64,000 bases of DNA from Mucilaginibacter tundrae (lineage in GTDB: Bacteria; Bacteroidota; Bacteroidia; Sphingobacteriales; Sphingobacteriaceae), in NCBI RefSeq assembly GCF_013408825.1, contig NZ_JACCBZ010000001.1, forward strand, positions 186,001 through 250,000, in the 5' to 3' direction. Below the pieces are notes generated by a model. The model was not told where the DNA came from. It saw nothing but the letters and a program-made list of their open reading frames with translations, and searched no databases. Numbering within the stretch: position 1 is the stretch's first letter; every line of letters starts with the position of its first letter. Made by a program: the position numbers and the translations under genes. Shown piece after piece: positions 1 through 64,000 of this stretch.

Positions 1-53
1 TGTTACTTGCTGCGCTTTATTAGGTAATGATAACGTTGTAACTAAAATAAGAA

Positions 54-1736
54 ATGCCTAAGAAAAAAACCATATGGCAAAAGCTGGTAAAAGGCATTTT
101 ATATGTGTTTGGCAGCTTTGCGGCCTTGTTTTTAATTCTGGCTATTTATTTGTTTTGTGTAGCGATTGATTATCCGCCAAAACCAAAAGACCTGAGCAGC
201 GAGAAATTAGTGCGAAACGAACCGTCGCCAGGATTTTATACTATTAAGAATAATTGGTTCCGTAAGAGTAAAAGCGGCCTGTACGAGTTGTACGTTGAAG
301 GGCAGCCTTTTGAGCGGGGTGTGATTAATGGCAAGCTTACTAAAGAACTGGTAGTAAAGCAGGAGGATTATTTTACCGCGCAGATCGCGAAAATGGTTCC
401 TTCAAAATTTTACCGCTCTTTTCTTAAATATTTTGTTGCCTGGTTTAACCGCGATCTATCCAAAAATGTAACCGAAGAGTATAAGGAGGAGATTTACGGC
501 ATATCCCAATCGGCTTCGGATAAGTATCAATATATTGGCTCTAACTATCAGCGCATCTTAAATTATCACGGCGCACACGATATAGGACATGCGTTACAGG
601 GCATGGCGTTGGTAGGCTGCACATCGTTCGGCACCTGGGATGCACGATCGCAAGATAGCACCATGATCATCGGCCGTAATTTTGATTTTTATGTAAACGA
701 TGATTTTGCCCGTGATAAGATCGTAGCTTTTTATAACCCTGCACAAGGCTATAAATTTATGACGGTTACCTGGGGAGGATTTATAGGCGCGGTATCGGGC
801 ATGAATGAGCAGGGATTAAGTATTACTATTAATGCTGCAAAAAGCACACTGCCAACAGGTGCGGCTACCCCGGTATCGTTAGTTGCACGAGAAATTTTAC
901 AATACGCGAAAAATATTAATGAAGCCATCCAGATAGCAAAAAAAAGGAAAATGTTTGTGTCTGAATCATTGCTGATCGGATCTGCTAATGATAAAAAAGC
1001 AGTTGTTATTGAAAAAACGCCTACAACTTATGATGTGTATGACCCTAATAGCAATTATATAGTTTGTACTAATCATTTTCAGGGGAAAGATTTGGTTCAT
1101 ACCAAAGAGAATATTGAACAGATGAATAACAGCGCTTCGTTTTATCGGTATAACCATTTAATGGATCTTTTAAAAAATAATGGTAAAAACACTGTCCAGA
1201 AAACTGTTGATATTTTAAGAGATACCAAAGGGTTAAATAACGAAAATATCGGCGTTGGCAACGAAAAAGCCATTAATCAGTTTATCGCTCACCACTCTAT
1301 TGTTTTTGAACCTCAGAAATTAAAGGTTTGGGTATCCACGTCGCCGTGGCAATTAGGGGAATTTGTGTGTTACGACCTCAAAAAGGTTTTCGCCCTGCGG
1401 GGTATGAAAAAAGACCAGGAGATCATCGATAGCAACCTGACCATAGCCCCTGATCCATTTTTAAAAACGCAGACCTATAAAAACTTTGTGGCTTACAGGA
1501 ATATTGTAAAGCGTGTAAATGATAATGAAACGGTTGACCCGGACAGCTTAATTATTAACAATCCACAATATTACAACGCGTACATAGTTGCAGGTGATTA
1601 CTCGTTTAAATTGAAGCAATTTAATAAGGCACGCGGTTATTACCAGCGTGCTTTAACCAAGGTGATCGCTACGAAAGAGGAAGAAGCATCAGTTAAACAA
1701 AAAGTAATAAAGTGCAATAAAAAACTGGATGAATGA
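54..1736 (+). CDS. Membrane-anchored C45-family acyltransferase/peptidase (AAT-like Ntn hydrolase)
   Basis: A 560-residue protein. Residues about 10-38 form one membrane anchor. The middle resembles the acyl-CoA:6-aminopenicillanate acyltransferase (C45) family of N-terminal-nucleophile hydrolases. The likely nucleophile is Cys189 in LVGCTSFGTW, followed by the family-typical RNFDF and MNEQGLSIT stretches. The last 60 residues look TPR-like (YYNAYIVAGDYSFKLKQF). Family members cut themselves at the Cys and then hydrolyse or transfer acyl groups; the substrate here is unknown. Proteins of this kind recur, as far as I recall, in flexirubin/dialkylresorcinol pigment clusters, and the next gene is acpS, so this may be the right end of such a cluster. 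That link is inference because the cluster body would lie outside the window. Confidence 0.75.
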   Translation: MPKKKTIWQKLVKGILYVFGSFAALFLILAIYLFCVAIDYPPKPKDLSSEKLVRNEPSPGFYTIKNNWFRKSKSGLYELYVEGQPFERGVINGKLTKELVVKQEDYFTAQIAKMVPSKFYRSFLKYFVAWFNRDLSKNVTEEYKEEIYGISQSASDKYQYIGSNYQRILNYHGAHDIGHALQGMALVGCTSFGTWDARSQDSTMIIGRNFDFYVNDDFARDKIVAFYNPAQGYKFMTVTWGGFIGAVSGMNEQGLSITINAAKSTLPTGAATPVSLVAREILQYAKNINEAIQIAKKRKMFVSESLLIGSANDKKAVVIEKTPTTYDVYDPNSNYIVCTNHFQGKDLVHTKENIEQMNNSASFYRYNHLMDLLKNNGKNTVQKTVDILRDTKGLNNENIGVGNEKAINQFIAHHSIVFEPQKLKVWVSTSPWQLGEFVCYDLKKVFALRGMKKDQEIIDSNLTIAPDPFLKTQTYKNFVAYRNIVKRVNDNETVDPDSLIINNPQYYNAYIVAGDYSFKLKQFNKARGYYQRALTKVIATKEEEASVKQKVIKCNKKLDE

Positions 1737-1890
1737 TGTTTAAAATTTTCATCTAAGTATCAATGAATAATACATTTGAGATCATGCATTGCAATTGCCG
1801 CAGTAGCCTTTTACTAATCCGGCGCTTTAACCGGCAAAACCGTCAGATCCTTATACTAATTCCATATAAGTTGATTAAAACAGATTAGAC

Positions 1891-2271
1891 ATGATAGCAG
1901 GTTTAGGTATTGATATAGTTGAAGTGGAACGCATCGCGGAAAAGATAGAGAAGGACAATGGCTTCCGCGAGTTGGTGTTTTCGGCAAACGAAATAACCTA
2001 TTGCGAAGGCAAAACTCACAAATATGAACATTATGCTGCCCGGTTTGCTGCAAAGGAAGCTTTTTTTAAAGCCCTCGGAACAGGATGGCTTAATGATACC
2101 GCCTTTAACGAAGTTGAAATTATAAATAATGAACAGGGCAAACCCCAAATTATACTATCGGGCTTAACCAATAATACTGTTAACGCTTTGGGTAATTTTA
2201 ATATAATGGTTTCCTTAAGCCATATTAAAATGACAGCAACATCAGTTGTAATTATAGAAACCATATTGTGA
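1891..2271 (+). CDS. acpS: Holo-[acyl-carrier-protein] synthase AcpS
   Basis: A 126-residue AcpS-type phosphopantetheinyl transferase, the usual family length. It moves 4'-phosphopantetheine from CoA to the serine of apo-ACP in the cytosol. The N-terminal GLGIDIVEVERI carries the Mg-binding Asp, and RFAAKEAFFKALGTG carries the Glu and Lys of the CoA/Mg site. The ATG start sits immediately before the conserved GLGID strand, so the start is secure. It follows the C45 gene on the same strand after 154 bp. It could be the housekeeping AcpS or one dedicated to a pigment ACP; the sequence alone does not decide. Confidence 0.93.
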   Translation: MIAGLGIDIVEVERIAEKIEKDNGFRELVFSANEITYCEGKTHKYEHYAARFAAKEAFFKALGTGWLNDTAFNEVEIINNEQGKPQIILSGLTNNTVNALGNFNIMVSLSHIKMTATSVVIIETIL

Positions 2272-2410
2272 GATTTTAATTGCTCTATTTTTCCATGAAT
2301 ATTGATAAGTGGGCTAGTTATTAATCCGCTATCACCACTACCTTTAAATGCATTGTAACGCGCATATAAGACTGCCAGTAATTTACCTGGATAAGGAAAT
2401 AGGAGGATGC

Positions 2411-3268
2411 TTATACTTTAGCCGGGAATACCAATAATGGTTTTGTTATATGGCCCGCCATTTTTTGTGTATAGCTTCCATTTATTATCTCATCAAAAAA
2501 ACTGTGAGGCCGGTGGACCATTGCCAGCATATCTATTTGGCCATGACTGCAAAGCCAATCCAGGCCGGATTCAGTACTACGCCCTTTTATTAACCTGTAA
2601 TAGATCAAAGGGTAATCAGCCTTATTTGATAACTCAGCCAATAATTCCTCCATATGTTTTTTAAATCTCCATGAATGATATTTCAGGTCGTCAACATATG
2701 TCAACAATATTTCAGCATTTAACAACTTTGCATAGGTGATTAGCTAAAAAATGGAGTCTAAATCTTCAGATATATTATCGAGATCGGTAGCAAAAGCAAT
2801 TTTTTTCACAGGCAAATCTTCTGCTTTAGGTGGGACAAGCAACAATGGCCTGTTTGTATTATCAATCATTCTGCGGCTGTGGTTGCCCCGTATAAAGCTG
2901 CTTAATCCATTTGCGCAATGTGTTCCTATCACAATCAGTTCAATATCGTGCTTATGCGTCATTTCGTTAATAACATCCTGGAGGGCACCGGCCTCATTGA
3001 TACAGTTGATCCCCGGCTGAAATCCGTTTGGGTATTTTTTTTCTAAATTTTCTTTTAATTTTTTAACATCGTGATCACGGCTTTGCATAATTTCATCATA
3101 TTCATACATAGGCCAAACCGCCATACTTGCCTCGGGCATTTCAACCGGGATTGCAAAAGCATTGCACAATATAACATTGGCTTTTATTTGCTTTGCAGGA
3201 TGATAACCGTATTCGGCGGCATGTGTCGCGTTCTCAGAAAAATCGGTGGAAATTAATATCGTTTTCAT
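2411..3268 (-). pseudogene. Tandem UspA-domain universal stress protein interrupted by an in-frame TAG
   Basis: The upstream part (2744-3268, 174 aa) begins MKTILISTDFSENATHAAEY and contains a whole first Usp domain with the nucleotide-loop pattern GTHCANGLSSFIRGNHSRRM. It then starts the second domain (KKIAFATDLDNISEDLDSIF) and hits TAG at 2744-2746. The same frame continues without any shift as LITYAKLLNAEILLTYVDD down to 2411. Joined across the stop, the protein would be about 285 residues, normal for two-domain Usp proteins of Bacteroidota. A single substitution such as AAG or CAG to TAG explains the break. The first domain alone may still be made. A sequencing error or genuine stop cannot be told apart from one sequence. 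Confidence 0.85.
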
Positions 3269-3508
3269 GATTTTCTAAATTTGATTTAACGAGATAAATT
3301 TGAGCATCTAGAATAATTCAAAAAGTGATACGCGTCATGATGATATATGATTTTGCGCCAGATAGACGCTTTATCACCGACTAAGCGATTAATGGATTGG
3401 GTAAAAATTTAAGTTAACTGGCATATTTAATACACCTGTCAATTATTTCATTTAAGCATAAACATTTTATTATAACTAAATGTTATTTCTTTATCAATCA
3501 GTATTATC
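3269..3508. other. Divergent intergenic region between usp and the Mo-hydroxylase operon
   Basis: This AT-rich 240 bp must hold the promoters for the leftward stress-protein gene and the rightward paoA-like gene. I saw no convincing operator, RNA gene or ORF in it. Confidence 0.4.
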
Positions 3509-4126
3509 GTGGAAGAAAAGGATAAGGAAAACAACGGTTCTTCGGGTGGTACTACCCGTCGGCAATTTTTAGGACAGGTAGGCCTTGCGGGAGCAGGGTT
3601 GCAGTTGGCGCCTTTATTAGCAAAGGCTACAGGGATATTACCTGATAACGAAGCCCTACCAATTGAACCAATAACAGTAAACATAATGATTAACGGCAGC
3701 CAAAAAACGTTAACCATTGACACGCGTGTTACATTGCTTGACGCGTTACGTGAAAAGCTTATGATGACGGGTACCAAAAAAGGCTGCGACCATGGCCAAT
3801 GCGGCGCCTGCACCGTTTTAGTGGATGGCAGGCGCATTAACTCATGTTTGCACCTGGCAGCGATGTGCGAAGGCTCGGAAGTGACTACAATTGAGGGTTT
3901 GGCAAAAGGTGATGATTTGCACCCTATGCAGGCTGCCTTTTTAAAGCACGACGGTTTCCAATGCGGCTATTGTACACCTGGACAAATTTGCTCGGCAGTG
4001 GGCCTGGTTAAAGAAGGGCGTGCCAAAACAGATGCTGAAATAAGAGAATTGATGAGTGGTAACATCTGCCGCTGCGGTGCTTATCAAAACATATTGGCCG
4101 CAATTAAAGAAGTTCAAAACGCTTAA
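3509..4126 (+). CDS. paoA: Periplasmic aldehyde oxidoreductase, [2Fe-2S] subunit (PaoA-like)
   Basis: A 205-residue iron-sulfur subunit of a xanthine-oxidase-family enzyme. It begins with GTG; residues about 16-40 hold a twin-arginine signal (TTRRQFLGQVGLAG), so the folded complex should be exported. The plant-ferredoxin-type cluster site is GCDHGQCGACTVLVDG plus the Cys in INSCLH. The second, all-helical [2Fe-2S] site is CGYCTPGQ with NICRCGAY. Electrons pass from the Mo centre through these clusters to FAD. The FAD gene follows after 14 bp and the Mo gene overlaps that one, the order of E. coli paoABC. An aromatic aldehyde substrate is inferred from that resemblance only. Confidence 0.9.
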   Translation: MEEKDKENNGSSGGTTRRQFLGQVGLAGAGLQLAPLLAKATGILPDNEALPIEPITVNIMINGSQKTLTIDTRVTLLDALREKLMMTGTKKGCDHGQCGACTVLVDGRRINSCLHLAAMCEGSEVTTIEGLAKGDDLHPMQAAFLKHDGFQCGYCTPGQICSAVGLVKEGRAKTDAEIRELMSGNICRCGAYQNILAAIKEVQNA

Positions 4127-4140
4127 ACTGTATCATCATT

Positions 4141-5124
4141 ATGGAACCATTCAGATTTGTAAAAGCGCAGGACAACTTAGCAGCAATACGCGCGGCAGGG
4201 ATTAACCAGGCTAAATTTATAGCAGGCGGCACCAATATGCTTGACCTTATGAAGTTGAATATTGAAACCCCTAAGCAGGTGGTTGATATCAACAAGCTAT
4301 CATTATATAAAATTGAAGAGCTGCAAAACGGTGGCATACGCATAGGCGCGCTGGTGAAAAACAGCGATCTGTCTTATAATCCTTATATCATTAAAAATTT
4401 CCCGGTATTGTCAGAAGCTTTGCTATCAGGAGCATCACCGCAATTAAGGAACATGGCGACTACCGGCGGTAATTTGATGCAGCGCACACGCTGTCCTTAT
4501 TTTTATAACACCGATTTTGCCTGCAATAAACGGGTACCGGGTTCAGGATGCGCCGCTATTACAGGCTACAACAGAATGAATGCTATTTTAGGCACAAGTG
4601 ATAAATGTATTGCCACCCACCCATCTGATATGTGCGTAGCCATGGCAGCATTAGGTGCAATTATTCACGTACAAGGACCAAAAGGATCAAGGGCGATACC
4701 ATTCGCTGATTTTCATTTGCTTCCGGGACAAACGCCACATATCGAGCATAATTTAAAACAGGACGAATTGATAACACATGTAGAAATCCCTGCATTGCCG
4801 TTCGCTGTCAAATCGTATTATTTAAAAGTGCGCGACAGGGCATCATACGAATTTGCATTGGCTTCTGCTGCCGTCGCCCTTGATATTCAAAACGGAACCA
4901 TTAATGGTGCTAGGGTGGCGCTAGGTGGCGTAGGCACCAAGCCCTGGCGATCATTAGAAGCTGAAAGGGCTTTGATTGGCGCGCCCGCCAACGCGCAAAC
5001 TTACCGCACAGCTGCAAATGCTGCTTTAGCTGAAGCAAAGCCACATAAAGATAACGCATTTAAAATAGAACTAGCCAAACGTACGCTGGTACGCGCCTTA
5101 ACAACAGTGGAGGGTATGTCATGA
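4141..5124 (+). CDS. paoB: Periplasmic aldehyde oxidoreductase, FAD/[4Fe-4S] subunit (PaoB-like)
   Basis: A 327-residue FAD subunit of the xanthine dehydrogenase family, close to the roughly 318 residues of E. coli PaoB. FAD-binding segments include FIAGGTNMLDLMK and the TTGGNLMQRTRC strand. Directly after it lies the cysteine-rich insertion CPYFYNTDFACNKRVPGSGC with a further Cys in SDKCIATHPSDMC. This insertion marks PaoB-type subunits and binds an additional [4Fe-4S] cluster. It has no signal peptide and would be exported with the Tat-bearing PaoA partner. Its last four bases overlap the start of the Mo-subunit gene (ATGA), which suggests translational coupling. Confidence 0.9.
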   Translation: MEPFRFVKAQDNLAAIRAAGINQAKFIAGGTNMLDLMKLNIETPKQVVDINKLSLYKIEELQNGGIRIGALVKNSDLSYNPYIIKNFPVLSEALLSGASPQLRNMATTGGNLMQRTRCPYFYNTDFACNKRVPGSGCAAITGYNRMNAILGTSDKCIATHPSDMCVAMAALGAIIHVQGPKGSRAIPFADFHLLPGQTPHIEHNLKQDELITHVEIPALPFAVKSYYLKVRDRASYEFALASAAVALDIQNGTINGARVALGGVGTKPWRSLEAERALIGAPANAQTYRTAANAALAEAKPHKDNAFKIELAKRTLVRALTTVEGMS

Positions 5125-7445
5125 ACGAATCACTTGGAAAACCGATAGACCGCGTTGATGGCCGGTTAAAAGTTACCGGCGGAGCTACTTACGCCGCTGA
5201 ATATAAAATAAAAAACCTGGCTTATGGCGCACCTGTTTTAAGTACCATAACCAAAGGCAGGGTTAAAAATATAGATATACAACAGGCTGAAAAAATGCCC
5301 GGAGTAATAGGCGTTATGACCAGCGAAAACTGCATGATGTTGCATACCCCATCTGGATCAGACCCTGGGAGTGGCAAATTTGCTGAGAAGGATTTGCTGC
5401 CCTTGCAAAATGACAGGGTGCTTTATGGGGGACAATATATAGCGGTGGTTGTTGCAGAAACCGCCGAACAGGCAGAGCAAGCGGCAGCTACCATAAAAGT
5501 AACGTACGACGAACAAAAGCCGGTAGTGGGCTTTGAGGCGAATTTCAGTACTGCATATCAACCAGGTTCTGGTTTAGGTGGTGCGAAAACCCAGGAAAAA
5601 AGAGGTGATGCTGATGCAGCTATGCAATCAGCAGCGTTTACAACTGATGAAACCTATACAACGCCGGTTTATAGCCACAACGCGATGGAACCACATGCTA
5701 CTATTGCCGAGTGGAATGGCGATAAGTTAACTGTTTACGATGCGACGCAATCGGTTATGGGCGTGCAAGGATTATTGTCGAACATATTAGGCATTCCTAA
5801 AGAAAATACACAAGTATATGCTTTGTACATTGGTGGTGGTTTTGGCTCGAAGGGCTTTACCTGGGCAAATACATTACTTGCGCCTATGGCTGCAAAACAA
5901 TTTAACCGCCCAGTAAAAATCGAGTTGAAAAGGCAACAAGTGTTCTCGGCAGCAGGAAGGCGCACGCAAACTCAACAAAAGATTGGCTTAGGAGCTGGGG
6001 TGGATGGCAAATTAACATCAATTAAGCACGATACTATTTCAGAAACATCATTTGTTGATGAATTTGTAGAAACAGCCGGCGTTGCTACCAGTATGATTTA
6101 CAGTAGCCCGAATGTTGAAGTTAAACATAGCCTGGTTAGGCTTAACCGTGGTACGCCCTGCCCTATGCGGGCGCCGGGCGAATCTGTCGGGATGTATGCG
6201 CTGGAAGTGGCTATGGATGAAATGGCCAACAAATTAAAAATGGATCCTGTTCAATTCAGAATAACAAACCATTCTGATATGGATGAGCAGAAGAAAAAGC
6301 AGTTCTCATCAAAATACTTAAAAGAATGTTACCAGCGCGGCGCTGAGGCTATCGGGTGGAGTAACCGGAGCGCTGAGCCGGGGATGACTAAACAAGGTAA
6401 TTTATTGGTTGGGTATGGTGTGGCTACAGCTACCTATCCCGCTAATAGAAGCGCGTCATCCGCTAAAGCGACTTTATTTGCTGATGGCCACGCCGAAATA
6501 TTATGCGGCACACAGGATATTGGCACCGGAACCTACACCGTTATGACACAAGTTGCTGCCGATGCATTTGGCTTGCCTGTAGATCAGGTAAAGGTTAAAT
6601 TGGGCGACAGTTCTTATCCAAAGGGTGCACAATCTGGCGGATCACAGGTTTCTGCCAGCGTTGGGCCACCAATAAGGGCAGCTGCTTTGGGTGCCGTAAG
6701 TAAGGTGGTTAAAATGGCTATCGCCGATGAAAAATCGCCTTTATACGGCAAAAAGGAAGAAGATATTGTGGTTAATAGTGGGCGTATCCAGTTTAAAGAT
6801 CATTCAAATACCAGCGAATCTTTCACCGATGTATTACGCCGTAAAGGTTTGGATAAAGTTGAAGCACAGGCTAAAACAAATGTTTCAACCCGTCAGCAGC
6901 AGGACGCTGCCCCGGCCCCTGATGGAAGCCCAGAGGCGAAAATAGAAGCAGAAAGCAAAACCAACGCAGCAGTGCAGGCAGATGAAAAAACGGATCGAAA
7001 AGACTATGTTTTTCATTCGTTCGGCGCACAATTTGCAAAGGTTTTAGTTGATCCCGATCTGGGAACTATTCGCGTTGAAAAAATTGCCAGTGTTATGGAT
7101 ATTGGCACGGTAATGAATTTAAAAACCGCGACCAACCAAATAATGGGCGGTATTTTATTCGGAATGGGAATGGCGTTGATGGAAGAAACCAAATACGACC
7201 CCAATAATGGCCGTATTGTAACCCGGGATCTGGCCCAGTATTTAGTGCCTGTACATGCAGATATCCCGGAAATTGACGTGCAGTTTATTGAGAAACCCGA
7301 TCCGTTTATTTCTCCAATAGGTGCAAGAGGGATTGGGGAAATCGGCGTTACTGGTATGGCGGCGGCAATAGCTAACGCGATTTATAATGCGACTGGTAAA
7401 CGAGTAAGGGATTTACCGATCACGCCGGATAAATTAATCGCTTAA
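5121..7445 (+). CDS. paoC: Periplasmic aldehyde oxidoreductase, molybdenum-binding subunit (PaoC-like)
   Basis: A 774-residue catalytic subunit of the xanthine-oxidase family that binds molybdopterin cytosine dinucleotide. It starts GKPIDRVDGRLKVTGGATYA, as PaoC-type proteins do. Cofactor and active-site features visible are GGGFGSKG, the Arg in CPMRAPGES, and the base Glu in GARGIGEIGVTG near the C-terminus. A low-complexity stretch rich in Ala, Asp, Glu and Gln (about residues 590-635) makes it longer than E. coli PaoC (732 aa, from memory) and is probably a surface loop. The 3' end overlaps by 12 bp the convergent mocA-like gene, whose product is expected to supply the MCD form of the cofactor. 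Confidence 0.92.
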   Translation: MNESLGKPIDRVDGRLKVTGGATYAAEYKIKNLAYGAPVLSTITKGRVKNIDIQQAEKMPGVIGVMTSENCMMLHTPSGSDPGSGKFAEKDLLPLQNDRVLYGGQYIAVVVAETAEQAEQAAATIKVTYDEQKPVVGFEANFSTAYQPGSGLGGAKTQEKRGDADAAMQSAAFTTDETYTTPVYSHNAMEPHATIAEWNGDKLTVYDATQSVMGVQGLLSNILGIPKENTQVYALYIGGGFGSKGFTWANTLLAPMAAKQFNRPVKIELKRQQVFSAAGRRTQTQQKIGLGAGVDGKLTSIKHDTISETSFVDEFVETAGVATSMIYSSPNVEVKHSLVRLNRGTPCPMRAPGESVGMYALEVAMDEMANKLKMDPVQFRITNHSDMDEQKKKQFSSKYLKECYQRGAEAIGWSNRSAEPGMTKQGNLLVGYGVATATYPANRSASSAKATLFADGHAEILCGTQDIGTGTYTVMTQVAADAFGLPVDQVKVKLGDSSYPKGAQSGGSQVSASVGPPIRAAALGAVSKVVKMAIADEKSPLYGKKEEDIVVNSGRIQFKDHSNTSESFTDVLRRKGLDKVEAQAKTNVSTRQQQDAAPAPDGSPEAKIEAESKTNAAVQADEKTDRKDYVFHSFGAQFAKVLVDPDLGTIRVEKIASVMDIGTVMNLKTATNQIMGGILFGMGMALMEETKYDPNNGRIVTRDLAQYLVPVHADIPEIDVQFIEKPDPFISPIGARGIGEIGVTGMAAAIANAIYNATGKRVRDLPITPDKLIA

Positions 7446-8012
7446 TCTGCGCAGTCTTTCATAATCTTCGGGGGTGTCAATATCGATACCCCCTTTTTCG
7501 AATGGAATTTCCGCAATGTCAGCAACGTGATTTCTCAATATGTTTTTCGCGCCTTCCTTGCCTCGAAGCGATAATAATTCAGAAAAAAGCGAGTGGTCAA
7601 ATAATACAGGCACCCCAGTTGTACCATTGTAAGTAGATGCGACGATGGATTTGCCGGATGTGGATTGTTTATTGATCAAGTCATTTAACAATGTTGAAGT
7701 AACAAAAGGCTGATCACACAGCATAATAATTACCTTGTCAATTGTTGATTTGCTGCTTATTTCAAGCATACCAATTCTTATTGAAGATGCCATTCCTTCC
7801 TTCCAGTCTTTATTATAAATAGTGGTGACTTCTGGTACAGATACAATATTATCAGCATTAGCGCCGAGTACTACTACGATTGTTTGGCAATCGGCCCCCT
7901 GCCCGGATTCTATTGCATGCTGCAATAGTGTTTTGCCATTGTACAAAAGGTTTTGTTTGGGTTGGCCCAACCTGCTTGACTCGCCTGCTGCGAGGATAAT
8001 AAGACCTGTCAT
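7434..8012 (-). CDS. Molybdenum cofactor cytidylyltransferase (MocA/MobA-like)
   Basis: A 192-residue nucleotidyltransferase. The N-terminal LILAAGESSRLGQPKQNL is the NTP-binding signature of the MobA/MocA family, and MLCDQPFV is the metal-binding Asp region. MocA adds CMP to molybdopterin to make the MCD cofactor used by PaoC- and IorB-type enzymes; MobA adds GMP. The position between two xanthine-oxidase-family operons and next to xdhC favours the MocA role. It starts within one base of the end of the xdhC-like gene, so the two are probably co-transcribed. Confidence 0.87.
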   Translation of the reverse strand: MTGLIILAAGESSRLGQPKQNLLYNGKTLLQHAIESGQGADCQTIVVVLGANADNIVSVPEVTTIYNKDWKEGMASSIRIGMLEISSKSTIDKVIIMLCDQPFVTSTLLNDLINKQSTSGKSIVASTYNGTTGVPVLFDHSLFSELLSLRGKEGAKNILRNHVADIAEIPFEKGGIDIDTPEDYERLRRLSD

Positions 8013-9125
8013 TTAATTGCTGTGAATAACAGTTGTTTTGTATTTTAATGGATTCCCGTTCCTTTCGGAAAACACAGCTTTAATTTCAGCAATAATTGCT
8101 AGCGCGATCTCTTCTGAAGTTTCTGATCCAATATCCAGCCCTACTGGCCCGTGAATCGATTCAAGGTTCCTTTCAGTTACAGTAGTCCCGTTTTCCTCCA
8201 GTTCATCCAGCATACGCTCCAGTTTTTTTTTGGGGCCCAAAACCCCTATATAAGATGGATGCAGAGGCAAAAGCTCTTTCAAAAAAGCGATCTCGTAGTT
8301 ATAATTATGCGTCATTAGCACAAACGCGGTCCACTCGTTTAGTTCAAGGTTATCCAGTATTTGCTCTGGTTTAGCTACCAATATCTGGTTTGCATTCGTG
8401 AAACGTTCAACAGACGCGTAATTTGGCCGTCCGTCAATAACAGTGATATTCCAGCCCAAAACGCTGGCCATTTTAGTTACCGGTATAGCATCATTCCCCG
8501 CGCCAAGGATAACTAAAGAGATCAATGGTTTTACGCACTCTACAAATGCAGTATAACCCTGGTATGCGGTAATCGCTGACCGTTTGTTATCCAGTGCATT
8601 TTTTGCATCTTCCAGCAATTCGTTTCTATAAGGCAAAATTTCTAAGCCGTTTGAAAGAATATTTCCATCTGCCAGGCATAAACATGAACCCGGCTGTGGC
8701 GCTTTCCGGTCTTCGACTGAAAACACTGTAACCAGAACGGAATATCCCCGAAAAGCGATTGCTGCCTTTAGTAAGGTTATCGGATTAGTTTGCCCGTCAT
8801 TTATAGGTTCGATCAAAATATGTATAATGCCATTACAGCCCAAGCCCACGCCTAGTTTGGCGTCGTCATCATCCATCGTATCATAAGTAACCAACAACGG
8901 TTCCTGCTGTAATATCACCATCCTTGCTTTACGCAGAGCATCACCTTCCAGGCATCCACCGCTGATAGCGCCGGTCATTTGCCCATCTTCCGTAATCAGC
9001 ATTCTTGCCCCAGCCCTCCGATAGGCAGAGCCTTCCACGAGCACCACTGTCGCTAACGCGGTCTTTTTATGCCCCTTTACAGCTTTTTCATAAGCCGCTA
9101 CGATGTCTATAATTTCTTTCATCAC
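8013..9125 (-). CDS. xdhC: XdhC-family molybdenum hydroxylase maturation factor
   Basis: A 370-residue protein with both parts of the XdhC/CoxI family. The N-terminal half has GSAYRRAGARMLITEDG followed by GAISGGCLEGD, the conserved Cys-containing motif. The C-terminal half is a Rossmann-like domain (LVILGAGNDAIPVTKMASVLG) ending in GPVGLDIGSETSEEIALAI. XdhC-type proteins bind molybdenum cofactor, help sulfurate it and insert it into the apo-enzyme. It is the only such factor in the window and lies between the two Mo-enzyme gene sets, so it may serve both. Confidence 0.92.
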   Translation of the reverse strand: MMKEIIDIVAAYEKAVKGHKKTALATVVLVEGSAYRRAGARMLITEDGQMTGAISGGCLEGDALRKARMVILQQEPLLVTYDTMDDDDAKLGVGLGCNGIIHILIEPINDGQTNPITLLKAAIAFRGYSVLVTVFSVEDRKAPQPGSCLCLADGNILSNGLEILPYRNELLEDAKNALDNKRSAITAYQGYTAFVECVKPLISLVILGAGNDAIPVTKMASVLGWNITVIDGRPNYASVERFTNANQILVAKPEQILDNLELNEWTAFVLMTHNYNYEIAFLKELLPLHPSYIGVLGPKKKLERMLDELEENGTTVTERNLESIHGPVGLDIGSETSEEIALAIIAEIKAVFSERNGNPLKYKTTVIHSN

Positions 9126-9189
9126 AAACCGACCTGCTTATTATTTCAGGTTTTAATAAGATAACCACAAAGCACATGGATTGATTTAG

Positions 9190-11346
9190 TTAGACAGCAT
9201 TTAAATTAAATGGAAGTTTCATTATCCTATTGCCGGTTAAATCATAAATGGCATCAGTAAGCGCGGGGGCGAAAGGCGGCAAACCCGGCTCGCCTACACC
9301 ACCAGCATCCGATGTGTTTTCCATAATATGCACTTCAACAGGGGGCATGTCGGTCATTCGCGGCATCAGGTAAGCGTAAAAATTCTTTTGTTCTACCAAC
9401 CCATCTTTAAAAGTGATCTCGTGTATAGTGGCCGCGCCAAGCGCCATAACAATCGAGCCTTCTACCTGTGCTTTGATAATATCGGGGTTAACATACCAAC
9501 CGCAATCCATCACTGCCCAAACCTGGTCAATTTTTATTTTCCCATCACTATGCCTTGAAACTTTTACTATCTGGCCGACTGTAGTTTCAAAACACTCGGT
9601 TATGGCTACTCCAAAGCCTTCGTTTTTTCTCCTATTTTTCCATCCTGACACTTGTTCCATTTTGTCAATCAAGGCCTGGCAGCGTTCGTCTTTTAAATAT
9701 TTTCTTCTAAAATCGAGCTGGTCCTGCCCGGCTAAAACAGCCATCTCATTCATAAAGCTTTCATAGGCAAAACCGTTGGTAGAAGCATAAACCGAGCGCC
9801 ACCACATGTTGGGCAAAGGCATTTCGTAAGGAACATCCTCAAAGCTGATATTTTTAATACCATCAAAGTAGGGCGTCAAAAAGCCTTCACCTGTACTGCC
9901 ATTTGCCTTGTCTCGCGCCGGGCCATTCCAATGATCAATGTTTTGTCCTGCCATCTTAAATTTCACAGCGCTAATTTCGCCATTTTCAATCGAGCCTTCC
10001 CCTCTGTAAGAGATCCCGGCACGATAAGGCCCCTGGGTTAAATCATCTTCCCTTGTCCATACCACTTGTACTGGCTTGCCTATTTGTTTCGAGATCGCGA
10101 CAGCTTCGTGTGTATAATCCAGGAATGCTTTTCGCCCAAACCCTCCGCCTAAAAAAGTCATATTAACAATTACTTTTTCTTTCGGTATTTTGAATTTATC
10201 ACTTATATCGCCCTGCACCCAATCCGGAGCCTGTATCGGCCCCCAAATTTCTATTTTTTCATTTTGATAATGTGCAATGCAATTTAACGGTTCCATCGCG
10301 CTGTGTGATTGATAAGGCGTTTGATAGATCACATCTATTTTTTTGCCTGCCTTTGCTAAGATCTCTTCAGGCTCGCCTTGTTTTTTAAAAGAAAGCCCAT
10401 CCTTTGTTTTGAGTAATTCCTGATGCGCGTTGTATATATCTTCCGTATTCACATGGTCAAACCCACTGTCGTCCCATTCAACACTTAAAGCTTTTCTACC
10501 CTGCATAGCTGCCCATGTAGAATCGGCTACAACGACAACCCCATCACGCGTAGTATTAAAAACGATCATTTGCACTTTAAAAACCTGCTTAACACCGGGA
10601 ACCTTTAGTGCTGCTGAATCATCAAAGCTTTTTAATTTACCACGTAACCTTGGATTGCGCTCCACTACCGCGAAAAGCATTCCCGGTAACCTTTTATCTA
10701 AACCGAAAATTGCCTCGCCATTAGTCTTCATCGGGGTATCAATCCTTTGAAGCGGCTTGCGGATCAATTTATATTCGGACGTTTTTTTGAGTTTGACCTC
10801 TTGTGGTGGCGTAAACTTTGATGCAGCAGTTACCAGTTCTCCATAATTAAGCTTCTTGCCGGAAGGTTTATAGATAACATGGCCTGACTCAGCATAGCAA
10901 TCGCTTGCAGGAACATTCCATTGATTTGCCGCAGCGGTGATCAACATTTCGCGCGCGGTAGCGCTCAATTTGAGTAATTTTTTATAAGACCCCCTGATAG
11001 TAGAACTTCCCCCGGTAATCTGGCTTCCATATTTAGTTTGATCACCCTGGGCAAAGATCACGTTTATGTCTTTCATATCGACTTCCAATTCTTCCGCGAT
11101 GATCTGTGGCACCGACTGATAAGAGCCCTGACCCATTTCCGCGCGATGGTCGGTCAGCATAACCTTGCCATTTGTATCTATACGTATCCATGCATTAAAT
11201 TCAAAAGCTGATTGTTCGGCAGCAATTGCCGATATTAATTGTTCCTTTTTCGCATTCGCGGGAAAATAAAAGCCTAAACAAAGCGCGGTTCCGGCAAGGC
11301 TTGATACTTTGAGGAAATTTCTTCTTGATACTGTATTAGTTTCCAT
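9190..11346 (-). CDS. Xanthine-oxidase-family Mo subunit, isoquinoline 1-oxidoreductase beta type (IorB-like)
   Basis: A 718-residue Mo subunit of the two-subunit, FAD-less branch. The N-terminus carries a classical Tat signal (SRRNFLKVSSLAGTALCLG), so it acts in the periplasm. Active-site landmarks are HRAEMGQGSYQSVPQI, GGGFGRKAFLDY and the catalytic Glu in GGVGEPGLPP. Unlike PaoC, this type passes electrons to cytochrome c rather than FAD, which agrees with the cytochrome gene just downstream. The substrate (N-heterocycle or aldehyde) cannot be read from the sequence. The gene order on this strand is Fe-S subunit, cytochrome, Mo subunit, XdhC, MocA. Confidence 0.9.
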   Translation of the reverse strand: METNTVSRRNFLKVSSLAGTALCLGFYFPANAKKEQLISAIAAEQSAFEFNAWIRIDTNGKVMLTDHRAEMGQGSYQSVPQIIAEELEVDMKDINVIFAQGDQTKYGSQITGGSSTIRGSYKKLLKLSATAREMLITAAANQWNVPASDCYAESGHVIYKPSGKKLNYGELVTAASKFTPPQEVKLKKTSEYKLIRKPLQRIDTPMKTNGEAIFGLDKRLPGMLFAVVERNPRLRGKLKSFDDSAALKVPGVKQVFKVQMIVFNTTRDGVVVVADSTWAAMQGRKALSVEWDDSGFDHVNTEDIYNAHQELLKTKDGLSFKKQGEPEEILAKAGKKIDVIYQTPYQSHSAMEPLNCIAHYQNEKIEIWGPIQAPDWVQGDISDKFKIPKEKVIVNMTFLGGGFGRKAFLDYTHEAVAISKQIGKPVQVVWTREDDLTQGPYRAGISYRGEGSIENGEISAVKFKMAGQNIDHWNGPARDKANGSTGEGFLTPYFDGIKNISFEDVPYEMPLPNMWWRSVYASTNGFAYESFMNEMAVLAGQDQLDFRRKYLKDERCQALIDKMEQVSGWKNRRKNEGFGVAITECFETTVGQIVKVSRHSDGKIKIDQVWAVMDCGWYVNPDIIKAQVEGSIVMALGAATIHEITFKDGLVEQKNFYAYLMPRMTDMPPVEVHIMENTSDAGGVGEPGLPPFAPALTDAIYDLTGNRIMKLPFNLNAV

Positions 11347-11374
11347 AATGGCTACTGTATTTCATTTTAAATTC

Positions 11375-11983
11375 TTATTTAGCTTTTGCCGAAGGGGCAT
11401 AAGCACCTTTAGCTATCCATAAACGCACCTGTGCCGCGAATGCAGGCCTGGTCATAGGCGGCAAGGTACGGCCATCCCCAGGGTGCCAGGCCCAGCCAAC
11501 CAGATCATCATTGGCCATGTGATCTATTAATTGTGCTTTGGTACGCCCTCCATTCTGTTTGGGGTCAAGCAGTTGCAAGGCCAGTTGATGTGGCGTGCGG
11601 CCCTGGAATACCATGTGCATATTGGCAGGTGGCAACCCCCATTTAGGATTCCCGGGCGGCATGTGTAAGCCGGCAATATTTTCTGCCTGGTGGCAATTGC
11701 TACAACGCTCGGAATATATACCCTTTCCGTCAATCCCACGTTTAACGTTCATGGTATGGATATGGCTATCGTCGCCTTGCAAAGGCGCATCGCCAGACGG
11801 GTGGCAATTCATGCAGCGAGGACTCATTAATACCCGGTAAACAGACATAAATGCCTTTGCTGAGCCAACACTGTCTTTAGGTAAAATTGGATAATTAGTG
11901 GCTTTTGCCGGTTCAGTTTTAAATGATAAGGTAATTATCCCAGTTATTAAAATTATACCACTTATGATGATCAGCTTTTTCAT
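11375..11983 (-). CDS. Dihaem c-type cytochrome associated with the IorAB-type hydroxylase
   Basis: A 202-residue exported protein with an N-terminal signal/anchor (residues 1-25) and two haem-attachment sites, CMNCH and CSNCH. Met residues in [13 protein letters not shown] and LPPMTRP are candidate axial ligands. Its start overlaps by four bases the end of the [2Fe-2S] subunit gene and the Mo subunit gene follows after 28 bp, so it should be the electron acceptor of that enzyme. Cytochromes are common partners of the FAD-less two-subunit enzymes. The next acceptor in the respiratory chain is not encoded nearby. Confidence 0.87.
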
Positions 11984-12456
11984 ATTTTGGCTCCTCCTGT
12001 CTGCATTGCCGCAGCCTTATGGATCGCGGCACGGATACGCTGATAAGTACCGCAACGGCAAATATTACCCGCCATGGCATCATCGATATCCTGATCGGTC
12101 GGGCTCGAATTTTCACGTAGCAGCACCGCCGCTGACATCAGTTGCCCCGACTGGCAATAGCCACATTGGGGGACATTCATTTCGTTCCAGGCCAGTTGCA
12201 GTGGGTGATTATTATTGAGTGAAAGACCTTCTATTGTAACAATACTTTGACCGGCCGCGCGATTGATTTTTGTTACGCAGGATCGAACCGCTTCTCCGTT
12301 TAGGTGAACAGTGCATGCCCCGCATTGTGCTACACCACACCCATATTTAGTCCCTGTTAGGCCTAGTATATCACGTATAACCCATAATAATGGCATATTT
12401 GGGTCGGCATCAATATCATGGCGTTGCCCGTTAACAGTAATGTTGATCATAAGCAA
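11980..12456 (-). CDS. [2Fe-2S] subunit, isoquinoline 1-oxidoreductase alpha type (IorA-like)
   Basis: A 158-residue small subunit with two [2Fe-2S] sites: [16 protein letters not shown] with a Cys in VRSCVTK, and CGYCQSGQ with NICRCGTY. It lacks a signal peptide, in contrast to the PaoA-like protein, so it is likely exported bound to the Tat-bearing Mo subunit. The length is typical of IorA-type proteins. It is the first gene of the leftward Mo-hydroxylase operon, with 130 bp before it. The first start gives [10 protein letters not shown]; the second Met, two residues in, is equally possible. Confidence 0.9.
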
Positions 12457-12586
12457 ATGATTTATTAAGTGAATTTAGCTAAAAACTGATATAATTCAGA
12501 TTTAGTTAAACAACTAATGCTAATCATTTCTATCCATTATTGATTATTAGTTGATAGCCGGGCGGCTATCAACCATAATTCACCAT

Positions 12587-13216
12587 TTAGTTAAATGTAA
12601 AACCAATCTGCATGTTTAAGCCCAGGGATGCTGCCTCGCTGTTTCCAAACCGTGTTGGGAGCGATAAGGCTACAAAATAATTAACATCTTTTGTGCGTGC
12701 ATAAACCTGGTTGAATACTGGCGTAAAGCCGTAACGGCCGTTTGTATCAAACGCCAAACGAGAGATGATAGTAAACCCATGCTCAAAACGGAACATTGTC
12801 CCGGGATCAAATAATATATCATTCATTTTACTTGATCCTCCTGATGCTTTAATATTGGGGGTAAATTCATAACTAAATCCAAACTTATCGCTATATAAAA
12901 CATTAACGCCTACCGGGAAACCAATAGTGGTAGTATGATCGGAAAAATTGGGGGCGAATTTTCCTGTTGATAAAGTTAATGTTTCCAAAGGAAGGATAAA
13001 ACTTACGTAGCCAACCACTTTTGGATAAGCGGATTTAGCTTTTGCCTTTTGGTAAAGCGATCCCTGATATTCGATTGAATCCGGTGGAACCTCTTTTACC
13101 TGGGCATTTGCAAGTCGTGGCGTCAAAGCGCCGGCCATAATAACTATCAGCATCATAACCTTGACACTGATGCGGTTAATAGTTTTTACTGGAATTGTTT
13201 GTAGTTTTTTTTTCAT
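12587..13216 (-). CDS. Exported outer-membrane beta-barrel-like protein of unknown function
   Basis: A 209-residue protein with a signal peptide (about residues 1-38, ending ANAQ). The mature part has alternating polar and hydrophobic strands and ends in Phe-Asn (LNMQIGFTFN), as outer-membrane barrels often do. It resembles the small transporter-like barrel proteins common in Bacteroidota, but I recognise no specific family. It lies 130 bp upstream of the iorA-like gene on the same strand, so it could be the first gene of that operon or an independent unit. Confidence 0.6.
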   Translation of the reverse strand: MKKKLQTIPVKTINRISVKVMMLIVIMAGALTPRLANAQVKEVPPDSIEYQGSLYQKAKAKSAYPKVVGYVSFILPLETLTLSTGKFAPNFSDHTTTIGFPVGVNVLYSDKFGFSYEFTPNIKASGGSSKMNDILFDPGTMFRFEHGFTIISRLAFDTNGRYGFTPVFNQVYARTKDVNYFVALSLPTRFGNSEAASLGLNMQIGFTFN

Positions 13217-13577
13217 GTGTTGGGGTTGCTTTATTTTTCAAATTATTAACATAAAATAGTTAACTGTTATAACATCAATATGTTTTTATAAACATAACGA
13301 TATGGGGTAATATTCAAGCCAGTTTCAAAAACCAAAAAATATTTTTTTTGACCCTGCTAAGCTTATTCTACCATCGGTAAACCCACCGATTTACTAACCT
13401 AATTTCTATGGTAACATCGTACAATGGCTTGCATATATTATACAGGGCATCAACCCGCTTTCCGAATAAATTTGCTATTTATCGCTAACCAATTAAATCC
13501 ATGCCTGCATGGGTTATAACAGATAACATCTGTACGAATTGTGCATACAGTTTAACAGATATGAATAATAATCATAT
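13217..13577. promoter_or_regulatory. Divergent control region with possible operator for the CoA-transferase operon
   Basis: This 361-bp AT-rich region separates the leftward barrel gene from the rightward seven-gene operon. A TAnnTTTG-type box (TAAATTTG) lies at 13467-13474 facing right. Between it and the first gene is a perfect short dyad, ACAGAT-AAC-ATCTGT, at 13519-13533, and its half-site AACAGAT recurs at 13554-13560. These could bind a repressor of the operon; no regulator gene is adjacent. Matches this short could be chance. Confidence 0.3.
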
Positions 13578-14741
13578 ATGTCCGAAAATATTTTATTAAA
13601 AGGGATAACCTGGAACCATAGCCGTGGCTTTGTGCCGATGACCGCTACCGCGCAACGATTTTCGGAGCTAAACCCTTCGGTAACTATTACGTGGGAGAAG
13701 CGCTCGTTACAGCAATTTGCTGATCTATCCATCCAACAATTGGCAGAACGGTACGACCTTTTAGTAATTGACCACCCCTGGGCCGGGTTTGCCGCGAAAA
13801 CCAAAAGTATACTTCCGTTTGATGAATATTTACCAAAGGAATTTCTAGCCGATCAGGCAGCGAATACTGTCGGTCATTCTTACGAGAGTTATAATTATAA
13901 CGGCCGTCAATGGGCACTGGCTATTGATGCCGCCACGCCAGTTGCAGCAAGTCGGCCTGACTTGCTTGAAAAGCATAGCATTGCATTACCCAAAACCTAC
14001 GATGATTTGCTTCGATTAGCAAAAAAAGGATTGGTTGCGTTTCCGGCCATCCCAATTGATTCATTAATGACGTTTTATACTTTTTGTTGCTCACTTGGTG
14101 AAGACCCATGCCAGCAGCACGATGAGGTAATTAGCGAAACAACCGGGATAAAGGCTTTGCAAATGTATCGTGAACTGGCATCTTATATCAGGCCGGCTTG
14201 CTTTGATCGCAATCCTATACAAACTTATGAAGCCATGACTTTAGAAGATGATATTGCTTATTGCCCTTTTGCCTATGGCTACTCCAATTATTCGCGCAAT
14301 GGCTATGCCCGTAAGCTGCTTCATTTTCATGATATGATAACCCTTGATGGTAAAACAAATTTACGCAGTTCGTTGGGTGGTACAGGTTTGGCAGTTTCAT
14401 CAAATTGCAAAAACGTGGAAATTGCCATGCAGTATGCAGCCTATGTAGCTTCTGATTACTGCCAACGCAGGTTGTATACCGATAATGGCGGGCAACCCGG
14501 GCATTTATCGGCCTGGACGGATGAGGAAAACAACCAGAAAACACACAACTATTTCCATAATACCTTACCGGCCCTTCAGCGCGCCTATTTAAGGCCCCGC
14601 TACTTTGGCCATATGTTTTTCCAGAATCATGCGGGTGATATGGTTCGTAATTACCTGATGCAGGGCGGTGGTGAAAAGAATATCCTATCGCAGTTGAATG
14701 ACCTTTATCAGCAATCAAAGCTAAAAATACACGCCATATGA
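13578..14741 (+). CDS. Cytosolic extracellular-solute-binding-protein-like protein (copy A)
   Basis: A 387-residue protein that reads like a family 1 solute-binding protein of carbohydrate ABC importers: a first strand GITWNHSRGF, then LLVIDHPWAGF, EDDIAYCPFAYGY and a C-terminal helix set. It has no signal peptide or lipobox. An in-frame TAA at 13569-13571, nine bases before the ATG, excludes an N-terminal extension. No ABC permease or ATPase is encoded with it. Its end overlaps the CoA-transferase start by ATGA. A binding-protein fold used in the cytosol as a substrate-binding subunit or enzyme is my inference; no function is known to me. Confidence 0.65.
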   Translation: MSENILLKGITWNHSRGFVPMTATAQRFSELNPSVTITWEKRSLQQFADLSIQQLAERYDLLVIDHPWAGFAAKTKSILPFDEYLPKEFLADQAANTVGHSYESYNYNGRQWALAIDAATPVAASRPDLLEKHSIALPKTYDDLLRLAKKGLVAFPAIPIDSLMTFYTFCCSLGEDPCQQHDEVISETTGIKALQMYRELASYIRPACFDRNPIQTYEAMTLEDDIAYCPFAYGYSNYSRNGYARKLLHFHDMITLDGKTNLRSSLGGTGLAVSSNCKNVEIAMQYAAYVASDYCQRRLYTDNGGQPGHLSAWTDEENNQKTHNYFHNTLPALQRAYLRPRYFGHMFFQNHAGDMVRNYLMQGGGEKNILSQLNDLYQQSKLKIHAI

Positions 14742-15886
14742 AACCACTGGAAGGCCTGCTGGTGCTTGAATTCGCGCAGTTTATGGCTGCCCCGACAGCG
14801 GGTTTACGCTTAGCCGATCTGGGGGCACGTGTCATCAAAATTGAACGGCCAGTTAAAGGTGAATCCGGGCGGCAAATAGCCATCCGCAATATATTTATTA
14901 ATGGCGATAGCTTGGTTTTCCATACCATTAACCGCAATAAAGAAAGCTATGCTGCCGACCTGAAAAATCCTGAAGATCTTGAACGTATTAAGAAATTAAT
15001 TCAGAAAGCTGATATTATCACCCATAATTTTCGACCGGGCGTGATGGAGAAGATCGGTTTGGATTACACATCAGTACAAGCCATCAATCCACGCATTGTT
15101 TACGGAGTGGTAACCGGCTATGGAAGCGCCGGTCCATGGGCCTCGCGCCCCGGACAAGATTTGCTGATTCAATCATTATCGGGATTAACTTATCTGTCAG
15201 ATACTACTGATGCGGGCCCTGTGCCTTTTGGTTTGGCTACCGCCGATATGATTTGCGGGACTCATTTTGTACAAGGTTTGCTGGCAGCTTTAATAAAACG
15301 AGCCAAAACAAATACCGGCGCATTGGTTGAAGTAAGTTTAATCGAGTCGGTTCTTGACCTTCAATTTGAAGTGTTAACTACCTACTTAAATGATGGCTGT
15401 AAGTTACCGCAACGTAGCAGCGTAAAAGGCAATGGGCATGCTTATTTGAGCGCGCCTTACGGCATCTATAAAACAAAAGATAATTACCTGTCATTAGCCA
15501 TGGGCGACCTGCACCATATTGGAAATGCAATAGGTTGTAATTTAGAGGAAACATATACCAATAAAACACAGTGGTTTGAACAACGGGACGAGATAATGAC
15601 CCTGCTAGCCGAAAAACTAAAAGATAAAACCACAGGGGAATGGCTCAGCAAGCTGGAAGCCGAAGGTATTTGGTGTTCAGAAGTTTTCAACTACGAACAA
15701 ACCTTACAGCACGAAGGTTACCGGGTTTTAGGCATGCAGCAAGAAGTTAAACTGCCTGATGGAGGAAGCCTGACTACTACCCGCTGCCCTATCCGGATTA
15801 ATAACAACAAACTTTATAGCGATATAGCTGCACCTAAACCGGGCGCGCAAACAACAATGATCAACCATCAATTTAACCTGCTATGA
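14738..15886 (+). CDS. CaiB/BaiF-family CoA-transferase (copy 1)
   Basis: A 382-residue class III CoA-transferase. Family features are the start [14 protein letters not shown], the [12 protein letters not shown] strand, [15 protein letters not shown], and a candidate catalytic Asp in LATADMICG followed by [10 protein letters not shown]. The enzymes transfer CoA between a carboxylic acid and an acyl-CoA through an aspartyl-CoA thioester. Immediately downstream, with a four-base overlap, is a clear paralogue. The two may form a heteromer or act on two successive acids. The substrate is unknown; sugar-acid chemistry is suggested by the FucP-type porter and Gfo/Idh enzyme in the operon. Confidence 0.88.
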
Positions 15887-17034
15887 AGCCACTTGAAGAT
15901 TATTTAGTTATTGATTTCAGTCAGTTTCTTTCGGGACCATCGGCGAGTTTAAAACTAGCTGATTTGGGTGCGCGGGTAATTAAAATTGAGAAGCCCGGTA
16001 CGGGGGATATTTGTCGCCATTTGTATACTTCAAATGTGATCATGAATGGCGAATCATCCGTATTCCATGCCATCAATCGTAATAAAGAAAGTTTTGCTGC
16101 CGATATTAAAAATGAGGTTGATAAAGAGCAAATCTGGGCTTTGGTAAAGCAGGCCGATGTGGTGATGCATAATTTCCGACCTGGAGTGATGGAACGTTTG
16201 GGCTTTGATTATGTAAGCATTAAACAAGTAAATCCATCTGTTATTTATGGTGAAGTTTCAGGTTATGGCGATGACGGCCCTTGGAAATATAAACCCGGAC
16301 AGGATCTGCTCTTACAGTCTTTATCCGGTTTAACCTGGTTAACGGGCAATGCCGGTTCGCCGGTGCCGATGGGGTTGTCGATTATCGATATGCTGGCCGG
16401 TAATCATCTGGCGCAAGGAATTTTAGCTTGTTTATTTCGCCGTACCATTAGCAGCGAGGGTGCTTTGGTACAAGTAAGTATGCTCGAATCGGCCATTGAT
16501 TTTCAATTTGAGGCGATCACGACATATTATTATGATGGCAAGTTGCCCGAGCGATCTGAACATAATAATGCCCACGCCTATTTAGGTGCACCTTACGGGA
16601 TATACAAAACAGCTAATGGCTATATCGCGCTGGCAATGGGTTCTATACCTCAACTGGGTACCTTGCTTGGCTGCGACGCGTTATTGGGTTATGCTGATGG
16701 TGCAGAAGCGTTCAATAAACGTGATGAGATCAAAGCTATACTTGCGGCACATTTATTAAAAGACACCAATGAACAATGGTTAGGCATTTTGCAGGCTGCT
16801 GACATTTGGTGCGCTGAAGTATTGGCATGGGACCAGTTGATGCAGCAAGATGGCTTTAAGGTGTTAGATATGTTACAAGAGGTAGACATGAGCGATGGAT
16901 TTAAATATCAAACCACCCGCTCCCCCATCCGCATTGACGGCGGGGTATTGAAATCAGCAAAAGGCTCGCCAAAACTTGGAGAGGATAACGAACATATACT
17001 ATCCAAATTAATAAACCGGCAACATGGCAAATAA
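15883..17034 (+). CDS. CaiB/BaiF-family CoA-transferase (copy 2, tandem paralogue)
   Basis: A 383-residue paralogue of the preceding gene. Both begin MKPLE and share [27 protein letters not shown] and QSLSGLT, so a tandem duplication is plain. The candidate catalytic Asp is kept ([15 protein letters not shown]). No active-site loss is visible in either copy, which argues that both are functional. It overlaps the following solute-binding-like gene by 11 bases, giving the symmetrical order binding-like A, transferase 1, transferase 2, binding-like B. Confidence 0.88.
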
Positions 17035-18286
17035 TGATCCTTTCAGGATAGCCGTACGCAAATTCGGCCCGTTTGAAACCGCTTTACAAAAGCTGTGGGA
17101 TAGCTATTGCGCCGAAACCGGCTGCAAATTAAAAGCCGAAATGATGCCCATGGATCTGGATGACCTGCATGAAGCTATAATTGGCAAACAAGGTTTGAAA
17201 AATGGCGACTGGGATATTGCACATGTAGTTACCGATTGGCTTTTTGAAGTCTGGACAAGCGGTTCGCTCGAAGATCTGCAGCCCTACATCACCAACAATC
17301 CGCCGGATGGTTTCCCGTATGGATGGAGCAAATCATTGCTTTCGATGCAGCAATTTCGGGATTCAGTAGCGGGATTACCTTTTCATGATGGGCCGGAATG
17401 CCTAGTCTATCGTAAGGATCTGTTTGACGATAGCACTGAACAGCAAAAATATTTCGACAGGTTTGGCAAAGCTTTACAAGTACCACAAACATGGGATGAT
17501 TTTAAAACCGTAGCGCAGTTTTTCACGCGACCCAAAGACAACCTTTACGGGACCGTTTTTGCCGGTTTACCTGACGGGCATAACACCGTGTTTGATTTTT
17601 GCCTGCAGCTATGGACACGCGGCGGAGAATTGACAGAGAAAAACGGACATGTATCGATCAACACAAAAACTGCCGCCGAAGGGCTTGTTTTTTACCGGAA
17701 TACCTTACGCGATAATAGTATGATCCATCCAAATTCCATGCAGTACGAGTCGGTGCAAACAGGGATGGCTTTTGCCCGTGGCGAGGCTGCAATGATGGTA
17801 AATTGGTTTGGTTTCGCGTCGATGTGCGAGGTGATCGATGAATCTAAGGTTAAAGGCAAAGTTGATATCGCCCCTATCCCATGTACTAAAGGGAACGAAT
17901 CAGCTTCATTGAATGTATACTGGCTATATACCGTTGGTTCGGGCAGCAGGCACAAACAAGTAGCTTATGATTTCCTTTGTTTTGCTACAAACCAGCGGAA
18001 CGATAAATTATTAACAATGGAAGGCGGTATTGGCTGTCGTATTTCAACATGGAAAGATAGCGGCGTTAATGCCATTATCCCATACTATCATAAACTGGAA
18101 AAATTGCATCAAAACGCACGATCGTTACCACAAAAAGCAAACTGGTCGCAGATAGCTAAAATAATTGACGAGGTTGTGCTACAGGCCATTAATACTGATA
18201 TTCCTATTGACCGCTTACTTGAAGCGGGTCAGCAAAAAATAAATGCAATTGATAAACCATCACTAAATTATGCAGATACCTTATAA
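17024..18286 (+). CDS. Cytosolic extracellular-solute-binding-protein-like protein (copy B)
   Basis: A 420-residue protein with a family 1 solute-binding protein look: a first strand [12 protein letters not shown], then the [35 protein letters not shown] and [19 protein letters not shown] segments that typify sugar-binding proteins. Like copy A it lacks any signal peptide: it starts [11 protein letters not shown] directly at the first strand, and the preceding DNA is CoA-transferase coding sequence. The two binding-like proteins are only distantly alike. With no ABC transporter in the operon, a cytosolic role beside the CoA-transferases is likely but unproven. Confidence 0.68.
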
Positions 18287-19355
18287 ACCCATATTGCCAA
18301 AAAATGCACCACCTATAGTAATTATTGGGGCAGGCGGCATTGTTGGCGATGCTCATTTGCCTGCTTATAAAAAAGCAGGTTTCAAGGTGACAGGTATAAC
18401 CAACCGAACCCGTGCCAGAGCCGAAAAACTGGCAGCGCAATTTGATATTGCTAATGTATTCGATACGGTTGAAGAGGCTGTTGCCAACTCGGCTCCTGAT
18501 ACTGTTTATGATATAACCATTATGCCTGAGCAATTTGTAGAAACATTAAACAAACTGCCTGACGGTGCCGGTGTGCTTATTCAAAAACCTATGGGCGATT
18601 ACTTTTGGCAAAGCAATGAGATACTGGAAGTTTGTCGCCGAAAAAAATTGGCTGCTGCTATTAATTGCCAATTGCGGTTTGCACCATTTGTAAGCGCTGC
18701 CCGCTATTTAATTGAGCAAGGATTAATTGGCGAATTATACGATATGGAAGTTAGGGTTACGTTGGAAACACCCTGGGAATTATTTCCGCATGTGATGATC
18801 CACCCACGGTTGGAGATACAGTACCACAGCATTCACTACATCGATTTGATGCGGTCGTTTTTAGGCGATCCGCATAGCGTAATGGCTAAAACGCTGAAAC
18901 ATCCGGCTAAAACGCTATCATCGTCCCGCTCAACTATTTTATTTGATTATGGCGATACCATGCATGCGGTTATTAATACCAATCACGATCATTCCTTCGG
19001 GCCGCATAACCAGGAAAGCTTTATTAAATGGGAAGGCACCAAAGGCGCAATTAAGGCCCGCATGGGCTTACTGATGGATTATCCGCATGGCGTGCCCGAC
19101 AAGTTTGAGTACTGCCTAGTTGAAGATGGTAAAGCACCGGAATGGACGGAAGTTAAGCTGGAAGGTTCGTGGTTTCCGGATGCTTTTATTGGCACTATGG
19201 CAAGCCTGATGCGCTACAAAAGCGGCGAAACTGATATTTTACCAACCAACGTTGAGGATGTTATAAAGACCATGGCAGTGGTTGAGAGTGCTTATATCTC
19301 CAGCGACATAGGCGGTGTGATTGTAGCAGACAGATTTATTGATAAACAATTATAA
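18270..19355 (+). CDS. Gfo/Idh/MocA-family NAD(P)-dependent oxidoreductase
   Basis: A 361-residue sugar/polyol dehydrogenase-type protein. The N-terminal Rossmann fold shows [20 protein letters not shown], and the conserved Lys-Pro pair appears as [10 protein letters not shown], where most members have EKP. The C-terminal half is the usual open-sheet substrate domain, with [16 protein letters not shown]. Enzymes of this family oxidise or epimerise sugars, inositols and sugar acids. It overlaps the upstream binding-like gene by 17 bases. In context it would oxidise or reduce the imported compound before or after CoA activation. Confidence 0.87.
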
Positions 19356-19359
19356 TACC

Positions 19360-19803
19360 ATGTATTTTAAATCGACTTTTTTTGAAGATTATAACGTTGG
19401 CGATAAACGTGTAACCTTTGGCCGTACCATTACCGAAACTGATTTTGTTGTACATGCGGGCCATACCGGCGATTTCTTCCCACACCACATGGATGCCGAG
19501 TGGTGCAAAACGCAGCCATTTAAGCAACGAATAGCGCATGGTACAATGATATTTAGTATCGGCATTGGGTTAACCGCATCCGAGATCAATCCGGAAGCGA
19601 TGTCAAAAGGTTATGATAAATTGCGTTTTGTAAAACCTGTTTTTATTGGTGATACTATTCATTCCGAGATCACCATTTCGGCAAAAGATGATGCAAAGAA
19701 ACCTGAATACGGTAACGTCACTGAACACGTGGAAATTATAAACCAGCACGGCGAAGTGGTGCAGGTATGCGACCACTTATTACTTGTTAAAAAACAAGCT
19801 TAA
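19360..19803 (+). CDS. MaoC-family (hotdog) dehydratase/hydratase
   Basis: A 147-residue single-hotdog protein of the MaoC/(R)-specific enoyl-CoA hydratase family, which adds or removes water on acyl-CoA thioesters. The [25 protein letters not shown] stretch (positions about 22-46) includes the Asp/His pair expected at the active site, and [14 protein letters not shown] follows. I chose ATG at 19360; an in-frame TTG at 19339 would lie inside the preceding gene. Its presence beside two CoA-transferases implies that a CoA thioester is hydrated or dehydrated in this pathway. Confidence 0.87.
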
Positions 19804-19812
19804 CCAAACGCC

Positions 19813-21111
19813 ATGCAAATAGTGCCTGAACCTACCAAAATAATACCAGAAAGCTCGTTAAAAGGCAAAACATTACTACTGCCTTTTATATTGATATGTA
19901 CACTCTTCTTTTTATGGGGGATGGTGCAAAACCTTGACGGAATACTGATACCGCATTTAAAAAAGGCTTGTCAGTTAAATAACCGTCAATCCACACTGAT
20001 TGATACCGCTATTTTCCTGGCTTATTTTCTGATGGCTATCCCCGCGGGGATGCTGCTTAAAAATTTTGGTTATAAAAACAGCATCATAATTGGTTTATTG
20101 TTGGCAACTATTGGCGCCGCGCTGTTTATACCGGCAGCAAATACGATGGCCTACACCGGTTTTTTGGGGGCCTTATTTATTCTAGGCTGCGGCATAGCTA
20201 TACTGGAAACCGCGGCAAACCCCTACTCCGCCATACTTGGCGACCCGGCAGGAGCGACAACCCGCTTAAACCTGGCTGCGGCTTTTAACGGGCTGGCAGC
20301 ATTTGTTGCCCCGCTGGTTGGGGCCATCTTCATATTATCAGGCAAGGAGTATACTGCCGCTCAACTAAAGGCTATGCCGGATGCATCACGATCAGCTTAT
20401 CTACTGCATGAAGCATCATCGGTAAAGCTGCCTTATGGTGTACTGGCCGCTACGCTTGCAGTAATAGCGGTATTGTTTTTCTTCGCGAAACTTCCCGAAA
20501 TTAAAAATGTGAGTAAAGAACCCAGCGCAGGCGGAAGTTTATTAGGCGCTTTACGGCACCGGCATTTGTCGATGGCTGTAATAGCCCAATTTTTTTATGT
20601 TGGGGCACAGGTTTGTGTAACCAGCTTTTTTATCCGCATGGCTAAACAAGGGGCGGGATTCGATGAAAAAACGGCCGGCTATTATTTGGCTATCTATGGA
20701 TTCCTCTTTATGGGAGGACGATTTATCGGTACTTTCTTTTTACAGTTCATCAAATCGTATAAATTGTTATCTATTTATTCAGTGATCGCGGTTTTACTTT
20801 GCGCCATTGCTATTTTGGGCAAAGGGGCCTACGTTGTTTATTGTTTAGGCGCGATAGGCTTTTTTATGTCGATCATGTTCCCTACTATCTTCGCATTGGG
20901 GATTGACGGTATAGGCGACGATACCAAATCGGGTTCGTCATGGCTCATCATGTCGATAGTTGGCGGGGCAATAATCCCCTACATCATGGCAACAGTTATT
21001 GACCTGAATGGCGACCAGATACAGATCGGCTATATTATACCATTGCTATGCTTTATAGTGGTATTATATTTTGGTATGAGCGGATATAAGATCAGGAAAA
21101 GTTTAATATAG
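19813..21111 (+). CDS. FucP-type major facilitator sugar porter
   Basis: A 432-residue protein with about 12 membrane segments, of the fucose/glucose:H+ symporter subfamily. The signatures FFLWGMVQNLDGILIPHLKK, the second-helix LAYFLMAIPAG and LILGCGIAILETAANPY match FucP-like proteins; the last is the highly conserved ETAANPY motif. It is the final gene of the seven-gene operon, nine bases after the MaoC gene, and should import the substrate across the inner membrane. The fucose label of the family does not fix the substrate. It converges on the FGGY kinase gene with only 12 bp between them. Confidence 0.9.
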   Translation: MQIVPEPTKIIPESSLKGKTLLLPFILICTLFFLWGMVQNLDGILIPHLKKACQLNNRQSTLIDTAIFLAYFLMAIPAGMLLKNFGYKNSIIIGLLLATIGAALFIPAANTMAYTGFLGALFILGCGIAILETAANPYSAILGDPAGATTRLNLAAAFNGLAAFVAPLVGAIFILSGKEYTAAQLKAMPDASRSAYLLHEASSVKLPYGVLAATLAVIAVLFFFAKLPEIKNVSKEPSAGGSLLGALRHRHLSMAVIAQFFYVGAQVCVTSFFIRMAKQGAGFDEKTAGYYLAIYGFLFMGGRFIGTFFLQFIKSYKLLSIYSVIAVLLCAIAILGKGAYVVYCLGAIGFFMSIMFPTIFALGIDGIGDDTKSGSSWLIMSIVGGAIIPYIMATVIDLNGDQIQIGYIIPLLCFIVVLYFGMSGYKIRKSLI

Positions 21112-21123
21112 CGACAGCCGCTG

Positions 21124-22608
21124 TTAGTGCGCCAAAGCGATCTTCCATCCTTCGTACCATGCCAGCACTTTATCTTTTTGGCCGGCAGGGATAAAAGAAA
21201 ATGGGTTGCCTGTTAGTTGTTTTAAATGATCAAGATCTTTGAATATTCCGGCTTGTAAACCTGCAAGGTAGGCAGCTCCGAGGGCAGATACATCGGCAAT
21301 TCCACGGTTTATTAGAACACGATCAAGCAGATCGGCCATAAACTGCAACACAAAATGATTGGATGTAATACCGCCGTTAACCATTAGTTGTTGCAAGGGT
21401 ATGCCGGTATCTTGTTCCATCGCCACAATTACATCTTTAACCTGGTATGGGATCGATTCGAGCGCGGCCCGTACAACATGTTTTTTATTACAGTTAAATG
21501 TTAGGCCTTTAATTTCGGCTTTGCGGCCCATATCCCAATGTGGCGCGCCCAGGCCGCTAAAAGCAGGCACCAGGTAAACGCCGTTATTATCGGCAACGCT
21601 GGTTGCCATTGCTTCGGTTTGTTTACTATCTTTAAATAAACCCAATTCGTTCTTTAACCACTCAATACTTGCACCACATGATACGATAACGCCTTCCAAA
21701 GCATAATCAACCCGGCCCTCCATACTCCAGCAAATAGTGGTGATCATGCCGTTACCGGATACTTTGGGTTTATTACCAATATTCATCAATATAGAACAAC
21801 CTGTGCCGAGCGTGGCTTTTGCCATACCGGGATCAAAGCAACCTTCGCCAAAAGCAGCTGCATGTGAGTCGCCTATCATACTGCCGATAACCAATTGTTG
21901 AGGGAAAAGGCCAGCAATATCTGATACACCAAAATTACTCGAAGACGGCTTTAATCGCGGCAGATTAATGTTTGAAAGTTTAAATTTTTGCAGTAATTCC
22001 TTATCCCAGGTAAGGGTATGCAAATTAAAAAACAAGGTACGCGAGGCATTGGTATAATCAGTTAAATATTGCGCGCCATTGGTTAGTTTATACAATAGCC
22101 AGGTATCAATAGTGCCAAAATATGCGTTGCCTTGGTCAATAGCATTTTTAACTTGCGGCTTATTTTCATACAGCCATATCAATTTCGTTCCGGAAAAATA
22201 AGGATCGATAATGAGGCCGGTTTTACTGTTGATCTCAGCTGCAAGCCCACGCTCCTCTAACTCTTTACATATACTAATGGAACGTTTACATTGCCACACT
22301 ACAGCATTGTGCAATGGTGTTCCATTTTCATCCCATACCACAAAAGTTTCGCGCTGGTTTGAGATGCCACAGGTTTTTATATCGGTAACATTGCCACCGA
22401 CTTGTTTAAATTCGGCTAAACAATTGCTAACCGAGGCAAGCACATTGATGTAAATTTCTTCGGGGTCTTGTTCTACAAATCCGCCATCGTTGTAAAAAGT
22501 TTTAAGCGATTCGGTAGCTTTCGCAATAACATTTCCCTTATCATCAAAAACAATAGTTTTGGTACTGCTGGTGCCCTGATCTATCGCCAATATATACTGT
22601 TTACCCAT
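21124..22608 (-). CDS. FGGY-family carbohydrate kinase (glycerol-kinase-like)
   Basis: A 494-residue kinase from the ATG at 22608 (MGKQYILAIDQGTSSTKT, the phosphate-1 loop); a longer reading from 22641 would overlap the permease gene. Residues that bind glycerol in E. coli GlpK appear conserved: the Arg-Glu of SNQRETF, the Trp of VVWQCKRS, the Tyr in PYFSGTKLIWL and the Asp in MIGDSHAAAFG. The C-terminal VNGGITSNHFVLQFMADLL is the FGGY signature. It is the last gene of a sugar-import operon that also encodes an isomerase and a transketolase. In that setting it should phosphorylate the ketose made by the isomerase, possibly D-apulose. Confidence 0.85.
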   Translation of the reverse strand: MGKQYILAIDQGTSSTKTIVFDDKGNVIAKATESLKTFYNDGGFVEQDPEEIYINVLASVSNCLAEFKQVGGNVTDIKTCGISNQRETFVVWDENGTPLHNAVVWQCKRSISICKELEERGLAAEINSKTGLIIDPYFSGTKLIWLYENKPQVKNAIDQGNAYFGTIDTWLLYKLTNGAQYLTDYTNASRTLFFNLHTLTWDKELLQKFKLSNINLPRLKPSSSNFGVSDIAGLFPQQLVIGSMIGDSHAAAFGEGCFDPGMAKATLGTGCSILMNIGNKPKVSGNGMITTICWSMEGRVDYALEGVIVSCGASIEWLKNELGLFKDSKQTEAMATSVADNNGVYLVPAFSGLGAPHWDMGRKAEIKGLTFNCNKKHVVRAALESIPYQVKDVIVAMEQDTGIPLQQLMVNGGITSNHFVLQFMADLLDRVLINRGIADVSALGAAYLAGLQAGIFKDLDHLKQLTGNPFSFIPAGQKDKVLAWYEGWKIALAH

Positions 22609-22612
22609 GTTT

Positions 22613-23587
22613 TTAATCGTTTTTGGAGTTAGCCTTATCAATAATAACCGCTAACAATATCACCCCACCCTTAACCACCTGCTGCCAAAATGGCGATACA
22701 TTTAATAGCACCAAACCATTGTTTAACACGCCGATAATTAACGCGCCAAGCACCGTACCCATAATGGTACCGCGCCCACCCGAAAGCGATGTACCACCAA
22801 TAACCACCGCAGCTATAGCATCTAATTCATAACTCATACCTGCGTTGGGTTGTGCTGAGTCGAGCCTTGAGGTTATTATTATACCACCAATAGCGGCCAA
22901 CATACCTGCAATGCCATATACTATTATTTTTACTTTACTGATATTAATACCCGACAATTTGGAGGCATGTTCGTTGCCGCCAATAGCGTAAATGTATCTC
23001 CCCAATGCTGTTTTTTGGGTGATGATAATTGCAACAACAACAACAATCGCCGAGATCCAAACCGGAACAGGTATACCTATAAACCAACCCGTACCAATGT
23101 AGGCGAAGCTATCGCCCAGGTTTGATATTGGGAAACCTTTGGTATACAGCATGGTCAATCCACGGGCGATGGTGAGCATAGCCAGCGTAGCCACAAAGGG
23201 CGGTACTTTAAATTTTGTGATCGTCCAACCGTTAAATAAACCCAATAGTGAGCCAATAGCCAGTCCGCCAAGTATAGAGCCTAAAAGTGTGAAACCGATA
23301 TATAAATTACCGGATGGGATCTCGATACCAAACTTGAGCAAGCCAGCGGCAATAGCGCCGCCTATTGCCAAAACTGAGCCGACAGATAAATCTATCCCGC
23401 CCGTTAACACAACCAGCGTCATCCCAACAGAAATACAAATATTAACCGAGATCTGGCGCATAACGTTCCAACCGTTATCAACAGTAAAAAACTTATCCGA
23501 CAGCAAACCTATGCCTATGCAGAGCAGCACCAGCGCAATGAGCGACTGAAATTTAACCAAATGCGAACGGTATTGTGATAGTATCAT
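22613..23587 (-). CDS. Sugar ABC transporter permease (RbsC-like)
   Basis: A 324-residue inner-membrane permease of the RbsC/AraH family with about ten hydrophobic segments. SVGMTLVVLTGGIDLSVGSV and the cytoplasmic-loop motif GGNEHASKLSGINISKVK, which contacts the ATPase, are family hallmarks, and VVIGGTSLSGGRGTIMGT is equally typical. It lies 10 bp after the ATPase gene and 4 bp before the kinase gene, within one eight-gene leftward operon. It would move a monosaccharide inward as a homodimer with the RbsA-like protein. Confidence 0.92.
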   Translation of the reverse strand: MILSQYRSHLVKFQSLIALVLLCIGIGLLSDKFFTVDNGWNVMRQISVNICISVGMTLVVLTGGIDLSVGSVLAIGGAIAAGLLKFGIEIPSGNLYIGFTLLGSILGGLAIGSLLGLFNGWTITKFKVPPFVATLAMLTIARGLTMLYTKGFPISNLGDSFAYIGTGWFIGIPVPVWISAIVVVVAIIITQKTALGRYIYAIGGNEHASKLSGINISKVKIIVYGIAGMLAAIGGIIITSRLDSAQPNAGMSYELDAIAAVVIGGTSLSGGRGTIMGTVLGALIIGVLNNGLVLLNVSPFWQQVVKGGVILLAVIIDKANSKND

Positions 23588-23597
23588 ATCCAGTTTT

Positions 23598-25103
23598 TTA
23601 TATGGTTTTTGGTATGGCTGCTTTTAATAAATTATCTTCGGTAGCATTCGCAGCTTCAAACTCTCCGGTCATACATCCTTCGGCCATTACCAAGATCCTA
23701 TCGGATATAGCCAGTATTTCGGGTAGTTCTGATGACACCATAATAATACCCAGGCCGGATGCAGCCAGTTCACTTATGAGTTTATAGATCTCGTTTTTAG
23801 CATTAATATCTATGCCGCGGGTAGGTTCATCCAACATTAAAACTTTAGGTTTAGTAGCAAGGCATTTAGCTATGACTACCTTTTGTTGATTGCCGCCACT
23901 CAGATTTTTAACAGTTTGCTTTTCGGAGGTAGTTTTAATTCTCAGCGCCTTGATATAATGATGCGCTTTTGTAAGTTCGGCTCCGCGATCGATCAGACCT
24001 GTAGATGCATGCTGATCTATTGAACTGAGGCTGATGTTGGTTTTGATATCGAGGCCTAAAATTAAACCGTCTTTTTTCCGGTCTTCAGGAACCAACGCCA
24101 TGCCTGCCTGAATAGCATCCTTTGCAGATTTAAACCTTACGATGTTTTTATCAAGTGTGATTGTCGCTTTAGTCAAATCAGGATGTAAACCAAGGAGTAC
24201 TTCCATCAATTCTGTTCGTCCGGCTCCCATAAGTCCGAATATGCCTAATATCTCGCCTTTGTACAGTTCGAAGCAAATGTTGTTAAGGATGTTCTTTTGA
24301 GTATTTCCGGCTTTGCCCAGGCAGAGATTATCTACTTTAAGCAATACATTTTTTTCTTTAGCAATATTAGTATTACGGATGATGTCGATATCCCGGCCTA
24401 CCATTTTGTGGATGATATCGTCATGGGTCATGCCTTTCATCTTACCGCTTTCAATTGTCCTGCCATCGCGTAGTACAATATAATTGTCGGCTATTTTAAA
24501 TAGCTCATTTAGCTTGTGCGATATGTAAACTACTGCTTTATTTTCTTTACGCAGATCGGTAATTATGCCATACAATATTTCCACTTCGCTTTCGCTGATG
24601 GCGGATGTAGGCTCATCCATAATAATAACTTCGGCATCATAAAGCAGGGCCTTAGCTATCTCAACAACCTGTTGCTGGCCAACTTTTAAGTCAGCAATAA
24701 TCGTATCGGCAGGCACAGATAACTTTAATTTTTGAAGCAACGCTTCCGCTTTTAAACGCATGGCCTTTTTATCTAAAAACCCAATGGGGCTTTTTAATTC
24801 CCGGCCTAAAAATAAATTCTCGGTTATACTTAAATAAGGTATAAGGTTCAATTCCTGGTGAATGATGGCAATACCGGCATTTTGCGCTTCCCGCGGATTT
24901 TTAAACCGGACTTTGCTGCCTTTATAGATCACATCGCCTTCATAATCATCATACACACCTGATAGTATTTTCATCAGTGTAGATTTGCCCGCGCCATTCT
25001 CGCCAATAATAGCGGTTACATTTCCGGCGGGTAACTCCAGGTTAATATCATCAAGCGCGGTAACGCCTGAGAATTTTTTGCTGATATGGTGCGCCGCTAA
25101 CAT
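23598..25103 (-). CDS. Sugar ABC transporter ATP-binding protein (RbsA-like, two ATPase domains)
   Basis: A 501-residue protein with two fused nucleotide-binding domains, typical of monosaccharide importers. Domain 1 shows the Walker A GENGAGKST and Walker B VIIMDEPTSAIS; domain 2 shows the degenerate GLMGAGRTE, signature LSGGNQQKVVIAKCL and MLDEPTRGID. I place the start at ATG 25103, just after the stop of the DUF2291 gene; an in-frame TTG at 25115 is less likely. It powers the adjacent RbsC-like permease. Confidence 0.93.
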   Translation of the reverse strand: MLAAHHISKKFSGVTALDDINLELPAGNVTAIIGENGAGKSTLMKILSGVYDDYEGDVIYKGSKVRFKNPREAQNAGIAIIHQELNLIPYLSITENLFLGRELKSPIGFLDKKAMRLKAEALLQKLKLSVPADTIIADLKVGQQQVVEIAKALLYDAEVIIMDEPTSAISESEVEILYGIITDLRKENKAVVYISHKLNELFKIADNYIVLRDGRTIESGKMKGMTHDDIIHKMVGRDIDIIRNTNIAKEKNVLLKVDNLCLGKAGNTQKNILNNICFELYKGEILGIFGLMGAGRTELMEVLLGLHPDLTKATITLDKNIVRFKSAKDAIQAGMALVPEDRKKDGLILGLDIKTNISLSSIDQHASTGLIDRGAELTKAHHYIKALRIKTTSEKQTVKNLSGGNQQKVVIAKCLATKPKVLMLDEPTRGIDINAKNEIYKLISELAASGLGIIMVSSELPEILAISDRILVMAEGCMTGEFEAANATEDNLLKAAIPKTI

Positions 25104-25104
25104 C

Positions 25105-25728
25105 CTATTTATCAATCTTTAGCACAACCGGGATAACCTCAATTTTATCCAGGTTAATATGTTCCTGATTTAGTTCGAAAGCGCCTGCAAAAGTTAGTTT
25201 ATCGCCTGTTTTTATTTTGCTTTTAATGGGTGGTAATACTTCTGCCCTAACTATCTTATCTATCTCGGCAGCGATGTTGTTAAGATCCATGGTATTGGTA
25301 AAATCATTTATATTGATCAGCCCGGGTGCGTCACGCAAAGCATTGCCAAAAACATACTCTATGGCAATTTTAAGGGCTTGCTTATTCTTAGTTACGATGT
25401 ATATATCATTTTCATCTACAGCTGTAACCGTGCCTTGCCCCTGTACGATAAAAAAACGGATGTTACCAATATCCAACCCATGCGAATACATTTTAAAAGC
25501 GGTATCCGGGGTGCTTTTTAAGAGAACTAATAAATCATCGGCCTGTGGCGCTTTATCCGCTGCCGGTATTAGTTGTGTAATTAGATAATTACGTGCATAT
25601 TTCGCGGCATCAAATTGCTTTGCCGCAGATGCCCTAACATCACTTAGTTTTTTAAAGTAGATGGAGTTTGAGGCTATGAATAATACCAAAATGATAGCCA
25701 ATATGTATTTTACCGCTTTTTTCATCAT
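25105..25728 (-). CDS. DUF2291-family exported protein of a sugar ABC operon
   Basis: A 207-residue protein with one N-terminal membrane anchor (KAVKYILAIILVLFIASNSI) and a periplasmic part. It resembles DUF2291, a family found beside RbsABC-type importers but without a defined function. The C-terminal half, with TGDKLTFAGAFELNQ and VIPVVLKI, is the most family-like part. It sits between the binding-protein and ATPase genes with spacings of 1-2 bp. A role in assembly or substrate handling by the importer is plausible, but I see no catalytic motif. Confidence 0.75.
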   Translation of the reverse strand: MMKKAVKYILAIILVLFIASNSIYFKKLSDVRASAAKQFDAAKYARNYLITQLIPAADKAPQADDLLVLLKSTPDTAFKMYSHGLDIGNIRFFIVQGQGTVTAVDENDIYIVTKNKQALKIAIEYVFGNALRDAPGLININDFTNTMDLNNIAAEIDKIVRAEVLPPIKSKIKTGDKLTFAGAFELNQEHINLDKIEVIPVVLKIDK

Positions 25729-25730
25729 GG

Positions 25731-26666
25731 CTATTTTTTTCCGTAGGCTATATAATCGTTAACATTATCATAGGTAACCAATTCAACCGCTACAGGTAAT
25801 TTTTTAGGGAAATCACGCTTACCTTTAAAGTAAGCATCGGCATCGTCGGCCGCGGTTTGCGCTATAACTTTGGGGAACTGCATGGCCGTAGCCGATACCT
25901 TTTTATCTTTTATTGCTTGTATCGCATCTTCAGCACCATCAAAACCAAATACCTTAACATGATCGGCTTTTCCCGCGGCAACCAAGGCCTGGTAAGCCCC
26001 CATAGCCATGGCATCATTACCTGCAAAAACGGCATCGATATTGGGGTGCGCCTGTAATATTGATTCCATTACTTCGAGGCCTTTATTTCGATCGAAGTCG
26101 GCGCTTTGCTGGGCTACCATTTTCAGGCCGGGATAATAATCAACCAGGCTATGAAAACCTTTGGAGCGTGCCCAGGTATTATTATCGGCAACAAGGCCTA
26201 ATAACTCCACATAATTGCCTTTTTTATTGAGGGTTTGCACAAAATCTTTAGCCAGAGATACGCAACCTGAATAACTGTCGGAAAAGATTTGCGAGGTAGC
26301 ATCGGGCGAATTAACTTCCCTATCCATACAGAAAACCGGAACACCTGCTTTTTTTGCTTTTTGGACGTTCACTACCGATCCGTTGGCATCGGTTGGATTG
26401 AATAAAATAGCGTTGTAGCCATCCGCGATAGCGTTCTCAAAATGGTCGGTCTCTAAAGCGGTATTATTTTGTGAATCGAATATTTTAGATTCATAACCTA
26501 ATGTTTTAGCCCGTGCAGCTGCCGTTTGCGCCAAAAAAACAAACCAGGGATTGTTTAATGTAGATACGATAATGGCTATCTTTTTTTGCATTGCCGAGTC
26601 AGATCGATTTTGGCAGGACGCAAAAGCAAGCATCACCAACATTAATATTTTAAAGTACTTCATCAT
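25731..26666 (-). CDS. Sugar ABC transporter substrate-binding lipoprotein (RbsB-like)
   Basis: A 311-residue periplasmic binding protein of the ribose/galactose-binding type. It has a lipoprotein signal with the lipobox LAFASC near residue 18, so it should be anchored to a membrane rather than free. The mature part begins KKIAIIVSTLNNPWFVFLAQ and contains GYNAILFNPTDANG, CMDREVNS and AVFAGNDAMAMGAYQAL, all classic RbsB-family landmarks. It gives the importer its specificity; the genes around it suggest a pentose or branched pentose such as D-apiose. Confidence 0.92.
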   Translation of the reverse strand: MMKYFKILMLVMLAFASCQNRSDSAMQKKIAIIVSTLNNPWFVFLAQTAAARAKTLGYESKIFDSQNNTALETDHFENAIADGYNAILFNPTDANGSVVNVQKAKKAGVPVFCMDREVNSPDATSQIFSDSYSGCVSLAKDFVQTLNKKGNYVELLGLVADNNTWARSKGFHSLVDYYPGLKMVAQQSADFDRNKGLEVMESILQAHPNIDAVFAGNDAMAMGAYQALVAAGKADHVKVFGFDGAEDAIQAIKDKKVSATAMQFPKVIAQTAADDADAYFKGKRDFPKKLPVAVELVTYDNVNDYIAYGKK

Positions 26667-26696
26667 TAGGTTTTAATTGGTTGCTTACGGATTACA

Positions 26697-27662
26697 TCAG
26701 GTTTGCAATAAGTTTAAAACGGCCTGAGCGATCCCATCCGCAGATAAGCCGTAATGATCAAATATTTCTGTTTGTGAGCCGGTAACCGTGTACTCATCGG
26801 GTATTCCCATTATTTTAAATGGCTTATTGTAATTATTTTGCAATAGCAGTGATGCGCAGGCTTCGCCTAAACCACCATTTACGCTGTGTTCTTCAACTGT
26901 TAATATGGCGCCGGTATCTTTCGCTAATTGCAGTATCAACTCCTTATCCAATGGTTTAATAGTATGCATACTAACCACCGTCGCGTTGATGCCTTGTTGT
27001 GCCAGTTTTTCGGCACCCTGTAAAGCGGGATAAACGGTTTCGCCTGTTGCTATAATAGTTATATCATTGCCTTTTTTGATTACCCTTCCTTTGCCAAATT
27101 CAAAGCCATTATGCTCATCATCGGTCAACAAAGGCATGGCTTTTTTGCCGAAGCGCAGGTACAAAGGTTTATCCAGCTTTACGGCAAGTTTTACGGCTTC
27201 AGTAGTTTCAAAATTATCGGCCGGTGCTACTATGGTAATGTTGTTAATGGCACGCAGTACGGCAAAATCATGCAGACTATGGTGTGTTGAACCCAATGCA
27301 CCGTAACTTACTCCCGCGCTAATGCCGATCAGGCGTACCGGGTTATCAGAATAGCATACATCGTTTTTGATCTGCTCCAGTGCCCTTGCTGTTAAAAAGC
27401 AGGCCGGAGATACCGCGAATGTTTTTTTTCCAGCAGATGCCAGTCCTGCGGCCACTCCCACCAGGTTTTGTTCGGCAATGCCGATTTCCACTATTTGCCC
27501 GGGTAGTTGTTGCCCGTAAGCTACCAGTTTACCTGAGCCACGTGAATCGCTGGTGACTACCACTATATTCCTGTCTTTATCCGCCAGTTCCAATAGCGTA
27601 GCCGAAAACACATCCTGGTTAGGCTTGCCGTTTATAGTATTATTTTCAATTACTGCTCCCAA
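26697..27662 (-). CDS. Transketolase, C-terminal subunit (possible AptB-like)
   Basis: A 321-residue subunit holding the pyrimidine-binding and C-terminal domains of a two-gene transketolase. The conserved Glu that activates thiamine diphosphate lies in GQIVEIGIAEQNLVGVAAG. LYLRFGKKAMP and HTIKPLDKELI are further family marks. No early ATG is available; TTG at 27662 is the likeliest start. It is 13 bp downstream of the N-terminal subunit gene. Split transketolases serve many pathways, and together with the isomerase, kinase and importer this fits apulose-4-phosphate transketolase, which links the pathway to glycolysis and the pentose phosphate route. Confidence 0.85.
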   Translation of the reverse strand: MGAVIENNTINGKPNQDVFSATLLELADKDRNIVVVTSDSRGSGKLVAYGQQLPGQIVEIGIAEQNLVGVAAGLASAGKKTFAVSPACFLTARALEQIKNDVCYSDNPVRLIGISAGVSYGALGSTHHSLHDFAVLRAINNITIVAPADNFETTEAVKLAVKLDKPLYLRFGKKAMPLLTDDEHNGFEFGKGRVIKKGNDITIIATGETVYPALQGAEKLAQQGINATVVSMHTIKPLDKELILQLAKDTGAILTVEEHSVNGGLGEACASLLLQNNYNKPFKIMGIPDEYTVTGSQTEIFDHYGLSADGIAQAVLNLLQT

Positions 27663-27675
27663 GTCAATTCTATTT

Positions 27676-28506
27676 TTAAACGTTCGCCATTTCCATATCC
27701 AATTCGGCTATGGCTGTTTCATATTGGTCTTTATCGGGCACACCGTGATGCCATTTAACACTATTCTCCATAAAGCTTACTCCTTTACCTTTTATAGTAT
27801 GGGCAATAACCAGGCTTGGCTTTCCTTTTTCAAAAGGCACGGAACTCAAAACTTCTTTCAAGGCACTTACATCATTACCATCAACATGTCGCACTGCCCA
27901 ACCAAAACTTTCAAATTTGGCATCTATCGGGTCGGTATTACATACCTCGGCGTTGGTGCCGGTTATTTGTAATTTGTTGTTATCTATTATGGCGCATAAG
28001 TTGTCCAGCTTGTAATGTGCAGCGGTTAATGCTGCCTCCCAATTTGAGCCTTCGGGTAGTTCGCCATCACCTAAAAGGGTAAAAACACGGTAATTTTTTT
28101 TATCCATTTTGGCTGCCAAAGCGGTCCCGGCCGCAATAGGCAAACCATGACCAAGCGCCCCGGTATTTTGCTCAACACCATGTACTTTTTTGGTAGGATG
28201 GCCTATGTAATGCGATTTGTATTTGCATAAGGTTTCGAGGTCGCTTTCCGGAAAGAAACCTTTATCAGCCAAAACCACATATAATGCCTCTACACAATGA
28301 CCTTTGCTTTGGATATACCTGTCCCTATCCGGTGAGGTAAAGTTTTGCGGACCAACATTCATCACCTCATTATATAACACATTTAAAATATCAATACATG
28401 ATAAGCTTCCACCGGTGTGCCCGGCTTTTGCGCCCACAATGTATTTGAGTATCTTTTTACGATAGGTTATTGATCGCTCCGCCAATTGCTTATCAGTCAT
28501 CACCAT
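27676..28506 (-). CDS. Transketolase, N-terminal subunit (possible AptA-like)
   Basis: A 276-residue subunit with the thiamine-diphosphate pyrophosphate-binding domain. AGHTGGSLSCIDILNVLY is the conserved His region, and GDGELPEGSNWEAALTAAHYKLDNLCAIIDNN (positions about 143-174) is the ThDP/Mg motif, beginning GDG and ending NN. The pair with the next gene makes one transketolase of about 600 residues, transferring a two-carbon ketol unit between sugar phosphates. It begins three bases after the stop of the isomerase gene. Two Met codons (28506 and 28500) are possible starts. Confidence 0.87.
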   Translation of the reverse strand: MVMTDKQLAERSITYRKKILKYIVGAKAGHTGGSLSCIDILNVLYNEVMNVGPQNFTSPDRDRYIQSKGHCVEALYVVLADKGFFPESDLETLCKYKSHYIGHPTKKVHGVEQNTGALGHGLPIAAGTALAAKMDKKNYRVFTLLGDGELPEGSNWEAALTAAHYKLDNLCAIIDNNKLQITGTNAEVCNTDPIDAKFESFGWAVRHVDGNDVSALKEVLSSVPFEKGKPSLVIAHTIKGKGVSFMENSVKWHHGVPDKDQYETAIAELDMEMANV

Positions 28507-28509
28507 AAT

Positions 28510-29919
28510 TTATCCGTGGTTATAAATTTCCCAACCCATGTAATTACCTAAAGCTTCTTTTAAAATACCGGCTGTTTTTGACGCGTTCATCACCACATGA
28601 TGCTCAAAACCATTGCGACAAACGTATTGCATTAAGCCTTGCAGATCCGGTATTTGCGCTACTGCCCGGTTACCGAAAGTGTTTAAGGCATCATCAGTTA
28701 ATGCACCTTCACCGAAATAGGCTTTGATGATACCTTTTGGATCATCGGTACTTATCCTGCCGAAGGTTAACGGCGATGCAGGTGTCCTGCCGGATAAAGC
28801 GCCATAGGTATTTTCTTCGCCCACGCTTGTCCCCAAAATTGGCGCGGTACTGATCTCGATATCAGGCAGGAATGATTTTGCCCAGTTACCGCAATGGAAC
28901 AGCACACATTTATTCTCGTCATCAGCATAATTATTATTCCAGTCAACCAGCGCGCTCGGCGATCCTGATGCTAATTGCATGGCATACATGGTGAGTGTGC
29001 CGGTAACATCAACTTCACAGGCGCTTGGCAACATGTTTTCGCTCATCATGCTCATACTGGTACATACGTTACAGCCATAGTTTTTTTGCAGCGATGTCCA
29101 GCATTGTATGGCTGTAGCGTCAAGCGCGTTTTCTTCCATAAAATGATTGAGCACTACGTCGAGTTTGGCAATTTGTATCAAGGCCTCATCCGGCGTTTTG
29201 CCGATGGGGGTGTAAGCCATTATTTTATCGAGATGGGCTTTTACCTCGGCATGGTCTTTTGTTAGCTTATTGGCGTTTCCTAATATTTCGGATAAGTCGA
29301 CCGTTGTTACCGATATACCGTTGCGCTGTAATATTTTTTCGCTGTAGCGGACGGTATTAAATGCACCCGGCCTGGCACCTACTGCCCCGATCCGCACTTT
29401 GCGCAAACCTTTAACAACACGGCAAACAGCTACGAAATCCAGCAGGTCTGCAGTAAATTCCGGTGCCGATGGATGTATTACGTGGTTATTTGTGAGTGTA
29501 TATTTAATACCATACTGATACAAGTTATTGCAAACGGATATTTTACCACACCATGAATCACGGCGACGGGCAACATCGAGTTTGCTCAGTTCATCAGGAT
29601 AGGCCTGTATCAATACCGGCACGTTTAAGCCTGATAATTTGATGGTTTCGGCAACACCTTTTTCATCGCCAAAGTTTGGCAGCAACACTAATATGCCTGT
29701 GATCTCGTCCTGATGTTTTCGGAATAGATCGGCACATTTTTGGGCATCTTTAAAAGTTTCAACACCGCCAAGTTTAGAATCAGTTTCGGTAAGCATCACG
29801 GGTGTGATATTCAATTTGCCGAACAATTCAATAAGATCTGCACGGGACTCTGAAACCAAACGATCAGGAAAGAAATCGCGATTGCCAATAATTACGCCTA
29901 AGGTTGCTTTATTACTCAT
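28510..29919 (-). CDS. L-fucose/L-arabinose isomerase-family sugar isomerase (possible D-apiose isomerase)
   Basis: A 469-residue protein of the fucose/arabinose isomerase-like superfamily, which interconverts aldoses and ketoses with a divalent metal. Family-like segments are VLLPNFGDEKGVAET, the central RIGAVGARPGAFNTVRYS, FMEENALDATAIQCWTS, CEVDVTGTLTMYAM and the C-terminal NGFEHHVVMN with a His pair. Acidic residues in ENALDATA and CEVDVTG are metal-ligand candidates. It is the first gene of the leftward operon. Isomerase plus FGGY kinase plus split transketolase plus RbsABC is the set described for D-apiose use through D-apulose; assignment of this gene to that step is inference. Confidence 0.8.
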   Translation of the reverse strand: MSNKATLGVIIGNRDFFPDRLVSESRADLIELFGKLNITPVMLTETDSKLGGVETFKDAQKCADLFRKHQDEITGILVLLPNFGDEKGVAETIKLSGLNVPVLIQAYPDELSKLDVARRRDSWCGKISVCNNLYQYGIKYTLTNNHVIHPSAPEFTADLLDFVAVCRVVKGLRKVRIGAVGARPGAFNTVRYSEKILQRNGISVTTVDLSEILGNANKLTKDHAEVKAHLDKIMAYTPIGKTPDEALIQIAKLDVVLNHFMEENALDATAIQCWTSLQKNYGCNVCTSMSMMSENMLPSACEVDVTGTLTMYAMQLASGSPSALVDWNNNYADDENKCVLFHCGNWAKSFLPDIEISTAPILGTSVGEENTYGALSGRTPASPLTFGRISTDDPKGIIKAYFGEGALTDDALNTFGNRAVAQIPDLQGLMQYVCRNGFEHHVVMNASKTAGILKEALGNYMGWEIYNHG

Positions 29920-30161
29920 CTGTATTATAAAAACTGGTTAAATTGGACTACAGGAGAAATCAATATCCTATAATCATCCACCTGCGAAAAGGCATCGCAT
30001 AGGATGATATTTCAAAACTATTATAATATCAGGCGGCTTTGTGATGAAAGATTGTCAGGATATTATGATATATTATCATTGACATTTATGATCGCTGTAG
30101 CTGCGTTCATAAGGAAAAATAGAAACAGGTAACGAATTCTATTACAGGCAAAGAAGCATTA
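29920..30161 (-). promoter_or_regulatory. Promoter region of the sugar (possible D-apiose) operon
   Basis: These 242 bp precede the leftward isomerase gene. A Bacteroidota-type -7 box facing left, TAGTTTTG, lies at 30013-30020, about 94 bp before the isomerase start. No clear -33 partner or operator was seen, and no regulator gene is adjacent. Confidence 0.35.
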
Positions 30162-30818
30162 TTAAACCACAATAGATTTAATGAGCAGGAATAACCCGAT
30201 CCCTAATAGAACAACGTAAACATATTTGAAAAAGCTTTCGCCGTTGAGGCGGTTATTGATCCACCTCCCGATAAATACGGCAGGAACCATTACCGGCAGA
30301 CTTAACAAGTAATAATGAAATACAGCAGCAACCAACAGCCCCGTCAGCCAGTAGCCGATCAAACCAACAGCGCTGGCTATCAGAAAATACCCTTGTACGG
30401 TTGCACGGAAATACTGGGCTGACCATCGCCTTTTAGCGCCGTAAACTACCAGCGGAGGACCATTTATCCCGTAAGCCCCACCCAAGATCCCCGACAATAA
30501 TCCACAGCCGAAAAGCCATGGAAGACTATCCTTTCAGTTCTTTAAGCTGTTGCCGGTTAAAAGATATAGAGAGAATAAGCTGACAACAAGACCCAAGGCC
30601 GCCTTCACAATCCGTTCATCTGTTTTTACGAGTAACAGCAATCCTATGGGTATGCCGATCAATGTAAACCCAATCAAGCCACCGGCACTTTTAAGATGTA
30701 TTTTATCCCAATCCTGGATCACTACAATGCCGGCAATGGTTATAGATACCAGAACTGATAAAGGCACCGCAACATTCAACGGCATCCACAGGGCAAGCAA
30801 TGGAACAGCTATCAGCGG
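30162..30818 (-). pseudogene. TSUP (TauE/SafE) sulfite-exporter-family transporter, truncated and stopped
   Basis: A remnant of a polytopic TSUP permease read leftward. The upstream part (from PLIAVPLLALWMPLNVAVPL, 30818 to 30534) ends at TGA in NSLKN-stop. Twelve codons later the same frame resumes as LSGILGGAYGINGPPLVVYG down to 30162; there is no frameshift, only the stop at 30534-30536. The first 20-30 residues of the family are missing, because an in-frame TAG and foreign sequence lie just upstream. It lies downstream of, and in the same direction as, the sulfatase/FGE/DUF4202 genes, so it may once have been a sulfur-compound exporter of that operon. Confidence 0.8.
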
Positions 30819-31009
30819 TTTTGGTGGGTGCTGCAGCGGCCTTGAGCGCCGCTATACATGCGCCCTTAACATCGATATTTTTAACATGCAGTTTAGTTAA
30901 AGGGGAATTTGCACTTTTTATACCGATAATTATTGCGTGTTTTATCGCTAAATATTCGGCACAGCTTATTTGCAGCTATACCGTGTATAGTTACAAAGGG
31001 GCATACTAA
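30800..31009 (+). pseudogene. ClC-type chloride channel, C-terminal remnant
   Basis: Sixty-nine codons on the plus strand that match the last membrane helices of ClC channels/antiporters: VLVGAAAALSAAIHAPLTSI, then FALFIPIIIACFIAKYSAQ and SYTVYSYKG before the stop. Bacteroidota ClC proteins commonly show MHAPLTAIFL and LFIPL at this position. The other 300 or more residues are absent; the DNA upstream is the opposite-strand TSUP remnant, and the two overlap by about 19 bp. This is the scar of a deletion or rearrangement. It is unlikely to make a useful protein. Confidence 0.75.
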
Positions 31010-31036
31010 AAGAAAGCTTCAGTTGTGAATGTTTAA

Positions 31037-31633
31037 TTATTTATTCTGTTGGATGTTCTTTAAAGCTTCGTTGATATAAGCTAAGCCTTGTTCTGAAAAA
31101 TTTAAACCGAGCGCAAATTGATGCCCGTGGCTGTCCATTTTTAATAACGATTTCCTCAATATGTTCACTACTTTTTCAGGTGAATGCTTAGGATAGAAAT
31201 CTTCATATTGAAATTCAAGAAACACTAAACAGAGCGCGTTTTCTATCGTTTGCACGTCGGCATCAACCTTTAGCTTTTGTTTTAATATAATTTGCTTTAC
31301 ACGGGCAATTTGCTCATCACCATATCCTACTTCTTTCATAATTGATGACGCTTTTTCAGCATGGAATAAGGCAAGGTCCTTGCGCCATTTTAAATAAGCC
31401 TCCCGACCGTCTGGATAAGTTTCGCGCGGAATTTTCCATCTGCCAATATGCTGGCTGCGCGATGCTAATAAAAGCTCTTCATCCGCATCCGGATCTAATT
31501 TCAGCACCCAATCATACAGTTTTAGCGCTAAAAAATATTCCTGCGGATAAGAAAGATCACCCCATGTAAATAAGTGAGGGTCTTTCTGGTTATAATTATC
31601 AAACGCTTTAAATGCCTGGGCTAATTTGGTCAT
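31037..31633 (-). CDS. DUF4202-family protein
   Basis: A 198-residue soluble protein that fits DUF4202: it begins AFKAFDNYNQKDPH and contains LLLASRSQHIGRWKIPRETYP, WRKDLALFHAEKAS and FLEFQYEDFYPKHSPEKV. The conserved His residues (RSQHIGRW, LFHAEKA) with Glu/Asp partners give it the look of a metal-dependent HD-type hydrolase, but no activity is known to me. It is 43 bp downstream of the formylglycine-generating enzyme gene and on the same strand, so it belongs to the operon under the cysteine leader and may act in sulfur metabolism. Confidence 0.8.
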   Translation of the reverse strand: MTKLAQAFKAFDNYNQKDPHLFTWGDLSYPQEYFLALKLYDWVLKLDPDADEELLLASRSQHIGRWKIPRETYPDGREAYLKWRKDLALFHAEKASSIMKEVGYGDEQIARVKQIILKQKLKVDADVQTIENALCLVFLEFQYEDFYPKHSPEKVVNILRKSLLKMDSHGHQFALGLNFSEQGLAYINEALKNIQQNK

Positions 31634-31676
31634 ACCTGGAGCTTATTTTCAGCAATAAATTTATGAATTAATCACT

Positions 31677-32822
31677 TCAATTCGCCACACATCTAAACCC
31701 TAAATGTTCCAGGCTACTGTCTTCGGAACTTTTCATTCGCCGGGCAACTCTAAAGCCTGAACAATAGCTGTTATTACACAAAAATGATCCTCCCCGTATC
31801 ACCCGCTTCTTAGCATAAGGTTCATCCGGATCATAACTTTTAGCGGGGCCTTGCGGATCTTTTATACCCGGATTATTAGCTATGGTATTGTAGTAGTTAT
31901 TATCATAGTTATCGGCGCACCATTCCCACACATTGCCGGCCATGTCAAACAGCCCATAACCATTTGCAGGAAAAGAGGCTACCGGTGCAAGCCCATAAAA
32001 TTTATCGCGGAGTGTGTTTTGATCCGGGAAATGCCCTTCCCATGTATTTGCTTTAGGTTTGCCTTTATCAACTGGTTCATTTCCCCAGGGGTATATATTA
32101 TTTTGCAGGCCACCACGTGCAGCCCACTCCCATTCTGCTTCAGTAGGTAAACGTTTGCCTGCCCATTTGGAATAAGCGACTGCGTCATACCAGGAAATTT
32201 GCACAACCGGATAATTATCCTTTCCCTTAATGTTACTGCCTGGCCCTTGCGGATGTCGCCAGTTAGCTCCTTTTTTCCAAACCCACCATTGGCTGTAATC
32301 ATTTAAATCAACAGCATGTTTAGGTGGGTCAAAAACCAATGAAGCCGCAACCAACAAACTATCGGCAGGTTTTGGTGTTCCAGGTGGTAATTGCTTCTTC
32401 AGCTCGTTCCAATCCGGCTTTCGTTCAGCAGTGGTTATATAACCGGTTGCTTTCACAAATTTGGCAAACTGGGCGTTAGTAACCTCCGTAGCATCCATCC
32501 AAAAACCATCAACGGTAACTTTATGCTTGGGATATTCATCTGGTGCAGCCTGCTTATTATCTGCTCCCATCAAAAAAGTCCCCGCTTTTATCCAGATCAT
32601 TCCTTTATGGGAATTATCGTGGTTTAAATCAGGCACACCAATTTGATGCGCCCCCAACGATGCAAAACGCTTGGGGATACCTGATTCACAGCAGATAGCT
32701 TTCTTGCGCACACTAGGTGGTTGATTGGTTACACTAGTGGATTGCTGCTTTTGCTTACAGCCTGACCATATTAATCCGCTTAGCAAAAAGCTTAGTATTA
32801 AGGTTTTTTTAATCACCATCAT
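31677..32822 (-). CDS. Formylglycine-generating enzyme-family lipoprotein (sulfatase activator)
   Basis: A 381-residue protein with a lipoprotein signal (LSGLIWSGC) and a full FGE/SUMF1 domain. Its role is to oxidise the active-site Cys of sulfatases to formylglycine. It shows WIKAGTFLMGADN, GFWMDATEVTNAQFAKFV, RLPTEAEWEWAARGG and, near the end, RGGSFLCNNSYCSGFRVARR. The two Cys in that last motif match the redox and copper-binding pair of true FGE, so this is not merely a structural homologue. It lies 115 bp after the sulfatase gene on the same strand, its obvious client. The lipobox places it outside the cytosol, as expected for an oxygen-dependent enzyme. Confidence 0.88.
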   Translation of the reverse strand: MMVIKKTLILSFLLSGLIWSGCKQKQQSTSVTNQPPSVRKKAICCESGIPKRFASLGAHQIGVPDLNHDNSHKGMIWIKAGTFLMGADNKQAAPDEYPKHKVTVDGFWMDATEVTNAQFAKFVKATGYITTAERKPDWNELKKQLPPGTPKPADSLLVAASLVFDPPKHAVDLNDYSQWWVWKKGANWRHPQGPGSNIKGKDNYPVVQISWYDAVAYSKWAGKRLPTEAEWEWAARGGLQNNIYPWGNEPVDKGKPKANTWEGHFPDQNTLRDKFYGLAPVASFPANGYGLFDMAGNVWEWCADNYDNNYYNTIANNPGIKDPQGPAKSYDPDEPYAKKRVIRGGSFLCNNSYCSGFRVARRMKSSEDSSLEHLGFRCVAN

Positions 32823-32881
32823 TTTTATTTATTGGCCGATCTTAAATCAAAATTAGATTAGCATATGCTATTGAAAATTAG

Positions 32882-32913
32882 AAGTTGCCAGCCTATAAAA
32901 AGGCTGACAACTT
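32882..32913 (-). terminator. Hairpin between sulfatase and FGE genes
   Basis: A 12-bp inverted repeat (arms 32882-32893 and 32902-32913, loop 8 nt). Read in the gene direction it forms a full stem with one U-G pair and is followed by a loosely T-rich tail (TCTAATTTT). It may terminate or trim part of the sulfatase transcript, leaving the FGE gene at lower expression. Confidence 0.5.
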
Positions 32914-32937
32914 TATAATTACAATCTATTTTAAATA

Positions 32938-34836
32938 TTAATCATTTGTTTTTGATGATAATGCAGCAGCAGCTGGCTCTATATTTAATTTGGGGGCCAC
33001 ACCTGCTTTTCTGTGAATCCTTTGTTTAAGCACATCATCCCAATCTATAAAAGGATAAATGTTATTTATTTTTGCCTGCTCATCAAATAAGGCCTGCAGT
33101 TCTTTTAATTTTTCGGGGTATTTCTTTGCCAGGTCAATGCGTTCATTAAAATCGGTCTTAAGGTCATATAACTCCCAAACTTCGTTATCAAAGCCTGCAG
33201 AGGGTTTTGTTGCAGCACCACCTACATAATTTCCTTCATCAATTGTATTTGGGTGATGGTATACCTCGGCTTTCCAGCCATCTTTATAAATAGACCTTGA
33301 TCCGAAAATGTAATAGTATTGTACACGATGGCGCGAAGGTGCATCCGGATGATCAAAAGAATAAACCAATGATGTGCCTTGCAGTGTATCCTGCTTAATG
33401 CCCCTGATATATTCCGGCGGCGTAATGCCCAAATACTCTAAAGTAGTAGGCAACACATCATTAACATGCCCGTATTGTGTGCGTATGCCGCCTTTATCTT
33501 TAATTCCTTTCGGATAAAATACGATTAGCGGGTTGCGTGTACCACCTTCGGCATTGGCATCCTGTTTCCAGTATTTGAAAGGCGTATTGGCGGCTTGCGC
33601 CCAGCCTAATGGGTAATTACCGTTATTCGCGGCGGGGGTACCTATTTCTCCTATTTTATCTAAATTATGTTGAATATTTTCCTGCTCGGATAGTGGCTTA
33701 CCAAAAAGTGGGCGATCAACAACTCCGTTAAGGGTTCCTTCTTTACTGGCGCCGTTATCACCTATTATCACAAATACCAACGTGTTATCTAACTGGCCGC
33801 TTTGTTTCAGGTAATTAATTAAACGACCAACTTCATGATCAGTATAGGTTAAATAACCCGCGTAAACCTCCATAAAGCGCGCATAAAGTCTCTTCTCGTC
33901 CGGACTTAAGGTGTTCCATGCTTTTATGTCGGGATTACGGGCAGGTAATACCGCGTTAGCCGGAATAATACCCAACTTTTTTTGCCTTTCAAAAACCTGT
34001 TCTCTGAACACGTCCCAGCCGCCGTCAAATTTACCTTTATACAGGTCGCTCCATTCTGTTGATACCTGATGTGGCGCATGGGTTGCTCCCGGCGCATAGT
34101 ACAAGAAGAACGGTTTGTTGGGTGCTACCTGGTGCTGACGGGTTATATATGAAATTGCTTTGTCGGTTATTTGCTCATTTAAGTGCCTGCCGTCAGGTTT
34201 AACATGGGCATTGTCCTCAACCAGATCGGGTTTGTATTGATCGGTTTGTGAACCCAGGAAACCGAAGAAATGATCGAAGCCTTTGCCGCTTGGCCAGCGG
34301 TCAAAAGGGCCAGCATCGGTAGCGTCCTCATCGGGAGTTAAACCATACTTGCCAACGGCGAAGGTATTGTAACCGTTCTCGCGCAAAATTTCGGCGATGG
34401 TTCCTTTGTCTGATGGTATGCGGCCATCCCAACCCGGGAAACCGGCTGACATAACAGTATGCGCGAACCCGCCCATGTGTACGTAGTGGTGGTTACGGCC
34501 TGTAAGCAAGGCAGCCCTGGTTGGAGCGCAAATTGCAGCGGTGTGAAAGTTGGTATAACGCAGGCCATTGTTTGCCAGGCTATCAAATGTAGGGGTGTTT
34601 ATTACCCCGCCGAATGTGCTTGACGCGCCAAAGCCCACGTCATCAAGTATTATCCAAAGTACGTTAGGCGCGCCTTTTGGAGCTTTGATAGGATCTGTCC
34701 AGGATTCTTTAGATTCCGCCAATGTTCTGCCAATAACGCCTTTAAAAGGCTGTTGTTGCTGCGTGAAGTTTTGAGCCCTGGCTAACTGCGATACGGCCCC
34801 CGTAATCAGCAGAAATGCGACAATTGTTTTTTTCAT
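32938..34836 (-). CDS. Exported arylsulfatase (type I, formylglycine-dependent)
   Basis: A 632-residue sulfatase from the ATG at 34836 (MKKTIVAFLLITGAVSQLAR, a signal peptide); a TTG at 34869 would add 11 non-signal-like residues. The catalytic motif is CAPTRAALLTGRN, whose Cys becomes formylglycine. The metal-binding Asp pair is in WIILDDVGFG, and VFVIGDNGASKEG carries the C-terminal Asp-Asn. It releases sulfate from an aromatic or other sulfate ester outside the inner membrane. FGE is encoded next. Upstream is the Cys-rich leader module, which suggests that the enzyme serves sulfur supply rather than polysaccharide breakdown. Confidence 0.93.
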   Translation of the reverse strand: MKKTIVAFLLITGAVSQLARAQNFTQQQQPFKGVIGRTLAESKESWTDPIKAPKGAPNVLWIILDDVGFGASSTFGGVINTPTFDSLANNGLRYTNFHTAAICAPTRAALLTGRNHHYVHMGGFAHTVMSAGFPGWDGRIPSDKGTIAEILRENGYNTFAVGKYGLTPDEDATDAGPFDRWPSGKGFDHFFGFLGSQTDQYKPDLVEDNAHVKPDGRHLNEQITDKAISYITRQHQVAPNKPFFLYYAPGATHAPHQVSTEWSDLYKGKFDGGWDVFREQVFERQKKLGIIPANAVLPARNPDIKAWNTLSPDEKRLYARFMEVYAGYLTYTDHEVGRLINYLKQSGQLDNTLVFVIIGDNGASKEGTLNGVVDRPLFGKPLSEQENIQHNLDKIGEIGTPAANNGNYPLGWAQAANTPFKYWKQDANAEGGTRNPLIVFYPKGIKDKGGIRTQYGHVNDVLPTTLEYLGITPPEYIRGIKQDTLQGTSLVYSFDHPDAPSRHRVQYYYIFGSRSIYKDGWKAEVYHHPNTIDEGNYVGGAATKPSAGFDNEVWELYDLKTDFNERIDLAKKYPEKLKELQALFDEQAKINNIYPFIDWDDVLKQRIHRKAGVAPKLNIEPAAAALSSKTND

Positions 34837-34901
34837 TTTGTGTAAAGATTTATTATTAATGGGTTTCAAATTTTAATCGCCGGTATAGGCGATAGGTGCT
34901 T

Positions 34902-34981
34902 GTAAAACTTTGATAATCAGTGTTTGATTCGCAGTCGTTGCTGATCTATCGTGTAATCAACCGGCAAGGCTTCCTTGCCGG
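34902..34981 (-). promoter_or_regulatory. Conserved 80-nt leader RNA element upstream of the sulfatase (copy 1)
   Basis: Read leftward, this 80-nt segment aligns without gaps to 46511-46590 (reading right) with five differences. It begins with a perfect hairpin, CCGGCAAGG-AAG-CCTTGCCGG (34961-34981). It then forms a second stem with one bulged base (arms within 34911-34951) around a 20-nt loop that differs at one position, ending AAAGTTTTAC. One arm difference (C in copy 2, T here) turns a G-C pair into G-U and keeps the stem. It ends 65 nt before the sulfatase ATG. Role inferred: attenuator, antiterminator or translation control tied to the upstream leader peptide. Confidence 0.8.
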
Positions 34982-35118
34982 ATTGCTTTTTTGCTTGTTA
35001 TAACTTCATAAGTATAAATTAATTAGGGGTTTTAATATGTCGGCATAATGGTATAAGGATCACTTATACGTGGAGATAACAATTCGTTAAGGTCAGTGTG
35101 GAGGGGCGTGTTGTTTAA

Positions 35119-35193
35119 TTAACAACAACAGGTGCAGCAGTTATTGCTGGCAACGCGTGCAAAAGAAATGGGATGATGTAAAAAAGCTTTCAT
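35119..35193 (-). CDS. Cysteine-rich leader peptide upstream of the sulfatase operon
   Basis: A 24-codon ORF. The peptide starts MKAFLHHPISF and ends NNCCTCCC-stop, so five of its last six codons are Cys (TGC TGC ACC TGT TGT TGT). It starts about 11 nt after the expected transcription start. The same MKAFLH start and poly-Cys end occur upstream of susC at 46283. The codon run can fold with the sequence after the stop (TGTTGTT-AATTA-AACAACA). A ribosome slowed by lack of Cys-tRNA would block that pairing. This is the pattern of amino-acid attenuation leaders; poly-Cys leader ORFs with such a role are known in mycobacteria. Function here is inference. Confidence 0.8.
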   Translation of the reverse strand: MKAFLHHPISFARVASNNCCTCCC

Positions 35194-35211
35194 TGCGTTT
35201 GTTTTACGCAG

Positions 35212-35267
35212 CAAATATATAACTTCTTTTTATATTCTATAATATATATAGGAATTATAGAATATAA
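35212..35267 (-). promoter_or_regulatory. Leader promoter (-7 box) and perfect 14-bp dyad upstream of the sulfatase operon
   Basis: Read leftward, TATATTTG (35212-35219) matches the Bacteroidota -7 consensus TAnnTTTG. From it through the sixth leader codon the sequence is almost identical to the susC copy. Eleven bases upstream of the box lies a perfect 14-bp inverted repeat (arms 35230-35243 and 35254-35267, spacer 10 nt) with the half-site TAGAATATA. That half-site recurs at the same distance in the susC promoter. It is a good candidate operator for a sulfur regulator; the protein is not encoded nearby. Confidence 0.65.
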
Positions 35268-35309
35268 TCTTTTTTGTGTTTAGGATGATAAAATTCAGAT
35301 GTAAAAAAG

Positions 35310-35338
35310 AAAGAGCTCCTGACGGTCAGGAACTCTTT
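35310..35338. terminator. Intergenic hairpin between sulfatase promoter and SDR gene
   Basis: A 13-bp stem with one mismatch (arms 35310-35322 and 35326-35338, loop CGG). Reading leftward it is followed by TTTCTTTTTT, a good intrinsic terminator. It may shield the leader promoter from transcription entering from the right, although no leftward gene lies immediately there. Confidence 0.5.
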
Positions 35339-35500
35339 ACAACCAATTATAAACCTAGATGAGAAGACAATAATAAACTTTAGCTATTTATATAGTTTCA
35401 GCCGTTCTCATCCTTGAAATGTATAAGGGATCCATTGAAAGATATAAGTCGGGCAGTACCCTTTAACGGACTTTTGCTTTAGAAATTAAAATATAAAGCA

Positions 35501-36313
35501 ATGAAAAAGACAGTATTGATAACAGGTGCTTCGTCCGGCTTCGGAAAAGTAGCAGCTAAATTATTTCACACTAAAGATTGGAACGTAATTGCTAGTATGC
35601 GTTCGCCTGAAAAAGAAACAGAACTAAATAGCCTGGACAATATTTTTATTACCAGATTGGATGTGACCGATAAACAAAGCATACAAAATGCCGTGGCCGC
35701 AGGCATAGCTAAATTTGGCAAAATTGATGTATTGGTAAATAACGCGGGCTATGGCGCGTTGGGTGCATTGGAAGCAGCCACCGAAGAACAAATCAAACAA
35801 CAATTCGATGTTAACTTTTTTGGGTTGATAGCGGTAACAACGGCGGTATTGCCGGGTATGCGCCAACAAAAATCAGGTACTATTATTAATGTCTCGTCTG
35901 TTGGCGGGAGGGTTACTTTTCCGTTCTCGTCCCTTTATCATGCTACTAAATTCGCGGTAGAAGGTTTGACAGAATCCTTACAATATGAGTTAAACCCATT
36001 CGGCATCAACCTAAAAATAGTTGAACCCGGTGGTTATAAAACGGAATTTTCAGGCCGCTCAATGACGCTTTTACAAGCTGATGGCTTGGACGATTATAAA
36101 ACTTCGTTTGATAAATTTATCGGCATGTTGGATAATTGGCCAATGTCTGAGAATATTATGGAAGTAGCCGAGGCCATTTATGAAGCCGCTACGGACGGCA
36201 CTGAAAAGCTACGTTACCCTGTAGGACATGACGCTGCTCAATTAGTAGAAACCAGAAAGCAAATGACCGACGCTGATTTTAAGAAAATGATGGTTGCCCA
36301 GATGGACATTTAA
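35501..36313 (+). CDS. Short-chain dehydrogenase/reductase (SDR), copy 1
   Basis: A 270-residue classical SDR. The cofactor loop is TGASSGFGK, the NNAG motif is VNNAGYGALG, and the catalytic Ser and Tyr-Lys are in INVSSVGGRV and YHATKFAVEG. It likely uses NADP(H) and reduces or oxidises a small carbonyl compound in the cytosol; the substrate is unknown. An AraC-type regulator gene follows on the same strand beyond a terminator hairpin. The same SDR-AraC order occurs again at 58.3-56.5 kb on the other strand. Confidence 0.92.
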   Translation: MKKTVLITGASSGFGKVAAKLFHTKDWNVIASMRSPEKETELNSLDNIFITRLDVTDKQSIQNAVAAGIAKFGKIDVLVNNAGYGALGALEAATEEQIKQQFDVNFFGLIAVTTAVLPGMRQQKSGTIINVSSVGGRVTFPFSSLYHATKFAVEGLTESLQYELNPFGINLKIVEPGGYKTEFSGRSMTLLQADGLDDYKTSFDKFIGMLDNWPMSENIMEVAEAIYEAATDGTEKLRYPVGHDAAQLVETRKQMTDADFKKMMVAQMDI

Positions 36314-36318
36314 AAACC

Positions 36319-36352
36319 AATGGCTGCCAAAATTTGGGCAGCCATTAGTTTT
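36319..36352 (+). terminator. Intrinsic terminator after SDR copy 1
   Basis: A perfect 10-bp stem (AATGGCTGCC and GGCAGCCATT, arms 36319-36328 and 36337-36346) followed by AGTTTTATT. It lies in the 67 bp between the SDR and AraC genes, so read-through to the regulator is probably limited. Confidence 0.75.
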
Positions 36353-36380
36353 ATTGATAACTTTATAACAAAGGAAAAAC

Positions 36381-37283
36381 ATGCCGGATAAATATATCGA
36401 TCTTCAGTCTATCAGCGATTTGCATAAGCTGGTAAAATACGCGCCGCCAAAACATCCGCTAATAAGTGTGATAGACCATGCCGATTTTTATCGAAGGCGG
36501 CCTAAGGTAAATGCTTTATATCGCTTTGGCTTTTATACCATTTCCTGCAAAAAATTTGAGGGCTTGTTAAAGTATGGTAAGGGATATTATGATTTCAGCG
36601 AGGGCTCGTTGTTATTTACCGCGCCGGGACAAGTCATAGCGCCGGGGCCGGATGTTACGGTAGATGAGGGATGGGCGCTATTTATTCATCCCGATTTGAT
36701 ACATGGTACCGATTTGGGTAAAAAGATACATCAGTACTCCTTTTTCAATTATGAGGCCAACGAAGCTTTGCATATTTCGGAAGAGGAGAAAATCATTATT
36801 AAAGATTGCGTAACGAAGATTGAAAGGGAATATTCTCAGAATATCGACAAGCACTCACAAGGCCTCATAGTTAGCAATATTGAGCTGTTGCTTAATTACT
36901 GCAACCGCTTTTACGACCGGCAATTTTACACCCGGGCAAAAGTTAACCAGGATGTGGTGCAACAGTTTGAATCGTTATTAAAAGATTACTTTTCGCAAAG
37001 TACCCTGATCGAAACAGGTTTGCCAAATGTTAAGTATTTTGCTTCCCGGCTTAACCTTTCGCCTAATTATTTATCCGATCTTTTAAACAAGTTTACAGGC
37101 AAAACCACGCAGGAACATATTCACCTGGAGCTGATAGATAAAGCTAAATCATTGTTGTGGGGTACAAATAATTCTATCAGCGAGATTGCTTATGGGCTTG
37201 GATTTGAACACCCTTCGCACTTTACAAAAATATTTAAATCCAAAACGGGGAAATCACCTACTGAGTACAGGCATTTGAATTAA
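36381..37283 (+). CDS. AraC-family transcriptional regulator, copy 1
   Basis: A 300-residue regulator. The N-terminal part is a sensor of the cupin type, with a characteristic FSEGSLLFTAPGQVIAPG stretch. The C-terminal 100 residues hold the two helix-turn-helix units: VKYFASRLNLSPNYLSDLLN and ISEIAYGLGFEHPSHFTKIF, ending GKSPTEYR. It closely resembles the regulator at 56487-57374 in length and layout, for example DLHKL...PPKHPLISV here and ELHKF...PPEHPLISL there. It probably controls the SDR gene before it. Confidence 0.92.
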   Translation: MPDKYIDLQSISDLHKLVKYAPPKHPLISVIDHADFYRRRPKVNALYRFGFYTISCKKFEGLLKYGKGYYDFSEGSLLFTAPGQVIAPGPDVTVDEGWALFIHPDLIHGTDLGKKIHQYSFFNYEANEALHISEEEKIIIKDCVTKIEREYSQNIDKHSQGLIVSNIELLLNYCNRFYDRQFYTRAKVNQDVVQQFESLLKDYFSQSTLIETGLPNVKYFASRLNLSPNYLSDLLNKFTGKTTQEHIHLELIDKAKSLLWGTNNSISEIAYGLGFEHPSHFTKIFKSKTGKSPTEYRHLN

Positions 37284-37349
37284 TGGGTTTTAGTGTGGCA
37301 ATAACCAAATCGTAATACGTGCTACAGACGTGAACCAGGCCAGCAGAAA

Positions 37350-37553
37350 TTATTTGGTGCTTTTCATTTTACTTATCCATAGGTAGACAGACCATACACA
37401 TGTAATACCAAATACCACCAATATGGAAACATTGTAATGGTAAAAAAATGAATGGAAATAAGCCCCGACCAAAATGTAGGCAGAAGCGATACAAAGTTTT
37501 AATACGATAAGTTGAGCGTTTGACCAGCTGGTTTTTATTTTAAAAAAGTTCAT
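37350..37553 (-). CDS. Small two-helix membrane protein
   Basis: A 67-residue protein starting at ATG 37553 (MNFFKIKTSWSNAQL), which has an AAGG sequence just upstream. The longer reading from 37640 adds 29 residues with no support. Two hydrophobic stretches, VLKLCIASAYILVGAYF and VSILVVFGITCVWSVYLWI, form a hairpin in the membrane. I recall similar short proteins in Bacteroidota but no function. It stands alone, convergent with the AraC gene. Confidence 0.55.
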   Translation of the reverse strand: MNFFKIKTSWSNAQLIVLKLCIASAYILVGAYFHSFFYHYNVSILVVFGITCVWSVYLWISKMKSTK

Positions 37554-37800
37554 ATAGTTACCTTTTGTATAAATATCGACATAAATAGGTAAACGTTTAT
37601 TAATCATTATCACATATTTTTCCGGCTTTAAAAGCAACATAACGGGCTGGCTGGCATTGCCGTGGACAGTAAAGAAGTTGTTTATGATGCTGGTGCAGTA
37701 ATTACCTCATCTGAGAAATTGTCCCTAATTAATATTTCTTTTGGAGCCAACAGGGTTTTAAAATAAATCGTAATTTTATTTGATCACAAAACCTTTCAAC

Positions 37801-38643
37801 ATGAAAAAGAACCTATTGCTACTTTTTACGATAGCAGGTATGCTAATCAGCTATAATAGCTTTGGCCAGCTTACGCCTGCGCCTAGTTCGACGCAAACCA
37901 TTATACAGGATTTTGGCCTGGGTAAAATTACTTTAACCTATTCGCGGCCTAATGTAAAAGGCCGTAAGATATTTGGTTATACTGAACCTTACAACGCGGT
38001 ATGGCGTACCGGCGCGAACGCAGCCACCACCATCACTTTTACGGATGATGTAACGCTGGATGGGCATAAAGTTGCCGCGGGCACTTATGGCCTCTTTAGT
38101 ATTCCTGCTGAGAATGAGTGGACCATCATCCTGAGCAAAAACGCCAAACAGTGGGGCGCTTATGATTATAACGCTGCCGATGATTACCTGCGTTTTACGG
38201 TGAAGGCCATGAAAATTAACGAGTTGGTGGAAACCCTTACCATGCAATTCACCAATGTGTTCCCAACCAGTGCCGACCTTAACCTTTTATGGGAACATAC
38301 CGCGCTTGCCATACACCTGACAACCGATATTGATGCGAGGGTGATGGCCCGGATAGACTCGGCCATGCAAACCAACAAAAAACCTTATTATGACGCCATC
38401 ATCTATTACTGGAACAATAATAAGGATATGACTAAAGCCTTGCCATGGGCACAGGCCTTGCAAACTGCACCGGGTTTCCCACCGATGGTTGTTAAATTAT
38501 GGCTGGCAAGAACGGAATTGAGAGTTGGCGATAAGGCCGCCGCCATAAAGGCAGCGCAGGAAGGCATCGCAGCGGCGCAAACAGCTAAAAGTACTGAGTA
38601 TATTCGTTTGAATACTGAGGTTTTGGTGGACGCGAAGAAATGA
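37801..38643 (+). CDS. DUF2911-family exported protein
   Basis: A 280-residue protein starting at ATG 37801 with a clear signal peptide (MKKNLLLLFTIAGMLISY). An in-frame TTG at 37780 would spoil it. The body matches DUF2911, with LTPAPSSTQTIIQDFGLGKI near the start, RTGANAATTITFTDDVTLDG and WTIILSKNAKQWGAY; the C-terminal 100 residues look helical and TPR-like. The family is common in Bacteroidota and its function is unknown. It stands alone. Confidence 0.85.
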   Translation: MKKNLLLLFTIAGMLISYNSFGQLTPAPSSTQTIIQDFGLGKITLTYSRPNVKGRKIFGYTEPYNAVWRTGANAATTITFTDDVTLDGHKVAAGTYGLFSIPAENEWTIILSKNAKQWGAYDYNAADDYLRFTVKAMKINELVETLTMQFTNVFPTSADLNLLWEHTALAIHLTTDIDARVMARIDSAMQTNKKPYYDAIIYYWNNNKDMTKALPWAQALQTAPGFPPMVVKLWLARTELRVGDKAAAIKAAQEGIAAAQTAKSTEYIRLNTEVLVDAKK

Positions 38644-38759
38644 TGGTGAACCGCAGGGCTTCTGAAAGAAGCCACTGTGGAAACGGAAGAAAAAGTATTA
38701 CAATGATAGTACATGCGACAGTTGCACACTAGCATACGGAGCACATATGCGAATATGTT

Positions 38760-39188
38760 CTATTGCTTTCTGAAAATTCGTGACTTCACTAATACCTGAT
38801 CAAGATACTGTATGGTAAGGAAGCTGAAAATACCTAAGATAAGCGCCCACTTATATTTTAGTAAAACGCTGATGTATTCAGTCCCAGCAACTGGCTTTAT
38901 TACATTTAATAATAAGATGTATAACACACCTATGAAGAACGTTAAAACAATTATTCCTAATATATAAAATTTAAATTCGCTATTGCGCTTGTTATCAGTT
39001 AATATCTTGCGTGTCACTTTCGCGGAAAAATCATACGGCAACCCTTGCAATGGTTCAGTATCAAGAACATCATACAACGCTTGATAAGCTTTTGCATCAC
39101 GACCGGTTAATTCCTGTTTTCTTGATACTGACCCTGTTCGGTTTTCATCCATTAATTGTTGTAATTCCCTATCGTCTATCTTTTTCAT
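38760..39188 (-). CDS. Membrane protein coupled to the ECF sigma factor (possible anti-sigma)
   Basis: A 142-residue protein with a charged cytosolic N-terminal half (about 70 residues) and two membrane helices, FYILGIIVLTFFIGVLYILL and WALILGIFSFLTIQYL. Its start overlaps the sigma gene's end by four bases. That coupling and topology fit a membrane-bound anti-sigma factor. I see no zinc-binding HxxxCxxC motif of the ZAS type, so the role rests on context. Confidence 0.6.
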   Translation of the reverse strand: MKKIDDRELQQLMDENRTGSVSRKQELTGRDAKAYQALYDVLDTEPLQGLPYDFSAKVTRKILTDNKRNSEFKFYILGIIVLTFFIGVLYILLLNVIKPVAGTEYISVLLKYKWALILGIFSFLTIQYLDQVLVKSRIFRKQ

Positions 39189-39742
39189 TTCATATCGTTT
39201 TGAAGGTATACCTCAACTTTTTCCTTGAGCAATTTACGCGCCCTAAAAAGGTAGTTCTTTATTGTTCCCTCGGGCATACCGGTTATCTCCCCTATCTCAT
39301 CGCATGAAAATTCATTCAGATGATACAAGGTAAGCACTATTTTATATTTTTCGGGCAATTGGGCTATAAGTGCCTCCACATAATAAGCCACTTCTTTTTT
39401 TGTCAATAAAACTTCGGGGTTATCATTCGTAAAATGATAATTCTCTAAATCATCAGGGTAATCGCCGATTTGGTTTTTCCTGTGTTTTTTAAGATAATTT
39501 ACAGCGGTAAAATAAGTAATCTGCGCTATCCAGGTAGATAATTTAGATTGAAAATTAAACCTGAATAAACTTTTATGAACCTTTATAAAAACCTCCTGGC
39601 AAATATCCTCGATATCTACCTGTTCATTAACAAGGCGGCTTATTACATAAAATACAAGGCGTTCATATTGTTTTACCAAAAGTTCAAAAGCGCGCATATC
39701 GCCCTTTAAAACTTTGGTTACAATCTCCCTTTCGTTAAACAT
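39185..39742 (-). CDS. ECF-type RNA polymerase sigma factor
   Basis: A 185-residue group IV sigma-70 factor. Region 2 covers FELLVKQYERLVFYVISRL through DIEDICQEVFIKVHKSLFRF and the -10-recognition stretch TWIAQITYFTAVNYLKKHRK. Region 4 is YKIVLTLYHLNEFSCDEIGE with MPEGTIKNYLFRARKLLK. It is followed by an overlapping membrane gene likely to restrain it. The rightward receptor operon opposite may be a target, but I saw no shared promoter to show it. Confidence 0.93.
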   Translation of the reverse strand: MFNEREIVTKVLKGDMRAFELLVKQYERLVFYVISRLVNEQVDIEDICQEVFIKVHKSLFRFNFQSKLSTWIAQITYFTAVNYLKKHRKNQIGDYPDDLENYHFTNDNPEVLLTKKEVAYYVEALIAQLPEKYKIVLTLYHLNEFSCDEIGEITGMPEGTIKNYLFRARKLLKEKVEVYLQNDMK

Positions 39743-39857
39743 ATGCTATTAGTCAGCGCTTTGGTTATAAAGGTTGCAAAAAATAAAAAAATAATAATTG
39801 CAACCAATCACCATTAACAATTGACTACTATATAAAAATCATCTAAATTTAAATATT

Positions 39858-40199
39858 ATGGATCAGCACATCGCATTTTTTATAGCAGTTATTGCAGTAG
39901 TTGTAGTTATAGCACAGGTTATCATAGCATGGTACAATTATCGCTTAAAGAAACGTATTATAGATTCAGGCCCGGTAAATACCGACGCTATTGGTTTTGT
40001 TAAGAGCCTATCAGGTACGGGCAGCGATTCGCTTAAATGGGGTTGTGTTATTTTCTCAGGCGGCCTTGGATTAGTGATCATCAACTTTATATCCTATGGC
40101 TATAATTCCTCTCTACCTTACGGGCTGGAAGCTATGTTTATTGCAGGCGGCTTTTTAGTGTATTATGCAATTATCCGCAAACAACAATCCTTAAAATAA
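39858..40199 (+). CDS. Small membrane protein of unknown function
   Basis: A 113-residue protein with an N-terminal membrane helix (AFFIAVIAVVVVIAQVIIAW), a basic stretch (YRLKKRI) and two more helices in the C-terminal half (GCVIFSGGLGLVIINFI and AMFIAGGFLVYYAII). It lies between the divergent sigma gene and the receptor gene. I recognise no family. Confidence 0.6.
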   Translation: MDQHIAFFIAVIAVVVVIAQVIIAWYNYRLKKRIIDSGPVNTDAIGFVKSLSGTGSDSLKWGCVIFSGGLGLVIINFISYGYNSSLPYGLEAMFIAGGFLVYYAIIRKQQSLK

Positions 40200-40295
40200 T
40201 CGCCCGGCTCGGCTAATCCTCAAAATTTATTAACTCTTTTTTAAAGCATTACAGGCTTAAGGGAACGCTATTGCCTAAAATCAATCTTTCCTATC

Positions 40296-42746
40296 ATGAA
40301 AAAAACGATCACCTACATGGCTATCTGCTTATTGACAACTTTTTTGTGTTATAGCGATGGCTTTGCCCAGCAAATATTACTAACCCAAAAGATATACGGA
40401 ACAGTTAAGGACTCATTAACACATGAAACATTGGGACTGATAACCATCAAACTAAAAACAGAGAAAGACAGCCTGCTAAAAACAACCATAAGTAAAACCG
40501 ACGGCAGGTTCAGCTTTGAAAATATAGAAGTTTTAAAATACCATCTCGTATTAATTTCAATAGGTTACGAAGCAAAAGTTGTTGTGATAAACCTTACTGA
40601 TGATAAAACCACACAAGATATTGGTGTAATTTATTTAAGCAAGCGATCTCAAAACTTAAACGAGGTGGTTGTAAAGAGCGACAGGCCTATCATTAAGCAA
40701 AAGGCTGACCGCATAGTTTATGATTTGCAGGCCGACCCGGAAAGTAAGGTGAATAATGTTTTAGGCATGATCCATAAAATTCCATATTTATCTGTAGATG
40801 CTAACAACACAGTTCTGATGAAAGGCAATTCCAGCTTTAAGGTGCTTATCAATGGTAAGCCATCGGGCATGCTCACTAACAATTTGACAGAAGTGTTACG
40901 CAGTATGCCTGCTTCATCCGTGTTGCGCATAGAAGTGATCACTATACCGCCAGCAAAATATGATGCTGAAGGAATGGCGGGTATTATAAATATTATTACC
41001 GACCGTAAAATTAATGATGGTTATAAAGGCACCCTGAATGCGAACGAGGGCTTTCCGCCGGGCCAGGATATTGGCGGCTCCTTTACTGCTCAACAAGGAA
41101 AATTTGGGATAAATAGTTATGGTGGGCTAAGTTCATATAACAGCCCGCAAGCCAATTATTCCAACAAAAGGGTAACTACTGATACCGATGCTACTGTATT
41201 AAATCAAGCCGGGCACAACCAGTCGGACAGCAAAAATGGGTACATTGGTGTTGAGTTAAGTTACCAAATAGATACCTTAAACTTGCTATCGGGCAATATT
41301 AACGTCAACGGTAACCGGTATAATGGCTCAAGCACACAAACATCAATATTAACCAACAGTGCTGGATTATTGCAAGGCTATGACCTGGATAACACCAATA
41401 ACGGGAACAGGAGTGGAATTGATGCTGCTATAAATTACCAGCTGGGTTTTAGGTCAATGAAAAACACCTTGCTTACCTTTTCCTATGAATATTCTTATTT
41501 CAGGAGTAATGCATACAATGACGAGGTTATTAACGATCCCTTTAACTTCACAACACCTGATTATATGCAAACGGACAAGGAACAATCTAACGAACATACT
41601 ATCCAAGTTGATTATACGCACCCTATTGGTAAAGTAAATATGGAAACTGGTGTTAAGGCGATCTTACGAAATAGCAACAGCAATTCCGGCTATAACAGTA
41701 TTGATTCAGCCAGTAACTTGTTTGAATCGGTGCCAGCCTTTGGCAATGTATTTCGTTATATACAGGATGTGTTCGGTATTTATAACTCCTATCAGTTCAG
41801 CCTCAAAAAATGGAACTTTAGCGCAGGCTTGCGAGCCGAAGAAACTTACGTGGATGCCAGCTTTGTTTCTACAGGGACAAATACTATTCAAAATTATTTT
41901 AACGTTGTACCGTCGATTGCCATTAATAAATCATTTGATGATAACAGCAGTTTAAGTTTCGGCTTTGCTCAGCGCATCCGCAGGCCCAGTATTTACAGGT
42001 TGAACCCGTTTGTTAACCGTTCCGATCCAGACTTTATAAGTAGTGGCAACCCGAACCTGCAACCTGTAGTAATGAATAATCTTCAGTTGGGATACAGTAG
42101 CGGCGGAGGCAAAAAGGTGTCTGTATTTTTGGGTGCGGATGAAACATTCTTCAATAACTTAGAGTTGCCGGTCACCAATGTTAACCCGGTTTCGCAGGTT
42201 ACCACAACAACCTATCAAAATGCCGGTAAGGGCGGCGGGGCCGGACTTAACTTTAATGTTAATTACTCGCCAGCGAAAGTATATAACCTCAGCATAAATG
42301 GAGATATTATGCAGTACTTCATAAAAGGAACCGGAGATATCGCAACAGATAAAATGGACATGCTGGCCGGGCATGTTTCCCTTTCAAACAGTTTTAAATT
42401 TAATGAAGGATGGAGCAGCAATCTTAACTTCGATTTTTATAGCAAACAACCCAGATCGATCCAAGTAACGGCTAACGCATTTGCAACCTCGTCATTAAGC
42501 GTAAATAAGGAATTGATCAAAAACAAACTATTTTTATCCGCTGCGGTAAATAACCCGTTCACCAAATTCCGCAATAGCATTACAGAAACAACCGGCGATG
42601 ATTTTATACAAACCAACGATAACCAGGTTTATTTCAGATCGTTCAGATGTAGCATTAATTACAATTTTGGCAGGTTGAAGAGTGATATCAAAAAGAACAG
42701 GAAAGGCATAAACAATGATGATGTTTCAAACGGTGGTGAATTGTAA
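40296..42746 (+). CDS. Outer-membrane receptor, TonB-dependent-receptor-like, with carboxypeptidase-regulatory-like domain
   Basis: An 816-residue protein. After a signal peptide (ending DGFAQ) comes a carboxypeptidase-regulatory-like Ig-fold domain (about residues 32-110), then a plug-like region (VLGMIHKIPYLSVDANNTVL, PAKYDAEGMAGIINIIT) and a C-terminal barrel typical of the outer-membrane-protein beta-barrel family 3. No SusD partner follows, so it is not a SusC. Substrates of this type are usually unknown; some take up peptides or siderophore-like compounds. Confidence 0.85.
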   Translation: MKKTITYMAICLLTTFLCYSDGFAQQILLTQKIYGTVKDSLTHETLGLITIKLKTEKDSLLKTTISKTDGRFSFENIEVLKYHLVLISIGYEAKVVVINLTDDKTTQDIGVIYLSKRSQNLNEVVVKSDRPIIKQKADRIVYDLQADPESKVNNVLGMIHKIPYLSVDANNTVLMKGNSSFKVLINGKPSGMLTNNLTEVLRSMPASSVLRIEVITIPPAKYDAEGMAGIINIITDRKINDGYKGTLNANEGFPPGQDIGGSFTAQQGKFGINSYGGLSSYNSPQANYSNKRVTTDTDATVLNQAGHNQSDSKNGYIGVELSYQIDTLNLLSGNINVNGNRYNGSSTQTSILTNSAGLLQGYDLDNTNNGNRSGIDAAINYQLGFRSMKNTLLTFSYEYSYFRSNAYNDEVINDPFNFTTPDYMQTDKEQSNEHTIQVDYTHPIGKVNMETGVKAILRNSNSNSGYNSIDSASNLFESVPAFGNVFRYIQDVFGIYNSYQFSLKKWNFSAGLRAEETYVDASFVSTGTNTIQNYFNVVPSIAINKSFDDNSSLSFGFAQRIRRPSIYRLNPFVNRSDPDFISSGNPNLQPVVMNNLQLGYSSGGGKKVSVFLGADETFFNNLELPVTNVNPVSQVTTTTYQNAGKGGGAGLNFNVNYSPAKVYNLSINGDIMQYFIKGTGDIATDKMDMLAGHVSLSNSFKFNEGWSSNLNFDFYSKQPRSIQVTANAFATSSLSVNKELIKNKLFLSAAVNNPFTKFRNSITETTGDDFIQTNDNQVYFRSFRCSINYNFGRLKSDIKKNRKGINNDDVSNGGEL

Positions 42747-43080
42747 TGTTGTTGCATCCCTGGTTCAAGAATGGTTGTATAGATATTAGTTTAACGCATT
42801 TAAAACCTATGCTTTTATCATATTCAACCGTTTCAATCTGTGCCAAAACGCAATCTAAAGGCTATAAAAATCTGCATTTTTCCATCAAAAATTGGCAAAA
42901 AACGGACAAAAAACGTCATTTTTTAAGTATTTTTAGGCGTAAAATGGGTATTTTTTAGTTAAAAATCGCCTTAATATCAATGTAAAAACCGTCTTTTTAG
43001 GGTTATTTCGAGCGTTTTTGGGGCGAAATTGTACCAAATGTACCAAACTGTTTCACTTGTTCCGTGGTACAGTACAAGCC
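42747..43080. other. Gene-free AT-rich region
   Basis: This 334-bp stretch between convergent genes has many A and T runs and no convincing ORF. A 70-codon open frame at 42746 has unlikely composition and no family resemblance. I saw no RNA gene or mobile element. Confidence 0.45.
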
Positions 43081-43533
43081 TTAGCCTGTTGTTTCCTGCA
43101 CCTCTTGCTCAACCGCGAATTGCCCGTTACCCTCTATCAGGAAGCCGATGATTGCCAGCAACACTATTATGGATAACCATATTTCGGAGTAGGGTTTTAA
43201 AACGCTTTGTTTCAGGTCGACCAAAAACACGGCCCCCAACAAAACAGGCAGGTTAAGCAAACAGAACAAGCGGGTGCGCAAACCTAAAGCAATACAAACC
43301 CCACCGATGAGATGCAGCGCGATAATCAAATCGGCTAATACTGAAATACTTACCGAAGCACTTATGCTATCTGTTAAACCGGTATCGTGCAGAAAATCGG
43401 CCAGCACATTTAAGTTTAATATAAACGCGATGCCTTTCCAAACCAGTGCCAGGCCAAGTGCGATCCTGAAAAACACCAGCCATTTGGGGTTATGATGATC
43501 ACCCCAAAACATTATTTTTTCGAGTGTAGTCAT
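43081..43533 (-). CDS. DoxX-family membrane protein
   Basis: A 150-residue protein with four hydrophobic segments and the DoxX-like pattern WLVFFRIALGLALVWKG near the start and LIIALHLIGGVCIALGLRTR in the middle. DoxX proteins are small quinone- or redox-related membrane proteins whose exact role varies. It follows the deacetylase gene on the same strand after 69 bp. Confidence 0.8.
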   Translation of the reverse strand: MTTLEKIMFWGDHHNPKWLVFFRIALGLALVWKGIAFILNLNVLADFLHDTGLTDSISASVSISVLADLIIALHLIGGVCIALGLRTRLFCLLNLPVLLGAVFLVDLKQSVLKPYSEIWLSIIVLLAIIGFLIEGNGQFAVEQEVQETTG

Positions 43534-43602
43534 GGTATTATAATTGGTATAATACTAAGTTAAGCATTTTATATTTTTATTATTAACCAATAATAAAAAT
43601 AT

Positions 43603-44418
43603 TTATTTCGCTTTGTTTGAGGCTGTTGCCTGATGGCTTTTTATATATGACGCCACCTGCACCATAGGTGCTATCCATATATTCTTTTTGTTTTGTGCCA
43701 AATAGTGCAGCAGCTCGCTATGGGCATTAAGAGAAACATTTATGGTATGCCCACCACCTACGCCATGAAAAAGAAAAACAAGCAATGTATGGGTTTGCAT
43801 GGCTTGTTTCACCAGATCGATCATATACTCGGCAGATTGACCGTTGATGCCATAGCATTCAATATTCATCAGGTTTACCTCATCTATAGTTTGCAACCCC
43901 GGCATTACCCCACGGGCACCGGCAAATTCTTTTACCAGTTGATCATAAAAATACTGTCCGCCGATAGTCAGATCGCCGCATGGGTAAGCAAAGGTTCTGA
44001 CATCCTTACCATCAATAGCCTTTAGCAGTGTATTATTTACCCTGATCTCGTTTACGGCACGGGTGACAGTGTATTTGCTCAGGTCATTATCCGCTGTTAC
44101 AAACCCACGCCCCGGCAAACTGCCATCGCATGGGTGAAAGAGGGAATGATTACCTAATTCGTGGCCATGCATTGCCGCTTTCCGCCATTCATTAACTCTT
44201 AAATTTACCACCGGTGATGAGCCTATCAGGTAAAATGTCGCTTTTAAACCCAACGAGTCAAGTGCTGGGATAACATTGTCTAAATCAACATTAATCGCGT
44301 CATCATAGGTTAGTACAACCGCGCATTGTTTGCCATTCCATGTATTATCGGTTTGTGCCATTGTTATTTGCGTCGCGAACAGCATGGCCAATAGCATTAC
44401 ATATTTTATTAGTTTCAT
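43603..44418 (-). CDS. Exported polysaccharide deacetylase-like protein (NodB homology)
   Basis: A 271-residue protein with a signal peptide (ending AMAQ). NodB-type motifs are visible: motif 1 as LTYDDAINVDLD (Asp pair), motif 2 as HGHELGNHSLFH (metal His pair), motif 3 around RTFAYPCGD, and the late HGVGGGH. Such enzymes remove acetyl groups from carbohydrates. It lies 28 bp after the GH51 gene and on the same strand, so it may deacetylate arabinose-containing hemicellulose or pectin side chains. Confidence 0.87.
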   Translation of the reverse strand: MKLIKYVMLLAMLFATQITMAQTDNTWNGKQCAVVLTYDDAINVDLDNVIPALDSLGLKATFYLIGSSPVVNLRVNEWRKAAMHGHELGNHSLFHPCDGSLPGRGFVTADNDLSKYTVTRAVNEIRVNNTLLKAIDGKDVRTFAYPCGDLTIGGQYFYDQLVKEFAGARGVMPGLQTIDEVNLMNIECYGINGQSAEYMIDLVKQAMQTHTLLVFLFHGVGGGHTINVSLNAHSELLHYLAQNKKNIWIAPMVQVASYIKSHQATASNKAK

Positions 44419-44446
44419 TAGTTATATAATTGTTTAGTTACAGCCT

Positions 44447-45994
44447 TTAATTCAACGTGAGTACCACCACTGACGCACCCGGCATATTCACATCCAGATC
44501 TTCCCCTTTTAAAATCGCCCCGTTAAAGGTTTCCGCCTTTATTTTTTCGGGATTATCGAAGGAATTATAATCCTGCACTTTGGCTGAGGCCAATATCCTC
44601 CCGGTAACGGCAGCAAACTTTTTGCCATTAAGGTTAAGCTTTACTTTATGCACATGGTCGGGATCAATATTCACAAGCGATATGTGCACTACGCCATTTT
44701 TATCTTTTGAAGCGGATACTGAAACCGCCGATAATTTTTCGTCGCCTAACACATAATCATCGCTGTTAATGATTATTGGTAACAAGGTGGCATCCTGGTG
44801 CACATTGTACATCTCCATTACGTAATAGGTTGGTGTAAGTATTAATTTGTTGCCACTAGTGAGGATAACCGCTTGCAGTACATTAATACATTGTGCAAGA
44901 TTGGCCATGCGCACACGGTCGCAATGATTATTGAATATATTTAGGGTTACACCCGCGATCATGGCATCGCGCATAGTGTTTTGCTGGAACAAGAAGCCGG
45001 GATTAGTACCACGCTCCACATCGTACCAACCACCCCATTCGTCTACCACCAAGCCGATCTTCTTCTTCGGATCATACTTATCCATAATGCGGGAGTGTTT
45101 GGTGATCAGCGTATCCATAAATAGGGCACGTTTCATGGTGGTAAAATATTGCTGCTCGTTAAATTTGGTTGCCGAACTTTTGTGATCCCAATCAATAACC
45201 GAATAATAATGCAACGCGATCCCCTCAATCAGGTTTGGTGGGATCTGTTTCATAAGGGTTTCCGTCCAATTATAATCGTCAGAATTCGCTCCGGACGCGA
45301 TCCGGTAAATTTTGGTGGTATTATCGGAGCCTGACATAAAGGTGGAATATTTCCTAAATTCATTCGCATAATAATCAGGCGCCATATTACCACCGCAGCC
45401 CCAGGCTTCGTTACCTATACCCCAAAATTTTACATTCCACGGCTTATCACGCCCATTGACACGGCGCAGGTCAGACATCGGATTTTTATTGTCAGAACTT
45501 ACGTAAGAAACCCAGTCGGACAGTTCCTGCACAGTACCGCTGCCTACATTACCGGAGATGTAAGGATCGGCGCCCAGCAGTTCGCACATATTTAAAAATT
45601 CGTTGGTGCCAAAGCTATTGTCTTCAACAATACCTCCCCACCAGCGATTTACGATGGATGGCCTTTTATCTTTAGGGCCGATGCCGTCCTTCCAATGATA
45701 AGTGTCGGCAAAACAACCACCGGGCCATCTGAGAGCTGGGATTTTCATTTTTTTTAATGCGGCGATCACATCATTCCTAACGCCGTGGGTGTTGGGGATT
45801 TTTGAGGTGTCGCCAACATAAAAGCCATCATATATACCCCTGCCTAAATGTTCGGCAAAATGACTATAGATATATTTACTTATTTTAACTGACCCTGAAT
45901 CGACAGGGAAGCTAACATTAACATTTGTTTGGGCCTGTAAGTTAATACAGGAAAATATCATCAATAGTGATAACAGGTATAATTTTGGTTTCAT
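44447..45994 (-). CDS. Exported alpha-L-arabinofuranosidase-like enzyme (GH51)
   Basis: A 515-residue glycoside hydrolase from ATG 45994 (MKPKLYLLSLLMIFSCINLQ, a signal peptide); a TTG at 46012 is less likely. GH51 landmarks are ALRWPGGCFADTYHWKDGIG, the acid/base Glu in FWGIGNEAWGCGG, and the nucleophile Glu in LVVDEWGGWYD. It should release L-arabinofuranosyl residues from plant polysaccharides. It leads a three-gene leftward group with the deacetylase and DoxX genes. Its promoter faces away from the susC leader in the next 270 bp. Confidence 0.92.
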   Translation of the reverse strand: MKPKLYLLSLLMIFSCINLQAQTNVNVSFPVDSGSVKISKYIYSHFAEHLGRGIYDGFYVGDTSKIPNTHGVRNDVIAALKKMKIPALRWPGGCFADTYHWKDGIGPKDKRPSIVNRWWGGIVEDNSFGTNEFLNMCELLGADPYISGNVGSGTVQELSDWVSYVSSDNKNPMSDLRRVNGRDKPWNVKFWGIGNEAWGCGGNMAPDYYANEFRKYSTFMSGSDNTTKIYRIASGANSDDYNWTETLMKQIPPNLIEGIALHYYSVIDWDHKSSATKFNEQQYFTTMKRALFMDTLITKHSRIMDKYDPKKKIGLVVDEWGGWYDVERGTNPGFLFQQNTMRDAMIAGVTLNIFNNHCDRVRMANLAQCINVLQAVILTSGNKLILTPTYYVMEMYNVHQDATLLPIIINSDDYVLGDEKLSAVSVSASKDKNGVVHISLVNIDPDHVHKVKLNLNGKKFAAVTGRILASAKVQDYNSFDNPEKIKAETFNGAILKGEDLDVNMPGASVVVLTLN

Positions 45995-46012
45995 ATTACA
46001 ATTGGCTTGCAA

Positions 46013-46222
46013 CGTAAAAGTATAAATTATAATTGTAGGTAAAACAATTATAAGAATGGATTATTTATCGTTAAGATCAAACAGATATAAGCAACTATTT
46101 ATAAGCTTGGGATGAAAACAATATTAAAACGTAATTATAGCTATGTAAATTAAATACTTTTTTGCCTTTAATACTCAAATTAATTCTGGATTTTAACTCT
46201 AAATATTAGATACACTATAAAA
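46013..46222. other. AT-rich divergent region between GH51 and the susC leader
   Basis: About 210 bp, very AT-rich, expected to contain the leftward GH51 promoter. Apart from the left half of a short inverted repeat paired with the susC promoter (46199-46206), I could not identify specific sites in it. Confidence 0.35.
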
Positions 46223-46264
46223 TCTACATATTTAGTAGAATATATAAATTATTTTATATCTTTG
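46223..46264 (+). promoter_or_regulatory. Leader promoter (-7 box) and upstream half-site of the susC operon
   Basis: TATCTTTG at 46257-46264 matches the Bacteroidota -7 box. From TTTG through the sixth leader codon, 39 of 40 bases equal the sulfatase copy. TAGAATATA at 46236-46244, 12 nt upstream of the box, equals the half-site of the 14-bp dyad at the sulfatase promoter. A short dyad TCTAC-N7-GTAGA covers it, and CTAAATAT/ATATTTAG repeats lie at 46199 and 46228. Shared regulation of both operons is likely. Confidence 0.6.
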
Positions 46265-46282
46265 CTGCGTAGAACAAACGCA

Positions 46283-46375
46283 ATGAAAGCTTTTTTACAT
46301 TTCAACACAAATATATTAACCGCTTTAGGTGCCACCCCGGCACAGCGAATGTGTTGTGCTTGTTGTTGTTGCTAA
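46283..46375 (+). CDS. Cysteine-rich leader peptide upstream of susC
   Basis: A 30-codon ORF. It starts MKAFLHFNTN and ends QRMCCACCCC-stop, so six of the last seven codons are Cys (TGT TGT GCT TGT TGT TGT TGC). The first six residues and the preceding 5' region match the sulfatase leader almost exactly, while the middle differs in length and sequence. Conservation of the start and of the Cys run only is what selection on ribosome stalling at Cys codons would leave. The spacing from the stop to the conserved 80-nt element is 135 nt here and 137 nt in the other copy. Coding function as a sensor is inference. Confidence 0.8.
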   Translation: MKAFLHFNTNILTALGATPAQRMCCACCCC

Positions 46376-46510
46376 ACTACAATCGACCTCAAAATTTATT
46401 GATTGTTACATGAGCAAAATCTGCTTCGGCAGTGCCATGTCCGGTCTGTATCCCCTCAATTTAATTAAAACTACTACGATGGCTCTTTAAAATCTACCTA
46501 TAAAAACAAA

Positions 46511-46590
46511 CCGGCAAGGAAGCCTTGCCGGTTAATTACATGATGGATCAGCAACGACTGCGAATCACACACTGATCATCAAAGTTTTAC
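46511..46590 (+). promoter_or_regulatory. Conserved 80-nt leader RNA element upstream of susC (copy 2)
   Basis: The second copy of the 80-nt element, 75 of 80 positions equal to 34902-34981 read leftward. Hairpin 1 is CCGGCAAGG-AAG-CCTTGCCGG at 46511-46531. Hairpin 2 pairs 46541-46551 (one bulged G at 46545) with 46572-46581 around a 20-nt loop that carries GCAACGACTGCGAATC. It ends 37 nt before the susC ATG. No T-run follows hairpin 1 in this direction, so it is not a textbook intrinsic terminator for the sense transcript. Confidence 0.8.
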
Positions 46591-46627
46591 GAACGAATTG
46601 AATCATTAACATAAAACATTTAAATAT

Positions 46628-49600
46628 ATGGAAATATATATCCATGCAAAACACATACTAAATAAGTTTTCAAAAGTCCTCTTATTTCTGATTATACCCT
46701 TCTCGGCCTTCGCGCAGCAAAAAGATGTTGCCGTTATTAACTCGCGGATAGAGGGTACGGTTATCGACAGTGCTACTAAACAACCCATCGCCGGCGTTAC
46801 CCTGCGCATAAAAAATGTAACGCACGAGGTTACTACCGGCTCTAACGGCCACTTTATTTTTATTACCGGTCAGAAACTTCCTTATACGTTGGTAGTAAGC
46901 TTTATTGGCTACAAAACCAAAGAAGTTGTTGCCAACGGTAGCCCGGTTAACATACAACTTGCCGAAAACATTGCCCAACTGAATGATGTAGTTATAGTAG
47001 GTTACGGCACCCAGAAAAAAAGCGACTTGACCGGCGCCATTGGAGCAGTGCCAAAGAACCTGTTAAGTCAACCTGTTGTTTCTGTCGATAATTTATTGCA
47101 GGGCGCTGTATCAGGGGTTGCAGTTACACAAAATTCGGGCCAGCCGGGTAGTACCGCTACCATCAGGGTTCGAGGTGGTAATTCCATCTCGTTTGGTAAT
47201 GCCCCGCTTTACGTAATAGATGGGTTTATTATTTATAACGATAATGATTACACCAATGTTGGCTCAAATGGTACCAGCGTAAACGCTTTGGCCACCATCA
47301 ACCCAAGCGATATTGAATCCATCGAAGTACTCAAAGATGCATCGGCAACCGCAATTTACGGCTCGCATGGTGCAAATGGCGTGGTTATCATCACCACTAA
47401 AAAAGGAAAAAAAGGCACCAACAATGTAAACTTTAGCAGTTACATCGGCGACCAAACAATAGCCAAAAAACTTGATCTGTTAAATGCCTCACAATGGGGA
47501 TCATTAGTAAATGATATTAATGTAAGTGATGGCGTCGCTCAAACTTACACTTCTTCACAGTTGGCCGCTTTGGGTACAGGCTCAAATTGGCAAAATGCTG
47601 TGCTTAGAAATGCCCCTGAATATAATGGGGAATTATCTATATCTGGCGGTGACGAAAAATCCCGTTATCTGATATCAGGCAATTACTTCGACCAGGAGGG
47701 TACCATTTTAAATACAGGCTTTAAAAGGTATTCGGCAAGGGTTAATTATGAAAAAAATGTAACCGATAAGTTTAAGATCTCTACTAACGTATTCGGTAGC
47801 CAGTCGATCGAAAATAAATTGGTGGGTAGTGCTTACGATAGTAACCAATTTAGCAATGCATTTGCAACCTTACTATTAACCTCGCCGGCATCGCCAATAA
47901 CAAATGCAAATGGCAGCTATTATACCAACAGCCCTTACATCGCCACACCGACTAACCCAGTACAGGACATAACCGCGACAACTAATACTACTACATTGAC
48001 CCGTGTATTAGGAAACGTTGCGGGTGAATATAAATTTATCCCTGATTTGACTTTAAAGGTTACTGCCGGGGTTGATATTATAAACACTGTTCAGGATTAT
48101 TACGCGCCGTCGAACACTTCAGGCGGATATGCTGATCAGGGCTTTGCACAAATAGGCAATGGAAACGAATTAAGCTGGTTGAACGAAAATACGCTTACCT
48201 ACGACCATGCTTTTAACAATACCAACTTTTTAAACATACTGGCTGGTTATACTACCCAGTACACTCGTTTTTCATCATCAACAGCATCTGCACAAAAATT
48301 TCCGAATGATCTAACCTCTTACAATAATCTTTCTTATGCCGGCGTAGCTAACTTGCCTACATCAAGTTTTGCCAGCCAGGCTTTGGATTCTTATTTGGCA
48401 AGGGTTAATTACTCTTACCTGCACATTTATAATTTAACTGTATCTGCCCGTGCGGATGGTTCATCAAAATTAGGCGCAAATAATAAATGGGGATACTTTC
48501 CATCGGCAGGCTTCTCATGGAATATCGATAAGGAGGATTTCTTTAAATCATTACAGCAGGACATCAGCAGTTTAAAGCTGAGATTAAGCGCAGGCCAAAC
48601 CGGCAACTCGGAAGTGCCTCCATATAGTTCACTGGCAGCATTAGCACCAACTAATTATTACTTTGGCAGTAAGCTAGTTACCGGTATCGCGCCTGTTCAA
48701 ATAGATAACCCTAACCTGAAATGGGAAACTACCACACAATATGATGGTGGCTTTGATCTGGGCTTATTTAATAGCCGGGTAAACTTAACGTTTGACGCTT
48801 ATTATAAAAAGACGACTGATCTTTTATTGAATGTTCCTCTTCCATTATACTCCGGCTATGCCAGCGAATTAGAAAACGTAGGTAGCGTATCAAATAAAGG
48901 TATTGAGTTAGGTATTAATACCGATAACATTAAAACCGACCATTTTTCGTGGAAAACGAATATAGAATTTGCTAAAAACGATAATAAAGTATTAAGCTTA
49001 GGGCCGGGCGTTACCAGTTACTTCCCTACAGCTCCTACCGGTTATGTTTCACCGGTTATAGTAGCTGTAGGTGCACCGGTTGGTACTTTCTGGGGATATA
49101 CAACACAGGGCTTATTAACTGCCGCCGATATTGCTAAGGGTGTGCCGTTGTTAGCTGGCGTACCTCAAAAAGTAGGTGATACCAAATATGTTGACTACAA
49201 CCACGATGGTCAAATAACAACTGCTGATAAACATAATCTGGGCAGCGCTCAGCCTAAATTTACCGGTAGTATCACCAATACATTTACTTATGGGCAATTT
49301 GACTTATCAGTATTCTTCAACGGGTCATATGGCAACAAGATATTTAACCAGCTACAACAGGTTCTAGAGCGCCCTACACTTACGCAAAATGCTTCGGCCA
49401 CTTTGTTAAACAGGTGGAGCCCTACCAACCCAACCGGTACAGTGGCACGTGCTACCGACTCGCCGGTACCGCAAGTAACCGATCGTTATGTGGAGAATGG
49501 ATCGTATTTAAAGCTTAAAAACGCATCATTAGGCTATACGTTCACTAACGGCCTGGCATCTAAAATTGGCGCTAAGCAATTAAGGGTATATGTATCTGGT

Positions 49601-49744
49601 CAAAACTTAGTAACCATAACCAAATACAGCGGACTTGATCCGGAAGTGAATTTTTACGACAACGACAATACCAAACAGGGAATTGACTATGGCACTTACC
49701 CTGCTGTACGCACTTTCTTAGCTGGAGTTAACGTCACTTTTTAA
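46628..49744 (+). CDS. susC: SusC/RagA-family TonB-linked outer-membrane importer
   Basis: A 1038-residue SusC. After a signal peptide (ending AFAQQ) it has the carboxypeptidase-regulatory-like domain (about residues 40-115), the SusC signature NDVVIVGYGTQKKSDLTGAI, a plug with PLYVIDGFI and IESIEVLKDASATAIYGSHG, and a large barrel ending GVNVTF. With the next gene (SusD) it forms a nutrient pump driven by TonB. SusC proteins usually import glycans, but the Cys-rich leader shared with a sulfatase operon suggests that this one imports a sulfur-containing compound. No glycoside hydrolase follows it. Confidence 0.94.
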   Translation: MEIYIHAKHILNKFSKVLLFLIIPFSAFAQQKDVAVINSRIEGTVIDSATKQPIAGVTLRIKNVTHEVTTGSNGHFIFITGQKLPYTLVVSFIGYKTKEVVANGSPVNIQLAENIAQLNDVVIVGYGTQKKSDLTGAIGAVPKNLLSQPVVSVDNLLQGAVSGVAVTQNSGQPGSTATIRVRGGNSISFGNAPLYVIDGFIIYNDNDYTNVGSNGTSVNALATINPSDIESIEVLKDASATAIYGSHGANGVVIITTKKGKKGTNNVNFSSYIGDQTIAKKLDLLNASQWGSLVNDINVSDGVAQTYTSSQLAALGTGSNWQNAVLRNAPEYNGELSISGGDEKSRYLISGNYFDQEGTILNTGFKRYSARVNYEKNVTDKFKISTNVFGSQSIENKLVGSAYDSNQFSNAFATLLLTSPASPITNANGSYYTNSPYIATPTNPVQDITATTNTTTLTRVLGNVAGEYKFIPDLTLKVTAGVDIINTVQDYYAPSNTSGGYADQGFAQIGNGNELSWLNENTLTYDHAFNNTNFLNILAGYTTQYTRFSSSTASAQKFPNDLTSYNNLSYAGVANLPTSSFASQALDSYLARVNYSYLHIYNLTVSARADGSSKLGANNKWGYFPSAGFSWNIDKEDFFKSLQQDISSLKLRLSAGQTGNSEVPPYSSLAALAPTNYYFGSKLVTGIAPVQIDNPNLKWETTTQYDGGFDLGLFNSRVNLTFDAYYKKTTDLLLNVPLPLYSGYASELENVGSVSNKGIELGINTDNIKTDHFSWKTNIEFAKNDNKVLSLGPGVTSYFPTAPTGYVSPVIVAVGAPVGTFWGYTTQGLLTAADIAKGVPLLAGVPQKVGDTKYVDYNHDGQITTADKHNLGSAQPKFTGSITNTFTYGQFDLSVFFNGSYGNKIFNQLQQVLERPTLTQNASATLLNRWSPTNPTGTVARATDSPVPQVTDRYVENGSYLKLKNASLGYTFTNGLASKIGAKQLRVYVSGQNLVTITKYSGLDPEVNFYDNDNTKQGIDYGTYPAVRTFLAGVNVTF

Positions 49745-49766
49745 TTAAATCCAATAACACATCAAA

Positions 49767-51251
49767 ATGAAACAGATATCATTACATAAAACCATTTTAT
49801 TACTTGCAGGCGCAGTCATTGGGTTAACATCCTGCAACAAGTTATCGGAGGATCCAAAATCAGTTATCGTATCCTCGCAATTTTACCAAACAACCTCTGA
49901 TGCTACAGCGGCAGTAAATGCCATATATGGCACATTAAACAGCGATCCCGCAGGTGACTTCCCATTATACGGCAGGCAATTGAATTTATTGGTTGAAAAC
50001 GCCAGCGATAACCAACTGTATAGCCCAAGTAATACCAACCCCGATGTTAGGGCTCTCGGTACTGAAACTTACATATCGTCAAACAGTCGTGTGCAAAAGG
50101 TTTGGCAGCAATTATATTATGGCATTAATCGCGCTAACATAGCTATTGACAATATTCCCACCATATCGATGGATACTACTTTACGTGCCCGTTTGGTAAG
50201 GGAAGGAAAATTTATCAGGGCATTGCTATATTTTAACCTGGTACGCTTATACGGCGATGTGCCATTAGTATTGCATAACCCTAACAGTACTGACATCGAT
50301 AATTTACTAACGGCACGCACACCTTCTGCTGATGTTTACACGCAGATCATTGCAGATCTAAAGGATGCTACCAACCTACCAAAATCATACACTACTGCCG
50401 ATTTAGGCCGTGCAACCGGCGGGGCCGCGCATACTTTATTAGCTAAGGTTTACTTAACCCAACAGGATTGGCCGGATGCGCTTACCCAACTTAACGACGT
50501 AATAAACGGTGGTTATGGTTATGCCCTTTTTCCTAACTATTACGATGCTTTTCAAAAAGCGACTAAAAATGGCATCGAACATATATTCTCTGTACAGTAT
50601 GAAACCAATTTAGGCGAGGCTAATAGCGTGAATGATCTTAGCCAAAGTTTCACCTCGTTTAATACAGGCACTTTCCCAATTGATATTCCTGTAGATAGCA
50701 GTTTATATAAGCTATTTAGCGCAAATGATACACGCAGGGCGGTTACATTTTATAGTTCCGTTTATAATGCGGCAACCGGGCAAACTGTAGTATTTAATAA
50801 TGCCTATACCCCTTATTTTAACAAGTTTGTTGATTATAGTCTTACGCCACTATCATCGCAAACCCTTAGCGGTATGAATTATCCTGTTCTGCGCTATGCG
50901 GATGTGCTATTAATGAAAGCCGAAGCATTAAATGAAATAAATGGTGGCCCAACCAGTGATGCTTACGCCGCTATAAACCAGGTACGTACACGTGCTAATG
51001 TAGCCAACCTAACGCCTGGTCTTAACCAGGCTGACTTCAGGGATTCTGTTTTCCTGGAAAGAAGAAAAGAATTTATACAGGAAGGCCACCGCTGGTTTGA
51101 CCTGGTGCGCCAAGGCGGTACTGTGTTGGTTGATGCCTTGCATAAGATACCTGCAAAATCGGCAGCGAGCTCAAAAAATACATTATTCCCGATCCCGTTG
51201 ATCGAAATACAGCAAAACCCTAAACTGAAACAAAACCCCGGTTATAATTAA
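49767..51251 (+). CDS. susD: SusD/RagB-family surface lipoprotein
   Basis: A 494-residue partner of SusC, with a lipoprotein signal (AGAVIGLTSC) that places it on the outer-membrane surface as the lid of the transporter. Family marks include YQTTSDATAAVNAIYG, EGKFIRALLYFNLVRLYGDVPL, YPVLRYADVLLMKAEALNEI and FLERRKEFIQEGHRWFDLVR. It begins 22 bp after susC. Substrate binding would occur on its TPR-like face; specificity cannot be read from the sequence. Confidence 0.94.
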   Translation: MKQISLHKTILLLAGAVIGLTSCNKLSEDPKSVIVSSQFYQTTSDATAAVNAIYGTLNSDPAGDFPLYGRQLNLLVENASDNQLYSPSNTNPDVRALGTETYISSNSRVQKVWQQLYYGINRANIAIDNIPTISMDTTLRARLVREGKFIRALLYFNLVRLYGDVPLVLHNPNSTDIDNLLTARTPSADVYTQIIADLKDATNLPKSYTTADLGRATGGAAHTLLAKVYLTQQDWPDALTQLNDVINGGYGYALFPNYYDAFQKATKNGIEHIFSVQYETNLGEANSVNDLSQSFTSFNTGTFPIDIPVDSSLYKLFSANDTRRAVTFYSSVYNAATGQTVVFNNAYTPYFNKFVDYSLTPLSSQTLSGMNYPVLRYADVLLMKAEALNEINGGPTSDAYAAINQVRTRANVANLTPGLNQADFRDSVFLERRKEFIQEGHRWFDLVRQGGTVLVDALHKIPAKSAASSKNTLFPIPLIEIQQNPKLKQNPGYN

Positions 51252-51276
51252 TTATTAAATCATTAAATCGAAATTT

Positions 51277-51453
51277 ATGACACTATCAGATGTATCCATT
51301 TTAGGAAAAAAGATCCTGGTTGGTATTATTATCACCCTGGTGCCTTTCATCATTATTGCCGGCGGCCTTTGGCTTACGCAAAAGGCGCTGGGCGGCGATC
51401 CTAAGCCACAGCAAAATGCAAAAACTATAAAAACTAATAAAAATGAAAATTGA
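51277..51453 (+). CDS. Tiny single-helix membrane protein (58 aa) in the susCD operon
   Basis: A 58-codon ORF starting MTLSDVSILGKKILVGIII. It has one membrane helix (about residues 13-34) and a polar Lys/Asn/Gln-rich tail. It starts 25 bp after susD and overlaps the next small gene by 11 bases, so it is embedded in the operon. I recognise no family. The packing between susD and two overlapping genes argues that it is translated. Confidence 0.6.
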   Translation: MTLSDVSILGKKILVGIIITLVPFIIIAGGLWLTQKALGGDPKPQQNAKTIKTNKNEN

Positions 51454-51643
51454 ACAAGCCACCAAAGACAGGATTGTAAGGAACGTGATCCTTAGCCTAT
51501 TTATTTACCTGCTGCCTGTTGCATTATTGTTTATAACATTAAAGATAACCGGCCAAAGGCCATGGGAAAAGAAAACCCAAAAGGCGGAAAACACTAAATC
51601 ATTAACTAATAAAACAAACTTAAACAATGGAAGCAACGATTGA
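51443..51643 (+). CDS. Tiny single-helix membrane protein (66 aa) in the susCD operon
   Basis: A 66-residue protein, MKIEQATKDRIVRNVILSLF onward, with one membrane helix (VILSLFIYLLPVALLFITL) and a basic tail (GQRPWEKKTQK). Both ends overlap neighbouring genes (11 and 17 bases), typical of translational coupling. Together with the preceding 58-residue protein it may form a small membrane complex with the desaturase-family enzyme or the transporter; this is inference. Confidence 0.65.
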   Translation: MKIEQATKDRIVRNVILSLFIYLLPVALLFITLKITGQRPWEKKTQKAENTKSLTNKTNLNNGSND

Positions 51644-52562
51644 TTTCTTCAAAAAAATAGTGGAAAATCTGAATGGTTTCGGATTTCCATTTCTGGTATT
51701 CTTTTTAGGTGTGCTCGAATTTTCATTCGGCCTTTATAAAGGTAAATGGCCTAAAAACGAGCGTTGGGTGGATATTGCCTGCTTTACGCTGCCACGATTG
51801 ATCGTTCAACCGGCTGTGGCTTATTTTGGGTTAAAGTTTTTACCGTTTGTATTACCGGGATTTAAAAACACATTTACCTGGGTGCCTTTCCTATGGGGAT
51901 TCGCCATTATAGCTATTGCGGATGATCTTACCCAATACTGGTACCACCGCCTGCATCACGAAATTCCTTGGTTATGGCGTTTTCATCGTACCCATCACTC
52001 TGCAAGCTACATGGGTATGGCAATGGCAAGCCGCCAAAACGCTATTTATACACTTTTCTTTTCGCAGATTTATTTAACATCAGCATTGGTTTACCTGGGT
52101 TTGGGTATTCCGGCTATCGCGGTAAGGATTATTAAATCTACAATTACTACGCTTGCACACTCAAGCATTCCGTGGGATAAACCATTTTACAAATACAAAG
52201 TATTACATCCTATTGCTTGGGTGTTAGAGCGTTTAATATCAACACCGGCAACACACCATGCGCACCACGCGGCAACTACTGATGATGGAGTAGGATATTA
52301 CAAAGGTAACTTTGGTAATATGTTCTTTTTGTGGGACATTATATTTGATACTGCATTAATATCGCGCCAATACCCAAAAGCTTACGGTATCTCTCATTAC
52401 GAGGGCGACCAATGGTACGCGCAATTACTTTGGCCGATATTTAAATCAAAAGTGCCCGGCAGTGAGCTTGCTGCTGATGGGCCTGTTGTGCGACTTGATA
52501 TAGATAAAGAAGAACTTGTTAAAAAAGAGCCTGAGATTAGCTATTTACAAGCTGCCAACTAA
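51627..52562 (+). CDS. Sterol desaturase/fatty acid hydroxylase-family membrane enzyme
   Basis: A 311-residue integral membrane di-iron enzyme of the fatty acid hydroxylase superfamily. The three His boxes are visible: HRLHHE, FHRTHHSAS and THHAHHA. Four or more hydrophobic segments surround them (FGFPFLVFFLGVLEFSFGLY and others). Family members use O2 to hydroxylate, desaturate or cleave C-H or ether bonds in lipids and related compounds. As the last gene of a susCD operon under a Cys-rich leader, it might oxidatively open an organosulfur compound; that is a hypothesis. A strong bidirectional terminator follows. Confidence 0.88.
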   Translation: MEATIDFFKKIVENLNGFGFPFLVFFLGVLEFSFGLYKGKWPKNERWVDIACFTLPRLIVQPAVAYFGLKFLPFVLPGFKNTFTWVPFLWGFAIIAIADDLTQYWYHRLHHEIPWLWRFHRTHHSASYMGMAMASRQNAIYTLFFSQIYLTSALVYLGLGIPAIAVRIIKSTITTLAHSSIPWDKPFYKYKVLHPIAWVLERLISTPATHHAHHAATTDDGVGYYKGNFGNMFFLWDIIFDTALISRQYPKAYGISHYEGDQWYAQLLWPIFKSKVPGSELAADGPVVRLDIDKEELVKKEPEISYLQAAN

Positions 52563-52580
52563 CAAGGCATATAACTATAC

Positions 52581-52624
52581 AGCCGTTTAGCATCTCCCTA
52601 ATTTTGAGCAGATGTTAAACGGTT
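52581..52624 (+). terminator. Terminator at the end of the susCD operon
   Basis: A 15-bp stem with two G-T pairs (arms 52581-52595 and 52610-52624, loop 14 nt) followed by GTTTGG. It lies between two convergent genes and probably works in both directions. Confidence 0.75.
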
Positions 52625-52630
52625 GTTTGG

Positions 52631-54667
52631 TTACCCTGCAATCGGCAATGAAAAATAAAAGGTTGAGCCTTTGCCACTTTCACTTTCTGCCCAAATCTCG
52701 CCGTCATGGCGTTTGATTATTTCTGCGCTTAAATACAATCCTATACCAAAACCTGCAATATGCCGCGTATGGGTTGCCTCAACACGATAATATCGGTCAA
52801 ATATTTTGTTGAGATCGTATGGCTCAATACCCATACCTTCATCTTTTACGCTTACAATAACCTTATCACCACTAAGCCGGCAACAAACTTCAATCAGTTT
52901 GCCTTGTGGGGAATATTTTATGGCATTGCTGATGAGGTTTGAAACAACTGAACTGATTTTATCTCTATCCGCATTAACGGATATAGAGTCGCAATCAAAA
53001 CTATTAATTATATGGCTGCTTATAATCAATTTAGTTTCATCTAATATATCCTGTATTAGATCTCTTATTTCGAACGGATGTTTTTCAATAAGTATCTTAC
53101 CAGCTTCCAGCCTCGATATATTCAAAAAACCATTTATCATGCCGGTCATTCGTTTTACCTGCATACTTGCTTTTGCCATAGCTCCTTCTAAAAAGGTATC
53201 TCCGCTATTTTTTAATTTAGCATTTGCTACCTGGATGAGCGCGTTTAGCGACGTTAATGGCGTTTTTAACTCATGGCTAACCATACCAATAAAATCGTTT
53301 TTCCTGGTTTCATCTAATTTTCTTTCTGTAATATCCCGCGCTATTTTAGATAATCCAATAATATTACCTTCCGAGTCCTTTACAGGGGAAATTGATAAAG
53401 AAACATCCAGCAATTTTCCATCCTTAGTTAATCTTTTTGTTTCAAAATGCTCTACACGTTCTCCGCCTTTTAACTGACCAAGTATCTTCGGCTCCTCATC
53501 CTGCCTGTCAGGTGGGATAAGTTTATAGATAGTTTCACCTATTATTTCATCTGCCTTATAACCAAACATACGCTCAGCAGAATCGTTCCAACTGGTAATT
53601 ACACTTTCCAGCGTTTTACTGATGATAGCATCGTCCGAAGATTCGATAATGGCTGCCAGCATAGCACTTTTCTTTTCAGCCTGTTTTATGTCTGTAACAT
53701 CAAGTGCGATAATAAGCCCGGCATCAATTTCATCTGCTTCATTTTTTATCGGTACAAAATGCACCATATAATCTTCCCCTGTGGACGATTTCCGCGGTAC
53801 CGAGAACCGCTCACCACTCATTACTCTTTCATATAAATGCCTGGATGCTTCATATCTTTCGGGCGGCCCAACTTCTGTAGGATGTTTGCCAGCATAGTTC
53901 TTGCTATCGTAACCCATTTTTTCCATAATATCACCTTCAATAGTGATAAACCTATGGTCTTTATCAATCATTATGATTAAAGAATTGGGGATATTTAAAG
54001 CGATGGATTTAAAAAGTTTTTCGCTCCGGCTAAGGCTAACCTGTGTCGTTAATAATTCTTCGTTTACAGATGCCAGCTCTTCATTTGTAGCGGCCATTTC
54101 CTCATTAGCTGCTGCCAATTCTTCGTTTATGGCTGTCATCTCTTCGTTCATCGCATGAAATCCATCAATAGCACGATACTTGTCAGTGGTTTCCATACAA
54201 ATCACCAATATGCCGCCTGGTTCACCTTTTTCATCTTTGATAGGACTATAAGAAAAATCGAAATAACAATCTTCCAGGTACCCATTTCGATTTAAGGATA
54301 CTTTAAAATCTGTGGCGCTGACGGACTGTCCGCTCATAACGTCCTCAAACATTGGCTTTATGCTTTCCCATATTTCCAAATAAGTGAATTTTGCACTATT
54401 ACCCACCGCTTGTGGGTGTTTGTTTACACCGAGGATTGGTCTGAACGCATCATTATACAACTGGATGTATTCTTTGCCCCAACAAATCAAAACTGGGAAT
54501 TTTGTGGAAAGCATCATACTTACACTATAGCGCAGCGCAGCGGGCCATTGTGCTGGTGAATTCAATGAAGTGGCAGACCAATCTTTAGACCGGATCAACT
54601 CTCCCATTTCTCCCCCGCCATTTAAAAAAGATATATCTACAGGTTTGGATTGGTTAGTTGCAGTCAT
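52631..54667 (-). CDS. Multi-PAS sensor histidine kinase
   Basis: A 678-residue soluble kinase. Order: N-terminal PAS-like domain (about 20-165), a heptad-repeat coiled coil rich in NEEL/NEEM (about 168-210), two PAS domains (about 212-330 and 335-450), HisKA with the phospho-His in FIGMVSHELKTPLTSLN, and HATPase_c with NLISNAIKYSPQG (N box) and GFGIGLYLSAEI (G box). No membrane helix is evident, so it senses a cytosolic cue. No response-regulator gene is next to it. Confidence 0.9.
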   Translation of the reverse strand: MTATNQSKPVDISFLNGGGEMGELIRSKDWSATSLNSPAQWPAALRYSVSMMLSTKFPVLICWGKEYIQLYNDAFRPILGVNKHPQAVGNSAKFTYLEIWESIKPMFEDVMSGQSVSATDFKVSLNRNGYLEDCYFDFSYSPIKDEKGEPGGILVICMETTDKYRAIDGFHAMNEEMTAINEELAAANEEMAATNEELASVNEELLTTQVSLSRSEKLFKSIALNIPNSLIIMIDKDHRFITIEGDIMEKMGYDSKNYAGKHPTEVGPPERYEASRHLYERVMSGERFSVPRKSSTGEDYMVHFVPIKNEADEIDAGLIIALDVTDIKQAEKKSAMLAAIIESSDDAIISKTLESVITSWNDSAERMFGYKADEIIGETIYKLIPPDRQDEEPKILGQLKGGERVEHFETKRLTKDGKLLDVSLSISPVKDSEGNIIGLSKIARDITERKLDETRKNDFIGMVSHELKTPLTSLNALIQVANAKLKNSGDTFLEGAMAKASMQVKRMTGMINGFLNISRLEAGKILIEKHPFEIRDLIQDILDETKLIISSHIINSFDCDSISVNADRDKISSVVSNLISNAIKYSPQGKLIEVCCRLSGDKVIVSVKDEGMGIEPYDLNKIFDRYYRVEATHTRHIAGFGIGLYLSAEIIKRHDGEIWAESESGKGSTFYFSLPIAG

Positions 54668-54855
54668 CTATTAAATTGAGTTAGAGAAATTGGTAGTAAA
54701 TGTAATGATTATTAGTAAGAATGATACAAGCCTCTAAAACTAATTAAGCTTTTTATCTATCAATTAACAACGACTAAAGGACACAGCAGAGCTTTTAATG
54801 ATAAGACCATCGATTTGACATTGTTACGTCATTTGAACAGATTGAAGCATAATAA

Positions 54856-54877
54856 AATATACCGATTGGTATATTTG
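54856..54877 (+). promoter_or_regulatory. TetR-type operator 1 overlapping a -7 box
   Basis: A perfect dyad, AATATACC-GATT-GGTATATT, at 54856-54875. The -7 box TATATTTG (54870-54877) for the efflux gene overlaps its right arm, so a bound repressor would block the promoter. The TACC/GGTA core is typical of TetR/AcrR-family sites. Confidence 0.7.
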
Positions 54878-54920
54878 TGGCAATAAATAAGAAGTTTAAT
54901 TATAAAAATTATTCTAAAAC

Positions 54921-54934
54921 ATACCGATTGGTAT
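54921..54934 (+). promoter_or_regulatory. TetR-type operator 2 upstream of the efflux gene
   Basis: ATACC-GATT-GGTAT, the same core and spacer as operator 1, centred 62 bp downstream of it and ending 8 bp before the start codon. The pair suggests cooperative repression or two promoters. No tetR gene is adjacent, so the regulator must be encoded elsewhere. Confidence 0.7.
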
Positions 54935-54942
54935 AATATAAC

Positions 54943-56490
54943 ATGAATCCACTGAAAAGACAGATACTGCTTATTACGGTAATAGCCGCCGCCATTATGG
55001 AATTGATTGATACATCAATAGTAAATGTAGCTCTCAATTACATGAGCGGGAATTTGGGCGCAACACTGGAAGACACATCCTGGGTAATTACCTCTTACGC
55101 CATAGCTAATGTAATCATCATACCTATGACAAGCTTTTTAGCCAATAACCTGGGACGGCGTAACTACTATATCGGTTCAATTATATTGTTTACCGTTTGC
55201 TCATTTATGTGTGGTAACGCCACTGGTATTTGGGAGCTAGTGGCATTCCGGTTTTTACAAGGTTTGGGTGGCGGTGCATTATTATCTGTATCGGCAACCG
55301 TAGTTTACGAGTTATTCCCGAAGGAAAAACAGGCAACGGCAAGCGCATTGTTTGGTATTGGTATTTTCATCGGCCCAACCATTGGCCCAACTTTGGGCGG
55401 TTACATTACCGAGAATTATTCGTGGCCATGGATATTTTATATTAACGTACCCATCGGAATAGCCGCGGCGGTTTCCTGTATGTTCTTTTTGTACGAGCCG
55501 ATCAAACAAAAAATAAGGGAAATAGACTGGCTGGGTATTATACTGTTAATTGTAGGCATAGGCTCCTTACAGGTAGTATTAGAGCGTGGACAAACAGATG
55601 ATTGGTTTGCTGCGGGTTACATTACTTTTTTAACAGTTCTGGCAACCCTATCACTTACTGCTTTTATTATCTGGGAGCTGCATGCCAAAAACCCAGTAGT
55701 CAACCTGCATATTTTACGGTTCAGGTCATTAAGTATAGCGGCTGTTCTCACCTTTATTACCGGGATGGGGATGTATACCTCTATTTATTTAACTCCCGTA
55801 GTGGCTCAACGCTTGCTGGGATTTACGCCTACACAATCAGGCTTACTATTATTACCTGGATCTATCGTAGCGGTTTTGGCGCTCATTATAACCGGTAAAT
55901 TGCTACAAAAAGGCATATCACCGGCATTAATAGTTTTATTGGGCTTTTTGTGCTTTATCTATTTCAACTGGTCAATGTCGCGAATCAACCTGGAAACACC
56001 GGCTATTGATATTACATTGAATTTAATTTTCAGGGCGATAGGCATGGCCTTGTTGACTGTTCCCTTAGGCACACTTGCCGTTTCCTCGCTGGAAGCTAAA
56101 GATATGCCGCAAGGTACCGCGTTAAATAATATGATGCGGCAGTTAGGCGGTTCATTCGGTATCTCAATTATTAATACCTATGTGGCCAGAAGAATCGCCT
56201 CGCACAGGATGGATCTGATTACGCATATCACATCCGATAATCCAATTTCAGTGGCTCGGATAGGCAGTTATACCCAATTATTTCAGCAAAAAGGCTTTGG
56301 ATTGCTCGATGCCAAACAAAAGGCTATGCAGTTAATTGAACTTTTGGTGGTTAAACAATCTTCGTTTTCCAGCTACCTTGATGGTTATTTTCTGATCGGC
56401 TCTTTCTTTGCGGTGGTGTTACCGTTGTTATTGTTTGTTGCTAAGCGCGATAAGACTAAGAAATTGGTGATACCATCATCAGACCATTAA
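54943..56490 (+). CDS. EmrB/QacA-type (DHA2) MFS efflux pump
   Basis: A 515-residue transporter with about 14 membrane segments. Motif D1-like MELIDTSIVNVALNYMSGNL starts it. RFLQGLGGGALLSVSATVVYE and the antiporter motif C, GIGIFIGPTIGPTLGGYI, follow. It should export drugs or other hydrophobic compounds using the proton gradient. DHA2 pumps in Gram-negative bacteria usually come with an EmrA adaptor and TolC; neither is here. Two TetR-type operators precede it. Its end overlaps the convergent AraC gene by four bases. Confidence 0.92.
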   Translation: MNPLKRQILLITVIAAAIMELIDTSIVNVALNYMSGNLGATLEDTSWVITSYAIANVIIIPMTSFLANNLGRRNYYIGSIILFTVCSFMCGNATGIWELVAFRFLQGLGGGALLSVSATVVYELFPKEKQATASALFGIGIFIGPTIGPTLGGYITENYSWPWIFYINVPIGIAAAVSCMFFLYEPIKQKIREIDWLGIILLIVGIGSLQVVLERGQTDDWFAAGYITFLTVLATLSLTAFIIWELHAKNPVVNLHILRFRSLSIAAVLTFITGMGMYTSIYLTPVVAQRLLGFTPTQSGLLLLPGSIVAVLALIITGKLLQKGISPALIVLLGFLCFIYFNWSMSRINLETPAIDITLNLIFRAIGMALLTVPLGTLAVSSLEAKDMPQGTALNNMMRQLGGSFGISIINTYVARRIASHRMDLITHITSDNPISVARIGSYTQLFQQKGFGLLDAKQKAMQLIELLVVKQSSFSSYLDGYFLIGSFFAVVLPLLLFVAKRDKTKKLVIPSSDH

Positions 56491-57374
56491 TTATAAAGCT
56501 GCTTTTTAAACTGATTCGGGCTAACACCAACCTCTTTTTTAAAGAGCCTTGAAAAGTACGGAAGATTTTCAAATCCCAGGGTATATGCTATTTCAGAAAC
56601 GCTCTGATCGGCTACCATCAGTAGGTTTTTTGCTTCGGATATTAAATAGATATGAATCAGTTCAAGTGCAGTTTTACCAGTTTCTTTCTTTAATAAGTCA
56701 CTTAAATAGCGTGACGAAAGGTTAAGTTGTTCGGCCATATAATTTACCGTTGGTAAGCCTTTTGATAAGCCTCCGTTTGAGAAATAAGTAGCCAGCAGTT
56801 TATTGAATTTGGAAACAGTTTTGCCCAATAACTCCGTGCGGTTTATAAATTGCCTGTTGTAAAAACGTTGTGAATATTTTAATATAGAATCGATGTGCGT
56901 CAGCATAATATCGCGACTATATTCATCGGGATTGCTGTTGTATTCTGTTTGAATTTTATGAAATAAATCCCACACTATTTCTTCTTCGCGAGGAGATAAA
57001 TGCAGAGCCTCGTTCGCTTCATAATCAAAGAAACCATACTTTTTTATTTCGTTATGCAGCACATGTCCGTTTAAAAAATCCTCATGAATAAAAATCAGGA
57101 ATCCGTCCTCTTCAAACTCTAAATTCCTAAACTCAACTACCTGCCTAGGTTTATAAAACGACATAGAACCATTATCATGGTCGTATTTGGTACGGCCATA
57201 TAAAACCACGCCCGATTTCAATTTTTTAGACCCGATCATATAAAAATCAGAAGTGAACTCCCGATCTCCTATACTGCAAGCTTTGTTGCATTGAAATAGA
57301 CTGATCAAGGGATGTTCAGGCGGAGGGAAACCGTTAAATTTATGCAGTTCGGAAATGCTGGTAAAGTGTTTCAT
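56487..57374 (-). CDS. AraC-family transcriptional regulator, copy 2
   Basis: A 295-residue regulator, the paralogue of the protein at 36381. It begins MKHFTSISELHKFNGFPPPE. The DNA-binding part has VNYMAEQLNLSSRYLSDLLK and VSEIAYTLGFENLPYFSRLF, ending GVSPNQFK. The order SDR then AraC, with a terminator hairpin between, is the same as in the first copy. It probably governs the SDR gene upstream of it. Confidence 0.92.
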   Translation of the reverse strand: MKHFTSISELHKFNGFPPPEHPLISLFQCNKACSIGDREFTSDFYMIGSKKLKSGVVLYGRTKYDHDNGSMSFYKPRQVVEFRNLEFEEDGFLIFIHEDFLNGHVLHNEIKKYGFFDYEANEALHLSPREEEIVWDLFHKIQTEYNSNPDEYSRDIMLTHIDSILKYSQRFYNRQFINRTELLGKTVSKFNKLLATYFSNGGLSKGLPTVNYMAEQLNLSSRYLSDLLKKETGKTALELIHIYLISEAKNLLMVADQSVSEIAYTLGFENLPYFSRLFKKEVGVSPNQFKKQLYN

Positions 57375-57389
57375 GCTGATATAAATTAA

Positions 57390-57421
57390 ACAAACCTACA
57401 CCGAAATCGGCATAGGTTTGT
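57390..57421 (-). terminator. Intrinsic terminator after SDR copy 2
   Basis: A 15-bp stem with two G-T pairs in the gene direction (arms 57390-57404 and 57407-57421), followed by TTAATTT reading leftward. It separates the SDR gene from the AraC gene, like the hairpin at 36319. Confidence 0.7.
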
Positions 57422-57441
57422 CATTACAAAATAGAATTTAA

Positions 57442-58260
57442 TTAGTGGCCGTGAGCGGCTGTTGCTACTTCGCTCCATTCTTCCCATTCTGCCAAACGGC
57501 TTTCATATACTTGTTTAACCCAAGGATAAGCAACTTTCCCTAAAAATAACCTAAGCGGCGGGTTTTCGCTGTCAACCAATTTTAAAACTGCCGGAGTTGT
57601 AGCTTCAGGATTACCAAATGCATCATCGGTAAGCCCTGCCTGGAATGCTGCCTTAACACCTGCATAAGCTTCAATTGGTTCAGTTTGTGATGATGACGCG
57701 CCTGCCCAATCAGTAGAAAAACCATTAGGCTCGATCAATGAAACTTTAATGCCGAAGCCCGCTACTTCAGTAGCCAAAGTTTCGCTCAATCCCTCAACCG
57801 CGAATTTTGATGCATTGTAAATACCCAACACCGGTAAAGTAGCCACACCCAACACGCTTGATACCTGGATAATGTGCCCATGCCCTTGTTCGCGCATAAT
57901 AGGCAATACAGCTTGTGTTATCCACAACAAACCGAAGACATTGGTTTCGATTTGCTGGCGTGCTTGTTCCTCAGTAGTTTCTTCAATCGCGCCAAATAAG
58001 CCAAAGCCGGCGTTGTTAATCAGCACATCAATACTGCCGAAAGTTTCCTTTGCTTTTTTAACCGCGGCAAAGCCTGCTGCCCTATCGTTTACATCTAATT
58101 GTATAGGTAATATGGCATCACCATAGGTAGCTACCAAATCATTTAAGGTATCTATATTTCTTGCAGTTGCCGCAACTTTATCGCCGCGTTTTAAAAATGC
58201 TTCTGCCCATATTCTTCCAAATCCCCTGGAAGCTCCTGTAATAAAAATTGTTTTTGCCAT
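57442..58260 (-). CDS. Short-chain dehydrogenase/reductase (SDR), copy 2
   Basis: A 272-residue classical SDR: TGASRGFGR, INNAGFGLFG, catalytic Ser and Tyr-Lys in VSSVLGVA and YNASKFAVEG. It keeps all active-site residues. It shares its overall organisation with the SDR at 35501 and is likewise followed by an AraC gene. Substrate unknown; neighbouring EmrB and regulator genes hint at a response to a toxic carbonyl compound. Confidence 0.92.
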   Translation of the reverse strand: MAKTIFITGASRGFGRIWAEAFLKRGDKVAATARNIDTLNDLVATYGDAILPIQLDVNDRAAGFAAVKKAKETFGSIDVLINNAGFGLFGAIEETTEEQARQQIETNVFGLLWITQAVLPIMREQGHGHIIQVSSVLGVATLPVLGIYNASKFAVEGLSETLATEVAGFGIKVSLIEPNGFSTDWAGASSSQTEPIEAYAGVKAAFQAGLTDDAFGNPEATTPAVLKLVDSENPPLRLFLGKVAYPWVKQVYESRLAEWEEWSEVATAAHGH

Positions 58261-58384
58261 TGCTTTGTTTTTTTAATGTTGATACAAAACTATAGGCGAT
58301 ATCGCGAAAGGATTTATACAGAAGTGGGAAAGAATGATACGTTTTGCAGTAAGTACTTTAAAGGGGTAATGGCAATGTCATAAA

Positions 58385-60244
58385 CTATTTATCAAGCGGC
58401 AATTCTACATGAAATGTGGTGCCTTGTTCAGACTCGCTTTCCAGCCAGATTTTGCCATTATGGGCCTCGATAATTTGCTTGCTGATGTATAAGCCCAGGC
58501 CAAAAGGCTGCTCACCTTGCGTACCTTGCCGGCGGGCAGTGGTAAAAGGGTCGAATATTTGGTTCTGTATTGCCTTCGGAATACCAACCCCTTTGTCCTT
58601 TACCATAATATCAATATTGCCAGACTGTTTTTGGGTAGTTACTTCAATTATGCTGTCTGCCGGGCTAAACTTAATAGCGTTAATAATTAGGTTGTTGATC
58701 ACCCGCCAAAGTTTCTCTTTATCGCCGGTTATGTGTACTTGCAAGTTCGTATTTAATACCAGGTGTTGATTTTTTTCCTTTGCCCTAAAACTCAATAAGC
58801 GTACACATTGCTCTAATAGTTCATCAATATTAATTGGTTCCGGGTGAAAGTTTTGTTGTTGATCAAAATCTGTTTTGAGCAATTCATTAATCAGCTCCAT
58901 ACAATTTTGGCTTGATACTTCAATAAGTTTTACCATTTCTTCCATTTCGGGTGTAAGGGTATTATCCGTCCTGATGATATTAGTAATGGAATTTATTCCT
59001 GCAATCGGGTTACGCAAATCATGCGCCACTATTTTTATGAGGCGGGCATAATCTTTATTCATGGTTTCCAAAGCTTCGGTTGTCGCTTCGGATTGTTTGA
59101 ATTGAAGGCTTAATGCGCCAGAAGTCTTTCTGAGTATATTCCAGTTGCGCCATAGCACAATAATGCCTACAATGGTTATAAGGGATATCAGCACGGTCAA
59201 GACTAACAAGATCAACTGGTATTTGGAATGCAATTGTGCCGACTCGAGTTGCTGATCCTTTAACGCATATTGAATATAATCGATGCTTGAATTATTATCT
59301 ATCTTTTCCTGCTCATCATGCAATTGCAGTAGTTCACGGCTGTAATAGAAAGCTTTATTGATATCTTTTTTAGCTACATAAAAGTCATACAACCGCCTGG
59401 CAAATACTTCACTATAAACTTTGTATCCTTTTTGGGAAGTGATGCTCAAGCCCTGAGTGTAATAGTCCACAGCTTTTGCCGAATCTGTAGTCACAAACAG
59501 ATCGCCCAGGTCAGTTAATATATCTAAACTTAAATAATAAAGCTTGTTTTGTATAGCTCTGGCATATACTTTTTGCAACATGGCTATACCTTTATCACGC
59601 TGGTTATTCCTTACCAAATAATCCGCGGTTAGTTGATCGATTCCGATTAAAACCCGGCCATCGCTATATTTTTCGGCGATTTGCCGCGCCCGGTTTATAT
59701 AAACCGGGATAGAGTCTTTATTTATCTTTTCAGGATATTGTTCGGTGTAATTATACCATACTAACGACATGATGGAATCGCGGCTGAGCGTTTTCCCCAA
59801 TTTAAAAGCCGTATAATAATTATCGAGGGCTTTTTCATCTTTCCCGATCTCTTTATAAACCATCGCGATGTTCATGACGGCCTGTACCATGTTTCCTGTA
59901 TCATTAAGCTGCTCGTAACGATTGTAAGCATTGTTATAATAGCGTAGGGCCAGCTGCAGGTTGCCCCGCATGTCGTAAATTATACCCAGATTATTGGCAG
60001 CATCAGCTTTTCCGGCAGCGTACCCTAGCCTGTCAGATATGCTACGGGCTCGTTCGGTATAATAAAAGGAACTATCGATATTATTTTCGTAGGAAAGCAT
60101 TCCCAGCCTGTTTAAGGCATCAACATAATGCAAACTATCATGAATAGAAGGTAGTCGTTTTTGTATTTTTAAGATACTTGTATATTGCCCATAGCACAAG
60201 TTATGCAATACAAATAAAGCAAAAAGCACGAGTATCTTCTTCAT
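58385..60244 (-). CDS. TPR-domain membrane sensor histidine kinase
   Basis: A 619-residue kinase. After a signal peptide (about 1-20) the periplasmic part (about 25-335) is built of TPR-like repeats (for example YYNNAYNRYEQLNDTGNMVQ). One membrane helix (LILLVLTVLISLITIVGIIV) leads to HisKA with IVAHDLRNPIAGINS and HATPase_c with NLIINAIKFSPAD, DKGVGIPKAI and GLGLYISKQI. This layout is common in Bacteroidota. No response regulator is adjacent. Confidence 0.92.
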   Translation of the reverse strand: MKKILVLFALFVLHNLCYGQYTSILKIQKRLPSIHDSLHYVDALNRLGMLSYENNIDSSFYYTERARSISDRLGYAAGKADAANNLGIIYDMRGNLQLALRYYNNAYNRYEQLNDTGNMVQAVMNIAMVYKEIGKDEKALDNYYTAFKLGKTLSRDSIMSLVWYNYTEQYPEKINKDSIPVYINRARQIAEKYSDGRVLIGIDQLTADYLVRNNQRDKGIAMLQKVYARAIQNKLYYLSLDILTDLGDLFVTTDSAKAVDYYTQGLSITSQKGYKVYSEVFARRLYDFYVAKKDINKAFYYSRELLQLHDEQEKIDNNSSIDYIQYALKDQQLESAQLHSKYQLILLVLTVLISLITIVGIIVLWRNWNILRKTSGALSLQFKQSEATTEALETMNKDYARLIKIVAHDLRNPIAGINSITNIIRTDNTLTPEMEEMVKLIEVSSQNCMELINELLKTDFDQQQNFHPEPINIDELLEQCVRLLSFRAKEKNQHLVLNTNLQVHITGDKEKLWRVINNLIINAIKFSPADSIIEVTTQKQSGNIDIMVKDKGVGIPKAIQNQIFDPFTTARRQGTQGEQPFGLGLYISKQIIEAHNGKIWLESESEQGTTFHVELPLDK

Positions 60245-60331
60245 CTACAGGCAGGTTACAGCATATTTATTCTGAGCTAATCACATAAATATCGAAAACT
60301 TTTATGGTTTTACATAACAATCAATTGAAGT

Positions 60332-63300
60332 TTATATTTCCTCTTCCTCCATCACACCTTCTACCTGGTTAAAATTACTTTTCACAAAATGACACCAGTC
60401 ACATTCCTTTTTACCGCATCCGGTGTTAAAATCATGCGCCATTATTTTTTGGTAAACAGTGGCGATCTGCTCAGTAACGGTTTCGGTGTCTTCAGTAGTA
60501 ATAAATATTTTCTCTTTGTGATACTCGTTATCTTTTATCGGCTCCACAAAATCAAATATGGTTCCTACCACCTGCCAGTCGTTGGTGCGGTCATGGTCGA
60601 TCAGTATCTTATAGAAAACCGCCTGGCGCCAGTAATCTCCACCATTAGGCTGGTCGTTTGTCGGGCCTACCAGTTTATCTTTGGCATTTTTAAGCTTACC
60701 GGTTTTGTAATCAACAACGGTTACATTTTTGCCTTCAAACTCAATTTTATCCAGGTTACCCTTAATTGGCACACCTTGTATCTCAATATTTTTGATAGTG
60801 CGTTCGGTAACGGCTACTTTATTCCATTGCTGTACATTTAACTCGTAGTAGGCAGGCATTATCTTTTCGCCGTAGGCCAGTCGCAGTTTAAATTCTTCTT
60901 TGGTGAATGAATCCCGGTTACGGTACATATACCAGCGGAATTCCTTCATAAATTCTTCGGTAGGCGGGAACTCATCGCCCAACTCCTTCAACTTTTTAAA
61001 AGTACGGTTAAGCGCCCAGTGCACCGCCTGCCCAAATGTAGCTGATGGACTCTTACCTGCCGGTACCCGAATCAAACACTGGAAATAAAAGCGCAATGGG
61101 CAATCCAAATAGTTATTTAAGTGCGTTACCGAAAGGGTATAATTCTGCAGTAATTGATTGATGTAGTTAGTATCAAGCAATTCAACCTTTGGCTTATCAT
61201 CCACATTAAATTGGGTAGCGTAAAAGCCGAGCATATCCTCCTCGTTTACTTGCGGGTGCTCTACCTGCAAATGGGTATCTGCCAAAATTTCGCCTACAAA
61301 TTGTGAGGATTCCTGATCCTTGCCGTTTTTATCGGTGCTGGAATAAGAGATCATGAGGCATTGCTTGGCGCGGGTAAGCGCCACATAAAACAGCCTGCGC
61401 GATTCTTCTTTTTGGGCGATGTCATCACCTTTGGCTTGTGTTAAAGTATCAGGGTAGCTAAAGCCATTATTACGACCTTTGCTGTCCCATGTTTTTTTAT
61501 CGCAACCGATAAAGAAAACATGTTCATATTCCAAGCCTTTTGAGCCGTGGGCGGTTAAAAAGTTGATGCCTTTTTCAGAGAATATCATTTGATTCAAGCT
61601 CAAACGGATATTGTTCTTTTTCATCAGGTCGATGGTCAATATCAGGTCGCTTAATTTGATCTCGGGTTTTTTTCGGCTTTCGTCTTTCAGGAAATCAAAA
61701 AAACTGGTAAGCATTTGCATATAAGTACCTTTATCCTGCTGATGCATGATGTAACGCAGAATGCCCATCTTACCGATCACCTGTTGAAAGAACTGCTGTA
61801 GCGTTACACTAACTGATTCCTTCAGTAAAAAGTCGATGTTATTAATGAGGAATTTCATTTCCACATTTTGAACAGTATCAAATAAACCCGGCTGCGCGGG
61901 TGTGCGCATTTCGCTTACATACCTACGCAGCGATGTTTTAGGCTGATTATTAGAAACAGTCGCATAATTTTCTTTTGCTACCGCGATACTGGCTTTGGCA
62001 ATTTCAATGGGCGCTATGCTGAAGAAATCATAATGCATGATCTCGAATAGCAATTCGTCACCACTATATGGCGAGTCCATTTCCATAGCCAGGTAACGCA
62101 AAATGGTGATGATCTTTTCGCCAAAAGGCTGCTCCAGAACATCGATCTTGCGTTTGGTGTTAACAGCAATTTTTTCTACATCCAGGTATTGCAGCAATTC
62201 CTCAACCTGGCTATGATTACGGTAAATTACGGCTATCTCGTTAGGTGGCGTTCCTTTTTCGATCAGTTTTTTGATCTGCATGGCCACATCAACCACTTCT
62301 TTGCCGGGATTTTCATATTCGCGGATAACCGGTTGAACGGCTAATTCACTAAAACGTGGATGTGAAGCCTGCAGGTCTTTATCCAACTTTAGCTGACTGG
62401 TTAAACGCTCGTTATTATTATTGATTAGCGCCTTAGAAACATTAAGAATCTGCTGGTTTGATCGGTAATTATGTTTAAGCACTACGGTGTGCAAGGCGCT
62501 CACATAATCGTTCGCAAAATCAAGGATGTTCTTCATGTTAGCGCCTTGAAATTTGAAGATCGACTGATCGTCATCACCCACCACAAAAACGTTAGGAGTT
62601 TCCCAATAATTGAGTAAAAACTTCAATAGTTCATTTTGGGAACCACTGGTATCCTGAAACTCATCCACCAAAATATATTGATAACGCTCCTGGTATTTAC
62701 GTAAAATTTCTTCATTCTCACGGAAAGCCTTCAGCACCCAGATGATCATGTCATCATAATCATACCAGTTATTGGTGGCCATTTTAGCGGCGTAGTTTTT
62801 GTATTCGTTAACAGCAGCTATCAGCTTTTGCATGGCTTCAGCAACTTTATCAATGTCTTTTTGTTTGGTGTCACCGATTTTTATACCGGCTTTAGCATTG
62901 GCTCTTTTATAGATAAACTCTTCCCGGTTAGGTAGATCGTCTAAATATTCTTTTACGGCTGCCGCGATGGAGTCTTCGCTCCAGCCTTCACTTTTCATGG
63001 TAGAGAACAGGCGTTTTAATCTTGGTGCATCAAAATAAACATCACCGGTAAAACGCTTTAATAAATGCTCATTCGGGAACTCATCCACCAACTCGCGGAA
63101 CAGCATAGCGCCATCCAATTCTGACAATGGTTCCAGATTCAGTTTGCCAAAATACTCCAGGTTTTCCTGAATGATCTCGTTACAAAAAGCATGAAAGGTA
63201 TAAATATTAACCCGGTATGCATCCGGCCCAATAAAATCAAACAAACGCTTGCGCATGGCAATTGCGCCCGCATCGGTATAGGTTAAACAAAGTATTTCGT

Positions 63301-63490
63301 TTGGCAGGGCATCCGTATCGGTTAATATTTTCCCAATACGTGCCGCTAGTATTTGTGTTTTACCTGTGCCGGGCCCGGCAACCACCAGTACCGGCCCATC
63401 CATCTTATTAACCGCGGCCAGTTGCTCGGGGTTAAGGTTGGCTAATGCTTCTTGAAATTTCTCGTTATATTTATTGGCGGATGATTGCAT
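60332..63490 (-). CDS. UvrD/REP-type helicase fused to an AddB-like nuclease domain
   Basis: A 1052-residue DNA repair enzyme. The N-terminal superfamily 1 helicase has Walker A VVAGPGTGKTQILAARI, DEFQDTSGSQN (motif II), QSIFKFQGAN (motif III-like), and later LTAHGSKGLEYEHVF and RLFYVALTRAKQCL. The C-terminal 250 residues are a PD-(D/E)XK nuclease with VTVVDYKTGKLK. Cys in YLDCPLRFYFQ and in CGKKECDWC near the end suggest an AddB/Cas4-type iron-sulfur cluster. It likely processes broken DNA ends. No second AddAB subunit lies next to it, so it may act alone. Confidence 0.9.
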   Translation of the reverse strand: MQSSANKYNEKFQEALANLNPEQLAAVNKMDGPVLVVAGPGTGKTQILAARIGKILTDTDALPNEILCLTYTDAGAIAMRKRLFDFIGPDAYRVNIYTFHAFCNEIIQENLEYFGKLNLEPLSELDGAMLFRELVDEFPNEHLLKRFTGDVYFDAPRLKRLFSTMKSEGWSEDSIAAAVKEYLDDLPNREEFIYKRANAKAGIKIGDTKQKDIDKVAEAMQKLIAAVNEYKNYAAKMATNNWYDYDDMIIWVLKAFRENEEILRKYQERYQYILVDEFQDTSGSQNELLKFLLNYWETPNVFVVGDDDQSIFKFQGANMKNILDFANDYVSALHTVVLKHNYRSNQQILNVSKALINNNNERLTSQLKLDKDLQASHPRFSELAVQPVIREYENPGKEVVDVAMQIKKLIEKGTPPNEIAVIYRNHSQVEELLQYLDVEKIAVNTKRKIDVLEQPFGEKIITILRYLAMEMDSPYSGDELLFEIMHYDFFSIAPIEIAKASIAVAKENYATVSNNQPKTSLRRYVSEMRTPAQPGLFDTVQNVEMKFLINNIDFLLKESVSVTLQQFFQQVIGKMGILRYIMHQQDKGTYMQMLTSFFDFLKDESRKKPEIKLSDLILTIDLMKKNNIRLSLNQMIFSEKGINFLTAHGSKGLEYEHVFFIGCDKKTWDSKGRNNGFSYPDTLTQAKGDDIAQKEESRRLFYVALTRAKQCLMISYSSTDKNGKDQESSQFVGEILADTHLQVEHPQVNEEDMLGFYATQFNVDDKPKVELLDTNYINQLLQNYTLSVTHLNNYLDCPLRFYFQCLIRVPAGKSPSATFGQAVHWALNRTFKKLKELGDEFPPTEEFMKEFRWYMYRNRDSFTKEEFKLRLAYGEKIMPAYYELNVQQWNKVAVTERTIKNIEIQGVPIKGNLDKIEFEGKNVTVVDYKTGKLKNAKDKLVGPTNDQPNGGDYWRQAVFYKILIDHDRTNDWQVVGTIFDFVEPIKDNEYHKEKIFITTEDTETVTEQIATVYQKIMAHDFNTGCGKKECDWCHFVKSNFNQVEGVMEEEEI

Positions 63491-63579
63491 AGTTGTAAGA
63501 TAAAGATAGGCAAATACAATATATATATCCTTTTATAGAATAGAAGAAGAAACTGTAAGCCTTTATAAGATATATGAAT

Positions 63580-63864
63580 TTATAATATTGGCTCTTGCCT
63601 ATTATCCCAAAAGAATAAAATAGTTATGAATTCGTGATGAACTTCATAAAACATAGAGGTTTGTTTGGTTATCACAGCTTGTCTTACATTGTTACTGATT
63701 GATGACTTGTACATATAAGGTTGGTCGGAGATAAGTGTTATTACCTTGTTAGCATGATTTACAAAATCGGCAGCTTCTTTGTCTGTCCATTTTGTTTCAA
63801 TTAGTAAAACTATGCTGTCGAAAGTATCGGTAGCCTCGCCTGTCCAAAAAACGGCTAAGCTCAT
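63580..63864 (-). CDS. RelE/ParE-type toxin
   Basis: A 94-residue protein of the ParE/RelE toxin fold: SLAVFWTGEATDTFDSIVLL at the N-terminus, a helix with KEAADFVNHANKVITLI, the basic strand NNVRQAVITKQTSMFYEV and a final ILFFWDNRQEP. Its ATG overlaps the stop codon of the upstream antitoxin gene (ATGA). ParE-type members usually attack gyrase and RelE-type ones cut mRNA; the fold alone does not say which. Confidence 0.85.
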   Translation of the reverse strand: MSLAVFWTGEATDTFDSIVLLIETKWTDKEAADFVNHANKVITLISDQPYMYKSSISNNVRQAVITKQTSMFYEVHHEFITILFFWDNRQEPIL

Positions 63865-64000
63865 AAATACCGGGTATATTTTTTCATAACCTCATCATGC
63901 GAGGTTAATTTGCCTTCTGCCGCTTGCTTTTGAGCACGACTAATACCTGCTTTTACTTGTTCAGGCAAATCGTTCCAAAAATCTTTCTCCTGACTTTCAA
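63861..64000 (-). CDS. Antitoxin of the ParE-type module (5' end outside the window)
   Basis: The last 45 or so codons of a small gene running in from the right edge: WNDLPEQVKAGISRAQKQAA then EGKLTSHDEVMKKYTRYL-stop. This is typical of short antitoxins of the addiction-module family with a helical toxin-binding tail. It is coupled to the toxin by a four-base overlap. The DNA-binding N-terminus is not visible. Confidence 0.78.
   Translation of the reverse strand, partial: ESQEKDFWNDLPEQVKAGISRAQKQAAEGKLTSHDEVMKKYTRYL

Follow-up and report, generated by a model that had tools for sequence, protein, structure and literature searches.

Two short ORFs that end in runs of cysteine codons lie in front of a sulfatase operon and a susCD operon in the 64,000-nucleotide stretch of Mucilaginibacter tundrae DNA analysed here (the window), and the question they raise is whether they are leader peptides through which the cell senses cysteine, as an earlier note had proposed. 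When the window was read directly, both ORFs were real and lay where the note had placed them. From the window sequence and frame comparison, leader A (MKAFLHHPISFARVASNNCCTCCC-stop, 24 codons) occupies 35119..35193 on the minus strand and leader B (MKAFLHFNTNILTALGATPAQRMCCACCCC-stop, 30 codons) 46283..46375 on the plus strand. The only other poly-Cys ORF match in the window is inside a longer ORF, and in 400 kb of other DNA from the same genome no intergenic poly-Cys ORF was found, all 11 matches there being within longer ORFs. From the TTTG of the -7 box to codon six, leaders A and B are identical at 39 of 40 positions as counted by eye, and their middles are unlike. The note had read this identity as selection on the start region; the identity stands, but its cause is mostly common ancestry. 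Close relatives share this near-identical start. Leader A is 83 and 87% identical to the leaders of loci L040 and L095, and the A/B pair is absent among the listed leader pairs of 72% or more identity. Because A is nearer to the L040 and L095 leaders than to B, the two leaders of the window look like an old paralogue pair.

Behind leader A, on the minus strand, are genes for a sulfatase (32938..34836, taking the ATG past the leader as the start, where the ORF list has a TTG start at 34869), a formylglycine-generating enzyme family protein (FGE-sulfatase) for sulfatase maturation (31677..32822), and a DUF4202 protein (31037..31633). Behind leader B, on the plus strand, are a SusC/RagA TonB-linked receptor (46628..49744), SusD (49767..51251), and an FA_hydroxylase family protein (51627..52562) whose homologues elsewhere stand behind poly-Cys leaders without SusCD. 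The note had not mentioned that a second conserved block begins 135-137 nt past each leader stop, at 46510-46581 for B and 34911-34981 for A.

This block holds hairpins. In relatives, 59 distinct loci were picked by the downstream hairpin and not by the leader, with 1180 shuffles as control. An ATG-started ORF with a Cys pair within its last eight residues was present in all 59 loci and in 31 of the 1180 shuffles, and one with at least three Cys in 57 of the 59 and in seven shuffles; the other two loci have only two Cys within the last nine residues. The Cys run is kept in frame, as the note had expected, this frame being open in 59/59 loci and the other two frames in 5/59 and 9/59. The leaders have 15 distinct lengths, and in the alignment the peptide middle is not conserved while the frame and the Cys codons are. 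These loci thus have Cys codons clustered in a small reading frame that opens with its own start and precedes a gene, as in a poly-Cys attenuator. Loss of the Cys run in homologues had been named beforehand as contrary evidence, and this was seen in part: some Pedobacter leaders are down to two Cys and that of L240 to a single one, but the frame is kept in 59/59. Substitutions between leader pairs fall on codon positions 1, 2 and 3 in 115, 119 and 152 cases, which gives no informative codon-level signal; Cys-codon changes were synonymous in five cases and not so in 11, and gaps that are multiples of three were not favoured. The outcome of a further codon and indel test is set by the ORF lengths and hence has no proof value.

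The expectation that sulfur genes would lie downstream was borne out for most loci. Sulfatase/FGE or sulfite-oxidation genes occur in 21 of 31 neighbourhoods, mostly behind SusCD, as a raw count over these neighbourhoods; of the remainder, seven share only FA_hydroxylase, for which we know of no sulfur role, and three are other. Leaders without the hairpins H1 and H2 described below were also found before tRNA, beta-carbonic anhydrase (beta-CA), FA_hydroxylase, TonB and cysH genes. The genome to which the window belongs has one leader (L129) before an accessory tRNA-Cys gene, in L126 and L127 it precedes a beta-carbonic-anhydrase-like gene and two tRNA-Cys genes, and in L155, from another family, it precedes cysH. 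The beta-CA gene was considered as a possible COS/CS2 hydrolase; its PDB relatives include enzymes of this kind, but plain carbonic anhydrases score higher. Within the genus, cysH/cysD was rejected as a target, as none of 23 PF01507 loci (L158-L165, L167-L177, L179-L182) carries a poly-Cys ORF within 1.5 kb on the gene strand; script matches at L173 and L174 were on the opposite strand only. The genome has a second SusC gene that seemed to follow a Cys-rich ORF (L282), but this ORF falls within susC in another frame, and the case was dropped. The compared sequences show directly that the leader ORF exists, that it runs in frame into the Cys codons, that it recurs at sulfur loci and that it stands before accessory tRNA-Cys genes; ribosome stalling and induction we infer from these. 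The idea of a cysteine-responsive leader is, by its recurrence, frame and sulfur loci, well supported by sequence comparison.

Between leader B and the conserved hairpins lie a spacer (46376..46478, plus strand) and a micro-ORF, ATG GCT CTT TAA (M-A-L-stop; 46479..46490, plus strand); its equivalent at locus A is ATG AAG TTA TAA (M-K-L-stop; 34998..35009, minus strand). A conserved micro-ORF of 2-6 codons is present in all 59 loci as compared to 154 of 1180 shuffles. The hairpins were initially read as a sense-strand riboswitch or terminator, a reading that was abandoned after a strand test in which 43 A.C and 9 G.U cells were counted among the wobble pairs, pointing to an antisense RNA. A T-rich tail follows on the minus strand in 55/59 loci and on the plus strand in 2/59. 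H1 (46510..46532, minus strand), with its T-rich tail, is terminator-like and would form the 3' end of the antisense RNA; H2 (46541..46581, minus strand) has a covarying stem and a conserved loop and forms better on the minus strand. The conserved hairpins thus make most sense on the opposite strand, where they would belong to a predicted DonS-like cis-antisense RNA of about 115 nt (46500..46614, minus strand) that ends beside the micro-ORF and whose putative start is taken from TTG-N18-TATATTTA at 46649-46621. This antisense promoter pattern occurs in 23 of 58 loci where 2.3 would be expected. Locus A has copies of H1 (34961..34981) and H2 (34911..34951) on the plus strand in the antisense reading, with no susC start, and the antisense promoter pattern was looked for beside its H2 copy and not found. 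No Rfam family matched the window at gathering score, and 46150-46660 gave only sub-threshold matches (E 2.2-8.4), so the hairpins were given no Rfam identity. Separately, a family match at L258 was set aside because it resembles an ordinary terminator.

Upstream of leader B is a -7 box, TATCTTTG (46257..46264, plus strand), of the Bacteroidota type TAnnTTTG by sequence and alignment, and over the -33 region an operator-like motif, CTACATATTTAGTAG (46224..46238, plus strand), seen in alignments as a conserved CTA..TTT..TAG block. The ATG of leader B at 46283 is 19 nt past the end of the -7 box; the mycobacterial poly-Cys ORFs have a leaderless start, with the ATG opening the transcript. Promoter A has its -7 box, TATATTTG, at 35212..35219 and its operator-like motif at 35237..35251, both on the minus strand. 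A promoter model built without the Cys codons and including the operator-like motif recovered 23 non-training loci, the motif of promoter A being among what it found outside the training set (model R2, L315). These 23 comprise nine poly-Cys leaders, four of them previously unseen, eight SAM riboswitches, three of which adjoin tRNA-Cys genes, and six that are neither. The operator-like motif, whose model led to sulfur-linked promoters, and the antisense RNA are two predicted control layers beyond what the note had described.

How would the Cys codons act on the genes behind them? One possibility, which we regard as unlikely, is a classical attenuator, in which the position of the ribosome on the Cys codons selects between terminator and antiterminator hairpins of the leader RNA. 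The Cys run of leader B is able to pair with the H2 arm, two terminator-like hairpins lie within the leader B end on its own strand, and the complete upstream RNAs of both leaders are more strongly folded than their shuffles (z -5.6 for A and -3.4 for B), so that structure at single loci is possible. Six loci of genus g53 show by eye, between leader and micro-ORF, the hairpin AAGGCTA..TAGCCTT with a T-run behind it (L253, L254, L256 and L268, imperfect in L255 and L269). The Pedobacter leader of L120 (L226) comes from this genus as well. Against this, the Cys run showed no conserved pairing with the 40 nt that follow it (mean 4.95 against 4.44 expected), its native duplex with H1 or H2 beat mismatched ones in just 24 and 25 of 59 loci, and mutually exclusive pairings of the trp type were not found across the 59 loci, the terminator-like hairpin being seen in one Pedobacter group. 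As a set the spacers are weakly structured (mean fold z -0.6, with 5/59 below -2; spacer B alone folds at z -1.7) and contain 21.7% C and 13.6% G as compared to 16.4 and 15.4% in 106 control 5' regions.

Translational attenuation, in which the downstream start site is freed by stalling or by reinitiation via the micro-ORF, is reported for mycobacterial poly-Cys leaders, and PMC13236596 uses this term for that case; here it seems doubtful. The micro-ORF is present in every hairpin locus, in four deeper relatives (L259, L261, L263, L264) it is the Cys ORF that stops 15-42 nt ahead of H1, and L257 has by eye M-C-C-C-N-stop before H1. However, translational attenuation is impossible for the tRNA genes behind a leader, and by eye micro-ORFs precede H1 also at SusC genes that lack a Cys leader (L260, L266). 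Across the 59 loci a distance of 79-157 nt separates the leader stop from H1, which is too far for contact action on H1. The strong conservation of the antisense element and the promoter motif might also mean that antisense RNA and operator alone exert the control, the Cys ORF being carried along or encoding a small Cys-rich peptide of unrelated function. This is very improbable considering that the frame and Cys codons are kept while the peptide middle drifts, and that leaders are found again, without H1/H2, at the tRNA, beta-CA, FA_hydroxylase, TonB and cysH loci named above.

As leaders stand before untranslated tRNA genes, the effect is most simply on transcription, and because no conserved antiterminator pairing was found, our preferred though unproven mechanism is stalling that blocks a Rho-type termination. 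A shortage of charged tRNA-Cys would make the ribosome stall at the Cys codons, the Rho entry site would be shielded, and downstream expression would go up. A ribosome that reads through the Cys codons and then departs would leave the C-rich, weakly structured spacer, a possible termination zone, open to Rho-type termination, with the terminator-like hairpin perhaps serving this step in the one Pedobacter group; a Rho gene is present. On SusC operons the antisense RNA, running from the susC start back to H1, would as a second layer repress leaky susC mRNA, and the operator-like motif over the promoter would be a third, possibly for a CymR-like Rrf2 regulator. We consider it probable that the poly-Cys ORFs are cysteine-sensing leader peptides before genes mostly annotated for sulfur scavenging, under such layered control. 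More tentatively, and with rather less confidence, the loci may form a cysteine-starvation regulon of Sphingobacteriaceae with one promoter class, exchangeable RNA sensors (poly-Cys leader or SAM riboswitch), accessory tRNA-Cys genes that follow a leader or a SAM riboswitch or lie within a sulfur operon, and the antisense RNA as a second lock on SusC operons. If so, translation of Cys codons would control the supply of the tRNA that reads them.

Soil bacteria of the Mucilaginibacter–Pedobacter group carry these leaders, and in them the leader is likely a switch that would turn genes on at cysteine shortage. SusCD operons would then be tied to sulfur and not carbon hunger, a leader peptide before tRNA genes would be an unusual control of tRNA supply, and the leader could serve as a gene-finding tool that flags unknown sulfur genes such as FA_hydroxylase genes and the tandem operon proteins without a Pfam or NCBIfam family. 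In trp/his-type attenuators and in tnaC-type Rho control the regulatory codons lie in a leader ORF. The loci described here differ from the former in that no conserved alternative hairpins were found, and resemble tnaC of E. coli in geometry, with the regulatory codons at the ORF end followed by a spacer and with Rho action proposed. The SAM riboswitch (RF00162) shares the promoter motif and in three loci the neighbouring tRNA-Cys genes, but it senses its metabolite directly and has no leader peptide. DonS RNAs of Bacteroides are, according to PMC7366714, cis-antisense RNAs of 78-128 nt that are divergent to susC homologues and lower them. The element of about 115 nt predicted here likewise is structured, faces the susC 5' region and has a terminator-like hairpin at its end; the likeness is one of position, size and strand, and here, in Sphingobacteriaceae, it is a sequence prediction combined with a Cys leader. 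In the open-licence literature no poly-Cys leaders were found for Bacteroidota, and cysteine-counting leader peptides would with these loci reach a second phylum. The poly-cysteine leaderless short ORFs of mycobacteria (Canestrari et al. 2020, as cited in PMC9094748 and PMC13236596) likewise are short, contain Cys codons and precede genes for which a response to cysteine supply has been proposed, whereas the leaders described here belong to another phylum, probably have a short 5' leader before the ATG, are followed by a spacer and a micro-ORF, are joined on SusC operons by an antisense RNA element, and have SusCD scavenging operons and tRNA-Cys genes as their targets.

Both poly-Cys leader ORFs described in the earlier note, one before sulfatase, FGE (formylglycine enzyme) and DUF4202 genes (locus A, 35119-35193, minus strand) and the other before SusC, SusD and FA_hydroxylase genes (locus B, 46283-46375, plus strand), were confirmed in the window sequence. 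The window had two intergenic ORFs ending in such a Cys run and 400 kb of other DNA from the same genome had none, as all 11 matches there lay within longer ORFs. Among the 28 SusC genes above the cut-off in this genome one had such a leader; a second candidate was rejected because the ORF sits inside susC. When the upstream regions of A and B were aligned, a second conserved block was found 135-137 nt past each leader stop. It consists of a 10-bp hairpin, H1 (ACCGGCAAGG-AAG-CCTTGCCGGT), and a second stem, H2, and no Rfam family matched it. This block, which is free of any leader sequence, was the query for relatives and matched in 25 of 100 genomes, every one of the same genus as the window; a query of 130 bases around leader B matched in 10 of 100. 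The H1 pattern gave 47 stretches in a named genome collection (Mucilaginibacter, Pedobacter and Sphingobacteriaceae/Bacteroidetes MAGs), which were pooled with 29 loci from genome searches and with L058 and L059 (L numbers denote fetched loci, and coordinates following them are within the fetched stretch). L080 and L103 were dropped from these 78 loci for having less than 300 nt upstream; segments were taken from the other 76, and removal of duplicates left 59 loci.

In each of the 59 loci an ORF begins at an ATG, spans at least 12 codons and has two adjacent Cys among its last eight residues; 31 of 1180 dinucleotide shuffles contain such an ORF. At least three Cys occurred there in 57 of the 59, compared to 7 of 1180. 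With the run fixed in place, an open frame led back to an ATG in 59 of 59 loci for the Cys frame and in 5 and 9 for the other two; after the 110 nt upstream were shuffled the Cys frame was open in 320 of 2950. Cys was the final residue in 40 of the 59 leaders, the Cys codons were TGT (191) and TGC (72), and there were 15 different leader lengths. Since the 59 loci are related sequences, these are not 59 independent events. Outside the 59, L080 (ending PCCL), L103 and L031 (ending VCCCRR) also carry the leader. R1, a covariance model built on the block, matched in 44 of 301 family genomes and 6 of 25 genera; run on the genome of the window with E of up to 10 allowed, it returned the two window loci, weak opposite-strand echoes and one weak extra match. 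A CC-ended leader was present in 28 of the 30 loci that R1 returned from the family, many of which had already been counted; L252 is without one, and a single Cys remains in L240, whose SusC start is of the Pedobacter type. The more divergent matches had it, by script, in 11 of 18, and reading by eye showed an M-C-C-C-N-stop micro-ORF in L257 and, in L267, an ORF with C-M-C at its end; no leader was found in L260, L262, L265 and L266, and L258 looks false.

The genes behind these leaders were grouped by BLAST, with family scans run on representatives only, in 31 neighbourhoods (36 rows less L077, a duplicate of locus A, and the too-short L054, L060, L070 and L072). Sulfatase and/or FGE clusters were present in 11 and a second operon type in another 11, L063 showing only its first genes. 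This type consists of SusC, SusD, two proteins without a Pfam or NCBIfam family and often a cyanophycinase-like S51 protein; a YeiH-type exporter, cytochrome c and a SoxC-type sulfite dehydrogenase are usually present too. Operons that carry YeiH and SoxC-type genes contain a tandem protein pair (L055, 6925-8364 and 8389-10008) that scored above threshold for no Pfam or NCBIfam family and, with E of up to 1 allowed, had no PDB relative. Altogether 21 of the 31 had a sulfur-release or sulfite-oxidation gene, and in 7 FA_hydroxylase was the sole shared gene. L049 carries thioredoxin-like, MFS and rhodanese genes and, below cut-off, a cysteine-dioxygenase-like gene, and L059 carries a TonB receptor and an SDF symporter. 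A tRNA-Cys gene lies inside the sulfur operon in L047 (7100-7171), L053 (5933-6004), L055 (6903-6974), L056 (6979-7051), L061 (6091-6162), L062 (6107-6178) and, on the minus strand, L069 (8371-8442) and L073 (9048-9119). It sits between the susD or S51 gene and the following gene, and by eye there seems to be no pairing between its positions 1 and 72 (A.G), unlike in housekeeping tRNA-Cys. ARAGORN also called a tRNA-Thr (tgt) in the window at 28185-28260, possibly falsely, opposite in strand to a transketolase-like gene (27676-28506).

Poly-Cys ORFs were also found without H1 and H2, and their target genes, where a family call was lacking, were named by reading the sequence. In L129, from the same genome as the window, one lies 45 nt before an accessory tRNA-Cys gene; others lie a few hundred nt before such a gene (L051, L202 and L125, the last being the same locus as L067); of 30 tRNA-Cys loci fetched, a script found a leader in 4 and none in 26. 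In L126 and L127 a beta-carbonic-anhydrase-like gene and then two tRNA-Cys genes follow the ORF. Other targets are FA_hydroxylase genes (L005, L014, L314, L320, L322), a TonB receptor adjoining sulfate-assimilation genes (L190, L192, L193, L196), an S10-peptidase-like gene (L323), a PhyH-like gene upstream of tRNA-Cys, MetNIQ-like and CysM-like genes (L201) and, in another family of the class, cysH (L155). The L155 leader (reverse complement 1246-1320) has seven Cys and a 9-bp hairpin without a T-run follows.

A promoter model built from sequence only (43 rows), which stops short of the Cys codons, matched 102 times in six genomes when E was limited to 0.5, and 30 loci were returned. Six of these belonged to the training set or were a near-identical sister (L310), and L331 is L325 read from the opposite strand, leaving 23, of which 9 had poly-Cys leaders (L313-L315, L319, L320, L322-L325; newly seen in L314, L320, L322 and L323), 8 had SAM riboswitches (RF00162) and 6 had neither. 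The riboswitch is on the promoter's strand in L317, L318, L321, L328, L330 and L333 and on the facing strand in L329 and L335. In L330 (1577-1807), L333 (1563-1806) and L335 (1602-1840) a tRNA-Cys gene lies about 50 nt downstream of it; these tRNAs also appear unpaired at 1/72 (A.G in L330 and L333, A.A in L335). An Rrf2-type regulator was read adjoining the CysM-like and tRNA-Cys genes of L202; its PDB relatives include CymR (E 7e-13), the best score going to a different Rrf2 protein, and our guess would be that it binds the promoter motif.

The hairpins are predicted to belong to the strand opposite the leader. In 54 sequences 10 pairs had changes in both partners, and H2 contains 9 of these; there were 70 covariation cells compared to 15 in shuffles, and the score was 0.190 compared to 0.073, slid versions reaching at most 0.080. 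Mismatch cells were 43 A.C, read as G.U from the minus strand, and 9 G.U on the plus strand, and the consensus folding was -29.1 on the minus and -13.5 on the plus strand. At least six T within 10 nt after H1 were found in 55 of 59 loci on the minus strand and 2 of 59 on the plus strand, and 23 of 58, with 2.3 expected, have a minus-strand promoter pattern, TTG-N17-21-TAnnTTT, across the susC start. Taken together, these features point to an antisense RNA of about 115 nt facing susC; DonS is a family of 78-128 nt cis-antisense RNAs lowering susC homologues, as described in PMC7366714. Locus A keeps the hairpins but has neither susC nor the antisense promoter pattern, and its leader looks as if it had lost its susCD genes. 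A micro-ORF (ATG, one to five further codons, stop) was found in 59 of 59 loci compared to 154 of 1180 shuffles, the one nearest H1 starting 24-39 nt before it, and in 10 loci it is M-C-stop. By eye, L260 and L266 have STN-type SusC genes with hairpins and micro-ORF and without the Cys leader, and therefore the hairpins are not tied to cysteine; the combination of micro-ORF and antisense RNA may extend to susC genes more generally. An H1/H2-like block also lies upstream of an Rrf2-type regulator gene in L265.

How the leader acts can be weighed from three observations. Tests for alternative pairing across the leader loci gave no support, the spacers between leader stop and micro-ORF are C-rich compared to control 5' regions, and the tRNA targets exclude a purely translational effect at those loci. 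For these reasons we prefer the explanation that ribosome stalling would prevent transcription termination, for which Rho, whose gene is present, is a candidate factor. In the open-licence literature we found neither poly-Cys attenuators in Bacteroidota nor the pairing of a SAM riboswitch with tRNA-Cys. Clues for leader-peptide attenuation have been described for Flavobacterium amino-acid operons, cysteine not being named in the portion consulted (PMC9723704), and poly-Cys attenuators are already known in mycobacteria, as stated in passages citing that work (PMC9094748, PMC13236596).
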